Positions 1-64,000 of a DNA stretch of 64,000 nt are shown here, piece after piece. Under the pieces are notes generated by a model. That model saw nothing but the letters and a program-made list of their open reading frames with translations, searched no databases and had not been told where the DNA came from. A program made the translations under genes and the position numbers. Position 1 is the first letter of the stretch; each line of letters starts with the position of its first letter. Origin of the DNA: Bolinopsis microptera (taxonomy: Eukaryota; Ctenophora; Tentaculata; Lobata; Bolinopsidae); NCBI RefSeq assembly GCF_026151205.1, contig NC_087079.1, positions 11,460,635 to 11,524,634 of the forward strand, in the 5' to 3' direction.

Positions 1-44
1 ACATTTCATAGAAAAAATGAATCTGATTAAACAAAGTAACCACC

Positions 45-3000
45 ATGATTACTAAAAACAACGGAAGTCTTCATATCTGTCAAATAAATGTCAGTGGGCT
101 ATCAAACAGGTCTATTACAGCAATTGATAGATTCAACTTTAAGTTCAAAAATGACATTGTGGCTCTACAAGAAACTCTACTGGATAACTCCAGACCCCAC
201 TTAAATACCTTTCATAATCTGGATACATTTTCGGTAAACAATAGCAGAGGAGTGTCCACCAGTGTTTCCCCCAGGCTTGTCCCACAACAAATCAGTGAAC
301 TTCAAGATACAACCACTGATGCACTCTGGGTCACTGTTAGGTACAATTCAACGGTAGTAATGATTGGTAATGTATATGTAAACCACTCCCTAACTTCTAC
401 AAACAACCTGAGCTCAGCACTTACCAACATCACAAAAGCTCTCCAATACTGCTCCAAGTTCAAAATCAAAGATGTAATAATAATTGGTGACTTCAACAGT
501 AGGCACATCTCCTGGGGAGATATCATCACAACCGACCGTGGAAGACAGCTGGATTCATTCATCGCTCAGCATAATCTGACATGCATCACTCCGAACACCA
601 ATACATTCGTCTCCCATAATGGTGGGAGTATCATTGACCTTGCTTTGTTGAAGGGTAAAGTATGTAGGCTATACCAATCGTCCAGCATTGACAGTGAAAG
701 TGAACTCTTCACAGGTGCTCCAAATAGAGGTCCCTTACCAATCATCCACCAATTCTGTCATGCACAAACTGCTCAATCTGCATCTCCTCTTCTCTACTGG
801 GACATTGATAAAACAGACTGGAATGCTTGGTGTGGATCACTTAACAGGGCCCTTCTCCTTGGCATAACTGGCAGGATCAACTCTTACATAGACCCTCTAA
901 AGCTGTGGCAAGACTTTAAAAACATTTTATCTGCGATTGGTAATGAATGGATTCCTCTCAAGAAAGTCAGTACCCACTCAAAACCTTTCTGGAACTCTCT
1001 CCTTACAGACCTTTCACGAACTCTTCAAGCTGCGCAGGAAACCATGAAAACCAGCTACACACCGTATAACATCTCCCTCCACAAACAAGCAAAGGAGGAG
1101 TTTTCTAATACCTTGATATCCGAAAAAAACAAATGGATTCATCAGCAACTGGAAAATCTCAATGTTGCTCAGTCTCAAATATTCTGGAAAAATTATAAGA
1201 AGACATTGACCAATAAGCCTAACGAGTACATGGGAAATCTTATGGATGGTGGTATCCTCCACTCTGACAGAACTCAGAAAGAAAACATCTTGTACAAATC
1301 ATTCTTCTCGGGTGAACACATGAATGGATGCAGCTTTGATCATGTCTTCGAACAAGAAATCAATAGCTGCTATGACAACATTATATCAACTCAGTTCCCT
1401 ACCGACCATTTAGATCCAATCATTAATGATCATCTGAATGGGAAAATAGGTCTAGAGGAAGTTACTTTAGCACTGAACGCTCAAAATAGCAATGCCAAAA
1501 GTTTTGACACTGATAATCTTCACCCAAAAATCCTGAAACATCTGCCTGTGTCAGCTCTTCAGATTCTAACAAAACTATATGACCTTGTCCTTGAGACTGG
1601 TGTATGGGTCTGGGAGGTATCCAATGTCACTTTCATCAAAAAGGATGGGAAGGATAACTACATGAACCCCTCTGCTTATAGACCAATATCGATATCATCA
1701 TATGTTGGAAAGCTGCTAGAAAAGATCTTGGAACGAAGAATAAAGCTCCATTGCGAACTAGAGGGCTTACTCGACGAAGAGCAAGAAGGCTTTAGACCTC
1801 AAAGAAATACTGCAAGGTATCTTTATAAATTAGTAGCTACTCTAGATGAATGCAAGAGGAAAAAACTCACTACTTTCCTACTATGCATCGATTTTAGCAA
1901 AGCATTTGATAGTGTATGGGTGAAAGGCCTGATTTTCAAGCTCAGCAAATACCAAATACAAGGGAACATTTTGCGGATAATAAATAACTTCCTGTTATCC
2001 CGCAAAGTACGGCTGAGGGTTAACAACAGTCTCGGATTTCAACGCTCATGTGGATGGTTTGGGCTTCCCCAAGGCTCTGTCCTTGCACCCCTGCTATTTA
2101 TCCTCTACATCTCGGATATGTTATGCAAGGACCAGCTCCCACTGGAATGCAGCTCTAACTCAAGCCTCTTCAAATATGCTGATGATGGAAGCATAGCAGT
2201 CTCTCACATAGATCCTATATGTGCTCATCGAATTATGCAGTTGATGTGCAAGTACCTTCATGTCTGGTGCAGTAAGTGGAAACTTATCCCAAACTGCGAC
2301 AAAAACAAGACCGAGTGTATTATGATCACACCAACATCCTCATCTGCACCTGATGTCACAGCCTTTGGACCACTCATTATCGGCAGTAGACCCATAACAT
2401 ATACATGTCAATCAACTGTTCTTGGACTGAGGATAGACGACAAACTTACGTTCAAGAGTCACGCAAAATTTAAATTGAAACAATGCTGGTTTGCCTGGTA
2501 CAGGATCACTCAAAACTCCACCCGCCACAGAGGCCTGAATGCAAGCTCACTCAAAATGCTCTTCAAAACAGTAGTACTCACAAAACTTCTATATGCTGCT
2601 CCAATATGGCTAAAAGATAACCTAGACACTTTCAAAGACTTCTATGCCAGGGTCCTCTTGAAAATAAGTGGATCCACTCACCATCCTCCCAAAGATTTGA
2701 CATCTGTCGCGCTTGGAATTCCACCCCTTGAGATATCCTACAAGATGATCACTATAAAATTCATAATAAAAGCACTTACAAGTGACCCATTTATGCAAGG
2801 ACTCATCTTACAGCTAGAGGAGGCAAAGGCCCATCGATATCAGCACCATATTGATGAGATACGTAAGTTCCTAACGTGGACAAGGGGGTCCAACGAGCTC
2901 AACAGAAGCAGAATAGACCTTCTGACTAGTGTCCACAACGGTGTTGTCAGCTATTCAAAAGACGAAATAACCCGCTTTATGGACTTCACTTGGAATAAAC

Positions 3001-3383
3001 ATCTCCTACTGAACCCTAGAATAAATCCGGGTGAGATACTAGATAACATCGATGAGAGGAGCAAAAAGTTGTTTCCTCGCTACTCAAGCAGGAGCACAGA
3101 CACTAAAGTAATGTCTCTCTTGCATGGCCATGACATCACCTTCACAGCATTCAAGGCAAGGGTTGCCAACAACTGCGACCCTCAGTGTCCGAATTGTCAG
3201 ATGTTGGACAACAATTACCATCGAATCTTCTCTTGTCCACTGTACCGCTGTTCCTACAGAGAAACCATTCAAGAGCACTCCACTAGTGACCAACCATGCT
3301 GGTCTATCTTAAGAGATGGTAGTGATGGCAGCATCACTGCCTTCCGATCTTTAGCACAGATCGCCATCGATGAACTATCATAG
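45..3383 (+). CDS. Non-LTR retrotransposon ORF2: endonuclease-reverse transcriptase
   Basis: The 1112-residue polyprotein is predicted to nick target DNA and reverse-transcribe the element's RNA. An N-terminal apurinic-type endonuclease (about residues 10-230) shows ALQETLL, GDFNSRHISWGD and GGSIIDLAL. A central reverse transcriptase (about 490-780) shows YRPISISS, EGFRPQRNTA, LLCIDFSKAFDSV, GLPQGSVLAPLLF and the catalytic YADDG. The C-terminus (about 1050-1075) has a Cys/His cluster, CPNCQ then H and C, as in several Jockey/I-type elements. There is no internal stop or frameshift, so the copy is young or still functional. ATG at 45 follows an ACC Kozak-like context (CCACCATGA). Assignment to the Jockey/I/CR1 assemblage is inference; clade needs a tree. 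Confidence 0.93.
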   Translation: MITKNNGSLHICQINVSGLSNRSITAIDRFNFKFKNDIVALQETLLDNSRPHLNTFHNLDTFSVNNSRGVSTSVSPRLVPQQISELQDTTTDALWVTVRYNSTVVMIGNVYVNHSLTSTNNLSSALTNITKALQYCSKFKIKDVIIIGDFNSRHISWGDIITTDRGRQLDSFIAQHNLTCITPNTNTFVSHNGGSIIDLALLKGKVCRLYQSSSIDSESELFTGAPNRGPLPIIHQFCHAQTAQSASPLLYWDIDKTDWNAWCGSLNRALLLGITGRINSYIDPLKLWQDFKNILSAIGNEWIPLKKVSTHSKPFWNSLLTDLSRTLQAAQETMKTSYTPYNISLHKQAKEEFSNTLISEKNKWIHQQLENLNVAQSQIFWKNYKKTLTNKPNEYMGNLMDGGILHSDRTQKENILYKSFFSGEHMNGCSFDHVFEQEINSCYDNIISTQFPTDHLDPIINDHLNGKIGLEEVTLALNAQNSNAKSFDTDNLHPKILKHLPVSALQILTKLYDLVLETGVWVWEVSNVTFIKKDGKDNYMNPSAYRPISISSYVGKLLEKILERRIKLHCELEGLLDEEQEGFRPQRNTARYLYKLVATLDECKRKKLTTFLLCIDFSKAFDSVWVKGLIFKLSKYQIQGNILRIINNFLLSRKVRLRVNNSLGFQRSCGWFGLPQGSVLAPLLFILYISDMLCKDQLPLECSSNSSLFKYADDGSIAVSHIDPICAHRIMQLMCKYLHVWCSKWKLIPNCDKNKTECIMITPTSSSAPDVTAFGPLIIGSRPITYTCQSTVLGLRIDDKLTFKSHAKFKLKQCWFAWYRITQNSTRHRGLNASSLKMLFKTVVLTKLLYAAPIWLKDNLDTFKDFYARVLLKISGSTHHPPKDLTSVALGIPPLEISYKMITIKFIIKALTSDPFMQGLILQLEEAKAHRYQHHIDEIRKFLTWTRGSNELNRSRIDLLTSVHNGVVSYSKDEITRFMDFTWNKHLLLNPRINPGEILDNIDERSKKLFPRYSSRSTDTKVMSLLHGHDITFTAFKARVANNCDPQCPNCQMLDNNYHRIFSCPLYRCSYRETIQEHSTSDQPCWSILRDGSDGSITAFRSLAQIAIDELS

Positions 3384-3668
3384 AATTGATACTTATACTT
3401 ATTAGTGCTCCTTCACCTCCATTCCCCTTCATGTCCTACATCTCCTTATGACATCACTCCCCCTTCAGCCTCTACTACTCCTTTACTACTCCATCTACTG
3501 CCTCATCTTCTGGACATCATTATCTTCTAGTTTAGTTGAGAATTCTCAACACCCACTTCCAAGTCGAGTACTCTCGACCCACTTAGTCCACATACCTTGC
3601 AAACTTACAGCAGGGTATTTGTAATGGTCTAAGTCCCTAATACACGCCAAAGATGGTTCCTCTATATA

Positions 3669-4525
3669 GTAGAGGCTCTTACGGGCAAAAAGACGTGTTT
3701 TCTGCTACGAGTTTAGAGACCTAACCGCTAATTGGACACAATAGTATGATGTCTAAGGATCGATAATATGTTAAGAAGTATAAATTTGGCCTTATTAGTC
3801 ACGTGCTATACCAATGCGCGTTTTAAACTTTGACAGTCTATTACTCTAAGGCAAATAGAGTAATCATATTCATATTTTGTCAGCAATAAGATCACATTAT
3901 TTTCTATTTAGTGTGAAAATATGAGCTAGAACGGACATAATCTCGCTGAGTTATAGCTGTTTGAAATTTATGATGAACGCGCGGGTGCCAATTGATAACA
4001 ACTAAATGCTTTTGCGCGTAGTGCGCGTCGAAAATTTGGCAAAAACGCTTGCGGAGTGAAAATATTCAAACTTCGATAAAGTATATGAAGTGGGTACTTC
4101 TCGGAAAGGAAAAATTTAGGCAAACACGATGTGACTATTTTTGGGTTGATTTAATACAACTGCAAAAAATTATTCAAACTTCAAGCAAAAAAGTCAAAAT
4201 TTTTACCACTTTTTTGGATTTTTACCTCAGAACAAATAGAGGGATTTGTTTTATTTTTATACAATCTTGTGCGGCTGTCTTTTAGCTATCTTTATGCAAG
4301 TTTTGCCGACATGCCAACAAAATTAACTTGCTCAAAATATCAAAAAACATGGTTTTTTGGCCTATTTTTGGCCCAAAAATCGGTTTTTTGCGATTTTACC
4401 CCAGAACAATCAGTCCAATCATCTTGAAACCACTTTCAATCGATTCTACGGTCAAAAATACGTCTAGTAAGGTGTATCTGGGGTCCCTAACGTATCGAGC
4501 AGACAATGCCCGTAAGAGCCTCTAC
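3669..4525. mobile_element. TIR element (MITE-like, TA target duplication) inside retrotransposon 3' UTR
   Basis: The two ends are exact inverted repeats of 18 bp: GTAGAGGCTCTTACGGGC at 3669-3686 and its complement at 4508-4525. Each is flanked by TA (3667-3668 and 4526-4527), the duplication expected of Tc1/mariner-type insertion. The 857-bp interior has no convincing transposase; small open frames at 4049 and 4328 have no recognisable motif. It separates the retrotransposon ORF from its (ATT)n tail and so is probably nested. The family is inferred only from the TIR and the TA flanks. Confidence 0.6.
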
Positions 4526-4758
4526 TAATACTCAACCGTAGGAGAAGAGAATTAGGTGACTGTATTTTGTTCTAATGTTGATATTAATATAAGTATGTTC
4601 TAGTTGTTACTCCTTTTGTTTTAACGTTTTTATGGTACTCTCCTTAAATTATTTCAATGCAGTCACTCAGATGATTTTTAAATCAGGACACTTAAATAAA
4701 GACACATACTCTGCCCACAATAAGGGGCCATAATTTTTAAATTATGTAACAGTATAGA

Positions 4759-4778
4759 ATTATTATTATTATTATTAT
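4759..4778 (+). repeat. (ATT)n tail of retrotransposon
   Basis: About six ATT/TTA units end abruptly where the dispersed repeat at 4779 begins. This matches the short 3' repeats used by target-primed elements without poly(A). Confidence 0.5.
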
Positions 4779-5236
4779 CAAGGGGAATGAAATTAAATTA
4801 TTGGATGCCAGGAACTAGAAATAAATATACTGGAATACTGTGTTTCCATGGAGAGGTCTAATTCTAATTGGAACCATCAAGGGGAATGAAATTTAGAAAA
4901 CTGGCCACGGGCCTAAATATTACATATCAATCAATTACAATTCATTAACATTACCAATATTAAAAACTATCGAAAATATCCAAGAAAGTATTCTCTAGCC
5001 AAAGGGCTCAATATTTAAATCTAAATCTTCAATATAGGGGGAATGAAATTATATATATATAGGGGAATGAAATTAAATTGTTGGATGCCAGGAACTATGT
5101 GATTCCATGGAGAGGTATAATTCTAATTGGAACCATCAAGGGGAATGAAATTAAATTATTGGATGCCAGGAACTAGAAATAAATATACTGGAATACTGTG
5201 TTTCCATGGAGAGGTCTAATTCTAATTGGAACCATC
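4779..5236 (+). repeat. ~100-bp repeat family, three copies or partial copies
   Basis: A unit beginning CAAGGGGAATGAAATTAAAT and ending in CTAATTGGAACCAT occurs at 4779-4877, in shortened form from about 5058, and again at about 5137-5236. A unique stretch around 4890-5035 separates the first copy from the others. No coding potential is seen. Confidence 0.75.
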
Positions 5237-5245
5237 GTGCTCAAT

Positions 5246-6210
5246 CAATTTTAACACTGGAAAATTAACATTTTGAATAAAAAGCGCCGCGCACCAAAAA
5301 TTTGTAATTCGTGCAACCACCATTTTGCCAGATCGTAATGATACATTTTGTAAATATTATGGGAAATATTGGTAATACTTTAAATATAAAATAATACAGT
5401 ATAACTATAATAACGACGTGTCGTTTCACTAAGTGGCGACAGCCACACTACAACTGCGCGCTCGTGCGCGGCAGGTCTACAATGTGTGACAACTGTGAAA
5501 TTTTAACTTTGAAGCTTAAAAATGTAACTGTGTCCTAGTTCTTTTAATTATTTACAATATGCAATAGGAAACAGTTTCTTCCGGTATGGTTCAGACCGGA
5601 TCTGCTCAAGCTCATTCCAAAAACAAACCTGTCCTGCCCAATGTCCCTTAGGCCATAATTAATAAATCTGTCCAGCCAATCAAAACAAAACAATTAATAC
5701 ATAATTGTACATCGTACATGAATGCACGTGATTATATATATGCTTTATATGGTCACAGGTCACGCGTTCCATTCATTGTACAATAATAAAAATATAATAT
5801 AAATAATAAAATATTTTCAATAAACAATAACATGTACAATGTACATACATGTTATTGTTTATTGAAAATATTCAATTTGACGTTGCAATAAGGAAAACAA
5901 AATTTAAATTTTATTACCATAACAATAAATAATAATATCATAATAAATTTAAGTTAACATCCGATAATAAACTTGTTAGAACCAGTATAGCCCTAGATGC
6001 TCCACTAACAAATAAAAAGAACTTCAATAGCAGATAACAGTTAAGTTATTCATCTTTGGGGAGTAATTTAAATCACAAGCGGTTCTGAGGATCTTTAGTA
6101 CAATATCAAAAAGTGAACTGATCAGAGAATGCAGTGTATAAATGGGCACAATTATACATGTTTACATGTTGGTTATTATTTAGAGAAAAGTACAAAATAA
6201 CACATTCTAT
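5246..6210. other. AT-rich intergenic DNA with one perfect hairpin
   Basis: No gene is seen. The only structured feature is the inverted repeat at 5810-5872. Short GC-rich patches such as GCGCCGCGCACC at about 5283 are isolated. Confidence 0.6.
5810..5872. repeat. Perfect 26-bp inverted repeat with 11-nt loop
   Basis: The arms AATATTTTCAATAAACAATA... (5810-5835) and the exact complement (5847-5872) flank an 11-nt spacer. It could form a hairpin or cruciform. No gene end lies nearby to make it a terminator-like or 3'-end signal. Confidence 0.8.
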
Positions 6211-6220
6211 TATATTTCAG

Positions 6221-6743
6221 TGGTTTCTTTGTCTGTCTGCGATGTGTCTCTAACTGCATATGCAGAAATAGGAATTTCCAAAGTAAGATGCTTTAATGAG
6301 CAGATGCAAATATTGTTGGAGCAACAGTATGATCTGTTGGGTGGTTATCAGTGGCGTAACGTTGCTTGTTGGCGCCCCCCCCCCCCCCTGCTGAAAATGC
6401 GCCCCCCTGTTTAGTTGGCGCCCCTCCCATTTAAGCACCCCTCCCTATATTTGAACAAATCAGGTGATTTTAGAGGATACACAGGTAAAATCTCTAAAAA
6501 AGTGTGTTTCTAGAGCAAAACGCACAGTTTTGCTAGTACCTTGCCTCAGTTAAGTTTTTAAAAATTTTCCCACATTCAAATGATGATTTTGCGCTCCCCT
6601 AAGATGGCGCCCCCTCGCACATCGGAGTCAGCGGGGCCCTTCGTTACGCCACTGGTGGTTATTATGCTGCGTTCAGTTCAAATTTGACGTTACAAATAGG
6701 CCATATCTCCAGTGGTGATGAATATTTCTCCTGTAAAAACTGA
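6221..6743 (+). pseudogene. Coding-like exon split by a hAT MITE
   Basis: A good 3' splice site (TTATATTTCAG, ending 6220) opens a frame that reads VSLSVCDVSLTAYAE... to the insertion at 6349. If the 306-bp MITE and one copy of its 8-bp target duplication are ignored, the same frame continues from the right flank through a GHISSGDEYFSCKN end and stops at 6741-6743. The protein is not recognised. The frame continuity across the insertion suggests the exon was coding when hit. No downstream partner exon is certain, so this is treated as a broken gene remnant. Confidence 0.4.
6349..6654. mobile_element. hAT-type MITE with 8-bp target duplication
   Basis: The ends are CAGTGGCGTAAC and its inverted complement GTTACGCCACTG. 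Both flanks carry the same 8 bp, GTGGTTAT (6341-6348 and 6655-6662). An 8-bp duplication and CAGTGGCGTA-like ends are classic of hAT elements. The 306-bp interior is C-rich near each end, including a run of about 15 C, and has no ORF. Confidence 0.92.
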
Positions 6744-6939
6744 CTATCAAAGAATATGATTAGCTTCTTCATAATAAGTTTTCTAATTTATACATAATTG
6801 TAAGAGCCCAATTAACTAATTGACCAGGTACCTTATATTTTCTATGATTTTTGAAGTCAGATTTTTACCAACTTAGAGAGTAAGTTAGGCTTCTAAAGCG
6901 TTAGTTTTTAATAACTCAGTAAAGAATATGTTATAAAAT

Positions 6940-7950
6940 GTCATTTTGCCACTTCCTTGATGTCTCTATGGTAAGTAATGAGGTCACTGTAGATGGCACA
7001 AGACACGATTGAGGTACCGACGCGAAAGTTAGATTACCAAAGAAAGCTTTGATAAACCGAAAATCTTTAGAAAAGAAGGAAACATTTGGAAGATATTTTC
7101 CCGATCCATGACTCAAGTGCCGACGGCACAAAAGAGTCAAGGACAAGGTTAATAGCAAGGTTATTTTGCAAAGTTATTTTGCGCAATATTCTGAATTAAA
7201 TAATTTTTGGCCCGCAGCGCTAAACTGACCAAGTAAATTGTTAATTTCTCAATGTACGTATCCCACTAGGCACTTATAATTGATAAGCACTAATAATTGA
7301 TAAGCACTAATAATTGATAGCATATTATTATAATTTCGAGTTAGTATTACTATTTTGCACAGATTCATGACAGGTTGCGTAAAACAATAAACATATGGTT
7401 ACATAGAGATATACACGATTTTCAAATTCAATATGGAATTAATTGGGCGGCGCTCCGCCATGTCTGCATGATTATAAACAGTAAAAACTGGGGTCCCCAG
7501 TTTATATGGAATATGATAAAATACGCCATCAAGGATCGGGAAATTGAGCAGCTATCCACAAAAGAAAAGCGGCCGCATTTCTTGTTTAATAGAAGCTTTT
7601 CTGCCGTTTCCTTGACCGAAATTTCACAGTTGTGACTGAATTTTTGACTAGTGACCAATCATTGAGGTCAGTGTGTGTGACCCAAGTCACCATCGAGGTA
7701 CTGGAAGCTGAATATCCTGATAAAACTTTTATGAAATAACAATTTTGAAAATGTCTGTTTTCTTGAAAATTTTTTGTTTTCTTGATGTCCTACCGCCAGA
7801 ACATTTTCAGATTTCAGCTGAATTTTTATTGAATGACCTATTAATGAGTTCACTGTGGAAGGCACAAGACACGATTGAGGTACTGGAAGTTAAATTACCA
7901 AAGAAAGCTTTGATGAACAGAAAATCTTTAGATAATAATAAACATTATTG
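6940..7950 (+). repeat. Three decayed copies of a coding-like unit
   Basis: Related peptides appear three times on the plus strand: near 6999-7080 (VRLPKKALINRKSLE, broken by a stop), near 7660-7735 (VTIEVLEAEYPDKTFMK) and near 7860-7935 (TIEVLEVKLPKKALMNRKSL). The nucleotide stretch CACAAGACACGATTGAGGTA is shared by the first and third. This looks like an old tandemly repeated protein domain now broken by stops. The domain is not recognised. Confidence 0.4.
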
Positions 7951-7980
7951 AGAAACTATTTAATTTTCACGCTGTATCAA

Positions 7981-8460
7981 TGAAAACAGGTTAGACTGTG
8001 GTCGTCCAACTCTCCCTGGTATCTGCAAATTAGCAAATGCCATCTAGGTAGATTTATTATCTGGACCTCTCAGTACATGGCCAAGCATTCGCAATCAACT
8101 TCGCTCCACTCTAGCTGACAGTGATTCACTGTTGAAGCGTTTGTACAGATTGGCATTAGAAATTGCATCTGGGTAGTTATGATTCAATATTGATCGTAAA
8201 TGACGCCTGTGTTCAACATCCAACTTCTCCAAGACAGCCTAAGGTGCAGCCCAACAACTGGAGTTAACATTAACACAGACACTACCTGGGCTTCATACTC
8301 GCCTAAAATTTGGTCTGCTGCAAACTTAACTGAAGGAATTGTTATCCTTAAATTGCAGTCTTGACCTGAAAAATATCCTAACTGCCTTTGATTACACCAG
8401 TAACAATGTATGGGATATGTGTCCAACAAGGTATCACCAAACCCTAAACTATTTGGTATT
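7981..8460 (+). pseudogene. Decayed coding region, unrecognised
   Basis: One plus-strand frame stays protein-like for about 160 codons with only scattered stops. It includes stretches such as STWPSIRNQLRSTLADSDSL and LLSLNCSLDLKNILTAFDYT. Stops within the stretch and the lack of splice sites argue for a dead gene or transposon remnant. No family is recognised. Confidence 0.35.
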
Positions 8461-8470
8461 ATATCAGTAC

Positions 8471-9356
8471 TTCAGATTGTCCTAGTGTCGAAAATTTTAA
8501 CAAATGTGATGATATCTACCAATATTCCGGACACTCAAAACTACTTTTATATTACTTTTTTTTCAAGTTTAAACTTTTAAAATAAGTTTGCTGTTCGTTT
8601 CATTAATACTTGAGTCACTACAATTTAAAGATTTTTATCCTCATACTGTACATCAAACCTTTCTTAATATTTTAGCGATTAAATCTTACTAATATGTGTT
8701 ATCCTAACAATAACACATTTTAGCTAGCACACGTTAGCTCTGTGGTCTCATGACCTCAAGCTTGTTTCGACGGTTCGAAGATTAAACAACAGTAGGTACA
8801 ACAATTTATTAGCGTTTATTCTGTATTTAAACATTTTAAATCACAGAAGCCTCAGTTTAACCTAAACGTTTTTTTCTTTCCTTTATACTTTCTCCTGAAC
8901 ATTGATCAACTGATCATAAGAAGACGACATTTTTATTTTACTTCGAGAATTACCAAATCTGTGGCCTCGTTTGGCCCAGGTATATAAATATTATATTATA
9001 TTATATATATTATAAGAAAGCTATTGTTTCCACATTTATCTGATGACATAAGTTATCTTAAACATTGTTTCTGATAGCATTGCACTTAATGACCCAGTTT
9101 CAACCCCGCAACTGACCAATCCAACAACCAGGCTCATCCTCAAAGTTTCAATTTTCACAAACACCCCGCAGTACTGGGCCTAACTAGTTTCACTTATCTC
9201 GATGTTTGATCACACCATTGTCTACCCCACGTCCCTGGTAAGGGGCCCACCTGCTCGCAGCTAATTTGTGTTATGCAATACAGCAGCAGAGAGGAGCAGG
9301 CCCCCAGTACATAGTGTAAGTAATAACGTGAGGAAAGAATCTGTGCCCTTTAAGAG
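8471..9356. other. Intergenic, no gene seen
   Basis: AT-rich sequence with a short TATATTATA run near 8985-9015. A weak tRNA-like A/B-box pair near 8735-8775 does not fold and was rejected. Nothing else could be supported. Confidence 0.6.
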
Positions 9357-9362
9357 TGAGAG

Positions 9363-9485
9363 AGGGAGTGCAGGACTGGAGCGGTGAGTGAGAGAGCTCC
9401 AATACTCCAGTACATACACTGTGAGAAAGGGAGTGCAGGACTGGAGCGGTGAGTGAGAGAGCTCCAATACTCCAGTACATACACT
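9363..9485. repeat. 65-bp direct repeat, two copies
   Basis: The unit AGGGAGTGCAGGACTGGAGC... occurs at 9363-9427 and again from 9428 with almost no change. A nearby GA-rich run (9564-9585) is simple sequence. Confidence 0.85.
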
Positions 9486-9639
9486 GGTTTACACTCCTCG
9501 TGAACATGTTAATTGATTTTTGTGTTGCTAGTTTGTGTAACTTAGCTGAGGTCGTATCTGTTCCGAGAGAGAGAGAGAGAGAGGGGGTGTGGGGGGTTTG
9601 TGGGATTATGGCTATTCATTATTTAATGGATAATTCAGT

Positions 9640-9815
9640 TAACATTTAGTTATTAAGTTATCTTGTGGGTTATTAATTTATCAAGCTATTAATTTATTTA
9701 GTAATTACGTAATTATATAATTATGCAATTATGTAAGTATGTAATTATGTAATTAAGTAATTAAGTAATTAAGTTATTAAGTTATTAAGTTATTGAGTTA
9801 TTAAGTGTTAACACT
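9640..9815. repeat. Degenerate TTAAG/TAAT low-complexity tract
   Basis: Repeated short words such as TAATTAAG and GTTATTAA form a low-complexity AT tract. No gene signal is present. DNA from here to 10500 contains one unrecognised 85-codon frame at 9977-10234 that I would not call a gene. Confidence 0.6.
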
Positions 9816-10511
9816 TTAACCAGTCAGCTTGCCTTCTTCTAAGTTATTCTTATATAATACGGATCAATTATTGGGCTTCAGAAAATCAGTCGATATCTTG
9901 GTGTGAATGTTTAAATATTTAAATGTTATTATGCAGTCAGGAGTGAGAATGATATATAACTTCCAATTTCTACCGATTGTCTTCACTAAATGAAACAATA
10001 ACACAAGCTGCAAATTCAATAATAAGCCTAGCCGCCCTTCATCTACACAATACTGTTACGTTAATGCGCGATATTTCTTATGGTTTGGATAGGGCCCTAC
10101 TACACATAACATTATTATGTATCTTGGTACACGCCATTATTGACTGGTATGATGTCTCTACCACATGTACTTTGCTTGCATTACCAGTTATATCACAGAA
10201 AACATTGTCAAGAAGTGGGCACCTGGGCCGCTAATAGATCAGAGATTGGAGGACGTACCCCTCACTGTCTGCGTACAATATTCCGCGGTTTTCTAGAACA
10301 ATATTGTTTGGTAATAATTTTGTTTCTGGTGGCAGATGTGACGCACTATCCTCGTCAGAGTGTTATTACATTTATTGTTGTGGAGCCGGGGAAATGAAAT
10401 GGCTTCAATATTTCTGAGGCAAATGAGAATATCCCACGTTCCACGAAATCGTATTTTTATTTCGGGAACATAGATTTGCTGCTGATTGCAACTTTGATTG
10501 TCCAGTATGGA

Positions 10512-11170
10512 CTCTGCACAGTACGGCAATGTAACACTGCACAATACAGGAATGTAACACTACACAGTACAGGAATGTAACACTACACAGTACAGGAATG
10601 TAACACTACACAGTACAGGAATGTAACACTACACAGTACAGGAATGTAACACTCCACAGTAAGGAATGTAACACTGCACAATACAGGAATGTAACACTAC
10701 ACAGTACAGGAGTGTAACACTGCACAGTAAGGAATGTAACACGACACAGTACAGGAATGTAACACGACACAGTACAGGAATGTAACACTACACAGTACAG
10801 GAATGTAACACGACACAGTAAGGAATGTAACACGACACAGTACAGGAATGTAACACTACACAGTACAGGAATGTAACACGACACAGTACAGGAATGTAAC
10901 ACGACACAGTACAGGAATGTAACACTACACAGTACAGGAATGTAACACGACACAGTAAGGAATGTAACACTCCACAGTAAGGAATGTAACACTGCACAAT
11001 ACAGGAATGTAACACTACACAGTACAGGAGTGTAACACTGCACAGTAAGGAATGTAACACGACACAGTACAGGAATGTAACACTACACAGTACAGGAGTG
11101 TAACACTGCACAGTAAGGAATGTAACACGACACAGTACAGGAATGTAACACTACACAGTACAGGAATGTA
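10512..11170. repeat. Minisatellite, 23-bp unit (21-bp variant)
   Basis: About 28 head-to-tail copies of ACACAGTACAGGAATGTAACACT; some copies lack two bases (ACAGTAAGG). Positions seven and eight vary between CTAC, CGAC and CTGC, giving several unit types in a mixed order. Long open frames across it come only from the repeat. Confidence 0.95.
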
Positions 11171-11483
11171 CCTTGTAAATACACCCGCTCCACCACCTGT
11201 TGGCCCCGATCTGTCCAATATCAAAGTTTCGTGGCCCGACAACAAATCAATACACTCAGGAACAGTCCACACATGGTGTCCGACCAATGAGGATCCGAGA
11301 AAGAGTCGAGCATCCACTCAGAACCCCTCTCTTAGTCACGTGGGCAGAGTCCAGCACCGTCAGCTATAATGTCTAAAATAATTTGGTCGATTACACCTGG
11401 CCCTACAGTTATACTGGACCGCTACAAAAATATATTATATATGATAAGTAATATGATGTTACTGAGGCGTCCTGGGGGCCGGT

Positions 11484-11550
11484 CAGTTACTGTATTGCAC
11501 GTGCAGTTACTGTATTGCACGTGCAGTTACTGTATTGCACGTGCAGTTAT
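11484..11550. repeat. 20-bp unit repeated three times, each with CACGTG
   Basis: The unit CAGTTACTGTATTGCACGTG is present three times in tandem without change, so three E-box-type CACGTG palindromes are spaced at exactly 20 bp. Another CACGTG-like core (TCACGTGCTC) follows at about 11566. Confidence 0.9.
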
Positions 11551-11845
11551 GACGTGTTGTTATGGTCACGTGCTCTGACGGTGAAGTTTTGTTACGTTTT
11601 GTTGTTAGACTGGTTGTTTTGTTGTTTTGTGATGATTTGATATGTGAAATGTTTCCGGACTTCATACCACTTCAACTTTAAACTTTAAACTTCATAGTTT
11701 GTTCATTCAGATTCTTCACTAAGAGACATCAAGCAGCCTTCTTGAATTTCTTTACATTTACTGTAAATATCTTTCCAAAGTGACCCAACGTCCTTAGAAT
11801 TAAATATCAAATCATATCTGATAAATTCCAACCGGCTCTCTCCTC

Positions 11846-11963
11846 TACGGAGTTTTGTAACCTCAAACCCCCGCTCATTACTCAATCATTGGGGAGAAGT
11901 TAAGATATTTAGCGACATACCCTCAACCTCAGATACAGTTCGTGAGGAATGTACACATCATGA
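11846..11963 (+). CDS. Possible exon ending in a strong splice donor, unrecognised
   Basis: A frame reading GEKLRYLATYPQPQIQFVRN and on through VHIMMG runs to a consensus donor (GATGGG|GTAAGT at 11967 or nearby). The upstream boundary is unclear and no partner exon is certain. The downstream intron would hold the 20-bp minisatellite at 12060. The call rests only on reading-frame appearance and the donor. Confidence 0.25.
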
Positions 11964-12059
11964 TGGGGTAAGTAACACTGTGCAACTGCTGTTGTCTCAT
12001 GAGGTGTGTGTTTGTTATATAATTCATGTAATTAGTTAGTTTTAAACTGCTATAATGGT

Positions 12060-12350
12060 ACTTCTGTTTAGTGTTACTAATGTCTGTTTAGTGCTACTAA
12101 TGTTTGTTTAGTGTTACTAATGTTTGTTGAGTGTTACTTATTTTTGTTTAGTGTTACTAGAATGTTTGTTTGGTGTTACTAATGTTTGTTGAGTGTTACT
12201 AATGTTTGTTTAGTGTTACTAATGTTTGTTTAGTGTTACTATTACTAGTGTTTGTTTAGTGTTACTAATATTTGTTTAGTGTTAGTAGTGTTTGTTTAGT
12301 GTAACTAATGTTTGTTTAATATTACTAATGTTTGTCTTATATTGCTTGCT
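12060..12350. repeat. Minisatellite, ~20-bp unit
   Basis: About fourteen copies of TGTTTGTTTAGTGTTACTAA with small changes in length and sequence. Confidence 0.9.
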
Positions 12351-13290
12351 CTATGTTCTTGATAGACGAATTTTTTGCTGGTGAATATTTAAAAACATTT
12401 TAAAACTCACAGCAGTGATTCTTTGCCGAGCAAGTTACGATTATTTGATAATAATTAATAAACTAAAGTTAACGTTCCTTATATGATTTATTGATATTGG
12501 AAATTAATTATCATTAACCGAGGTCATGCTTTTGGTGATATATAATTAGTGATCTCATAATTCCGTATTTTAACGCTCCAACTATCAGTCCGAATCAGTT
12601 AACTTTCACCAGATCCTGGTATTGATAGAGAATAATTCTGGGATCACCTACAACCTTATATCGTCTTCAATAAAGGAACTGAATCCACGATATTATTATA
12701 AACACTTCTGTTAACCCACGTACAGCACTGTCACCAAGACAGTAACAGTTACTGTAGTTACTACAGATGTAGACTCAGTAATACCGATACAGGTTGTTTC
12801 AAAAGTCTTGCAAGGATGTACTTTTTGAATAACTTTTTATCCATTTGTTAAAACTTCATTCTGCAAAACGTTTATGGTAGTTTTAAGGTTTAATGGTGAC
12901 TTCTAAATTTTTACGTTACCATGGCCACCATAGCAACCGCAATCAGTCCCCTAGCAACCGAGGTAAATTTGATACGTATCGGTACGTATCACGCGTCTAA
13001 TAAATTAAAAAAGCATCATAATATCTCAACACCCTTAATAAATCTGTCACTTGGAGTGTTAGCCCTCTTTGTACTACACATGGAGCAAAAAATCCGTGGA
13101 ATTTATCACCAAATTTTTTCGTGTCCGGTATATAAACCACGTCGGTGAGAAAGAGAATTATAATGTAATATACTCTGCTTCTACATTAATTATTCCCATC
13201 GGTCGCAGGAAAATTTAAGTTACTGCTCACTATTTAATAGTTCTAATATCGCTGTTTCATAATTAATTGATTTACACTATACAGATTACA
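12351..13290. other. Intergenic, no supported gene
   Basis: AT-rich DNA. A 75-codon frame at 12921-13148 begins MATIATAISPLATEV but has no recognised domain or clear gene context. Confidence 0.5.
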
Positions 13291-13314
13291 GGGGGGGGGG
13301 GGGGGGGGGGGGGG
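13291..13314. repeat. Poly(G) tract, 24 nt
   Basis: Uninterrupted run of 24 G. It is one of several G/C homopolymers in the window (17100, 18487, 22627, 30838, 45928, 49285, 51188), typical sites of assembly length error. Confidence 0.95.
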
Positions 13315-14838
13315 AGTCAGTACACAAACGTCGGGGTTTATAGCTCAATCACTCAGTGCCCACTGCTCGATCGAGATAATTATTTTTGATATGACTTGTT
13401 ATCATCGTTGGTTCGAGGTAAACATAAAATAATAGTATACATTTATTATATAACTAATTATTATATATATAATATATATAATGTACTAGAAACCCGCTAG
13501 TCGAAAGCTTTATTCGAGGAAATTTTAAAAATCATTTATGTTTAAATTTCTCTAATCTATAATCATCTAGCTCTAAGCTCTGTACTGTAGAAAGTATGGA
13601 TTTTATTTGACAATGACGATAAAGTTGTAAGTATTATTCCCTAAACGATACTTTCTACCGCATCAAAAAATATCAATCACAATCAAAGTTATGAATAGTG
13701 ATATCGTGAGCGTAAATGTGAGCTGGTTATGACGTATCAGAACAAAGCATGGCAACGCAAGTTGCTAATCTGTTCTTGCTCGCGCACGTGTAATCTCTTG
13801 ATGTTGCTAAGCAACGACGCAGGTAACCTTTGATGAAATTACACCATTATTCTTACGTTTATTTTACCTCTCTTCCGACGTTAATTATAGAAAATCTAAA
13901 GCCTTAATCACAATTCTAAGAATGCTATCTCCTACTCCCATCCTTTTTTTACAACACTGCTAAAAATCGCGAGGTTTCAACTTCATTTGCGAGCTGAAAT
14001 TGGCATCACCAGAGGGTAATTTTTTGGTCCCCGTTGCCGGAGGGATTTCGTCAAGTTTAAAATATAATATAGATAATGGTAATATATTTACTGCAAGTTG
14101 CAACCATATTCAGAATCATTATTTTTTCTGGTTTCATGATAATATTCTAAATGCGTCATAACCTAGATATTATGACGCAGTGAAACTATCGGACTACGAT
14201 GTATGGGGACTTGCCACCCCATGGTAACATTAAAATATACCAGCAGGAACCCGTATAATATAACCCTAAACGGTGTCAAGACTCAAGAGACTAAAATAAT
14301 TATTACCTATTTAATTGGCGTTTTTGACACCACTTGGGGGTCCACATTTTGGGCTCTAAAATCATTATTCCTTGGCCAATTTTTATTTTTTCATACTGAT
14401 TTGAAGGCCATTAAAGCATTTGACCCAGTCAAAAAAGTTTCAGTTGTATATCTTTTACGGTTTTTTGCAGAAAGTCGCGTTAAAGTTGATGCCATGGTGT
14501 CAGTAAAATGGCACAGATATATATCGTCTCGCTTTATATATAATAAGATTGACTCTGTTACATCGTTTCCTGTTACATATTACTCTCGAAAGTACACGCT
14601 TCTTACAAAATATGGTAATATTTCATGGGGAAGCTCAGTACTTTAACTAGAGTTCAAAGTTAAATTCGAGTTTCACAGTCCCAGAATATTGTTTTAAAGG
14701 AAATTATTCTATCTCGCCCATTCGTTTGTGTTGCTTTCTGCTTCGTTCCTAACGGCTAACTAACAGCCATTTTGCGCTGTCCTTGTTAATCTGATTTTGT
14801 GAAATGATTAGTAACGTTGGTCCTTTGTATTTTTGAAG
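13315..14838. other. Intergenic with one unrecognised 147-codon frame
   Basis: The plus-strand frame at 14203-14646 (starting MGTCHPMVTLKY) is open for 147 codons. It has no recognised domain, signal peptide or splice context and may be chance. A weak tRNA-like A-box/B-box pair near 13345-13420 does not fold properly. Confidence 0.3.
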
Positions 14839-14960
14839 ACAGCGAAGACCTACAATTGGTAGTGTCAGACTGGGACATGTTGTTTCGTGAACTGATCCAA
14901 TGGTCAGCTGATCCTATAAATAGCAGACTTGTAGTATCGGAAACTTTTGAAACATATTAA
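14839..14960 (+). CDS. Possible terminal exon, unrecognised
   Basis: After a pyrimidine-rich stretch and AAG acceptor, a frame reads DSEDLQLVVSDWDMLFRELI and continues through QWSADPINSRLVVSETFETY to TAA at 14958-14960. The composition is protein-like and helical, somewhat like a spectrin-type repeat, but that is only an impression. No upstream partner exon is established. Confidence 0.3.
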
Positions 14961-15469
14961 TAGAACGGGAAGTCAAGGTATTGATCCAAATTCTTGAGTA
15001 TTGGTCTTCACTTCGCACTCTGGTTGAACTACTAACATTATGGATAGATAAGACATCTTCACTTCCAGATTCTCTGGTATTTTTTGTTTTTCTGATCAAA
15101 GGAAATCTTAGCCCACAACTCATCAGTCAGTAGGTAAGCTATGAGAATTATAATAATGATAAGAATGCAAGGGTAGGGCGTGACGGTGTCCTGGGAGGGA
15201 TAGTATAGAACTGCGAGCTTATTGTTTCTGTTGCGGCACAATACAGAAGTCTCGCTCGCAGCCCCCCTGTGAGTCTTTTCACTTTGTCAAACAAAGAAGG
15301 TTGATAGTAAAATGCATAACATTATCTAAGTTATTTTCCAGATTTCAGAGTATTGTATAATAATTTTTCTGTATCCCAGAATAATTCTTTGCATGATTGG
15401 CCTCTAAAACTACAGGGACATGGTATGGGGTGCTGAACAGTGCTGAACAGTGCACTGCATCAGCCTGTC

Positions 15470-15768
15470 GTGGTGTTATCATGGTTTTATCACGGTTTTA
15501 TCATGGTTTTATCATGGTTTTATCACGGTTTTATCATGGTGTTATCATGGTGTTATCAAGGTGTTATCATGGTGTTATCATGGTGTTATCATGGTTTTAT
15601 CATTGTGTTATCATGGTGTTATCATGGTGTTATCATGGTGTTATCATGGTGTTATCATGGTGTTATCATGGTGTTATCATGGTGTTATCATGGTGTTATC
15701 AAGGTGTTATCATGGTGTTATCATGGTGTTATCAAGGTGTTATCATGGTGTTATCATGGTGTTACTAC
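15470..15768. repeat. Minisatellite, 11-bp unit
   Basis: About 27 copies of TTATCATGGTG with TTTT and CAAGG variants. Because 11 is not a multiple of 3, all three plus-strand frames are open and read the same peptide pattern; none is a gene. Confidence 0.95.
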
Positions 15769-15849
15769 TTATTGTGCTTTGTTACGACACAATGTGTAGT
15801 GAAAGCTTGCTTTTTTTATTTGCATTTTTAAAGCCCTTAAAAACAAGCT

Positions 15850-16610
15850 TACACAGAACAGTTTGAGAATAAATACACAAAAAAGTTAATTTCACGACAA
15901 AATATTTTACAGTCCCAGCTTCCTAGTCAGTCACATCTTCAATATAAAAATATATTGATTTCGGGAGAAAAGTTGAGGGTTGAGCACACTCACCGTCACA
16001 CAAGTGAGATTATCGTTGTAATTTTGTAGTTCTGTAGAACACCCCCGCAAACCCCACCCCACACCCCGCAAACCCCACCCCACCACCCACACACGACTAC
16101 CTCTTAAAGCTGCTACGTTGATTCACCTACCTCTTCATAAACCAACTCTCTGTAGAGTTATGTTATGAAGTCAACGCTTAATCCCGCAACAAGCCTTTCT
16201 CTGATGTGTTCACAGGGCGCTCTCAAATGGTAAACCACCAGTTTGCAGTAGTGTGCATAATCTCGCAGAGCTAAATTCAGCCGCCACCTTTGGTGTAATT
16301 TAAAATGTTTTATCGCTTGATACATATCAAAGTTATCGTTCAAAGGTCAAAATTTCTATGGATCATTTCAGCTTATTCTGACCTGTACTAGCGCGATTTT
16401 ATTATATCATAATGGACCCTATTATGCCATATATGGTATGATTTGACCTAAGATTAATAATAGCTTTCTCTGATCGCTGTTTCGGTGGGCTAATTTGCCA
16501 CTTTTTACTCAAACATAGTATATTGTCTATATTGTATGATATAATATATATTATGTGCCTGCTCAGGTCATTTATCGATGAATAAAGAGGATCTAAATAT
16601 TTTACAGCAA
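15850..16610. other. Intergenic, nothing supported
   Basis: AT-rich DNA with a C-rich patch of near-repeats (CACCCCGCAAACCCCACC) at about 16040-16085. Confidence 0.6.
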
Positions 16611-16944
<334 letters not shown>

Positions 16945-17099
16945 CACCACCCCGATGAAAGATCTCGGGACTGTTGTTAGACATTGATATATAATATCAT
17001 ATGTGGTGAAATGACCCGCACTAGAGATCTATATCTTTATATTGGCAATGCAGTGTGTACTATAAGAGTACTATTATAATATGGTGTAGAAGTGTGTTG

Positions 17100-17402
<303 letters not shown>

Positions 17403-17459
17403 CTCAGCCACTATCAATATCCCTCTGTCTTTCTCTCCTTTTCTTTCCTTCAAAAGTGA

Positions 17460-19185
17460 CCATCCTTTGAAATAGCCGATGTCAACATCTGGGACCGACT
17501 ATGCAACTGGAATTGTGAGAACTGTTCAGTGAAATGTATATCGCAGATGTTGTAACATGGCATCAATCATAATTTGTTTGAAATAGATCCTGATTTTTTC
17601 TCACTACTTTATATTTCAACAGAATTGAATATCGTAACGTCATGACAAATAGTTCTATTCGTCAGAAACAATCACAGTTTGTGAACGAATACTGACTAGT
17701 TTGGGGGAATCCTTGCACTGTATTTCATCAGTACAAAGACTGATATTGGACGATGGGTAGTGGGTTTATCCACTCACCCACTTGGGTCCAGGAGCTACAA
17801 GTACTGAGGATGAAAGAGTGGTTACTGTGGAGGTTACTGAGGGGAAGTGGAACTTACGGCAGTCAGCACGGTCACTAAACCCGGTTCATATCTCTAGACT
17901 CCTCTGTCATCAGCTAAAACATTAGTCAGGTCCAAATTATCTATTTCAGGTGTAAATAACCTTGTGTGTTTAATTGTAGTGATATCACCGTGTTATATAC
18001 AGTGTGTATGAGTGCATTTCTCTGTAGTAGTCTGCACTCTACATTACTTATAATTACTCTAATAATTACTAATAAGAAAGGTTTAAAATATCAGATAATA
18101 ACTGGAGAAATTTCACATTTTAGCCGGGAGAGAGGACGTTACACTGGTGGAAACCAAAAGAGCAACATAGGAAGTACTGATTTGTTAGGAGGGAAGGAGG
18201 TATTGAGGTCGAAGCCCCCAACCTGGGGGTTATTTTCACGATTTTATGTTCATATTAAACTCGGAGAGCACCTGTTTATGGCATTGTAACAAAAAATCAA
18301 ACAGTCATTCAGGGTGTAAAAATGAACAAATTTTGAGGTTCAAATATAAAATAGAATCACTATCACTAGTAAGCCATAGCTGTAAGAAGTTAGGCAGTAA
18401 GCTAACCGTCCAAAATTTAACCAGACCAATAATTTGTACATTAAAAGATGGCGTCAGTCGTCTTTGCGCGGGACTTTCCCTTTTTCGGGGGGGGGGGGGG
18501 GGGGGGAGGGGGGAGAAAGAGAGCGCACGCCCCCTCCGCTCCCCCTCTGACTACGCCCTTTGTGAGCACCGAGCGGTCGATCAGGATGACTGTAAAATGG
18601 GAGCATAGTGATCTTAAACTACTCTGGCTCACAAAATTCCAGTTGATTTATGGTTAGATGTTAATCTTGTTCTGTTAGCACCCAGCCAGGTAGCAGTTGA
18701 GTTTTGCTTTCGACGCCTCCCTCAATCAATCTTACCTGCATGGGAGTGGAAGTACCAAATAATATTAACGTACTTTTTAAAAGTATATCTTGTTAGTCAC
18801 GTAAATCGCGAGAAGTGTCAAATCTCTTAAATACGATATAATGTTAGCTAAAAGTAAAGTTATGAAGAAAAAGCAGTTAATAATTAAGACAAACCGGATA
18901 TCAGTTTCCGGTGTGTTCGTGTGCGGTCTCCCTGCTACTTCTCCCTGTTTACAGCCTCATTAAATAGCTATTTTAATTTGTCTGCTAACACCACTAATAA
19001 CTTCCAACTTAATATCTCCCGTATTACTCGCTTAATAAACTCCAACTCTATATTTTGTCCTGTACTTTGCTTATAGTTATATACTAATATATTATATACT
19101 AATATATATACTTTGCTTATAATGCGATATGGCACTGTAGATTTAGTTTGTCTTTTGGAATTTCCCGTTAAAGACAAATGAGCGG
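17460..19185. other. Intergenic with a G tract, no supported gene
   Basis: No exon could be supported. A poly(G) run of about 20 lies at 18487-18506 within a GC-rich patch ending GACTACGCCCTTTG, reminiscent of short GC-rich elements but without confirmed ends. Confidence 0.5.
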
Positions 19186-19290
19186 GGAAGTGCTATATAT
19201 TGGCTACCAAGGTAGCTGTTTGCTATATTTGCTACCAAGGTAGCTGTTTGCTACATTATATTGGCTACCAAGGTAGCTGTTTGTTTCTGT
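19186..19290. repeat. Three copies of a ~30-35-bp unit
   Basis: GGCTACCAAGGTAGCTGTTTG occurs three times; each copy contains the palindromic core GCTACCAAGGTAGC. Confidence 0.85.
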
Positions 19291-20139
19291 CAAGGTTTTG
19301 GATGAACTTAATCTCTTAGTAATATTTAAGTATTTATCAATTTACTATAACCTTATATCAAATTAATCTATTTGTTCAAAAAAGCTTGATAACTACACAT
19401 TCTATAAATAATATTATATATACTATATAAATTCTTTAATTTTCCAAACGAGAAAATTATCGCCTAGTAGACAGTTGTTGATTTAAAAGTTTCTCTTACT
19501 ATACATATTTTCCATCTGAACAATATTTTCATCTGAACAATATTTTCATCTGGGCGATATTTCCAGGAGAGAAAAATTTCCATCCGAGTGTCTCTAAATC
19601 CGTTTGTTACATCAACCTGGTTCGTGTACAAGCAAATAAATATATTAGAATGCCATATTATCGAGTGTTAGTTATTGATGCGTGAGACAGCAGCTTAGCA
19701 TATTATATACTCAAATACAATATGCGTAATGAGTATTTTTGTAGATTGAGAGCTTCTTGCTTGCTCTCCTTTTGGCGTGAGAATTTGTTGAGATTGTTGA
19801 GACACACTGTTATTATAACTTGAGGCATTCATTCAAATTTAGCAGGAATTGTGATTAATAAACTATCCCAGAACCGTAAAATGTCTCGTTTTTAGCATTA
19901 CAAGTATTTGCTGTAAATATTTTACTTCATGTTTATGTAATTATATAAATGACCAGAAGAGAGTGCTCAATTCATGGTAGCACGAAACTGTAGCCATAAT
20001 ATCAGGTGGTAGCCCCTTCTTAACCAGACATGTTCTTAACTTTTCTACAGTACAAGATCTTGATAATCAAGATTTTGATAATAATATTGTTTATGATATT
20101 TTTCATGATGTTGAGTATAATATGGCTTATTTAGTATTA

Positions 20140-20573
20140 CACTGTTTATATTATTGTTTAAATAATAACCACTCACCGTTCTAGGAAGCACTGTTTTTAA
20201 TATTGTTTAAATAATAACCACTCACCGTTCTACTGTTCTAGGAAGCACTGTTTATTATATTGTTTATTATATTGTTTATTATATCGTTTATAATAGTGTT
20301 TAGAACACTGTTATACTGTCCTAAAAAGCACTGTTTATTATATCGTTTATAATAGTGTTTATAACAATGTTCTACTGTTTTAGGAAGCACTGTTTATAAA
20401 ATGTTGTTTATAATAGTGTTTATAACACTGTTCTTCTGTTCTAGGAAGCACTGTTTATTATATTGTTTATTATATCGTTTATAATAGTGTTTATAACACT
20501 GTTATACTGTTCTAGGAAGCACTGTTTTTATATTGTTTATAATAGTGTTTATAACACTGTTCTACTGTTTTAG
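20140..20573. repeat. Minisatellite that contains splice-acceptor-like words
   Basis: Units of roughly 55-80 bp combine GTTTATAATAGTGTTTATAA, a GTTCTA/GTTTTAGGAAGCA core and GTTTATTATATT. The last unit ends in TTTTAG|GAAGCA, the acceptor of the possible exon at 20574, so the array repeats that acceptor. Confidence 0.8.
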
Positions 20574-20614
20574 GAAGCATGGGTATTGGAGAAAATGTAG
20601 ACTCTGGCTCCACG
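20574..20614 (+). CDS. Possible mini-exon
   Basis: A 41-nt segment is bounded by TTTTAG and GTATGT. It reads SMGIGENVDSGST in the only frame without a stop that gives plausible protein. Neighbouring exons were not found, so the gene is unknown. Confidence 0.3.
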
Positions 20615-20639
20615 GTATGTACTGTTTATTAGTTATTAC

Positions 20640-21170
20640 TCTTATTAAAAATGTTCGACCCAACAAAGAATCAATTTGAGCCTTTTTTATTTACTTTTTA
20701 TTTACTCTCTGATCTCAATATTGTCGAGATGATCATACCATAACTCTTTAAAATGCGGATTCTTCATTTTACTACGTACATATTATTATAATATCTTTAA
20801 TTCCTAATCTCCGACTCGACACCTCACGATGTATGTATAACGCGGCTCGTTGAAATTCTTGTTATTGTACGTGTTCTAAATACTTTGTGCGTGTCTCCAC
20901 TACTTGAGTGTCTTCACTATCCGTACTATTTTACTACAAAAAGCACCATTGCATTGTATTATCTGTAAGAGTTTACGACAGGAGAGCTTGATCAAGTTAG
21001 AATCGTAACTATTCGTGTTTAGATTATAAACATTGTTTCTCTGATATATGATTTATAATAATACCTCGATCATAAAGCATCTTTAATTCCTAATCTCCAC
21101 TATATCAATGTCACGTGTTTTCATTATGTCAATTATGGTCTGCAAGCTTAAATTTTATGATAAAAGCTTA
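20640..21170. other. Intergenic, nothing supported
   Basis: AT-rich DNA; TTTAATTCCTAATCTCC occurs twice (about 20798 and 21082). No coding signal. Confidence 0.55.
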
Positions 21171-21171
21171 A

Positions 21172-22251
21172 CATAAATTGTCATACCTTACTCGGGAATA
21201 TTATAACCGGGATAAAGTGGTGGGTTTTGGAAGATTCCGCCATATTTTTCCCGGTCAAAAATTTTACCAGTCATAAAAAAACCCGCCGACTCAGATTATG
21301 GGGTTCCAAGGGGGTGGTGATCATCACATTTTACCTGAAGTCTCATATGTGCTAGAGAAGACTTTTGAAGCAGTGGATGGAGGGCTGTAACTTTATTGGC
21401 GGTTGCTACCATAATTTCGTTATAAAAATCACAATTTGGTTACAGAAATCAGATTTCAGGGTGGACCGTGATTCTCACTTCTCTTGCCCATGAATCAGTG
21501 AATCGTAGAGAAGAAAACAATTTATATGTTATAGAAGAAAACGAAAATAATAATGATATATAATATATATTCTAATAATAATGTCTCTAAAGATTGATCG
21601 CTTCTCGTGTGCAGTGTGTAGACTAAAGAAAGAGGGAGTTTTTCCCGTTAAAGTAACTTGTGGCCACATCCCGCTAGAAGTGAGTAAACTGTGCCACTAT
21701 TTCATGGTCCACAGTGGATTGATTACTGGAGAAGTTGAAGATGCAAAGCCAAAACGTTCCCCAATACCAAGCAGTGGGCAGGAAATTAAGCTCCGGCTGA
21801 CCTTCAGAGCAGTAGCCCCATCAGCAGACAAAATGAAAGTCTTGTTAAGACAACAATACAACTTCGAATTTGACGGTCAACAGCTCAGGGGGATATCAAT
21901 AATGATAATGGCGGGGACATTAGCGATAATGAGAATGAGAATACGCTTTAATGAAGATTTGACTTATTATTGCTTAGATTTATTTTCCTTTAAATAGACG
22001 TGTCTTTTTTTCTATTTCTGAGTAATATCAATAACCGTAAATTGAAATAACTTCTTTAACAAGTAACAAAAACAGAAATTTCGGTTGAAAATTTGTTGAC
22101 CTCTGAAAAAAAACTTGAAAGGTCAGCCACCGGTAAACACATGACCGGGATAATTTGGCGGGTTTTGGGAAAGTCCGCCATATTTTTCCCGGTCATTAAT
22201 TTTCCCAGTCATAAATTAACCCGCTATAATATTCCCGAGTAAGGTATTATG
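21172..22251. mobile_element. TTAA-flanked TIR element carrying a HIRAN-like ORF
   Basis: The ends share TACCTTACTCGGGAATATTA (from 21184) and its inverse (to 22246). TTAA lies immediately outside at 21168-21171 and 22252-22255. Further in, both ends also carry related GGCGGGTTTTGG / TCCGCCATATTTTTCCCGGT blocks, although these are in direct orientation. TTAA duplication is the hallmark of piggyBac-type insertion. No transposase is present; the only ORF is at 21581-21997. The left end has about six extra bases relative to the right. Confidence 0.6.
21581..21997 (+). CDS. HIRAN-like domain fragment in a mobile element
   Basis: The 138-residue frame contains VTCGHIPLEVSKLCHYFM, then a stretch including LITGEVEDAKPKRSPIPSSG and EIKLRLTF. 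This resembles the G-H-[IV]-P-x-E-[IV]-S-x-x-C core of HIRAN-like domains common in transposon-associated proteins of cnidarians; HIRAN domains bind DNA 3' ends in better studied proteins. It is much shorter than proteins that normally carry the domain. At about 21890 the frame turns to hydrophobic residues, while the next frame reads an acidic tail (DINNDNGGDISDNENENTL then stop). A single-base change in a G run may therefore have shifted the end. The family call is from memory of the motif. Confidence 0.45.
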   Translation: MSLKIDRFSCAVCRLKKEGVFPVKVTCGHIPLEVSKLCHYFMVHSGLITGEVEDAKPKRSPIPSSGQEIKLRLTFRAVAPSADKMKVLLRQQYNFEFDGQQLRGISIMIMAGTLAIMRMRIRFNEDLTYYCLDLFSFK

Positions 22252-22255
22252 TTAA

Positions 22256-22625
22256 CATTGCTCAACTGCAGTAGTCAGCCCCAATGATTTGCGGATTTCT
22301 AAAACTATTTCTAAAACTATTTCTAAAACTATTTTTGAAGAATTGTATTCTTTACTGTCCAGTACTGAAGATCCAGACTGTGATGATATTATATTCTGTG
22401 ACGTCAGAGTCTGAGATTGGAAATAACAGTTTTAGTTAAATCAAAGTCCTAAAAAAATTTAAAAAAAGTTCTAATATAGATTTACTTGGTAGTGTCTCAT
22501 AATTTTTTTTAATAATTTTTTTTTGCAACCTTCCTGCTTTCGTATAATATAATAATGATACATTTTGACAATGTAATGAAATGAAATAATGTGCTTGTAT
22601 ACCGCCCATATGGTTAACAAGCCCC

Positions 22626-22657
<32 letters not shown>

Positions 22658-23030
22658 TTAGCAACTGACACAAGTGTCAGGTACCCGCTAAGCCCAGAAC
22701 AGTTCTAAATGGTGAAGATATTCTGCAGCAAGCAACTAGATCATCTCAAAATATAAATCTACTCGGAAAATGACACTTCCATCATATCACATACTCACAG
22801 AGGAGGTTATATTGATATACAACACACCACCAAAAAGCGTGCAATCAGCAATATACCTCCACCTAGAGAATGAAGAATAGAGATACAATATAAAATATTG
22901 AATAAATGTGATAAAGGATGACTGATATGATTTGTTTAAAAAAATATATAATCAGAAAATTTGGTTTGTGTTGGGATTCTCGGGATATGAATTCCAAAAG
23001 CAGCTTCGCAAGAAAGGGTCAGCTCATCAC
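22256..23030. other. Intergenic with 31-nt poly(C)
   Basis: A short triple repeat of TTTCTAAAACTA lies near 22298-22330, and a poly(C) run at about 22627-22657. No gene is supported. Confidence 0.6.
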
Positions 23031-23206
23031 GCAGCAAACAATAGATCTCTAGATACTGGTGGGAAGGTGAACAATATTTCTCTAGCACGTGAGGGAGTGT
23101 GACGTCACGTCAGGGAGTGTGACGTCACACTCCCTCACGTGACATCACACAGCAAACAATAGATCTAGATACTGGTGGGAAGGTGAACAATATTTCTCTA
23201 GCACGC
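23030..23206. repeat. Direct repeat flanking a perfect 23-bp palindrome with CRE cores
   Basis: A ~55-bp segment beginning AGCAAACAATAGATCT and ending TTTCTCTAGCACG occurs at about 23033-23089 and 23151-23204. Between them CACGTGAGGGAGTGTGACGT(CAC) at 23086-23108 has its exact inverse at 23119-23141. Each arm holds TGACGTCA and CACGTG, binding cores for CREB/ATF and bHLH factors. Confidence 0.85.
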
Positions 23207-24460
23207 GACAACCATTCTCCGATCAGCGTCTAACCTTTTTGTTGGTGCTTCAGTTAAGATTGTAATGTTCGTGTCATGTGGAGTTGGAAATCAATTTATA
23301 AGCAGCAAAAATACAAATTCAGTGAGCATTTTTTAGAAAGCAAGTTAGCACTCAGCAGGAATTCGAGCTAAGGAGAGGAGCTTTCCTTTCCAGACATTTT
23401 GGGGTTTTCGTGAATATAAGATATTTTGGTTAGATTCCATAAATTAATGGTTTCTTTATTTAACTAGTGTAGGTGCTCTCAGTTGATAATACTAAGTAAA
23501 ATTCCCCCTACAGTCTGCATAATACCAGGAAATATTATATGCTACATATCCCTCATCGGCAAACTGCTATTATTCTGACGAAAACACGTCTCCTTTGTGT
23601 TATATCAATATTAATAATGAATATAGTAGGGGTAAGGCTACAGCAGACCAACCTAAAGCTATCTCTCCTCCTCAGCCATCTCTGTGCACTCCCCTAATAC
23701 CATATAGATTCTCCGCAAAAAAAACCAGTACCATCCAATAAAAAATATCCTGCAATCGTCACCAAGTTGATGATGAAATCAGCGCATCACCCCACCAACA
23801 TGACACCCTATACAGGCTACAGCACATCCATCTGCTAACCCGTGAACTGTTAGATACTATTCCCACCCTCCCCTCCCCGATATAAGTGGTTACAAACCAC
23901 TCCGCCGTTTCCTTATACGGATCCCTGTAAACCGTTCCCACCCTGCAGAGTACATCTAACCCGCTCTCCACTGCATGCTGACGTCCTTTACCTTCATCCC
24001 GTTTATTGATCCAATTGGGATCAGTTGTGTGCCCATATAAGGAGATGCAGGGTTGAGTTGGCTTGTTATAACCGTGTTGTCGTCACTATCTTTCGCAAAA
24101 AAATAAGCACTATATATATGAGGCAGTTACTGTGGCTGCTGCTCACCTGTGAACGCTGCTCTTTGCTTTCAGTAGTGCCGTTCTGTTGTAGAGTTTGTTG
24201 CTCTTGCCTTTCAGCTTTGTGTTGCTATAGTTTCTCGGCAGTTCCTTTTGTGCCGTTATATTGTTCGGGTGAAGGACGTTTCATTTGAAAGGTAGAGCAC
24301 AATTATTAGTATTACAATTATTAGCGTTATCTTCAAATAAGGCTCGAAACCACCGTTTTTAATCACATCTCCAGTGCCTGCAATTTATAACATATCAGAT
24401 AATCACTCTATTAATAGCAAAATTAAAATATCCTAAACTCTATAAAATCAGGTTATATCC
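23207..24460. other. Intergenic, no supported gene
   Basis: Two frames (minus 23759-23971; plus 24025-24288) show no domain, and the second is Cys/Leu-rich in a way that looks like chance. Nothing is called. Confidence 0.5.
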
Positions 24461-24467
24461 CGTATCT

Positions 24468-25102
24468 TGTGCTATTCTTTTCTTGGCTGGACGGTGGGAA
24501 GTGAATGTTTCAGTCTCTGTGCTATCCCTTTCTTGGCTGGACGGTGGGAAGTGAATGTTTCAGTCTCTGTGCTATCCCTTTCTTGGCTGGACTGTGGGAA
24601 GTGAATGTTTCAGTCTTTCTGCTATCCCTTTCTTGGCTGGACGGTGGGAAGTGAATGTTTCAGTCTCTGTGCTATCCCTTTCTTGGCTGGACTGTGAGAA
24701 GTGAATGTTTCAGTCTCTGTTCTATCCCTTTCTTGGCTGGACGGTGGGAAGTGAATGTTTCAGTCTTTCTGCTATCCCATTCTTGGCTGGACGGTGGGAA
24801 GTGAATGATGCAGTCTCTGTGCTATCCCTTTCTTGGCTGGACTGTGGGAAGTGAATGTTTCAGTCTCTGTTCTATCCTTTTCTTGGCTGGACGGTGGGAA
24901 GTGAATGATGCAGTCTCTGTTCAGTGTTCTATCCCTTTCTTGGCTGGACTGTGGGAAGTGAATGTTTCAGTCTCTGTTCTATTCTTTTCTTGGCTGGACG
25001 GTGAGAAGTGAACGATGCAGTCTCTGTGCTATCCCTTTCTTGGCTGGGCGGCGGGAAGTGAATGTTTCAGTCTCTGTTCTATCCCTTTCTTGGCTGGACC
25101 GC
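24468..25102. repeat. Minisatellite, 50-bp unit, ~12 copies
   Basis: The unit TCTTGGCTGGACGGTGGGAA... ending GCTATCCCTT is repeated in tandem with substitutions such as GACTG/GACGG, ATGTTT/ATGATG. A few units differ in length. Confidence 0.95.
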
Positions 25103-25747
25103 TGATGTTTCAGTCTGTGACCCACAGCTCTCACCATCCTGATGAACTACTTGGCAAACACTCTAACCCAGCACGTTAAACCCACCAATCACAGCGTTCT
25201 ATTCCGCCCACGTGACCAGCTTTTCAATAGATCCACTAAATCATATTAGTGAGATTATAATGGCAGGAGACTATTATAGCACATTGTTTAGCTGTACATG
25301 AACACTAGAGTACTGCCTGTCCTTTAATGGACCCCCGTTTGATTGGAAACTATTTTCAGAGTTCAATCACTTGATCAAGGTACACAGGGACGTTGAGGAG
25401 TTGTTGAGGGGGCCCTTATATAACAACACAATATGATATATTGTGTACATGTGTACATTGGGGTACATTATGGTACCACATCACTCTCGTGATAATAAGA
25501 TGTTATTACTCTATTCTTACGAGATGGTCTAAGATTTCTTCGCGTTATGAATTAACTTTACCCAGGGCGGCTTAACTTTACATTATTAGCAAGATGAATG
25601 GTTAGTATGATTAAAGGTAACTTGACTGGTGGTGGGTTGTGCAATCTGCGTAGAGATGTTATTGAACATTGGCTTTGCATTTAGTTGTATGCATCTAGTA
25701 TTCATTAATTAGATAGATTCAATTTCTTTAACACTTCTTCTTTTCAG
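25103..25747. other. Upstream flank of the 25.8-kb gene
   Basis: No coding exon was found. It ends in a strong acceptor (CTTCTTCTTTTCAG at 25747), so at least one untranslated exon should lie further upstream. Confidence 0.5.
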
Positions 25748-25786
25748 GGGATTGATAACTAGTGACATTGTCATGCTGTTACTACG
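25748..25786 (+). promoter_or_regulatory. 5' UTR with a 5-codon uORF overlapping the start codon
   Basis: After the acceptor at 25747, all three frames stop before the main ATG, so this is leader. ATG CTG TTA CTA CGA TGA at 25773-25790 encodes five residues, and its TGA overlaps the main start at 25787 (ATGA). Such an arrangement usually lowers or conditions translation of the main frame. Confidence 0.5.
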
Positions 25787-28700
25787 ATGAATCCCAATGA
25801 GAAGGCACTATCAAACAAGCGAAAAGCAAAGCGTGTCAACTCAGAGCCTGATGCCTTGTCAGCACTTCGTACCAAGGAGAGAATGGCGACAAGTCTCTCT
25901 GAAGGGAGTAATCAGGAGTCAGATTCTCAAAACCCCGGTTAGTAAGGGAATAATCAGGAGTCGGATTCTCAAAACCCCGGTTAGTAAGGGAATAATCAGG
26001 AGTCAGATTCTCAAAACCCCGGTTAGTTAGGGAGTAATTAGGAGTCAGATTCTCAAAACCCCGGTTAGTTAGGGAGTAATCAGGAGTCAGATTCTCAAAA
26101 CCCCGGTTAGTAAGGGAGTAATCAGGAGTCAGGTATAATTATTATAATTATTATAATTATTATAATTATTATAATTATTATAATTATTATAATTATTATA
26201 ATTATTATAATTATTATAATTATTATAATTATTATAATTATTATAATTATTATAATTATTATAATTATTATAATTATTATAATTATTATAATTATTATAA
26301 TTATTATAATTATTATAATTATTATAATTATTATAATTATTATAATTATTATAATTATTATAATTATTATAATTATTATAATTATTATAATTATTATAAT
26401 TATTATAATTATTATAATTATTATAACTAACAGGTATCATGACGCGGATAAAGGGACTAAAGAGTGACATAATGAAGAGGGTGAGCAGAGTTATGTCAGA
26501 TGAGGATATGAGGAATTTACGGACTATCAGAAGCAAACTTTCACACATCGAGGAACCCCAAAATTCAGCAGGTAGGGGTTGAGTTGTAATTCTGTGCCAC
26601 TTCTTTGATGTAGGTATGTTCAGAACTGGTTCGGAAATTCGTCGTCAATATGACCATTTCGCCCATGAAAAATTTACCGTGGAAATTATAGTGCACTGGT
26701 CGACAATAAGATCAGCCTTGTAAAGATTTAAATCCAAGCGTTAAAAAATATCTGGCAATTGTAATAATACCTTTTTTCAAAATTAAGGATGGTTGATACC
26801 TGGTGAAAGACTTGTTAAGAATTTGAAAATATCAGATAATTGCGTGGCCACAAACTTAAATTTAGTTACTGACACTTGCCCTGAACCGTAACGAACAATG
26901 AACATCATTGTTCATCCTCCACAACAACACAAGGCTTCAGTTACCGTTTCCTTGGCTGAACGTAGTAATTAATAATAACAATATCACATAATAATAATAA
27001 TCTCATGTTTAGTTATATTAACCTAACCATTATAACTTTAATTATTGATTAAGTAATTATAACCATGTTCTTTGTCCTACTCAGATTGTAGTTTAAGTTT
27101 TTAGTGTACTCACTCAGTTTAGTCCATTCGTTTGTGTTAGAGCCGTGCCGTGTACACAGTGCTCCTTTTTGTAACTGTACTTTTCACTTTAATGTGAGTT
27201 GGAGTTGTTACCGTTAAATTAGTGATTAAACGAGCTTGTGTTCTGGAGTCGCTTCAGGAAAATAAATTGTTTTATTTCACATTTGGCACTTGTTCTTTTA
27301 CATGCTGGCATATTCCTTATTGTAAATTGGGTTCGTAAATTATCCAATCAAGATGAGGTTAAAAAAGAAAAAACCTCCTCCAAAGAAAAATCCTCTTCCA
27401 CAGAAAATTCGAAGGAAATGTTAGTCGACATTGGGTGGAGAGATGAACCATATTTGTTTTGATATGACGTGACAGTGATTCTGGGTTTTGATTGGCAAAT
27501 GCTGGTAGCTGATTCGTTAATCACTGTCACATTTCAGCAAAAATGTGGTTTACTTCTCTACCGATATGAAATCTTTTTAAAATGGTGTGAGTACAACTCA
27601 CAGATACCGTACTCACTTGTAGAGTATAGATCTGCTATGATTTAGATACCCACAATTTCTTATCACATTTATAAGAACATATTATATATTATGAACATGT
27701 TCATTTTTCACAGAAGCAAATCCCAATTTATCACTAGGTTATTAAATAGAAATCGGATGAAGGGGAGCGAGAAATTTTGACACAAATGACGTCACACCGG
27801 TAGATATAAATCGAAAACGCAGCGCTTTATCACGTATAGTACTAGGTATACATTATAGTGTGAGATGAGCTTGAAATGGCCCCGATACAGCCGTTGAGCC
27901 GTGAGCCTGTAGAAGGCCTGTAAAAGGCCATCATACAATCTTTACACGGCCATCACTCTGCTTCAAGATAAAGGGGGTGAGAGAGGGACAAGAATTAGGG
28001 AGAGAAAATTGATTCTGTGTATGTTCTTAGAGTCTTAGGTAGCGCAAATAAGAGATTTTATAAAATACCCACTGCAGTAATGATCAGGAGATTGGATCAG
28101 TACTAATTTGAGTACAATCTTATACATAATATTATGAGAATATGTCACAACATAACCGCGACTTGCAGCGACTGTATCCCCTAAATACTGATTGTCGTAT
28201 TTTACAACGAAGGAGTATAATTGTATGTACTTTAACACTGCATTGACACTTTACACGTATCACTTAATCTGCTCTTATAGCCGATAAATCAGTTGTTGCC
28301 TCCTCAGTATTCAGTAAAATCAGCTTTATTGACATCATGTGTATACTGTATACTTTATAGACAACTTACCTATGAACTTATTAAGAGGTTTAGAAGTGGG
28401 CATCTTCACGGCCATCACGCAATCTGCGGACCACCTCTTTGGCTGCACCAGTCAGGCAACTGGAACAAATTTAAAAAACGAGTACACAAGTACAAAACAT
28501 CTGAAACACCCTATATCATTCTACTTGTCTTCTTTTACAGCAGTCCAAGAGGTCCAAGACCCGAATCAGAAGCAGAAGAAGAGCGATCAGTCACTGCACG
28601 ATGTGTATAAACAGCTGTATATTAGACAGATAACCAGTGTTGCCCCTCCAACTAACGCTTCACATGGTGAATTATAGCATTTTTTGTTAATTTAATTAAT

Positions 28701-31700
28701 TTTTACTAATTTATTCAAATTTTCTAATCATTTGATTGTTCTTGTGTTTTTATACTGAACATATATGCCCGTTTATTGTTTAACGATTTAATATAGGCAG
28801 CTGCAATGTACAACTTCATAAGATACAGTGTACTGACTAAGTGCACTGGCTCAATGCACGACCAGAGCCCCCAAATGCGGTTGTTGTTTTATTTTTATGT
28901 AATTTTACAAATATGCAACAACCATCAATTGTTATCATTTCAGTTTTAAAAGTAACAGACGAACAATTGACCGATGTGAAAAGGAAAGCATTTGAAGTGC
29001 CCAAAACAAGGATAACTGGTAGGTCATTGATTTTTAGCTAACATTTGGGTTCGTTGGGGACGGACTCGAGGACGCACTTTTATACTTGGATCACATTCTA
29101 TTACGTGAGACTTTTTCTGGTCTTTTCGGACATAATGAACTTTTCAAAAATGTGGTAAAGGTTTTAATTGTTAAAGATTAGCTCATATTAACTTCCCCAG
29201 ATTTGTGCAGTTTGATTGCATTGTTCTTGGAAATGAAATTGTATAAAAAGTTTCGTGCATAACACTCCATATTTGGCCAAATTGGAATAATTTCGTCTAA
29301 AATCCCTCTGGAAAGCTAGTTTCCTTATTTTGTTTTGGAACGCGCAGAACGTTAGAAATATCCAAAAGTTGGTAACAGTGCTTATGCTCACAGTGGAAAA
29401 TATCTGGATTTTATTCTTGCATAAAAGCGATAATGCAATTATCGCGTGTTTATCGCCCAATATGCGATTATCGCGTGTTTATCGCCTAACATGCGATTAT
29501 TGCGCACGATTATCGCCTAACATTGGCGATTATCGCTAAATGCACGATAATCGCCATTAAATAGTGATAATCGCTAAAATCTGCGATGATAATGCAATAG
29601 TGAAATGATGAGTTAATTTTGACATACTGTGAGTCATATACTGCATCAACATTCAACACTGCACTGAATCAAAATTATGGTTGAACAGCAATAAAAAATA
29701 TTATATTTGATATATATATTAAACCTTGTGCCTGACGCCGCGCGCAGCGGATCCTGCATTTTCATTTTGAGTTTGACCCTGGCCTCACAATTACATTTTA
29801 CAATCAAACTATAACCTTCAAAGGCGAAAGTAAACACAAGCATCAACATTTCATATTTCCAATTTCATTCCTCTTCCCCCTGTTTAACGGACGCAAACGC
29901 TATTTACGAATGACCCCTGGGCCCCTACGACAAACCCGAAACCATAAACATAAACTTCTATTCAATTTGTAATTCGAAAATTATCTCATAATTCCGTTAT
30001 GGAAATAAATCGTATACATGAATAAGAATCTGAATCAATACATATTGTTCATTCTGTCTGCCGATGGCAATTATATCAATATTATATTCAAATAGTACAC
30101 GGAGTTCATTACTGCATTTCAAGTTTGACACGCGCGGTGAGCCGCGCACTTTTGTTGGATTTGAACTATACGAAAATCAAATTATGAATCGAGCGCTACT
30201 AGGGCGCTCACTTAGCGCTTAGTTACCAGCCAACTTTACTTGTTATGATTTGTACCTCTTAGTGTGACCTGGATCAGAATATTTTCTTCGACTTCAGTTT
30301 TCAAAAGTGAGAGTGCTTGGATCGAATATAGATATATCTCTGTAAGAGTGTATAAGATGTTACAACTTACACACGTGCGGTAATCGGTATCATGTCACCA
30401 AGTGACTTGTCTATTGTCGTTACCAATGGCCACACTATTCACCTAATACCGTAATCTGCTTGACAGCTCGATCGAATTAAATGATTGCATTTGTTGTTAT
30501 AAAGAACGAAATTAAGCACGTTCATATCGATTATCACATTAGTGAGAACATGAGTGGAAGCAGGACAGAAATGTTCGCAGGGTTAACTGTAACACGACAG
30601 TTAAGACCACTTGGTTCCGATGGCTTCCGCAGGAGATGTTGGTTGTAAGTTATTATACATCGAACTTGTTTGTTTCCTCTTACCTACATTTTTGCTGACT
30701 CGACCTGCAATCTGCACGAGTTGTAAGTGAAATTATATAAATCTTCTAATTGTAGGTATATTAAAGTATATTAAAATGTAGGATTTTTTCCGATTTTGAC
30801 CCGGGGATATACTTTAATATACTTTAATATGGTTGGCCCCCCCCCCCCCCCCCAAATTTTACTCTTCAGGCACATGAGAGCCAGGTTCCCTACTCTCGAA
30901 GCGGTTCCCGAAATAAAACGAGCTGTGGCACGTTTCTGCCATATCGAGGGTAAATAAGTTTTTATCACTTGCCATTGCCTCACTTCTTATTAGGAACTAG
31001 AGAAGTTCTCGCAAAACATCATGGCTTAACAAATGACAACTCTGATCGATATATCTTTTGTAAAAATCGTTCTTTAATCATTAAGGAGATGAATACATTT
31101 CAGAAAGTGGCGTACACTCTGATTGGGTGAGGGAGGTCCAGCTACGATATAAGAAATATGCTGTTGACAAGAAATGCAAGAGGAAGGGGGCAGCAGTGAA
31201 GCAGAGAGCAGCATCGGATCATCCCCCAGTTACTGCTGCTGGTACCCAGACAGATCCACTGCACGCATTGCACTGCAAGGTAAGCTGCACCTGTATCACA
31301 TATGAACAATCAAATTTCATCTGTCATGATATGAGATCCACTGAATCCCTGTTGAAACAAAGCTGTTAAAATAGTGATATTCAGGATTGTGTGACCAATG
31401 CCATGCGGCATGTCCTGGACGAAAAGGCGGCGGAAATTGCGGAGATGAGGACCAATCTCCTCCTCCACCAAGCACCCTCTCCGACCCCAGCACCCGTCAG
31501 GTAGCATAGCAGAATAAATATGACCCGGTGTCCAATGTTTTTGAAATGGTTGAAAATCGTCATTTAGTATGCAGTTTAATTCCATTGTAATGTTATTGCC
31601 AGGGTTATGTAATATGTTTGTACCCAGGCTAACAATATTTAGTCAAATTTAAAACTGATATATAACACATCTAAATATTGCAGCAGTATCCTGATCAGAA

Positions 31701-32288
31701 CCCCTGACCCCATCCGCTCTCGCTCGCGAACTCCCTCCGTCAGTTCAAATGGGCCAGGGTAAATTTTTAAGCCATAAAAGTAAATGAGTTAATGTATGTG
31801 GTGTTTTGGTAAGTCAACTAGTTATTTTATTGATAAGAAAGGACTCTTATGAAGATTGGCGATGCGTTATATCATTTGTGATGAAATCTTAACACCATAT
31901 TTATTTCAGACCGTCCCGTTCCAGTCACGGTACACCAGTCTGTGCTGTGCAACCACGATCACGGATTAATTCAGCAGCATCCAGGTATTAGGCAGTGAAC
32001 CCCCCTCCTGGCTCTCCCTCCCTGGCCCTCCCTCCCTGGCTCTCCCTCCCTGGCTCTCCCTCCCTGGCCCTCCCTCCCTGGCTCTCCCTCCCTGGCCCTC
32101 CCTCCCTGGCCCTCCCTCCCTGTCCCTGCCTCACTCATTCTAATTTCAGTATCAGTGCGGACAACTGGGGGCCCGAATCTGTCATAGAAGCCAGAGTCCG
32201 CATGGCTGCTGAGAGGAAAAAAAAGGCCTCTCAAAAGAAGCTCACTGCGACTGAGATTTTCCGACAGCGTTGGGGAGGTTCAGTTTAA
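25787..32288 (+). CDS. 11-exon gene, 404-residue basic protein of unknown function
   Basis: Exons with GT-AG borders and matching phases: 25787-25937, 26434-26571, 28541-28666, 28944-29018, 30581-30644, 30870-30949, 31104-31279, 31385-31500, 31684-31758, 31910-31984, 32150-32288; the sum is 405 codons including TAA. The N-terminus is basic (NEKALSNKRKAKRVNSEP). A compact, Arg-rich folded-looking segment spans exons 5-7 with RQLRPLGSDGFRRRCW, FPTLEAVPEIKRAVARFCHI and SDWVREVQLRYKKYAVDKK, possibly DNA-binding. A Ser/Arg/Pro-rich stretch (RTPDPIRSRSRTPSVSS) follows, and the end is Lys-rich (AAERKKKASQKKLTATEIF). I do not recognise the family. It lies directly upstream, same strand, of the transposase-like gene and might be co-transcribed or even joined to it. 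Introns carry minisatellites. Confidence 0.65.
25896..26134. repeat. 42-bp minisatellite spanning exon 1 and its splice donor
   Basis: The unit GGGAGTAATCAGGAGTCAGA... ending CCCCGGTTAGT begins inside exon 1 and continues five to six times into intron 1. Each copy keeps a usable donor (CCCCG|GTTAGT). Only the first keeps the gene open, because reading through it meets TAG at once. The last copy is cut at TCAGGTATAA and joins the 9-bp microsatellite. Confidence 0.9.
26135..26428. repeat. (TATAATAAT)n microsatellite in intron 1
   Basis: About 32 copies of a 9-bp AT unit. It ends six bases before the acceptor of exon 2 (AACTAACAG), so it supplies almost the whole 3' part of the intron. Confidence 0.95.
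27238..27462 (+). other. Intronic 74-codon frame, unrecognised
   Basis: Lies in intron 2 of the 25.8-kb gene. It reads a hydrophobic N-terminal stretch followed by a Lys/Ser/Glu-rich part and DIGWRDEPYLF. It could be a remnant of a mobile-element gene or chance; no domain is recognised. Confidence 0.2.
29395..29592. repeat. Array of GCGATTATCGC palindromes, copy A
   Basis: At least eight full or partial GCGAT[AT]ATCGC words occur within 200 bp, bounded by ATTTTATTCTTGCA on the left and AAAATCTGCGAT on the right. A related array at 37234-37437 has the boundary words in inverted orientation. It lies in intron 4 of the 25.8-kb gene. Confidence 0.7.
31990..32132. repeat. TGGCTCTCCCTCCC minisatellite in intron 10
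   Basis: About ten 14-bp units, TGGCTCTCCCTCCC or TGGCCCTCCCTCCC, fill most of a 165-bp intron and act as its pyrimidine tract just before the acceptor of the last exon. Confidence 0.9.
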
Positions 32289-32660
32289 CTATAAAACTTG
32301 TAAATACACTGAATTTATTATTAATTTTTGAAAAATTATGTGATGTTTGTTCCGTGATACTAACTTTTTTTTGTGACACTAATTCATTAACTCTATTTGT
32401 GATACTAATTTATTAACTAATTTTATGATACCAATTTTGTGACACTAATTTTGATAGACTGTGGGATACTGAAGGGAAAAGAAGCAGTTCTAACGAGCTC
32501 TTCTCAAACACAAGGATATATCTTGTGAACTTGGCTGGTATATATGAAACATTTGACACGGAGTTGTAGAGTGAGCTATGTGCCTCGCCAGGGCTAAAGT
32601 AGTGAATGACCTTGCTGTACGGCAAGTTAAACAAGGATCCTCATCACCACTATCATTAAG

Positions 32661-35600
32661 CCGCACAAGGAAATAAAAACTCCTGCTGACAGTGTTAAAA
32701 GGAAGCACACTCATGTCTTCAAGGATATAGTAGAGAGCCAGGTATCCTGAATAACGTTATCGGTAATAAGTTAAACTGTATATCACTTCCGCAGTTTGCC
32801 ATCATAGCCATACTGAAACTGAACGAATCCCTACAGGCAATTTAGTTCAATCAACATGAATATTTGCAGGCTGAGTCAAGCTGTTCAAAATCTAATGACT
32901 CTGATATCGAATCAGTGACCAAACGGATCCGAACTGCGGAGTTAACATCACTCTCTAAAGAGCAGCGGGAGTATGTACAGGCGTTGGCTGGCGTTGACTG
33001 TAAGAAACGAATTGATGCTCTTCATGTTGCTATGTTCAAAGCTGAATGTAAGTTGTTAAGAACGATACAAATTGTCATTATCATTACAACTTAGCGGGTG
33101 GAAAAGTTAATTCTTAGTGTGCAATAGATTTCATCGCAATAAATTAAATGCTGACTCAATTTTTAGCTAACACGGGGACAGCCAATGTACGAAACAACCT
33201 GCGGCCACTGCTAAAAAAATATGATATAAAAATGGAATCAGAGAAGGAAATCAAGTCAATGGAAGAATTATACACCGTGAGTGCTCAGTTGAACTCAAAA
33301 CCAATTATATATCATTTTGGTGTCATGGCGTACTAGCATATAGCATAGCACAACCCAGATTTTGAAATATAGAATATATTGTACATCAAAAATTAACATC
33401 ATTCATGTTTTAAGGTGAACTATATGAGTGCAATGGTTTCTCTTTCCCATAAAGCTGCAGCACATGATAAAAATGAAACTAAAAGTGGTGAGCTGTTAGC
33501 AAGACGTACCCCAGTAGCCTACTGTGATGGACAGGAACTGCTAACCAAAACACTTATAACCTTGAAGAATACCGGTATTTCAAATTTCTAGAGATTATAG
33601 AGCTGTTTACAAAAAATTAATTTGATTTAAATAGGTCAAGGTGGGCAGTTCTTTTAGCGGTTTTTATCACATAGTTCATTAACAGCCAGCTGAATTCTAT
33701 ATATTCCAGGCCAGTTAGATGTGGGAACTGACAAAACTATACATGTTAAGCTGTTTGTAGACGCAGACACGAGCTCCACTAAAGTGGCAGTCAATGTGCT
33801 AAACCAGCCTTCGTGTAACAGCTCGTATGCCCACCCAATGCTGGTGTACACCGAAGCTCCGGACCATCGCAGGAACATGGAGGTCATATTTAAGGTATTT
33901 CTTCATGAAATCTAGACTTCAACTTGAGCTTATTTGTATTAACAGTTTACACTTTAAAAACTGGACAGGCATGAGACAGATAACATTACAGGTGGTTAAC
34001 CGGGACCTACCACAGCTCAAGAACTTTGTCTTCTGTGGAGCACATGTGAAGATGATTCTCTGTGCAGACACAAAGGCACTGTGGGCTATGCTGGGTATGG
34101 GCAGCAATGGGACGTTCCCCTGTCCACTGTGCGAGGTACATAAAGACCTGATGCAAGTACCCAGAAGCCAGAGAGCTCTCTGCAAGCCCCGAACTTTTGC
34201 GGGAATTATGCAGAACTTTGATGCTAATATGAGGTACTTATAAACTTATAATACCAGTCATTAACTCGCTGATTGCAGCTCCTTCATTTCACAAAGTACA
34301 AACATTTATCTCGATGTATATTGTATACCATGTATGTATTTCGATAGATGTATACCATTTCTGTAAACTGTTAGTATCGAGTTTTTCCACATCAGAATGA
34401 CTCAGTGTAACCCGAGATCCCAAGCCCAGTTTATGAATGTTGCTTCACGACCCATCACAGACTGTTTCGGGGAGGATTCTGATTATCTCATAAACTGGGT
34501 CGCTGTTCCGTTCTTGCACATAGTAAGTGATCGAAGCTCACAGTTTTTTATTCGAACACCGCTCATGCTGTTCCTGATATGTGGCAAATAGAACTAGGTA
34601 CTAGAATTATTTGACTGATTGTCATGACTCTTGATACTTCCTTTAGAACATCAAAGTCGGGACTTTTCTGTGGACAGAGTACGGTAAACTGTGCGAGGAG
34701 ATAGACTTTGTACTCGCTTGCAATGTGGCAGACGGGTTTCTTCCCAACAGCTACAGCAGTACGACAGACTTTGGAGCCATGATTCTGCGCATCGAACAAG
34801 GTAATGTAGATTCATCGATGAATGTATCACTTCATTATTGAAAAATTGGAGGCTTTGCAAACTGATATATAATGAGTTGAAGAAAATAAGTGTGGCACTG
34901 TACATTTTAGGTAACCGTGTGGCCTCGAAGTGCAACAGTGGGCCCCTTTCCTCGAAGTATGAGCAATATTTGAGGGGCATCAATGTCACTCCTGAGGCAT
35001 ACCATGGTGTGTCCCTGACCGGCGTGAGAGCAGGATATTTGGTTAAAGCCAATCACACTCAATTTTGGACAGACCACTTCTATAAAAACGAGTAAGTTCT
35101 GTGAGATCAGTGCGATTTAACTCATGTTACTAATGGTTGTCGTTTATAGTGAAATAACTACCACTTTTTACTTGTGATTGAAGGCTAAAATTCTGTATTG
35201 ATAACGAGCTTCTGTGACTGACCGATTCTGTGTTGACAGGAAGATAAGACCACAGGACAAGTTGCACTTTCAGCAACGGCTCCTTGCACTGGATCGCATT
35301 AAGTCCTCGTATAGAGATCTCTTAGTTCTCGGTGGCAAAAGTGGGAAAGTGAAGAGTCCCCGTGAGATCGAAACTCTTGTCAAGGCCAGGGACCTCTTCT
35401 TGGCAGAGTACCGAAAGTTTGGTCAGTCCACATCGGTGAAGGTATTGTTGTTATCTCTTATAGCTTTACCTGTTGTCTCCAACCCCTAAATAGCCTGGAA
35501 GAAAGTTATTTTCATGACATATTTATAAGAAACTCCGGCCCAACCGAACTCTTAAAATTGCAACATCATTTCAACACCACCTCCACCAGATACATCTCCT

Positions 35601-35992
35601 TGAAGACCACTTTTTGGAGCAGATACAGCTCTGGGGGATGTTTTCTGGATCTTTCAATGAGCAAGGTGGTGAGAGTACTCACTCCCTTTTTAAGAATCAC
35701 GAACACATGACAAGTAAGAAATAACTTGGGCTTTTAGAATTAATTGAGTTTGAGATCAAATTTTGATTTCCACACGTTGAATAGTAGTGTGTAAGGGGTC
35801 GTTCATATATTACTTAACCATCGAAGGTGAGGGGGAGTACATAATATGTGGACGACCACCACTTTAATACAGAAATGTAAGCAACATAAATTTTCAGACC
35901 ATGTTCGTAATGACGAAGACCGAGTTGTGAAAAAGTGCGAGCTAGCAACACGGAAATACCTGTTGAAAGTGAAATCCAAGCTGTGTGACTGA
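32661..35992 (+). CDS. 12-exon transposase-like protein (N-terminus unresolved)
   Basis: Exons with matching phases: (32661)-32741, 32870-33047, 33167-33276, 33415-33574, 33710-33894, 33992-34233, 34396-34522, 34647-34800, 34911-35091, 35240-35441, 35590-35713, 35898-35992; at least 612 codons. Motifs in order: HVKLFVDADTSSTKVAVNV, a candidate first Asp; a conserved-looking Pro/His stretch (YAHPMLVYTEAPDH); VKMILCADTKALWAMLGMGS followed by FPCPLCEVHKDL, an Asp 18 residues before a CPLC zinc motif; then IHLLEDHF and FNEQGGESTHSLFKNHEHM, with a Glu well placed as the last acidic residue. I infer an RNase H-fold DDE transposase relative, of a kind I recall as common in cnidarian and fish genomes. 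Eleven introns suggest a resident, possibly domesticated gene. The start is uncertain: an ATG frame at 32578 would join the exon if one A were added to the A run near 32671. Confidence 0.65.
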
Positions 35993-35999
35993 AATGGGT

Positions 36000-37230
36000 C
36001 AATCATGATGGATTTAGTGTTTGGGACAATCTGCTATATGCCTAAAATTGAAAGATTGTTAATTTGGTGATGCTTCACCCTCTGTTCATATTTTCTACTT
36101 GATCAATAATGATATTCGCCACATATTATGTAAAACGCCGCTTATGTTTTGCCATTAAAATTTTTTCGTTATAGTAGTGACTGCGACTGAAACCGCGCAT
36201 CACGCAAGTTTTTGTCGCCGCGCGAGGGTGATTCAATTTTGTCCACTTCGCCATAATTCTCAGAGGATGTAATTTGACGAGTGCGGGACAATTTTGAGCG
36301 CAAGGAATCACTTGAATCGAAGATAACGATTGAGCTGACAATTTCTCCGGTAAAAATTAGACCTTAGATAACTGAATTGGGATGACATCGGAAATAACTC
36401 TGATGCGAGCAGGAATACACTATGTCATACTCATAGCAGTAATACTTAGACGTGAATATTAATATCCGATGGATCAAATTAGTGTATATGTTATCATTAT
36501 TATATATATAAAGTGTGCCTCACTGGGGCACCCTTAAGTAACAGTTCCAGCTCGATAGGCCTCGTAACCGGGATGGATAGAGACAAACGAAATACATCAT
36601 CTCGTCACAAGCAATCAGATCTAAGTTAAACGATAAGGCCAGGACATACTATGAGCATTGAATTAACTGTCAAAATGGTAACCTGAGCCCTAGAGGTGAT
36701 CACATGCTATAAGCCTAACGGAAAAGTATTCTAAAAATATAAATCTAATCGTTAAGTTAAACACATTTGAAAGCGGCTGTCAGATAATATAAACGGTTCG
36801 GGATGATGGCTGTCGAGGTTCGGGCATGACGCGCCCGGCCGCACAATAAGCGGTGACTAGGGAAGTCACAACAAAAAGTCCCCTCTCAGTCTAATCTGAG
36901 CTCTCGATATTTTGGAAGAATTCTGGATTCTAGCTAGAAATAGGTAAATTAGTCAACGAACATGAGATGAATCATATATTAACTTAAAGATGAAAACCCG
37001 CTAATCAACGTTGACCAAAATTAAATTATGTGGGCTTACAATTGAATCATATAGAGTAACTATTTGATCATTTGACGTAGCCATTTTGTCAACGCAGCAT
37101 TTTGTCAATTTGTCAACTCTAAATATTCGACTGCTGTTAATCTTTTAACTTTAATTATAAACTTATGTTACCACTGAAAATCTGAAATGGCTCCAGTAGA
37201 TCTGTAGATGTGGCAGCTAGGTTCTCGTTA
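36000..37230. other. Intergenic, no supported gene
   Basis: Mostly AT-rich. A more GC-balanced segment at about 36510-36940 (containing CGCGCCCGGCCGCACAATAA) differs in composition from its surroundings and may be a dispersed element or non-coding RNA copy, but no ends or structure were identified. Confidence 0.4.
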
Positions 37231-37233
37231 TAT

Positions 37234-37437
37234 ACTGCGATAATCGCAAATTGAGGCGACAATCGCACGATAATCGCATAATGAGGCGATTATCGCACAA
37301 GGGGGGGGCGATAATCGCAAAATGAGGCGATAACCGCGCGATAATCGCAAAATGAGGCGATAATCGCACAAGGAGTCGATTATCGCGCGATAATCGCGAG
37401 GGAGTGCGATTATCGCTGCAAAAATAAAATCTGCGAA
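37234..37437. repeat. Array of GCGATAATCGC palindromes, copy B
   Basis: About ten copies of GCGATAATCGC or close variants separated by AAATGAGGC-type spacers, ending in GCAAAAATAAAATCTGCG. The end word is the inverse of that beginning copy A at 29395, so the two arrays are related and oppositely oriented. Confidence 0.75.
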
Positions 37438-38110
37438 ATGGCCAACATTTTCCACTGTGTGCTGGAGGTTGCGCGCGCATCAATCTCCTGCAATCAAGCA
37501 TGTATTTCTGATCAATATGAGCATTACCTGTCAGATACCTAATTTGAATAAAGACCATTGGGATGATTCCCAAACACTCGAGATATAGAGTTTTTGGCTA
37601 TCCTAGATTTTAGGTCTGTCTGATGGTAAAGTCGTGTCCACTCTGTCGTATCAGAAATTAAATCGTGATTACTTCAAAAACTGATTGAAATAGCAGTACA
37701 GAAAACATTATTCTTTAAAATTTCGTATGAATGGTTTGCCTAAAGTTGCCAGCAACAATGTTAGCAAATTTATTTGACGATATCCTTGGAAAGTATTTGA
37801 TTCCTGTCAACTTTGGCTGTCAATAATTTGACTTTTTTGATTTCCCTAAATTTTAATCAAATTTGGAGAAATAAACTGCATTTCACGTCCGAAAAAGGCG
37901 TTTCTCTTGTATCAAATATGGAATTTTTCTCGAAGGAAAGTCAAATTATATGACGTTTCTTAATTTACAACTTATCAGCTGAAAATCTATCAAAGATTAA
38001 AGTATTAACATACTTCAGATAATCCGACTAAAGCTGATACAGTAAATACGGACGAGTCGGAATGCGAGATTAGCCAAGTTCTTCAGGTATTTAAACTTCA
38101 CATCCGATCA
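37438..38110. other. Intergenic, nothing supported
   Basis: AT-rich; no exon or repeat boundaries identified. Confidence 0.5.
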
Positions 38111-38152
38111 TTGAGAATATTTTTAAAAACTTATAATTGTGTTTATTATTGT

Positions 38153-39078
38153 TATAACCTTGGAGCTTTCCAAGGTGACTGTCTATCCGGCTGTCTGTTC
38201 ACCCTTGTCTTGGCTGGTGCTTTGAATGAACTTAGATGGACTATAACAATCAGTTTAGATAGGCCGATCCCCCCGATTACTATTGCTGGCCTTCCCTTGA
38301 CACTGAATATGCTGATGATGTTGACTTCAATAATGAAGAGGAAGACAACTTGAGAGCTATTTTGCCCCAGGCAACAGCTATACTCGAGAAATGGAACCTC
38401 TTTGTCAATGAAGACAAAACGGACTTCACTCATGTTTATTTAGCTAGTACGGGTGAAGTTGACAGTGATGGAAAATTAGTGTCGGGGAATGAAGCATGGA
38501 GGAAAAGTATCACTCTAGGGTCCGTCTTGTGTAGCAAAGCTGATATTCAGCGTCGCATAAACCTGGGATATGCTGCTTTCAACAATTACAAGAACGCCTG
38601 GAGTGATAAACTGCCCCTAAACAAACGTCTAATACTGTACAATGCTTTAGTCGTATCGGTTCTTATGTACAACTCATCCTGTTGGGCCGTCCCCAAAATA
38701 TTCCTTGAAAAACTAGATGTTGTTCACCGCAGACATCTTCGCACTATTTTGAATATAAAGTACCCAGGAGTCATCTCCAACAAAAACTTGTATAAACGCT
38801 GCAATGCTGAACCATTGTCAGAAAAAGTGGCCCGTAGTCGGTGGAGAATGTTAGGACATGTTTTGCGGGGTCCTATTGACGGACCAGCGTTTTCTTCCCT
38901 CATTTTTGCCATCAATACACTGGACTTACCAGGGAGAAGAGGAAGACCCCAAAGCAATCTATTCTCGCTGATTGTGCATGATTTATGTAAAAGAAATCTT
39001 TATTTGAATAATATCTTTGACCTGCATTATCTCCGTAATTTGAGTTATGACAAGAGATATTGGCGGAATTTGCAATGA
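38153..39078 (+). pseudogene. 5'-truncated non-LTR reverse transcriptase fragment
   Basis: The fragment begins within the RT domain: GAFQGDCLSGCLFTLVLAGA, then after a frame change near 38295 the catalytic EYADDVDF. The second frame stays open to 39078 (about 242 codons). It carries the thumb/C-terminal signature LILYNALVVSVLMYNSSCW, RRHLRTILNIKYPG and RWRMLGHVLRG, and ends in a Lys/Arg/Tyr-rich tail. Typical elements also have an endonuclease and the first half of RT, both missing here. The frameshift and truncation make it a dead copy. The clade differs from the element at 45-3383 (QGD rather than PQGS); a 3' AATAAATAAATA stretch follows. Confidence 0.85.
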
Positions 39079-39079
39079 G

Positions 39080-39430
39080 TTTTTAATTTTTAGTTTTTGT
39101 TTTAGGGAAAGATTAGACTTGGGCGTTTTTTTTTAAACTATCCCTTGTTTAGAACTTTGATTTAATAAATAAATATTGTGAATTCGTTAAGTTTCGTTTG
39201 TTTCAGCCATTAACTTTTCGCCTTTCTGACAGCAGAATTTAGAGTATTGGCATATCTCTCTCATTTATTTACCCCTCTCATTTTGAATTGTTCTCAGAAG
39301 AAATAAAACTAAGCATCATAACCATGAGTTTATCAATCAAGTTTTTCAAAAGCAATTTTTTTTAAACATGTTTTAGCTGAAATTCCAGTCACATTATCTC
39401 CAATCCAAAAATCACAATAACAACAAAACA
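39080..39430. other. Short intergenic spacer
   Basis: Holds the tail of the RT fragment and the 3' flank of the minus-strand lectin gene. An AATAAA-like word on the minus strand was not identified with confidence. Confidence 0.5.
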
Positions 39431-39431
39431 T

Positions 39432-40148
39432 TTACGGAGCATAAACTTCAATTTGTCTAAACTCCAGACAAGTGTTGGTATCCAGTACAAATTCAACACC
39501 GATACCAGTATTACCAGTACAGTCAAGGTAGTACGTCTGAGCCTCAAGTGTGTCTCCCTCCCTCACTGTCACCGTGTCTACCCTACATGGAAGCCTGTTC
39601 AGATTGTCCAACATTACAGACACCCTCATTCCGTTCAACCTGACCCTGTTCGAGTTTATTTTACCATTCACCACCTTTATCTGCCCGATAGCCCGCCTCT
39701 CAGAGAAGTGATACCTAAACCACTGGCGAGGTAGGGTGCAGGTTGTGTGAGTTTGAGTTCCAAGGTTCCCGTCTATTGCTTTTTCAGGGCCTACTGAGTA
39801 GCCGGGGTATGTTGAGCTTTGTTCTACTTTAACGGCTGGAATCAATTCAACACCTGTCCTCTTGCATCTATCTAAAACCTCAGATACTACCTCTGCCAGT
39901 CCCGAAATCTTTTCCTCGAAATATTTTTCCATTTTTTCTTGCCCTTGTTCCAATCTTTCCATCCTGTTCCTGATCTCCTGTACGTACAAGTTAGTTGATG
40001 TAACGTGGCTCTTTATTTGATCCACAGTTACGATAAGATCTTGGCAAGAACCAGGTCGCCTCCCTTGCAGAAGTGTTGCTGCTTCCTCATCTCCGTTAAC
40101 CAGTCCGGTGCATGAAGTAAACATGAAAAGGATTACCAGAAACATCAC
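39432..40148 (-). CDS. Secreted coiled-coil protein with F5/8 type C (discoidin/fucolectin-like) domain
   Basis: A single-exon, 238-residue protein. The first ~19 residues (MMFLVILFMFTSCTGLVNG) form a signal peptide. Residues ~35-95 are predicted coiled coil (IRNRMERLEQGQEKMEKYFE and onward), which could oligomerise the protein. Residues ~100-238 form a discoidin-like jelly roll, with VEQSSTYPGYSVGPEKAIDG, the NLGTQTHTTC and WFRYHF region, and a closing FRQIEVYAP strand. Such domains bind fucose, galactose or phospholipid heads; secretion to the surface or mucus is expected. A TATAAGG word on the minus strand about 50 bp upstream (near 40200) may be the promoter. The exact ligand and any immune role are unknown. 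Confidence 0.85.
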   Translation of the reverse strand: MMFLVILFMFTSCTGLVNGDEEAATLLQGRRPGSCQDLIVTVDQIKSHVTSTNLYVQEIRNRMERLEQGQEKMEKYFEEKISGLAEVVSEVLDRCKRTGVELIPAVKVEQSSTYPGYSVGPEKAIDGNLGTQTHTTCTLPRQWFRYHFSERRAIGQIKVVNGKINSNRVRLNGMRVSVMLDNLNRLPCRVDTVTVREGDTLEAQTYYLDCTGNTGIGVEFVLDTNTCLEFRQIEVYAP

Positions 40149-40189
40149 GGAAAATCGAGACTGTAAACGTACAGAGCCGGGGGATTAAA

Positions 40190-40206
40190 AATTGGCCTTA
40201 TAATTG
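40190..40206 (-). promoter_or_regulatory. TATA-like element upstream of the lectin gene
   Basis: The minus strand reads CCAATTATAAGGCC roughly 50 bp before the ATG, giving a TATA word and an adjacent CCAAT. Inference from position only. Confidence 0.35.
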
Positions 40207-41366
40207 GCTTAAAGTACACGCTCCGCTACTTTAATAAGACGTGGTCCTGAAGTCTGGTGTCTTATCAGTCAGAAGCTAATGAACTGATTTAAAATTCTTC
40301 TTTATCAGAAAGGTTTTACAGATCATCAACTTAAAATTTGCCATAGGCTTCCCTTTCGGGGTGTTTAATTTCATGAATAATTACCCGGAAGTGTGGTCGT
40401 TGGTAGAAAACGAGTGGTCGAAAGTTTGGTGAATACTTGAAAACTGATCGCTGTCACGTGCCGAAGAACATTCTACCACTTCTCCCATTATTTAAGATCC
40501 TTAACTGTCATGTTTAGTTTGTTTACCATTTTGAACATTTTGCGTGCAATTATTCACAGAAAAATGTCCCACAGGCGCTGAAAGAAGGAAAAGCTGCAAA
40601 CGAAATCACTTGCTCGCGTAATATCGTCCAACGTACGGTTACGTTAGAACGACTGAAAGACTTTCCCATCCAGAGAGAAGAGCAAGGTTTGTGATTTATT
40701 TATCCTTTTATACGAGGAAGAGAGGGGGTGTCACGTCCTTTTATCCGAGATAGCTCTAGTAGTAGGGAGTAGTAGCTAGAAGAGTATGTCCTGACCTTTT
40801 ATGTGTCCATCGATTTCATGTATTTTCCTCAGATTATTGATTTCCCAGATAAAACATTTGCGTAAAAACAACATTTACTGATGGAGAATAATACAGAGTA
40901 TACTATAGACTGGAAAGTTATTAATATATCAAGTAGTTACTAAGTTACTATAAGCGGGGCGGGGTGCTGCAACCTCTGTCTCAATAAGAAACTATATATC
41001 TTAAAGAATCCTAGCTCATTAAATAGAATGTCAAAGTACCGCCGTTCTAATTCAATGTATTTATTCTATATATTTAGCAGTCACCGAGGAGGGTATATGT
41101 GATTATCCGTCATAATGCCATCAGATATGTTATTGAGATAGAATCTGGCTTCAAGAGCTGCAAGGCGAACTGATTGTGTTAATTAGAAAAATAATAAAAA
41201 ATTAAAGAAAGATCGCAAATTGGTTTACACAGCTTGCAAAGTTGTATCTCTCAGGTGACTGGTAGAGTTGTCCAGTGAATGGAAAAATAGGACAAAATAT
41301 CAATTAGGTTACATCTGTGAGTCATTAAACAAATTTACTGTTTTCCTAATTTAAACATTTCTTAAC
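40207..41366. other. Intergenic, no firm gene
   Basis: One possible plus-strand exon near 40561 (KCPTGAERRKSCKRN) follows a TCACAG acceptor but lacks a clear partner. The rest is AT-rich without signal. Confidence 0.4.
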
Positions 41367-41570
41367 CTGTTTACAATGATAAAGTGCATCGCAACAGAAT
41401 TCTCTCTTCTTTTTACCAATCACGGCTTTAAAGCACGGATTATCCTTACACTCACAACTGCTCCCTCTCACCTCTGTTAAGTAACGCACAACTGAACGCT
41501 TTCTTACAATTCCTAACATTACCCAGAGAGCTCCGGCTGCACTCTATGCTGGCTATCTTGCAGTCTGAAA
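41367..41570 (-). CDS. Possible Cys-rich exon(s), extracellular-type
   Basis: On the minus strand, after CTGTTTCAG, a frame reads DCKIASIECSRSSLGNVRNC and then KKAFSCALL. In the next frame, from about 41473, it reads SCECKDNPCFKAVIGKKKRE and FCCDALYHCK to a donor-like CAG|GTTAAG at 41366. The Cys spacing recalls GDNF-receptor/GAS1-like modules, but this is only a resemblance. The frame change between the two parts means either two exons with a tiny or unseen intron, or a frameshift in a pseudogene. No signal peptide exon was found. Confidence 0.3.
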
Positions 41571-41574
41571 CAGT

Positions 41575-42280
41575 GTATCAAATTACCCACTTTAAATACA
41601 ATACCAGTTACGTTTTATTCCCGAACTGTTTTTTATTGATTTGAGAATCATCGTTCAATGTTGGTGCGTGCAAATACTTTGATATTTGTAACAAAAGGCA
41701 TGTTTCATCTCATGTACAGATCGGTTTGATGATATGATGGTTGGTTGAGTTGCTGAGGACGATTAAAACATGGGTTTTGGTATCGACGTTACATACTTTG
41801 ATTTTCCGACTTTAAAGCTCACTTAAGAAACCAGGGAATTCATTTGACTTTCCTACAATTAAATCGTTGATTTTATTTCTATACACTTTTTTTCAAAAAT
41901 TCCAGTAATATAAATTGTGCAGAAAGTTAGAGATTTAAATTTTGGAAGCATTTAGGGATAGAAATCTGATATCGATCATAAATACTAAAAATACTCTAGC
42001 GCGATTGTAACTGCAGTTTTACAGAACTCTAAATGCTTGATGAACACACTTGCAGGTACCACCTGTATTCACACTCAGAATTGAGTTTAGTCATTTTCCA
42101 ATACGAGATTGGGAACGGGTACTATAAACAAACAAACATTAGAAAAATAAACATATTTTTATGTATTTTTCAAGTAATTGGACGTGCTTGAGTTAACTTG
42201 TGATTGCTTGCTAGTTGCAGTCCAGCAAATGATTCATGTTATTTAGTCTGATTTTATATACACCACTAGTGCGTCCATAC
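41575..42280. other. Intergenic, nothing supported
   Basis: AT-rich; no exon, repeat or RNA gene recognised. Confidence 0.5.
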
Positions 42281-43352
42281 TGCATACGAGTTACGATCAC
42301 ATTTTAACAGTATTGGTCTTATGAATTGATGATGATAACCATCACAAAGTGTTTCAGCGAATGTTTTGATTTTAGATTTATCAAGCATTTGTCTTGCGAC
42401 AACGAATACTTCACACTGCTTTCTGTGCCTCTCCGAGCCTTTCCGAACTAACACAATTTATATTCGGATTGAATTTTAAAACATAAGACTTGATCAGACA
42501 TGAGTCTAGCCATCACATTCGGGATTATAGCCGGAGTAATCTTCCTCCTATTCATCGTAATTGCCTGCTGTATCGGAATATCCAATGCTAAGCGTTTTGG
42601 ACATCACGGACATCACGGACACCACGTTTACCCCACTAACCTGCATCATGGTGCCTTCCCTAGCCATCAGCCAGGAACTACTTACCCAGTACAACCTGCA
42701 CCAGGAGGTTACCTACAACCCGGGCAACCAGGTTACCCACCTAATTCACCTGGGTTTCAACAACCTGCTTTGAACCCAGGCTACAACCAACCTGTCCCAA
42801 GCTATAACCAGGCTGCCCTAAGCCACAGTGTACCTGTCCCAAGCTACAACCAGGCTGTCCCAGGCTACAACCAGGCTGTTCTACCTGGTCAAACTATTGT
42901 GATGTCCGGATCCCCTTAAGCTACCCATCATGGATACTACAAGAAGCACAAGAAGCACAGAAGACACAGTTGGGGCAGTATCAGTTTCGGTAGTCACGGC
43001 AGTCACGGCAGTCACGGCAGTCACTTCAGTCACGGCAGTCACTTCAGTCACGGCAGCGGGGGTGGTTGGGGCGGTGGAGGGAGTTGTGGTAGCGGAGGCA
43101 GCTAAATCACCACAACATATAGAAACATAAACCCAGCTTTTCAGTAGAGCAAGATGGTAAGAAGTTCAACGAGCTCCAACGATCAGTGGTGATGTTGACT
43201 TATTTCTAATCAGTAGGATGTGGACAGATTTCAAATTTTAATGGGACTCAATAACTGACTGAGATCGAGAGTGGTGACTTCCCGAATTTGCGAAATTATT
43301 CTAATTCAATGTACGCTGGTTTTACTTTGATATTATTAATTGAAGTTATTAC
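42281..43352 (+). repeat. Tandem duplication, copy 1 (~1.07 kb, holds membrane-protein gene)
   Basis: Begins TGCATACGAGTTACGATCAC and ends near GATATTATTAATTGAAG. It is repeated at 43853-44960 with small indels and substitutions. On the minus strand its first ~170 bp read RQMLDKSKIKTFAETLCDGY-type peptide, also preserved in copy 2; that peptide is unrecognised. Confidence 0.85.
42500..43105 (+). CDS. Single-pass membrane protein with Pro/Tyr/Gln-rich tail; in-frame TAA before a His/Ser/Gly tail
   Basis: The ORF 42500-42919 (139 residues) starts with a signal-anchor helix (ITFGIIAGVIFLLFIVIACC), a His-Gly patch (HHGHHGHH), then a cytoplasmic-type tail rich in PGY, PSYNQ and PGQ repeats, ending IVMSGSP. 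After TAA at 42917-42919 the same frame stays open for 61 codons: HHGYYKKHKKHRRHSWGSI, repeated GSH triplets, GGGWGGGGSCGSGGS, then TAA at 43103-43105. This continuation looks like genuine protein. Possible explanations are stop-codon readthrough, an old nonsense change, or an unusually small intron. The PPNSP/PxY content could recruit WW or SH3 proteins. A paralogue lies 1.6 kb downstream. Confidence 0.6.
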
Positions 43353-43508
43353 TGTTTTACCCGAGTATGCGGTGTATATTCGGTACTAAGTACTACTACT
43401 AACCTGCGCAGAATAAGCTGATATCTACTGGGGTGTTCACTAGTGTTCCCCTCGTAGTACTCTGTTATTTAGAATGAAGATAGCGATGAATTATCGTGTG
43501 CCATTTGT

Positions 43509-43870
43509 TTAAATTTGTCTCTGAATATTATGTTGTAAAAGAAATCCCTTAAGCTTCTCACATGCTTCCTTATTATTGATACTAGGTTTAAATAAATTAA
43601 TGTAGTACGCTTCTGTCATTTTTCGTTTAATGGTGCTATATAAGTTAATTTCTAAAATATCGAAAGAAATGTCTGGATCTAAGTTATTGTGAAATTCTGA
43701 ATAATGAGCAGCCAACGCATTATCAGGCCTGTTGACTGCTCTTCGATGCTCTGAAAATCTATCGTGTGCTGTTCTACTTGTTTCCCCTATATATAGCTCT
43801 TGACATAATTTACACGTGACTTTGTATATAACACATTTTGGTTTGCATTTGTTGCATACGAGTTACGGTC
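43509..43870 (-). mobile_element. Penelope-like element fragment, GIY-YIG endonuclease domain
   Basis: The minus-strand frame reads CKPKCVIYKVTCKLCQELYI, then GETSRTAHDRFSEHRRAV and continues through ALAAHYSEFHN to a stop at 43509. C-x3-C...C-x2-C with VIY...LYIGET-R..EH is the GIY-YIG nuclease core that ends Penelope-like retroelement proteins. The RT part is missing. The fragment lies between the two copies of the tandem duplication and its 5' border falls at the start of copy 2 (43853), so duplication and truncation may be linked. Confidence 0.75.
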
Positions 43871-44960
43871 ACATTCTAACAGTCTTAGTCTTATGAATTG
43901 ATGATGATAACCATCACAAAGTGTTTTAGCGAATGTGTTGATTTTAGATTTATCAAGCATTTGTCTTGCAACAACGAATACTTCACACTGCACTGCTTTC
44001 TGTGCCTTTCCGAGCCTTTCCGAACTAACTCAATTTCTATTCGGATTGAATTTGAAAACATAAGACTTGATCAGACATGAGTCTAGCCATCTTCTTCGGG
44101 ATTATGGCCGGAGTAATCTTCCTCATATTCAGCGTAATTACCTGCTTTATCGGAATACATGAATATAATGTTAAGCGTTTTGGACATCACGGACATCACG
44201 GACACCACGGACACCACGTTTACCCCACTAACCCGCATCATGGTGCCTTTCCTAGCCATCAGCCAGGAACTACTTACCCAGTACAACCTGCACCAGGAGG
44301 TTACCTACAACCCGGGCAACCAGGTTACCCACCTAATTCACCTGGGTTTCAACAACCTGCTTTGAACCTAGACTACAACCAACCTGTCCCAAGCTACAAC
44401 CAGGCTGCCCTAAGCCACAGTGTACCTGTCCCAAGCTACAACCAGGCTGTCCTAGACTACAACCAGGCTGTCCTACCTGGTCAAACTATTGTGATGTCCG
44501 GATCCCCTTAAGCTACCCATCATGGATACTACAAGAAGCACAAGAAGCACAGAAGACACAGTTGGGGCAGTATCAGTTTCGGTAGTCACGGCAGTCACGG
44601 CAGTCACTTCAGTCACGGCAGTCACTTCAGTCACGGCAGCGGGGGTGGTTGGGGCGGTGGAGGGAGTTGTGGTAGCGGAGGCAGCTAAATCACCACGACA
44701 TATTATAAAAACATAAACCCAGCTTTTCAGTAGAGCAAGATGGTAAGAAGTTCAACGAGCTCCAACGATCAGTGGTGATGTTGACTTATTTCTAATTAGT
44801 AGGATGTGGACAGATTTCAAATTTTAATGGGACTTAATACCTGACTGAGGTCGAGACTCGAGAGTGGTGACTTTTTGTATTGGTGTTCCCGAATTTGCGA
44901 AATTATTCTAATTCAATGTATGCTGGTTTTACTTTGATATTATTAATTAAAATTATTACA
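43853..44960 (+). repeat. Tandem duplication, copy 2
   Basis: It matches 42281-43352 throughout. It ends where the separate ~2.7-kb exon duplication begins (44962), so two different duplications abut here. Confidence 0.85.
44077..44688 (+). CDS. Paralogue of the 42.5-kb membrane protein, same in-frame TAA
   Basis: The 144-residue ORF (44077-44511) matches the first copy: transmembrane helix (FFGIMAGVIFLIFSVITCFI), an extra His-Gly-His-His unit, and the same PSYNQ-type tail ending VMSGSP. TAA at 44509-44511 is again followed in frame by the ATHHGYYKKHKKHRRHSWGS tail, with 58 codons to TAA at 44686-44688. The tail differs from copy 1 by 9 bp, one GSH unit, so frame is kept; the HGH region also differs by whole codons. 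Because the copies are young, sharing the stop is weak evidence by itself. Confidence 0.6.
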
Positions 44961-44973
44961 ATTTCTCCCACAG

Positions 44974-47900
44974 TTTCAAGACCTGGAAGACCTAAAGAAC
45001 TCCTTGAAGATGGTATCAGCACACTACCTCCTCCTCCTCATGACAGTGATCGTGGTTACACAGCAGGACCATTTGCTAATCCTGAACACCCCTCACAGTG
45101 CCACCCGCCCCGCCCCCTGCGCTCTTACTTGCACGGGGGTTAGTAAGCACGACGAGGTAAACCATGGCTGGACGCAACACGAGACTAGAGCCTCACGGGT
45201 TTACAAAATGATCAATTTGAGAGAGTGTGGATTTGTTACCGCTCCAGTCATCACAGCTACAACTAGTGGACGGCTACTAGTACTACAACTAGCTGTCCTC
45301 CCGTCTCGATAAATGTGCTTGGAAACGTCGGTTTCGGAGTGTATATAGAGGGTACTAGGGTGGGGGATGTTAATAGCAGTAGGTGTGACGTTTATTGGTC
45401 TGCTAACGGGTTCAATTGTTAAAGTCGTGGAAGATCCACCAATCAAGATCTGTTCAGTATCATTAATAGAATAATGTCTATTTTGGGTTTACTTTGTCTT
45501 AAAGTTTTTTGTTTTGTTTTAAAACTATGAAATTTTTTATCATTGACAACAACTAAAAAACATTATAACTAAAAAGATAACATTTTAATTCAGCCAAATG
45601 ACAACCAAAATTGAAATTCTTTTGAGACATCATTCCTTCTTCGTTTCTCTCTTATCGTGAAATATTTTCAAACTGATAAAAATCACTTATATTGTAGGAA
45701 TCGGGCTTAACACTTCACAGCAACAAGTTTATGAGTCATTTTACAATAACCAAATACCAGTGATTCTGGTTACTATAACGGTAGATAATGGCCCATTCTC
45801 TACTCCTAGGATAACGTTTGTTGATTAAGGTTTGCTACAGATGGCATGCCACTGTTGAGGTAAATGGAGCAACCTCGGACTAACGAGACATCGCCTAATA
45901 AAAAATTACGCATATTTACTGTAAAATGGGGGGGGGGGGGGTGTCACGTCCGTCTATGTCCGCTTGTCCGCTTGTCCCATAGAATCCAAAAAGGACAGGA
46001 CATAGGCGGACATAGGCGGACATAGGCGGACATAGACGGACATAGGCGGACATAGGCGGACATAGACGGACATAGACGGACATAGGCGGACATAGGCGGA
46101 CATTAATGGACACCTAAATTGCTAAATAAAATGTTCAATTTTTGCTGTTATAGGGGGGATCATGTTTTTTGTCCGTTCGGTACCCTATATTTTCAAAACG
46201 GACAAAAAAAAGAGCGGACAAAAATGGACAAAAATGGACAAAAACGGACAAAAATGGAAATAACATTTAGATGCTTCCTCCTCCTACTCTTCCTCCTCCT
46301 CCCCCTGGGTCTTCCTGATCTTCCTCAGTCCTCTTCCTCCTCCTCTCCTCAGTCCTCTTCCTACTCCTCCTCCTCGTCCTCAGTCCTCCTCATCAGTCCT
46401 CAACAGTCCTCCTCCTCCCCAGTCCTCCTCCTCCTCCTGAGTCCTCCTCCTGGGTCCTCCTCCTGGGTCCTCCTCCTCCTCTCCATCCTCCTCCTCTTCC
46501 TCCTCAGTCCTCCTCCTCATCCTTCTCATCAGTCCTCCATCCTCCTCCTCAGTCCTCCCTCAGTCCCCCTCCTCCTCCTCCTATTCAGTCCTCCTCCTCC
46601 TCCTCCTCCTCAGTCCTCCTCCTTCTCAAATCTCAGTCCTCCTCAGTCCTCCTCCTCCTCCTCCTGAGTCCTCCTCCTCCTCCTCCTCTTCCCTCTCAGA
46701 CATCCTCCTCAGCCATCCTCCTCGGTCCTCAGTCCTCCTCCTCCTGGGTCCTCCTCCTCATCCTTCTCATCAGTCCTCCTCCTCCCCAGTCCTCTCCCAG
46801 TCCCCCTCCTTCTCCTCCTCCTATTCAGTCCTCCTCCTCCTCCTCCTCCTCCTCAGTTCTCCCCAATCCTCCTTCTCATTTCTCCTAAGTCCTCCTCCTG
46901 AGTCCTCCTCCTCCTCTTCCTCCTCTTCCTCCTGAGTCCTCCTCCTCCTCCCTCTCAGTCATCCTCCTCAGTCATCCTCCTCAGCCATCCTCCCCAGCCA
47001 TCCTCCTCAGCCATCCTCCTCAGTACTCCTCAGTCCTCCTCCTTCTCAGTCATCGTCAGTCCTCCTCCTCAGTCCTCCTCAGTCCTCCTCTTCCTCCTGG
47101 GTCCCCCTGGGTCTTCCTGATCCTCCCCAGTCCTCTTCCTCCTCCCCTCCTCAGTCCTCCTCCGATCCTACTCCTCCTCCTCGTCCTCAGTCCTCCTCAT
47201 CAGTCCTCAACAGTTCTCCTCCTCCCCAGTCCTCCTCCTCCTCCTGGGGCCTTTTCCTGGGTCCTCCTCCTGGGTCCTCCTCCTCCTGGGTCCTCCTCCT
47301 CCTGGGTCCTCCTCCTCCTGGGTCCTCCTTCTCCTCTTCCTCCTCCTCCTCCCTCTCAGTCATCCTCCTCAGCCATCCTCCTCAACCATCCTCCTGAGTC
47401 CTCCTCCTCCTCAGTCATCCTCGTCAGTTCTCCTCCTCCTCCTCCTAGGTCCTCCTTCTGGGTCCTCCTCCTACTCCTCCTCCTGGGTCTTCCTGATCCT
47501 TCTCCTCCCTCTCAGTCATCCTCCTCAGTCATCCTCCTCAGTCATCCTCCTCAGCCATCCTCCTCAGCCATCCTCCTCAGTACTCTTCAGTACTCTTCAG
47601 TCCTCAAAATTTTTGTCCGCTAATGTCCACCAATGTCCGCTAATGTCCACCAATGTCCGTCCAAGTCCGCCAGAAAATTGGCTGTAACTTTTTTTGCTCA
47701 ACAGATCCAGATTGAAAACTCTTTGGGGTGGTTCCTGACACTATGGACAACACATTCCTGTAAAAATCAGCTTGTTGCAAATTTTTTCCCAGACATTTTG
47801 CATTATTCCCTAACTATTATTGTAACCTCCAATAGAAAGTCACGTCCACTTTTAAGCTAACGTCTGTTACAGGGTTTAGGCACTGGACGTGGACAATGGA

Positions 47901-50900
47901 CATAATCCTTGGCCGAGTTCTGTACGTGAAACTATAGGATGATGCGCGGTGGGCGGTGCCACCTCGAGATAATATTATGATATAAGTCCTGGAATTATAA
48001 ACAGATTAATCTAGTATTTCAGCCATGAAAAATCAAACTTTTACTTCACCGTTATTCTATCATGTAACAGTTGTCAACTCGCTAATCCTCTACAACTTGA
48101 TTTGTATCCTTTGTTAAGTCGAGGTAAATGTGTGAACTTTACCACCTCTAAGGGTTTACAATGATCGGAATACTGATGAATGAGAGGGTAAGTTGGATAA
48201 GTACAATGTGGACACCTGCTATACCGCTACTTTATTGTTGTTCAATTGTTGTGCTGAATTACAATTAGTCGAAGTAATTAGTTGGTATTAAAAGCGTTCT
48301 AAAAAGAGAGTTTGCTACTTTCTCCCACAGTTTCAAGACCTGGAAGACCTAAAGAACTCCTTGAAGATGGTATCAGCACACTACCTCCTCCTCCTCATGA
48401 CAGTGATCGTGGTTACACAGCAGGACCATTTGCTAATCCTGAACACCCCTCACAGTGCCACCCGCCCCGCCCCCTGCGCTCTTACTTGCACGGGGGTTAG
48501 TAAGCACGACGAGGTAAACCATGGCTGGACGCAACACGAGACTAGAGCCTCACGGGTTTACAAAATGATCAATTTGAGAGAGTGTGGATTTGTTACCGCT
48601 CCAGTCATCACAGCTACAACTAGTGGACGGCTACTAGTACTACAACTAGCTGTCCTCCCGTCTCGATAAATGTGCTTGGAAACGTCGGTTTCGGAGTGTA
48701 TATAGAGGGTACTAGGGTGGGGGATGTTAATAGCAGTAGGTGTGACGTTTATTGGTCTGCTAACGGGTTCAATTGTTAAAGTCGTGGAAGATCCACCAAT
48801 CAAGATCTGTTCAGTATCATTAATAGAATAATGTCTATTTTGGGTTTACTTTGTCTTAAAGTTTTTTGTTTTGTTTTAAAACTATGAAATTTTTTATCAT
48901 TGACAACAACTAAAAAACATTATAACTAAAAAGATAACATTTTAATTCAGCCAAATGACAACCAAAATTGAAATTCTTTTGAGACATCATTCCTTCTTCG
49001 TTTCTCTCTTATCGTGAAATATTTTCAAACTGATAAAAATCACTTATATTGTAGGAATCGGGCTTAACACTTCACAGCAACAAGTTTATGAGTCATTTTA
49101 CAATAACCAAATACCAGTGATTCTGGTTACTATAACGGTAGATAATGGCCCATTCTCTACTCCTAGGATAACGTTTGTTGATTAAGGTTTGCTACAGATG
49201 GCATGCCACTGTTGAGGTAAATGGAGCAACCTCGGACTAACGAGACATCGCCTAATAAAAAATTACGCATATTTACTGTAAAATGGGGGGGGGGGGGGGG
49301 GGTGTCACGTCCGTCTATGTCCGCTTGTCCGCTTGTCCCATAGAATCCAAAAAGGACAGGACATAGGCGGACATAGGCGGACATAGGCGGACATAGACGG
49401 ACATAGGCGGACATAGGCGGACATAGACGGACATAGACGGACATAGGCGGACATAGGCGGACATTAATGGACACCTAAATTGCTAAATAAAATGTTCAAT
49501 TTTTGCTGTTATAGGGGGGATCATGTTTTTTGTCCGTTCGGTACCCTATATTTTCAAAACGGACAAAAAAAAGAGCGGACAAAAATGGACAAAAATGGAC
49601 AAAAACGGACAAAAATGGAAATAACATTTAGATGCTTCCTCCTCCTACTCTTCCTCCTCCTCCCCCTGGGTCTTCCTGATCTTCCTCAGTCCTCTTCCTC
49701 CTCCTCTCCTCAGTCCTCTTCCTACTCCTCCTCCTCGTCCTCAGTCCTCCTCATCAGTCCTCAACAGTCCTCCTCCTCCCCAGTCCTCCTCCTCCTCCTG
49801 AGTCCTCCTCCTGGGTCCTCCTCCTGGGTCCTCCTCCTCCTCTCCATCCTCCTCCTCTTCCTCCTCAGTCCTCCTCCTCATCCTTCTCATCAGTCCTCCA
49901 TCCTCCTCCTCAGTCCTCCCTCAGTCCCCCTCCTCCTCCTCCTATTCAGTCCTCCTCCTCCTCCTCCTCCTCAGTCCTCCTCCTTCTCAAATCTCAGTCC
50001 TCCTCAGTCCTCCTCCTCCTCCTCCTGAGTCCTCCTCCTCCTCCTCCTCTTCCCTCTCAGACATCCTCCTCAGCCATCCTCCTCGGTCCTCAGGTCCTCC
50101 TCCTCCTGGGTCCTCCTCCTCATCCTTCTCATCAGTCCTCCTCCTCCCCAGTCCTCTCTCCCAGTCCCCCTCCTTCTCCTCCTCCTATTCAGTCCTCCTC
50201 CTCCTCCTCCCTCCTCAGTTCTCCCAATCCTCCTTCTCATTTCTCCATAAGTCCTCCTCCTGAGTCCTCCTCCTCCTCTTCGCCCTCTTCCTCCTGAGTC
50301 CTCCTCCTCCTCCCCTCAGTCATCCTCCTCAGTCATCCTCCTCAGCCATCCTCCCCAGCCATCCTCCTCAGCCATCCTCCTCAGTACTCCTCAGTCCTCC
50401 TCCTTCTCAGTCATCGTCAGTCCTCCTCCTCAGTCCTCCTCAGTCCTCCTCTTCCTCCTGGGTCCCCCTGGGTCTTCCTGATCCTCCCCAGTCCTCTTCC
50501 TCCTCCCCTCCTCAGTCCTCCTCCGATCCTACTCCTCCCCTCGTCCTCAGTCCTCCTCATCAGTCCTCAACAGTTCTCCTCCTCCCCAGTCCTCCTCCTC
50601 CTCCTGGGGCCTTTTCCTGGGTCCTCCTCCTGGGTCCTCCTCCTCCTGGGTCCTCCTCCTCCGGGTCCTCCTCCTCCTGGGTCCTCCTTCTCCTCTTCCT
50701 CCTCCTCCTCCCTCTCAGTCATCCTCCTCAGCCATCCTCCTCAACCATCCTCCTGAGTCCTCCTCCTCCTCAGTCATCCTCGTCAGTTCTCCTCCTCCTC
50801 CTCCTAGGTCCTCCTTCTGGGTCCTCCTCCTACTCTCCTCCTGGGTCTTCCTGATCCTTCTCCTCCCTCTCAGTCATCCTCCTCAGTCATCCTCCTCAGT

Positions 50901-53900
50901 CATCCTCCTCAGCCATCCTCCTCAGCCATCCTCCTCAGTACTCTTCAGTACTCTTCAGTCCTCAAAATTTTTGTCCGCTAATGTCCACCAATGTCCGCTA
51001 ATGTCCACCAATGTCCGTCCAAGTCCGCCAATGTCCGTCCGGGTCCGCCAATGTCCGTCCGAGTCCGCCAATGTCCGTCCGAGTCCGCCAATGTCCGTCC
51101 ATGTCCGCCAATGTCCCAAAAAAACACGTCTGTTGTCTCATAGAATCCAAAAAGGACAGGACATAGGCGGACATAGACGGACATGACACCCCCCCCCCCC
51201 CCCCCCCCAAAATGTAAATCGAAACCTTCATTCCCCGGGATTTTTGATCCATATCACCCCTGCTCATTCATTGGTCCAATTCGCTGACCAATATACAGTT
51301 ATAAAATGACACACCACCTCCAGCCACTTGACGTATCCATAATTAATGGTCTTGCTAAAAGTTCATGCTCAGCAAATACGCATGAACACTGTTTTCCAGC
51401 TGAACAGGGGAATTAGCTCAGAGAAAGTTAAAGTAGATATTCCGTCTTAAGTTATCATTGGTGCTAATACTTTCAACACTACTATATAACAAATAATTAG
51501 AGCTTATGAATACGATGTTTTAACATTGAAACGTTGAGTAATTCCTTTCCTGATAAGAGCATTTTTCCTTGTCGCATCAAACGGGATCAATACAAATTTA
51601 CACAAGAAACCATTGCAACCATGCGACTCATAAACAATATTCCAATCCGGATTTTACACGTTACCATTAGGATACAATTTAGATTGTCTGTTATCAGTCC
51701 TCTAATATAATCCGCACACTCGGAAAAAAACGAACCATGTTTCTCTCGCCACATTGAACGAATTAAGTGCGGGAATTGTCAATATAATTATTTTTCACCG
51801 ACTTCATTATTTCAGGATAACATAAAATTGATTATACTAATAAAATTGATTACACTAATAATTTCATGATTACAGGTGGACAGTTTGGATTGAGAATAGT
51901 GGGAGGTAAGAAGATGGCTGGTGGTACTCTGTGTGCCTTCATCGCCTCCATCACTCCCGGAAGTGCAGCAAGTCGGTCACCTGATCTCCACGAGGGTTCG
52001 ATTTTTATATGTTCTTTTTTGCTGAATCGCGGTAAATTGGAACTGGTAGTGATCATGAGTTGGTCGATTGATCACACAGCTAGCTACCATTTACTTCATT
52101 AATCTTATGATAACAAGGGAATTCAAAAAAGAAAACTTTCCTCTAAATTTCATTCCCCAGAGCAGAAGTGTTGTTATTTTTTCTTTAATGCATCATTTTA
52201 TAGACATTTTGTCTCGCAAACCTTATACCACACTACTCTCTAGGTGACCTTGTTTTGAGATGGAATGCCACCATGCTGATTGGTTTAACGTACGAAGAGT
52301 GTCAAGCTCTCCTTGACGACTGTCATTCTGTCGACCTTGTTGTCTCCAATTTCCTCAGGTAAAATTATTCAACACTTTCTTTTCTTTTTTTTTGTATTTT
52401 CGCGCCTTTATTTCCACCCGAATTTCTCTAAGAGAAGCTATGAAAGTTTAAAGCATGCGAGTAATAATCACCCTGGGTGGCAGGCGGGCGGAATATTTGG
52501 ACTAGTGGTCCGGTCTAAGATTACTGGCTAACACTGCAGTAATTTCAGGGGCAGCTACAGGAGGTACCGACCGAGATCCTCCAACACCAGCAGGACGGGG
52601 AGTGTTGAGAGTATACTGAGAGGAACTACTAACAAGTGGATCACTCTTACTAGGAGGGGTATACACGCTAGACAGTCAGATACAAGGTAACACCTGGCTT
52701 CTAGCTGATTAGTTGAGTGATTAATTGAGGGAAAGACTTTATCATTTCATATAGTCAAAAGAATTGTTTTAAATAACGATCTTAATGATTTTATTACCAA
52801 CCGGGATTTGTGAGTAGATTATTGAAATTTTGCTCGCCGAATTGATAGAGCGACCGTTTTTAAACATATTTCCCTAACTTGAAATAATTTGGTTTAATGA
52901 ATTATTGTTCACTGGATCTGTCACATGATTTCAGTCGAACAACAGACGACTCTAACACGATTGAAGAGAGTACAGAGGATGAAACATCGGGATTATCGAA
53001 AGCAGACCAAACATCTAAAATGAAGGTGTTTTTTCTATTTCGTTTTTCACCTCTTTACTTTACTTGAACACGAATTCAGATTTTCTTTTAAATAAAGTAT
53101 AAATAAATTTCATGAAATTTGTCGTTTAATTGTAACCTACAGTTTTATTTTCCAAATTTTCCCTACTAATATCTTATTCTTAGTTGGAGATGAGACTGGT
53201 TCATGTTGCCATGGAGAACAGGTTATCAGTACACCTGATCCAGGCAGCCAACATACCCTACAGAGACGGTATAGAGGGTATTGATATCTTCTGTAAACTT
53301 TACTTACTTCCCGATATCAGGTAGATATTATCTTACATTTTATTTTATTTTAAACTTTACTTACTTCCCGATATCAGGTAGATATTATATTACTTTTTAT
53401 TTTATTTTAAACTTTACTTACTTCCCGATATCAGGTAGATATTATATTACTTTTTATTTTATTTTAAGTTACAATAGAAACAATTTTAATTAGATTATAG
53501 TCCAGGTATCCCCAATTGGACTGGGACTAATCCTGGACTGTAGAAAATTTAGAATTTAAAATTTAAATATAAAAACAATTTTTTAAATAATAAAAAAGGG
53601 AAGAGAGGGTCTTGATATCTTTTTAAAATGTTTTAATAGTAAACACATCCTTTCTCTTCAGCATGAGTGCAGATGCCAAAAAACGATCGAAGACTGCAGT
53701 GCGGACATACAACCCTTATTGGAACCAGCATTTTGAGTACCAGCCGATTCTTGAGACAGAGGTAGGGTAGCATTAATTAATTAATTAATTAATAATATTG
53801 ATATCTTGGTAAGGATAGAAAGTAGGCAGGACTCTGATTAAGTTGAAGTTTTAAATTTTAACCTTTAATAACTAAATTTAAACCTTCAATTTTCGCCCTG

Positions 53901-56900
53901 AGTTTAAGTTTGTGACCCTGATTAATAACCCTGATTACTTACCCTGACTTGTGATCCTGCTGGGTTTTAGCCCTGACTTTAAAACTCACATATAAAACAC
54001 TAGATTCAAGTGATTTGTATAACATACAGTATGGTATTAGTATATAGTATAACTTAGTTATTATTAAGCTCGATTAAGTAAAACCCAAGATTTATTTACA
54101 ACCTGACGGTCTGACTACAACCGCCAACTCGTGCATGTAGATATCATAACCGTCGTTACTCTGCAGTTTGACCGTATCACCATGGATACACCCTGAATCT
54201 GGTTGGAAGCTGGTTGGTACTAGGCTTGTAGTTTCCACTGATAGAATGAAATTATCACACCATATCCCCTCACATGAGATCTGACTGGTGGGGGGAGAGA
54301 TTTTAAAGGACCAGTTAACTGAAAAAAAAGTTATCCTCATATTTTGACAGATTGTGACAAATAGCAAACTGAGCAACGAGTCGAAATTCCTAAATCTCTA
54401 ACTGCTCTCTAACGCGTGTAATTAGCGTTTGTATTATTTGGCGATGACGTCATAAAGTCCCTTGCGCGCACAGAGCAGCTCGTGAGATTGTATTTTACAG
54501 GTAAAAATGGACATAATACAATGTTTCTCCCCCAAATAACTCGAAAAGTAAGTGTTTTAGGGTACATGTTGCTTCATAAGTTGTATATAAACATGGCCAT
54601 TCTGCACAATTTGCATCCATTCAAAAATCTGTAGGGCCTTCATAGCCCAATTTACGAGATACCCATATTTTTGCATGATTTCTGGAACCGGAAATCAGTT
54701 TTTTTCGCCAATAACTGAAAAAGTAAGCACTTTAAGGCATCTGTTTCTTCGTAAGTCATATATTAATATGCTAAATGCGGTTTCTTTTGCACCCTGTTAA
54801 AGACTCTATCACGATCCTATCGAAAATGGGCTCAGCACCACGCCCAAAATGGTTTTTGGCGAATTTCTCGAAAAGTAAGGATTTTAGGCCATGTGTTGCT
54901 GAATAACTCCTATATAAACTTGCATATGCGGCTTCGTTTAAAGCCTATTTTGAAGTCTCCACGACCTTCAGAAGCAAAGGGTCGGTTACGTTATTGGGTC
55001 AATATCGGCGTGGTCAATATGTCTCCAACCGAAAATCGTTTATTCATACTTTTGGGAAGGTCCTTTGCAAAATTTCGGGAGTATACGAAAATTTGCAGGT
55101 TCAATTCCATAAATGTCAATAAATGACTAGACTACACAAGTTTAGAGTTAACTTTAGAGAAACTCATAAATCATTATTATCTAAAATTAAGCTGTCAGTG
55201 TCCATGATCAACCTATGGCTACAATGTTTTACGTGAAAATTGAAATGTAAAAATCAGGAGTAATATAAAAAGTGTATTTTTAGATTAAAGTGCTATCTCA
55301 TAGTTTTAAGATTGTATAGATTAACGTTTGTCGTTTAGGCCATCTAAGAATCGATCGTGCCGTAATATATATGGCCAAAGAATAATAGGGTCTTGGAAAT
55401 TCTATAGTTGTTCAGTGGGTCGATTGACTGAACACGTTTGCACTTGGTATTTAATTTTATGATCATACAAGTAGGACGATAACTAGGTAAGTCAAATTCA
55501 AAACACTCCGCACACTGTACAGTCCAATCAGTATTTAGTAGACCGGGTATTTTTCGGTTCCCACGGCACCGTTCTGATAGGAGCTACTTCTACTAATGGT
55601 CCCATGGGAACGGCCGTAAAATAGCCAGACTTCTTGTCTCCTGTACTGTCTGGCACGTGTGGATTAAAGTATAGTAAGAAATTTCGCTATGCTAAAAATA
55701 TAATTGCTCTCGGAACTATGTCTTTTAGGACAGCGAACCATTCGACTGCTCGCATTCTTCCGAACAACTGTAATATTATATTACAGAGTTACACTCTTAT
55801 CAGCTATATTTAATATATAGCACATTGTTTTGTGTATTAGTTTCATGTACTGGGGAAAAATAATCGGTACAGTCTCCCTTCGTTTGTAATGAAGCAATGA
55901 AAACAATCCAAAATTATCACATATGACATAACTTGTAATAGCAGAGACTTTCTAACCGTACATTCACCCGCCACTGTTCAAGAACTTATGTCACTGTTTA
56001 AAATCCTGACGTGAGCACTGTACATCCAATCAGCTATTCATATAGTTAGGGTGATAGCCAAAACTATAAGGATTTTGTAGAACTAGGGAAATAGTCATAA
56101 CTCTAAAATTTGAGTGAGTAACACGTGTTTTATTGACGATGATAAACATTTGTGCATTGTATTACGCTATGCAAGCGCGCACTGAGGGACTTTATGACGT
56201 CACGCGGCCACAGCTTATTATTGCAATAACACGCGTTACACGTACGCTAGAGAGTTGGTTCTTTCGGCGATACGATTCTTTACCAGTTTGTCACAGCTGA
56301 TTTAAATCTTAGCCAAATTGGAGACTACAAATTTTTCAGTTAACTGGTCCTCTTAAAGGACCAGTTAACTGAAAAAAAAGTTATCCTCATATTTTGACAG
56401 ATTGTGACAAATAGCAAACTAAGCAACGAGTCGAAATTCCTAAATCTCTAACTGCTCTCTAACGCGTGTAAATAGCGTTTGTATTATTTTGGCGATGACG
56501 TCACGAAGTCCCTTGCGCGCGCAGAGGAGCCCGTGAGACTGTATTTTACAGGTAGAAAATGGACATAATACAATGTTTTTCCCCGAATAACTCGAAAAGT
56601 AAGTAATTTAGGGTACATGTTGCTTCATAAGTTGTATATAAACATGGCCATTCTGCACAATTTGCACACATTTAAAAACCTTTAGGGCCTTCATAGCTCA
56701 ATTTACCAGATACCCATAGTTTTGCATGATTTCTGGAACCGAAAATCAGTTTTTCGCCAATAACTGAAAAAGTAAGCACTTTAAGGCTTATGTTTGTTCG
56801 TAAGTCATATGTTAATATGCTAATTGCGGTTCTTTTGCACCCTGTCTAAAGACTCTATCACAATCCTATCGAAAATGGGCTCAGCACCACGCCCAAAATG

Positions 56901-59900
56901 GTTTTTGGCGAATTTCTCGAAAAGTATGGATTTTAGGCCATGTGTTGCTCAATAACTCCTATATAAACATGCATATGTGGCTTCGTTTAAGCCTATTTTG
57001 AAGTCTCTACGACCTTCAGAAGCAAGGGGTCGGTTACGTTATTGGGTCAATATGGGCGTGGCCCTCCTGGGTTTTCTCCACTGTCAAAAAAATGTCTCCA
57101 AACGAAAATCGTTTATTCATACCTTCGGGAAGGTCTGTGCAAAGTTTCGTTAGTATCTGAACATTTGCAGGTTCATTTCCATAAATGTCCAAAAATGACT
57201 GGACTGCACAACTTTAGAGTTAACTTTAGAGAAACTCATAAGTCATTTATCTCAAATTAAGCTGTTAGTGTCCATGATCAACCTGTGGCGACAATGTTTT
57301 ACGTGAAATGTAAAAATCAGGAGTAATATAAAAAGTGTATTTTTAGATTAAAGTGCTAGCTCATAGTTTTAGAATTGTATAGATTAGCGTTGGTCGTTTA
57401 ACTTTAACCATCTAACAATCGATCGTGCCGTAATATATGGCCAAAGAATAATAGGGTCTTGGAAGTTCTATAGTTGTTCAGTGGGTCGATCGACTGAACA
57501 CGTTTGCACTTGGTATTTAAACTTACCAGTAGTTTATTTATGTTATGTACCGATGATAATGCAATTAGGATAACAACTAGGTAAGCCGCAAGTCTAATTC
57601 AAAACACACCGCACACCGTACACTCGAACTCCAATCTGTATTACTATTTGGTAGACCGGGTATTTTGGCGGGAATTCTGTTCCCACGGCACTGTTCTGAT
57701 AGAAGCTACTTCTACTGATGGTCCCAACTCCCAGAGGAACGGCCGTAAAGTAGCCAGACTTCTTGTCTCCTGTACTGGCTGACACATGCGGATTAAAATT
57801 AGAAATTTCGCTATGCTATAAATATAATTGCTCTCGGAATTGAACAAACTCCTACTTATCTAGATCCTTTCTAAATTCGTTAGAGTTTCATGGACTGGGG
57901 AAAAATAATCGGTACAGTCTCCCTGCTGGCTGCTTGTGTAATTAAGCAATGAAAACAATCCGAAATTATCACATATGACATAAGAACTGTAATAGCAGAA
58001 ACTTTCTAACCGTACATTCACCCGCCACTGTTCAAGAACCTATATCACTGTTTAAAATCATGACGTGAGCACTGTACATCCAATCAGCTATTCCTTTAGT
58101 TAGGATGATAGCCAAAACTATAAGGATTTGGGAGAACTAGGGTAATAGTCATAATTCTAAAATTTGAGTGAGTTACATGTGTTTTAATGACAACGATAAA
58201 CATTTGCAACGTATTAGTATTACGCTATATGCCAGCGCGCACTGAGGGACTTCGTGACGTCACGAGGCCACAGCTTATTATTGCAATAACACGCGTTACA
58301 CGTACGCTAGAGAGTTGGTTCTTTCGGCGATACGATTCTTTACCAGTTTGTCACAGCTGATTTAAATCTTAGCCAAATTGGAGACTACAAATTTTTCAGT
58401 TAACTGGTCCTTTAATTCAGCTTTACAGATTATAAAAGTTGAAACTGGTGAAGTGCCAACCAAATCAGGATGGATCGTTTTCGCTTAAAAAGTCACACAT
58501 ATATCACTTAACCGTGGATATTTTATTTTTCAAACTTACTTGCAACTGTTTTGCGAGCAAGCCCACGTGTGATTATCTTCAGGTTTACTTCCCCAGTACT
58601 CTACCACATTTACAACACAGTAAACCGTCTCTAACTTCACCTGAATCAATTATAGATCTCGAAAAAGTAATGACGATACATATCTGAAAAGTAATTTTGA
58701 ATTCTTGTCCCACGTTCAATACCGTAAATAACTGAATATTGGTAACTCACCTCTCGTGAAAGGTGACTAAAATTTTTAGTATGAATGTAACTTTTTAGTC
58801 ACTAAAAAGTTACATTCACATATTATATTTGTGGAATATAAGTTCCCTATATTATGGCCCCTAAGTTGTAACTAACCTGAAACCACGTGACCCCATCTCG
58901 CCCCGGTACTGCTCTTGTGTATGTGTTCAAGTTCCCATCAATTGCTCGCGCAGCTCCGTACCAGGCCTCATCGTTATAGCGGGTTTGAGATTGACTTGCT
59001 GTCAGGGGTTCAACCTCGCCTGCTAACTTATCTCTCAGTCTACCTGTAGACATTTTCGCTATACATGGTCATAAAATAATGTAGCTCGGTGATGGACAGT
59101 TACTGCGTTATGCGGGTCTCGTCGTAGCATGCCAAAATTAAAGAACTACTTTTGTGAAGAGATAATGATATCGGTACTTGGTATAGCTGTATGATAACTT
59201 TTTTTATTTTGATATGTGAATGGTTTACAGTGATGACTAACCTGTGCAATATGTTGTTAATGTTGCGATAACAATTATAAATGCAGCTTTTATCATCGTG
59301 TTCCCTCACTATTAGTTTTTAAAGTTTCATTTATGACCTTCATAATTATTAATACATATGTACTAGCAATTATTATTTTCATATCAAGTTCATAAACTAA
59401 GTACGAAGTTGGATCAAAATTCAAACTAAGAAGCAACAACTGAAGAACGCTTTATCGATCGTGAGTTCCTAGTAGCGAATATGATACAACTGTTCACCTA
59501 TAAGGCACGGATGTTAATTTCAACCTACAAATAACCTCGTGATAATGTACAAAATGATCTCAAAGTTTTGTTTAAAGTTCCAAGGATCAATCAATGGGAG
59601 CTTTGGAGTCAGTCCAGAGCTTATTTTAGTTTTACCTGCTTCTTATCTACTTCTTAGGAAGAAATTGAAGGGTAACATTACAATTTACATCCTAATACTC
59701 AGTGCAGTTTTTCAGTGGTTGCTATGGGCCGTGTAGTGGTTGCTATGGGCCGTGGGACAGTTACCTTTTCGCAGTTTACTTACAGGGAACCACAATACAG
59801 AATCTAGAAAAGTTCTACAAAAACTTATAGATTTAGTAGCTTTCTCAGGAAGAGAGAGCTTGCTCAGAATTAGTAGCTTGCTCATGAATATAGAGCTTGC

Positions 59901-62900
59901 TCAGAATTAGTAGCTTGCTCAGAATTAGTAGCTTGCTCAGAATTAGTAGCTTGCTCAGAATTAGTAGCTTGCTCAGAATTAGAAGCTTGCTCAGAATTAG
60001 AAGCTTGCTCAGAATTAGTAGCTTGCTCAGAATTAGTAGCTTGCTCAGAATATTTATTAGATATGCTAAATTCAAGCTACATACGTATATAATAGTCTGA
60101 ACAGCTAACAGAACTTATGACGTTCTTTTAGAAAGTTAGATCCTGAGCCAACTATGTTAGAAAGTTGTTATGATATCATATTATCAATATGATGTTGCCC
60201 ACTTACCCTCTTTGGAGCCTGGTAGCGACAGCTTCAAGACTCTTGTATCTGTTGTATGGGACTATTGTTAGTGTCATTACATTTTGGAAGTCCTGGCAGG
60301 AGGTCCACTTTGGGACCCGCTCAAAGGGGCTTTCTGCCAAGTGCTCCCATCCCTAGTAGGTATGGCTGATAAATTATGATTTATAAGTTAGCATACTCAC
60401 ATAATAACTTCCAGTTGTCCGATAAGAAGCTAGAAGTGACGTTGATGATGCACCACTGGCTTCAGAAGGATCAGCCTTTAGGCCAGGTTTGTTTTTATCT
60501 ACTACCTCGTTTGATTTACAAAAAAGTTGTTTAATACTTCGATGCCGCAGTTTAATGATTTTCCATAAAAATAGATTCGATTCGAGTCGCTCACATCTAA
60601 AATGTTAAACCCACTTTGAAAACTTAATCAATAGTGTAGGCTTTAGAGAATGCAGCAGGTCTCCCTTTTTCTGTGCCTCAATTGGCCCTGTATCTCAGTT
60701 ACAATTCCTTTCTGTTCTGCACATTAACTTTCTGCAAGGGGTCCAGTAAATCAAGGTTTTACCTCCTAAACTACACTATCTGCTGCAGTGGTATATCAGA
60801 TACATAATTGCTAATACACCCCTTTTTACCAGGTTGAGATAAAGTTAGGTGACAGGAAAGTTCTCTCTGGACAAGCTGACTGGTTCTACCTCCAAGCAGC
60901 CCCAACCGACTCACTCACCCCCACTTCAAGTGACAGGAAGGAACAACCTGAGGGTTCCAGTCAAGTTGGAACAAAATCTTTATCAGAAATGATGAGGGAG
61001 AAAGTTCCCATTCAACATCGGACCACGTTCAGTACTTTTGATTGCAAGAAGGAAATAGTTCCAGATATCAGACGGACAGCTTCGGACTCGACCAAACCAG
61101 CCAAACCTCCTAAACAAAAGTCAAAACAGCAGCAAACTAGCGACGAGGAGAGTTCGGATAATGTGTTTAAATCTGCAGGCATTCACACCCACCTGTCTAA
61201 CATTAAAGGTAGTTTTAATGTCTTTTTGCTTGATCAATGTGTTCACATCTTTCTCCACAGGTGATTTAGCCTATATACGCGTATCAAGTACGCAACTCTT
61301 CTGGTAGATTTTGAGAGAAAAGTTGTTTTGCGGACAGGGGTTTGCTACCTGCATGAGATGATAAACTAAGGGTCATTATTTGATAGGATTATAATTGTCT
61401 TGACTCATGGGAATTTCTTTGTAGATCGTTGGTTAACGGCTCCCGCACATCTTGTTCAGTGTCTGACCTCTTCCGAGTCAGGTGCCGTGTGCCCTTTGTT
61501 TGTTGCAATGTGTCGCGCGACTGTGCCCTTTTTTGTTGCAATGTGTCGCGCGACTCAACTGTTTTTGATGTCGCAATCTGTTGAAATACTCAAATGTTTA
61601 TATCATTGCAATCTGTCGCGGGATTCACCTTTTTCTATTGTTGCAATGTGTCGCACTACTCACCTTTTTGATCTTCAGAGTTGGGCCGGCAGAATTTAAA
61701 CTTATCCTATTAGTTTTGATCGTAGCATTTTATATGCGAAAATTAAAGAAAAGTAAAGTTAAAGATAAGTAATCAGTATTATGTATCGCTGGACGTTTAT
61801 CGCAATAGAATCGTTAACACCCTATAAAGTTTTTGTGCTGAAAAATTAGGTTCTTATGTTTTAAATACACTGTGGCTGAACTCCTCGCTCTCCTACAACA
61901 TACTGTGTTTTATGCACAATGTCTATAAACTATACTAGACACTATGTATGTTAAACTTTGTAATTTATCTTATTGGTCCCTCCAGAGTCTGACGAACAAA
62001 GGCCCCCTATTCAAGTGAGAGGAAGCCCGAGAAGACGGCCCCGGGTTATCCGGAATAAATCCACTGCAAAAGAACACCGCAAATCTGGTAAGGCGAAAAT
62101 AAAACCTTGGTTTTGTGTCGAATTTTTCATGATCCCTCTTATTTTTATGATCCCTGTTATTGTTAACTTAGGGACCACTTCAGTTAAACTTTGTTTAAGT
62201 GAAAAAATAATTTTGATATCTCGTAAAGTTTATTATTTTATCTAAACCAAGGATACGTAAGTAATTTTAATAAGTTAATCAAGAAGGCCACTCTTCAGAC
62301 GGAGGCACATATACCAGACAATGTAGCAACAGTTCCAACGAGATGATAACCGTAACCTCAGAGTCAGGTAAATAATTCCTTGTGTTTGAACACCTGCACT
62401 ATCTAGTATCTTCCCCTGTTTTAGCTGTTCTGGTAATTAACAAATTTACAGCTGATTCCAACCTCCTTTACTTTCGTCAGAAATTAACAAGCTCCGGCGA
62501 GCTGGGCGGAGTAACTCGGAGGATTTAACAGCGACAAAACAGCACAGAATATTACCCAAGACACCAGACAGAGCCAAGAGGGGCGCTGTTATGACCCTCC
62601 CTACCAAGAGGATGACTTCTCCCTTACTTGCTACTCAGGCTGAGAACTTTTCTCCGACTAGGGTCAGTCATAAGGTTATGGTCCCTATTATATTTAATTT
62701 TATAGATATCATTCACCTGACTCACCAATCCCTGTGCGCGGCGCTATTTTCAAGCTTCCTGAACGTGAGAGGAGCGAGCAATTATAGACTAGCAAGCTAG
62801 ATAGTAGGTAAAGATATCATTAGTTTTAGGAATAAGATTTGACCAGATTTAGATTTATTTCTTAACTTAAACGGGGTCAACTGAAGTTCTAAGATTTAAA

Positions 62901-64000
62901 ACTGGGTAATTATTACAGGTGATCCTGACAGCCCCCTCCTCCGAGGAATGTGGAAGTTCCTCTACTGACAGTGTTTCCTCGCATCTCACTGCCATACACC
63001 GTCCATCTCCCGAAGGAAGAGTACGACCAAAATATCTTACTTGCACTCTTATTATAGTGCTCATTTTCTACTTCAATTATCTTGAATCTGCTTCATGAGA
63101 ATTCGTTAGATCAGCTTTATTTTTCACATTTTACTCTCAATGTTTCAGCCTCTTATCGGTACCGGAGAACCATCCTCGCATCTTGGACCTGGTCAAATAT
63201 CTGTGGCTCACCCAGGTTTGCCTTCTAATCAATCAGGGCCGTGTAAATGTATCAATATTTAAATAACCAGTGATATTTAGATTTTTTTAAATCAAATTCC
63301 CGCTGAGTATTGGTTTGATACCAGGTTAAAATTACCAGTGACTATCAGTTCTATTTCAGTAGAAGTACAGGGGTCGCTGGTATTAACACTGGGTATTCAC
63401 AAGATGATGTTAACTCTGGAGGTAGTGCAAGCCAATAACCTCCCTGCTCGCCCTAACGGTCCTGCTCCAGGTAAACTGCATTCCAAATTACTATTTATGA
63501 CAACACCTCACACAATTTGTCACATATTTATGACGACACCTCACACAATTTGTCACATATTTATGACAACACCTCACACAATTTGTCACATATTTATGAC
63601 GACACCTCACACAATTTGTCACATATTTATGACAACACCTCACACAATTTGTCACATATTTATGACAACACCTCACACAATTTGTCACATATTTATGACA
63701 ACACATCACACAATTTGTCACATATTGATGACAACACATCACACAATTTGTCACATATTTATGACAACACCTCACACAATTTGTCACATATTTATGACAA
63801 CACCTCACACAATTTGTCACATATTTATGACAACACCTCACCTAGATACCTACGTGAAGACTTACATCATGCTGGATCACAACCGGTCACACAAGGAGAA
63901 AACAACGACTGTTCGTTGCAACTGTAACCCCGTGTTCAACGAGAGAATCACTTACATTGTCAACCCTACCAACCAAGTTATTCAGGTGATTAGGATAGCT
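44974..64000 (+). CDS. RIM-like active-zone scaffold: PDZ, C2A, linker, C2B (partial at both ends)
   Basis: Exons with consistent phase: 44974-45138 (duplicate 48331-48495), 51876-51995, 52244-52358, 52549-52686, 52935-53025, 53184-53320, 53662-53761, 60415-60486, 60833-61208, 61986-62087, 62299-62367, 62481-62662, 62919-63020, 63149-63215, 63360-63470, 63846 to the window edge. A Pro-rich exon (LPPPPHDSDRGYTAGPFANP) leads into the PDZ (GQFGLRIVGGKK, GDLVLRWNATMLIGLTYEEC). A linker and C2A follow, then a Ser/Thr/Lys-rich linker and C2B (GIHKMMLTLEVVQANNLPAR, DTYVKTYIMLDHNRSHKEKT). The order PDZ-C2-C2 and the VIQVIRIA strand fit RIM, which tethers vesicles and Ca channels at presynaptic release sites; Piccolo/Fife are alternatives. 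The usual N-terminal zinc finger must lie outside or in unseen exons. Confidence 0.85.
45926..46115. repeat. Poly(G) and 10-bp GGACATAGGC array, copy 1
   Basis: About 13 units GGACATAGGC/GGACATAGAC preceded by about 12 G. The matching array in copy 2 (49284-49472) has about 18 G. Confidence 0.9.
46265..47608. repeat. CCT-rich minisatellite, copy 1
   Basis: 1.3 kb of TCCTCCTCCTCAGTCC-type units with TGGGTCC and CAGTCATCC variants. The strand asymmetry (almost no G in C-rich stretches) gives long Ser/Leu/Pro open frames (e.g. from 46119) that are not genes. Confidence 0.95.
47672..48318. other. Unique spacer between duplication copies
   Basis: No exon is seen. It lies in the intron between the two copies of the pre-PDZ exon and is absent from the second copy. 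Confidence 0.6.
48319..51030 (+). repeat. ~2.7-kb tandem duplication, copy 2
   Basis: It carries the second copy of the pre-PDZ exon (48331-48495) with the same acceptor, donor and phase 1-1, so either copy, or both, could be spliced to the PDZ exon without changing frame. The CCT array (49628-50963) differs from copy 1 by several small indels. Confidence 0.92.
50965..51208. repeat. AATGTCCGTCCGAGTCCGCC array and poly(C)
   Basis: About six 20-bp units extend beyond the end of the 2.7-kb duplication, followed by a short inverted GGACATAGGC stretch and a run of about 20 C. Confidence 0.9.
51209..51875. other. Intron of RIM-like gene, no nested gene seen
   Basis: AT-rich; ends in the acceptor ATTTCATGATTACAG before the PDZ exon. 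Confidence 0.6.
51876..52358 (+). CDS. PDZ-domain exons of RIM-like gene
   Basis: Exons 51876-51995 and 52244-52358 encode one PDZ domain. The carboxylate-binding loop is QFGLRIVGGK (FGLRI in place of GLGF). The middle is TLCAFIASITPGSAAS, the standard PDZ glycine turn. The second exon has GDLVLRWNATMLIGLTYEEC and ends VDLVVSNFLR. RIM PDZ domains bind ELKS and Ca-channel C-termini. The loop is RIM-like rather than a canonical PSD-95 type. Confidence 0.85.
53184..60486 (+). CDS. C2A-domain exons of RIM-like gene, split by a 6.65-kb intron
   Basis: Exons 53184-53320, 53662-53761, 60415-60486 and the start of 60833-61208 form one C2 domain: RLSVHLIQAANIPYRDGIEG, FCKLYLLPDIS, KRSKTAVRTYNPYWNQHFEY, KLEVTLMMHHWLQKDQPLGQ, DWFYLQ. 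The usual Asp pairs of loop 1 (replaced by GIDIF) and loop 3 (HHWLQKD) are not in place, so it probably does not bind Ca, as in vertebrate RIM C2A. The 6.65-kb intron (53762-60414) holds a complete antisense lectin gene. Confidence 0.8.
53295..53470. repeat. Tandem copies of the C2A exon end and splice donor
   Basis: The sequence AAACTTTACTTACTTCCCGA plus TATCAG|GTAGATATTA occurs three times at a ~57-bp spacing. The first belongs to exon 53184-53320; the next two lie in the intron and keep the same donor. Confidence 0.92.
54092..59296 (-). CDS. Nested 4-exon gene: secreted discoidin/FTP-like lectin, 171 residues
   Basis: Minus-strand exons in transcript order: 59296-59242, 59043-58877, 58640-58540, 54284-54092; phases 1, 0 and 2 match and the sum is 172 codons with stop. 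Exon 1 encodes a signal peptide (MIKAAFIIVIATLTTYCTG). Exon 2 has the F5/8-type start TASQSQTRYNDEAWYGAARA followed by IDGNLNTYTR and TWFQ; exon 3 gives YCVVNVVEYWGSK; exon 4 has a Cys-bearing strand (ISCEGIWCDNFILSVE) and a closing IYMHELAVVVRPSGCK. It should fold as a fucolectin/discoidin-like secreted domain. It lies inside the large intron of the RIM-like gene on the opposite strand. The third intron (4.3 kb) holds two TTAA-flanked elements. Confidence 0.75.
54307..56352. mobile_element. TTAA-flanked non-autonomous element, copy 1 (piggyBac-like)
   Basis: Starts AGGACCAGTTAACTGAAAAA and ends with its inverse (CTGGTCCT at 56351). TTAA lies outside each end (54303-54306; 56353-56356). About 180 bp at each end are imperfect inverted repeats, including a GATGACGTCA/TGACGTCACG motif. 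No transposase ORF is present. Internally the words AACTCGAAAAGTAAG and TTTCTCGAAAAGTAAGG recur, suggesting old internal duplication. Confidence 0.8.
56357..58411. mobile_element. TTAA-flanked non-autonomous element, copy 2
   Basis: Same family and orientation as copy 1, about 2055 bp, with the same 20-bp ends and TTAA at 58412-58415. The copies share one TTAA between them. They differ by many substitutions and small indels, so the tandem arrangement is not very recent. Confidence 0.8.
58412..58539. other. Intron end next to element copy 2
   Basis: A short host remnant between the element and exon 3 of the nested lectin gene. It supplies the donor GTAAGT (minus strand) of that exon. Confidence 0.5.
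59297..59855. other. Upstream region of the nested lectin gene
   Basis: Presumed promoter side of the minus-strand lectin. No TATA box was identified with confidence. A short plus-strand frame at 59539-59736 has no recognised product; TGGTTGCTATGGGCCGTG occurs twice near 59715-59755. Confidence 0.4.
59862..60055. repeat. 18-bp minisatellite in RIM-like intron
   Basis: About ten copies of AGTAGCTTGCTCAGAATT with few changes. Confidence 0.92.
60833..63215 (+). CDS. Linker exons between C2A and C2B of RIM-like gene
   Basis: Exons 60833-61208, 61986-62087, 62299-62367, 62481-62662, 62919-63020 and 63149-63215 follow the last C2A strands. The sequence is disordered and basic/Ser-rich, for example KPAKPPKQKSKQQQTSDEES, VRGSPRRRPRVIRNKST, RRAGRSNSEDLTATKQ. 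R-x-x-S sites (RRAGRSNSED, VIRNKST) could be kinase targets; vertebrate RIM linkers carry PKA and 14-3-3 sites and a PxxP site for RIM-BP. Phase agreement supports all six exons. Alternative splicing of in-frame exons (102, 69, 102 nt) is possible. Confidence 0.75.
63360..64000 (+). CDS. C2B-domain exons of RIM-like gene (runs off window)
   Basis: Exon 63360-63470 encodes GSLVLTLGIHKMMLTLEVVQ and ANNLPARPNGPAP; exon 63846 onward encodes DTYVKTYIMLDHNRSHKEKT, CNCNPVFNERITYI and NQVIQVIRIA to the last base. A donor-like CAG|GTGATT at 63985 exists, but the continued frame matches the next C2 strand, so the exon probably goes on. Loop 1 lacks most Ca-binding Asp residues (RPNGPAP), as in RIM C2B. 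Confidence 0.85.
63487..63845. repeat. 33-bp minisatellite in the C2B intron
   Basis: About 10.5 copies of TATGACAACACCTCACACAA plus TTTGTCACATATT. The final partial unit (ACACCTCACCTAG) forms the 3' splice site of the next exon. Long frames on both strands are artefacts of the 33-bp period. Confidence 0.95.

Follow-up and report, generated by a model that had tools for sequence, protein, structure and literature searches.

An intron-rich transposase gene of Bolinopsis microptera lies within a recently mobile, Chapaev-like DNA transposon with asymmetric ends

The intron-rich, transposase-like gene at 32661-35992 of the window (the whole stretch of DNA analysed here, 64,000 nucleotides of the Bolinopsis microptera genome) is part of an 8.07-kb copy of a recently mobile DNA transposon. 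The element is Chapaev-like by its tips, the length of its target duplications and its core, and CACTA-like in its N-terminus and layout. Taken as a whole and with its mechanism included, the explanation which we consider very probable is that of a cut-and-paste transposon of the CMC superfamily, of Chapaev-like type. What is new is a constant 10-bp offset of an inner block between the two ends, observed in five subfamilies down to 33% protein identity, and this asymmetry is the feature of the element that is worth following.

A recently mobile, multi-copy transposon

A DNA alignment of copies fetched from the genome to which the window belongs (264.65 Mb in 232 contigs) gives sharp borders at 29389 and 37459 (Table 1). 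In this genome the left 200 bp are found at 12 places with 99-100% identity and at one further place with 80%, and the right 200 bp at 12 places with 100% identity, besides weaker matches of related ends; a protein search with the D1-D2 stretch of the transposase gave 36 match rows, many of them near-identical and without stops. About a dozen near-identical copies of the transposon are dispersed in the genome, and full-length sister copies measure 8694 and 8695 bp (approx. 8.69 kb). Relative to the copy at locus L029, the copies carry 2 to 20 substitutions each over 6.6-8.7 kb, with internal deletions in addition in most of them; the copy at L015 is more divergent (93% over the 5′ part). Eight two-ended copies were chosen, all of which reproduce the terminal 60 bp of the window copy exactly on either side; L032 and L033 were excluded from this count because the exact left tip was not found in their sequence. 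Seven of the eight are flanked by a 4-bp target duplication (TGCT in the window, and GACA, TATA, CTTT, ATAC, GTCT and AGTT elsewhere), which is absent in the eighth, L017. Near-identical copies, sharp borders and 4-bp duplications together identify a recent multi-copy DNA transposon.

Table 1. Coordinates of the transposon copy and its features in the window.
Feature	Position	Strand	Remarks
Whole transposon copy	29389..37459	+	8071 bp; borders from alignment of copies
Target-site duplication, left	29385..29388		TGCT
Target-site duplication, right	37460..37463		TGCT
Left terminal inverted repeat	29389..29401	+	CACAGTGGAAAAT
Inner block, left end	29408..29421	+	ATTTTATTCTTGCA; 12 bp past left heptamer
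Left subterminal palindrome cluster	29465..29553		CGATWATCG, n=4
Second gene, exon 1	30550..30644	+	
Second gene, exon 2	30870..30949	+	
Second gene, exon 3	31104..31279	+	
Second gene, exon 4	31385..31500	+	
Second gene, exon 5	31684..31758	+	
Second gene, exon 6	32150..32288	+	with stop
Junction of 623-bp internal deletion	32637..32638		from alignment with L029
Transposase exon 2	32638..32741	+	5′ part missing
Transposase exon 3	32870..33047	+	
Transposase exon 4	33167..33276	+	
Transposase exon 5	33415..33574	+	
Transposase exon 6	33710..33894	+	first Asp, D277, at 33760-33762
Transposase exon 7	33992..34233	+	second Asp, D347, at 34067-34069; CPLC at 34121-34132
Transposase exon 8	34396..34522	+	
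Transposase exon 9	34647..34800	+	
Transposase exon 10	34911..35091	+	
Transposase exon 11	35240..35441	+	
Transposase exon 12	35590..35713	+	H(4)H at 35593-35610; EQGGE at 35659-35673, last Glu = E651
Transposase exon 13	35898..35992	+	with stop
Right subterminal palindrome cluster	37238..37415		CGATWATCG, n=9
Inner block, right end	37417..37430	-	ATTTTATTTTTGCA; 22 bp past right heptamer
Extra 10 bp, right end only	37431..37440	-	CATTTCGCAG; similar in all five subfamilies
Right terminal inverted repeat	37447..37459	-	reverse complement CACAGTGGAAAAT

Two further observations concern individual copies. At G000:C6:17679872-17692221, two copies of the transposon seem, from their end positions, to lie head to tail and 7 bp apart, the first of them being a 3.65-kb deletion derivative. 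Within the element at L030, a 118-bp stretch (about 2275-2392) recurs in L022 and L025 at 99% identity, and is probably a small mobile repeat inserted in the transposon.

Elsewhere in the window, a 1118-aa open frame on the plus strand (27-3383), with endonuclease and reverse-transcriptase-like parts, has by eye the appearance of a non-LTR retrotransposon, and a 271-aa plus-strand frame just outside the transposon (38263-39078) that of a C-terminal reverse transcriptase remnant. Two near-identical units approx. 3.36 kb apart, with long TCC/TCCTCAG arrays, occupy about 45998-51190. A stretch of 1755 bp at 56502-58256, with perfect 12-bp CACGAAGTCCCT inverted tips and ACGT on either side, is perhaps another non-autonomous element, one lacking the 10-bp offset.

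The transposase gene

The eleven introns that the sequence-only reading had counted at 32661-35992 were recovered: the 12 exons are separated by GT...AG borders throughout, between 32741 and 35898, and form a single open frame up to the stop at 35992. In the window copy a 623-bp deletion takes exon 1 together with the beginning of exon 2, so that the gene is left without its start and without the N-terminal finger. Gene models built from sequence give an identical 695-aa frame of 13 exons (12 introns) in two full-length copies. One copy, L017, looked intronless and was considered as a spliced retrocopy; it has in fact undergone a 106-bp in-frame internal deletion that replaces four residues by one, and it therefore gives no proof of splicing.

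The transposase of the relative at L019 is 75% identical and keeps the 13-exon structure over 693 aligned codons. Over these codons, the window family and L019 differ with a pS of 0.767 (saturated) and a pN of 0.143. Since L019 combines the same exon structure with a low pN, the motifs and the splice pattern are beyond chance, and the low pN between the two subfamilies fits a living transposon lineage.

The gene had been taken to be a resident one, that is, a host gene domesticated from a RAG1/Transib-type transposase, a proposal with which the long conserved frame across many introns and the saturated pS with low pN against L019 are in keeping. However, the gene sits inside terminal repeats and 4-bp duplications, it recurs in about a dozen near-identical copies scattered over the genome, several of them internally deleted, exon 1 is gone from the window copy, and the low pN is one between two transposon subfamilies. 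Copy number, ends and duplications rule out domestication of the window copy, and we give next to no credence to a domesticated host gene. A plausible claim is thereby corrected: despite its many introns and its conservation, this transposase gene belongs to a mobile element.

Motifs, profiles and fold of the transposase

The motifs KLFVDADTSS, ADTKALW...CPLC and EQGGESTHSLF, picked out in the sequence-only reading, are all present in the spliced protein, in which D347 stands exactly 18 residues ahead of the first Cys, C365. The motif set comprises D347, CPLC (365-368), H625-H630 (H(4)H) and E651, with C(2)C and H(4)H both placed between D2 and E. All five aligned relatives share D2, C(2)C, H(4)H and EQGGE without change, the rows of the partial relatives being match pieces joined together. 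From these patterns we infer that D277, D347 and E651 are the catalytic residues and that the C(2)C and H(4)H pairs are zinc-type; the same combination of motifs has been given for EnSpm/Mirage/Chapaev/Transib/RAG1 (PMC12730594).

A profile search, as proposed in the sequence-only reading, yielded a weak match to Pfam DUF1280 (22.8 bits, below the Pfam cut-off of 25; E 8e-5), to which two of the five members of set A1 match at E up to 1; DUF1280 has been described as comprising the Chapaev transposases, which share a clade with RAG1 (PMC3985635). The N-terminus of the full-length transposase matches Transpos_assoc weakly (E 0.001). At E up to 10, the RAG1 Pfam model PF12940 gave no row for the window-family transposase and Transposase_21 (CACTA) was absent from its Pfam scan; an NCBIfam search gave nothing relevant. 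PF06918, run over the genome exon by exon, found one place, different from the window element, and the exon-by-exon search is thus blind to the window family. Aligned with mouse RAG1, the transposase profile falls in register at GxES..LF around the last acidic residue, with an E of about 1 that alone is not significant, and also at D..CxxC, but there with a negative score.

Two low-confidence structure models of the D1-D2 stretch show a b-b-b-a-b topology. In a structural second look, HzTransib, RAG1 or RAG1L made up 23 of the first 24 rows for model 1 and 19 of the first 25 for model 2, these rows being many entries of a few proteins. Of the 427 matches that plain Foldseek returned for model 1, none reached an E of 0.001 (best E 0.33). 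The earlier suggestion of an RNase H-fold transposase, perhaps distantly related to Transib/RAG1, can thus be retained at the level of the clade, by virtue of D-D-E, C(2)C, H(4)H, the in-register RAG1 alignment and the low-confidence models; it does not hold for Transib/RAG-like elements in the narrow sense (see below).

Second gene and subterminal palindromes

Upstream of the transposase lies a second gene of six exons, intact in the window copy, which encodes 226 aa. Its homologue at L019 is 44% identical (E 3e-59) and has six exons alike. A Pfam scan of the window-copy protein gave no match, the L019 protein matched DUF5538 at E 0.007, under the Pfam cut-off, and no RAG2-like partner appeared in the Pfam scans of the second protein.

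The 64-kb window contains 13 CGATWATCG palindromes, every one of them no more than 300 bp from an element tip, with none in the middle of the element or outside it; from base composition, about 0.5 per window would be expected.

Asymmetry of the element ends

The element tips read CACAGTGGAAAAT/ATTTTCCACTGTG. Termini of the type CAC...GTG are present in the window family and in L019, L020, L022 and L025; 4-bp duplications also flank the L019 and L020 elements, and L022 and L025 were found by a scan requiring CAC tips and 4-bp duplications. The tip heptamer is CACAGTG in the window family and CACGGTG, CACAGGT or CACGGCT in other subfamilies. As these heptamers differ, the identity of the window-family tip with the RSS heptamer may be partly chance.

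In all five subfamilies with both ends, the right-end inner block lies exactly 10 bp deeper than its left-end counterpart. The best inner match at offset 10 covers 13/14 positions in the window family and 11/14 in both L019 and L020, and shuffles equalled the best match at any offset in 0, 70 and 131 of 5000 cases, respectively. The most distant transposases scanned, 39% and 33% identical to that of the window family and represented by one element each (L025 and L022), likewise show offset 10, with 15/16 and 16/16 block positions matched and 2 and 0 of 3000 shuffles equalling the best 14-column match. The sequence of the block varies among subfamilies, yet it matches between both ends of each at this constant offset, so that both ends must be kept in step. 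The spacers, taken to run from the heptamer up to the first A of the block, are 12 and 22 bp long; the G preceding this A is common to all ten ends, which makes 11 and 21 bp an equally fair count. The firm part of the asymmetry is therefore the one-turn (10-bp) difference between the ends, and not the absolute spacer lengths. At the ends of L022 the inner block continues into GGGAAAAACC, a sequence similar to the RSS nonamer, probably by chance.

Two-ended elements were detected at four of 11 relative loci scanned (L019, L020, L022, L025) and at none of the other seven (L018, L021, L023, L024, L026, L027, L028); at the right end, L018 and L021 are identical to L019 for 70 bp. A control scan of twelve overlapping window chunks outside the element returned 5 rows at 4 start-end pairs. 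Two of these rows lie in one tandem repeat, and the perfect pair at 56502-58256, which appears twice, has no offset-10 block (best 10/14 at offset -4); the other pairs were judged by eye. Block-shuffled loci gave 0 hits in 33 with at most 1 mismatch. In the open-access literature outside Repbase Reports, we found no report of such asymmetry in CMC elements.

The arrangement looks like a 12/23-like offset of one helical turn in a group outside Transib/RAG proper. It is also quite possible, although we lean away from it, that the asymmetry is not a pairing rule but reflects an extra copy of an ATTTYGCAG-like binding motif at the right end, or an inheritance without function. The extra 10 bp are themselves conserved (CATTTCGCAG in three subfamilies, GATTTTGCAG and GATTTTTGCG in the others), and all five subfamilies are of common descent. 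Against this reading stands the inner block, which changes by subfamily and stays matched at both ends, always at offset 10.

Proposed mechanism and significance

In the mechanism that we favour, the asymmetry would serve as a pairing rule. The 695-aa D-D-E transposase would bind the CAC-heptamer tips, excise the element and join it to the target with a 4-bp stagger, while the 226-aa second protein, by analogy with TNPA of maize Spm/En, may bind the CGATWATCG arrays at both ends and aid in bringing the ends together. The block offset of one turn would cause a left end to pair with a right one and not with another left, in a manner comparable to the 12/23 rule of RAG. The window copy, having lost transposase exon 1, is non-autonomous: with both ends and the second gene retained, it could be mobilised, but a sister copy would have to do so.

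V(D)J joining owes its safety to the 12/23 rule, the origin of which is an open question; one review names some Transibs as the only case of 12/23 asymmetry known outside V(D)J (PMC8355894). The window family, as a young, multi-copy representative of a sister group, with conserved one-turn asymmetry, full-length copies and a Transib-like neighbour in the same genome, makes an end-pairing rule testable without RAG2. We consider it distinctly improbable that unequal ends, pairing short-spaced with long-spaced one turn apart, are an old and general property of the CMC/Transib/RAG1 clade rather than an invention of RAG or a few Transibs. If this were true, the 12/23 rule would represent a late version of a rule for end pairing that Chapaev-like elements already followed.

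Comparison with known systems

Chapaev elements, counted as a clade of the Transib superfamily in one paper (PMC4411706), make 3-4-bp duplications (PMC4079192). The window family resembles them in its CAC...GTG tips, its 4-bp duplications, its D-D-E core with C(2)C and H(3-4)H, and its weak DUF1280 match. It may differ in its N-terminal finger, which resembles Transpos_assoc; the Chapa zinc finger has been described for Chapaev (PMC4411706). Compared with Chapaev as described in the papers cited here, it may be further distinguished by a conserved second gene, subterminal palindrome arrays and the 10-bp end asymmetry.

Within the CMC group, the element could alternatively be assigned to CACTA/EnSpm, which in our judgement is rather unlikely. 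The N-terminal finger is like the CACTA-associated Transpos_assoc (E 0.001), a domain typical of plant CACTA elements. The layout also recalls the plan of Spm/En, in which short terminal repeats and subterminal motif arrays are combined with a transposase and a second, array-binding protein: the two systems are alike in size (8.3 kb for En/Spm, 8.7 kb for the window family), 13-bp terminal repeats, dense subterminal repeat arrays, two gene products and deletion derivatives (PMC2613891). Nevertheless, the tips are CACAGTG rather than CACTA, the duplications measure 4 bp rather than 3, the core matches DUF1280 (Chapaev) and not Transposase_21, and the second protein is without a Pfam match. The Chapaev-like assignment is therefore preferred here.

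That the element is a Transib or RAG-like (RAGL) one sensu stricto is very unlikely, even though the tip heptamer equals the RSS consensus CACAGTG (PMC8289069), the catalytic motifs are laid out alike, HzTransib and RAG1 are the nearest solved structures in the second look at the low-confidence models, and the context of the last Glu of RAG1 aligns in register. Transib/RAG-like elements leave 5-bp duplications (PMC7204232), against 4 bp in the window family, and the RAG1 Pfam model misses the window transposase yet finds two places elsewhere in the same genome, L039 and C3:4783511-4784548. L039 (G000:C2:19700000-19702200) holds, at 384-2099 on the minus strand, an intronless 571-aa Transib-like transposase frame with its closest matches to HzTransib (E 1e-18) and amphioxus RAG1L (E 2e-16). 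Profile comparison of the window family with L039 is weak (E 0.06, probability 0.9%), with H(4)H and the last Glu in register. The Chapaev-like window family and Transib thus coexist as distinct elements in one genome.

V(D)J signals combine the heptamer CACAGTG with spacers of 12 and 23 bp (PMC8289069); some Transibs have 12/23-spaced ends, and amphioxus ProtoRAG has 27/31 (PMC8355894). The inner block of the window family is T-rich, unlike the nonamer ACAAAAACC of the RSS, and its spacing is about 12/22 (11/21 if the shared G is counted in the block), as compared with 12/23.
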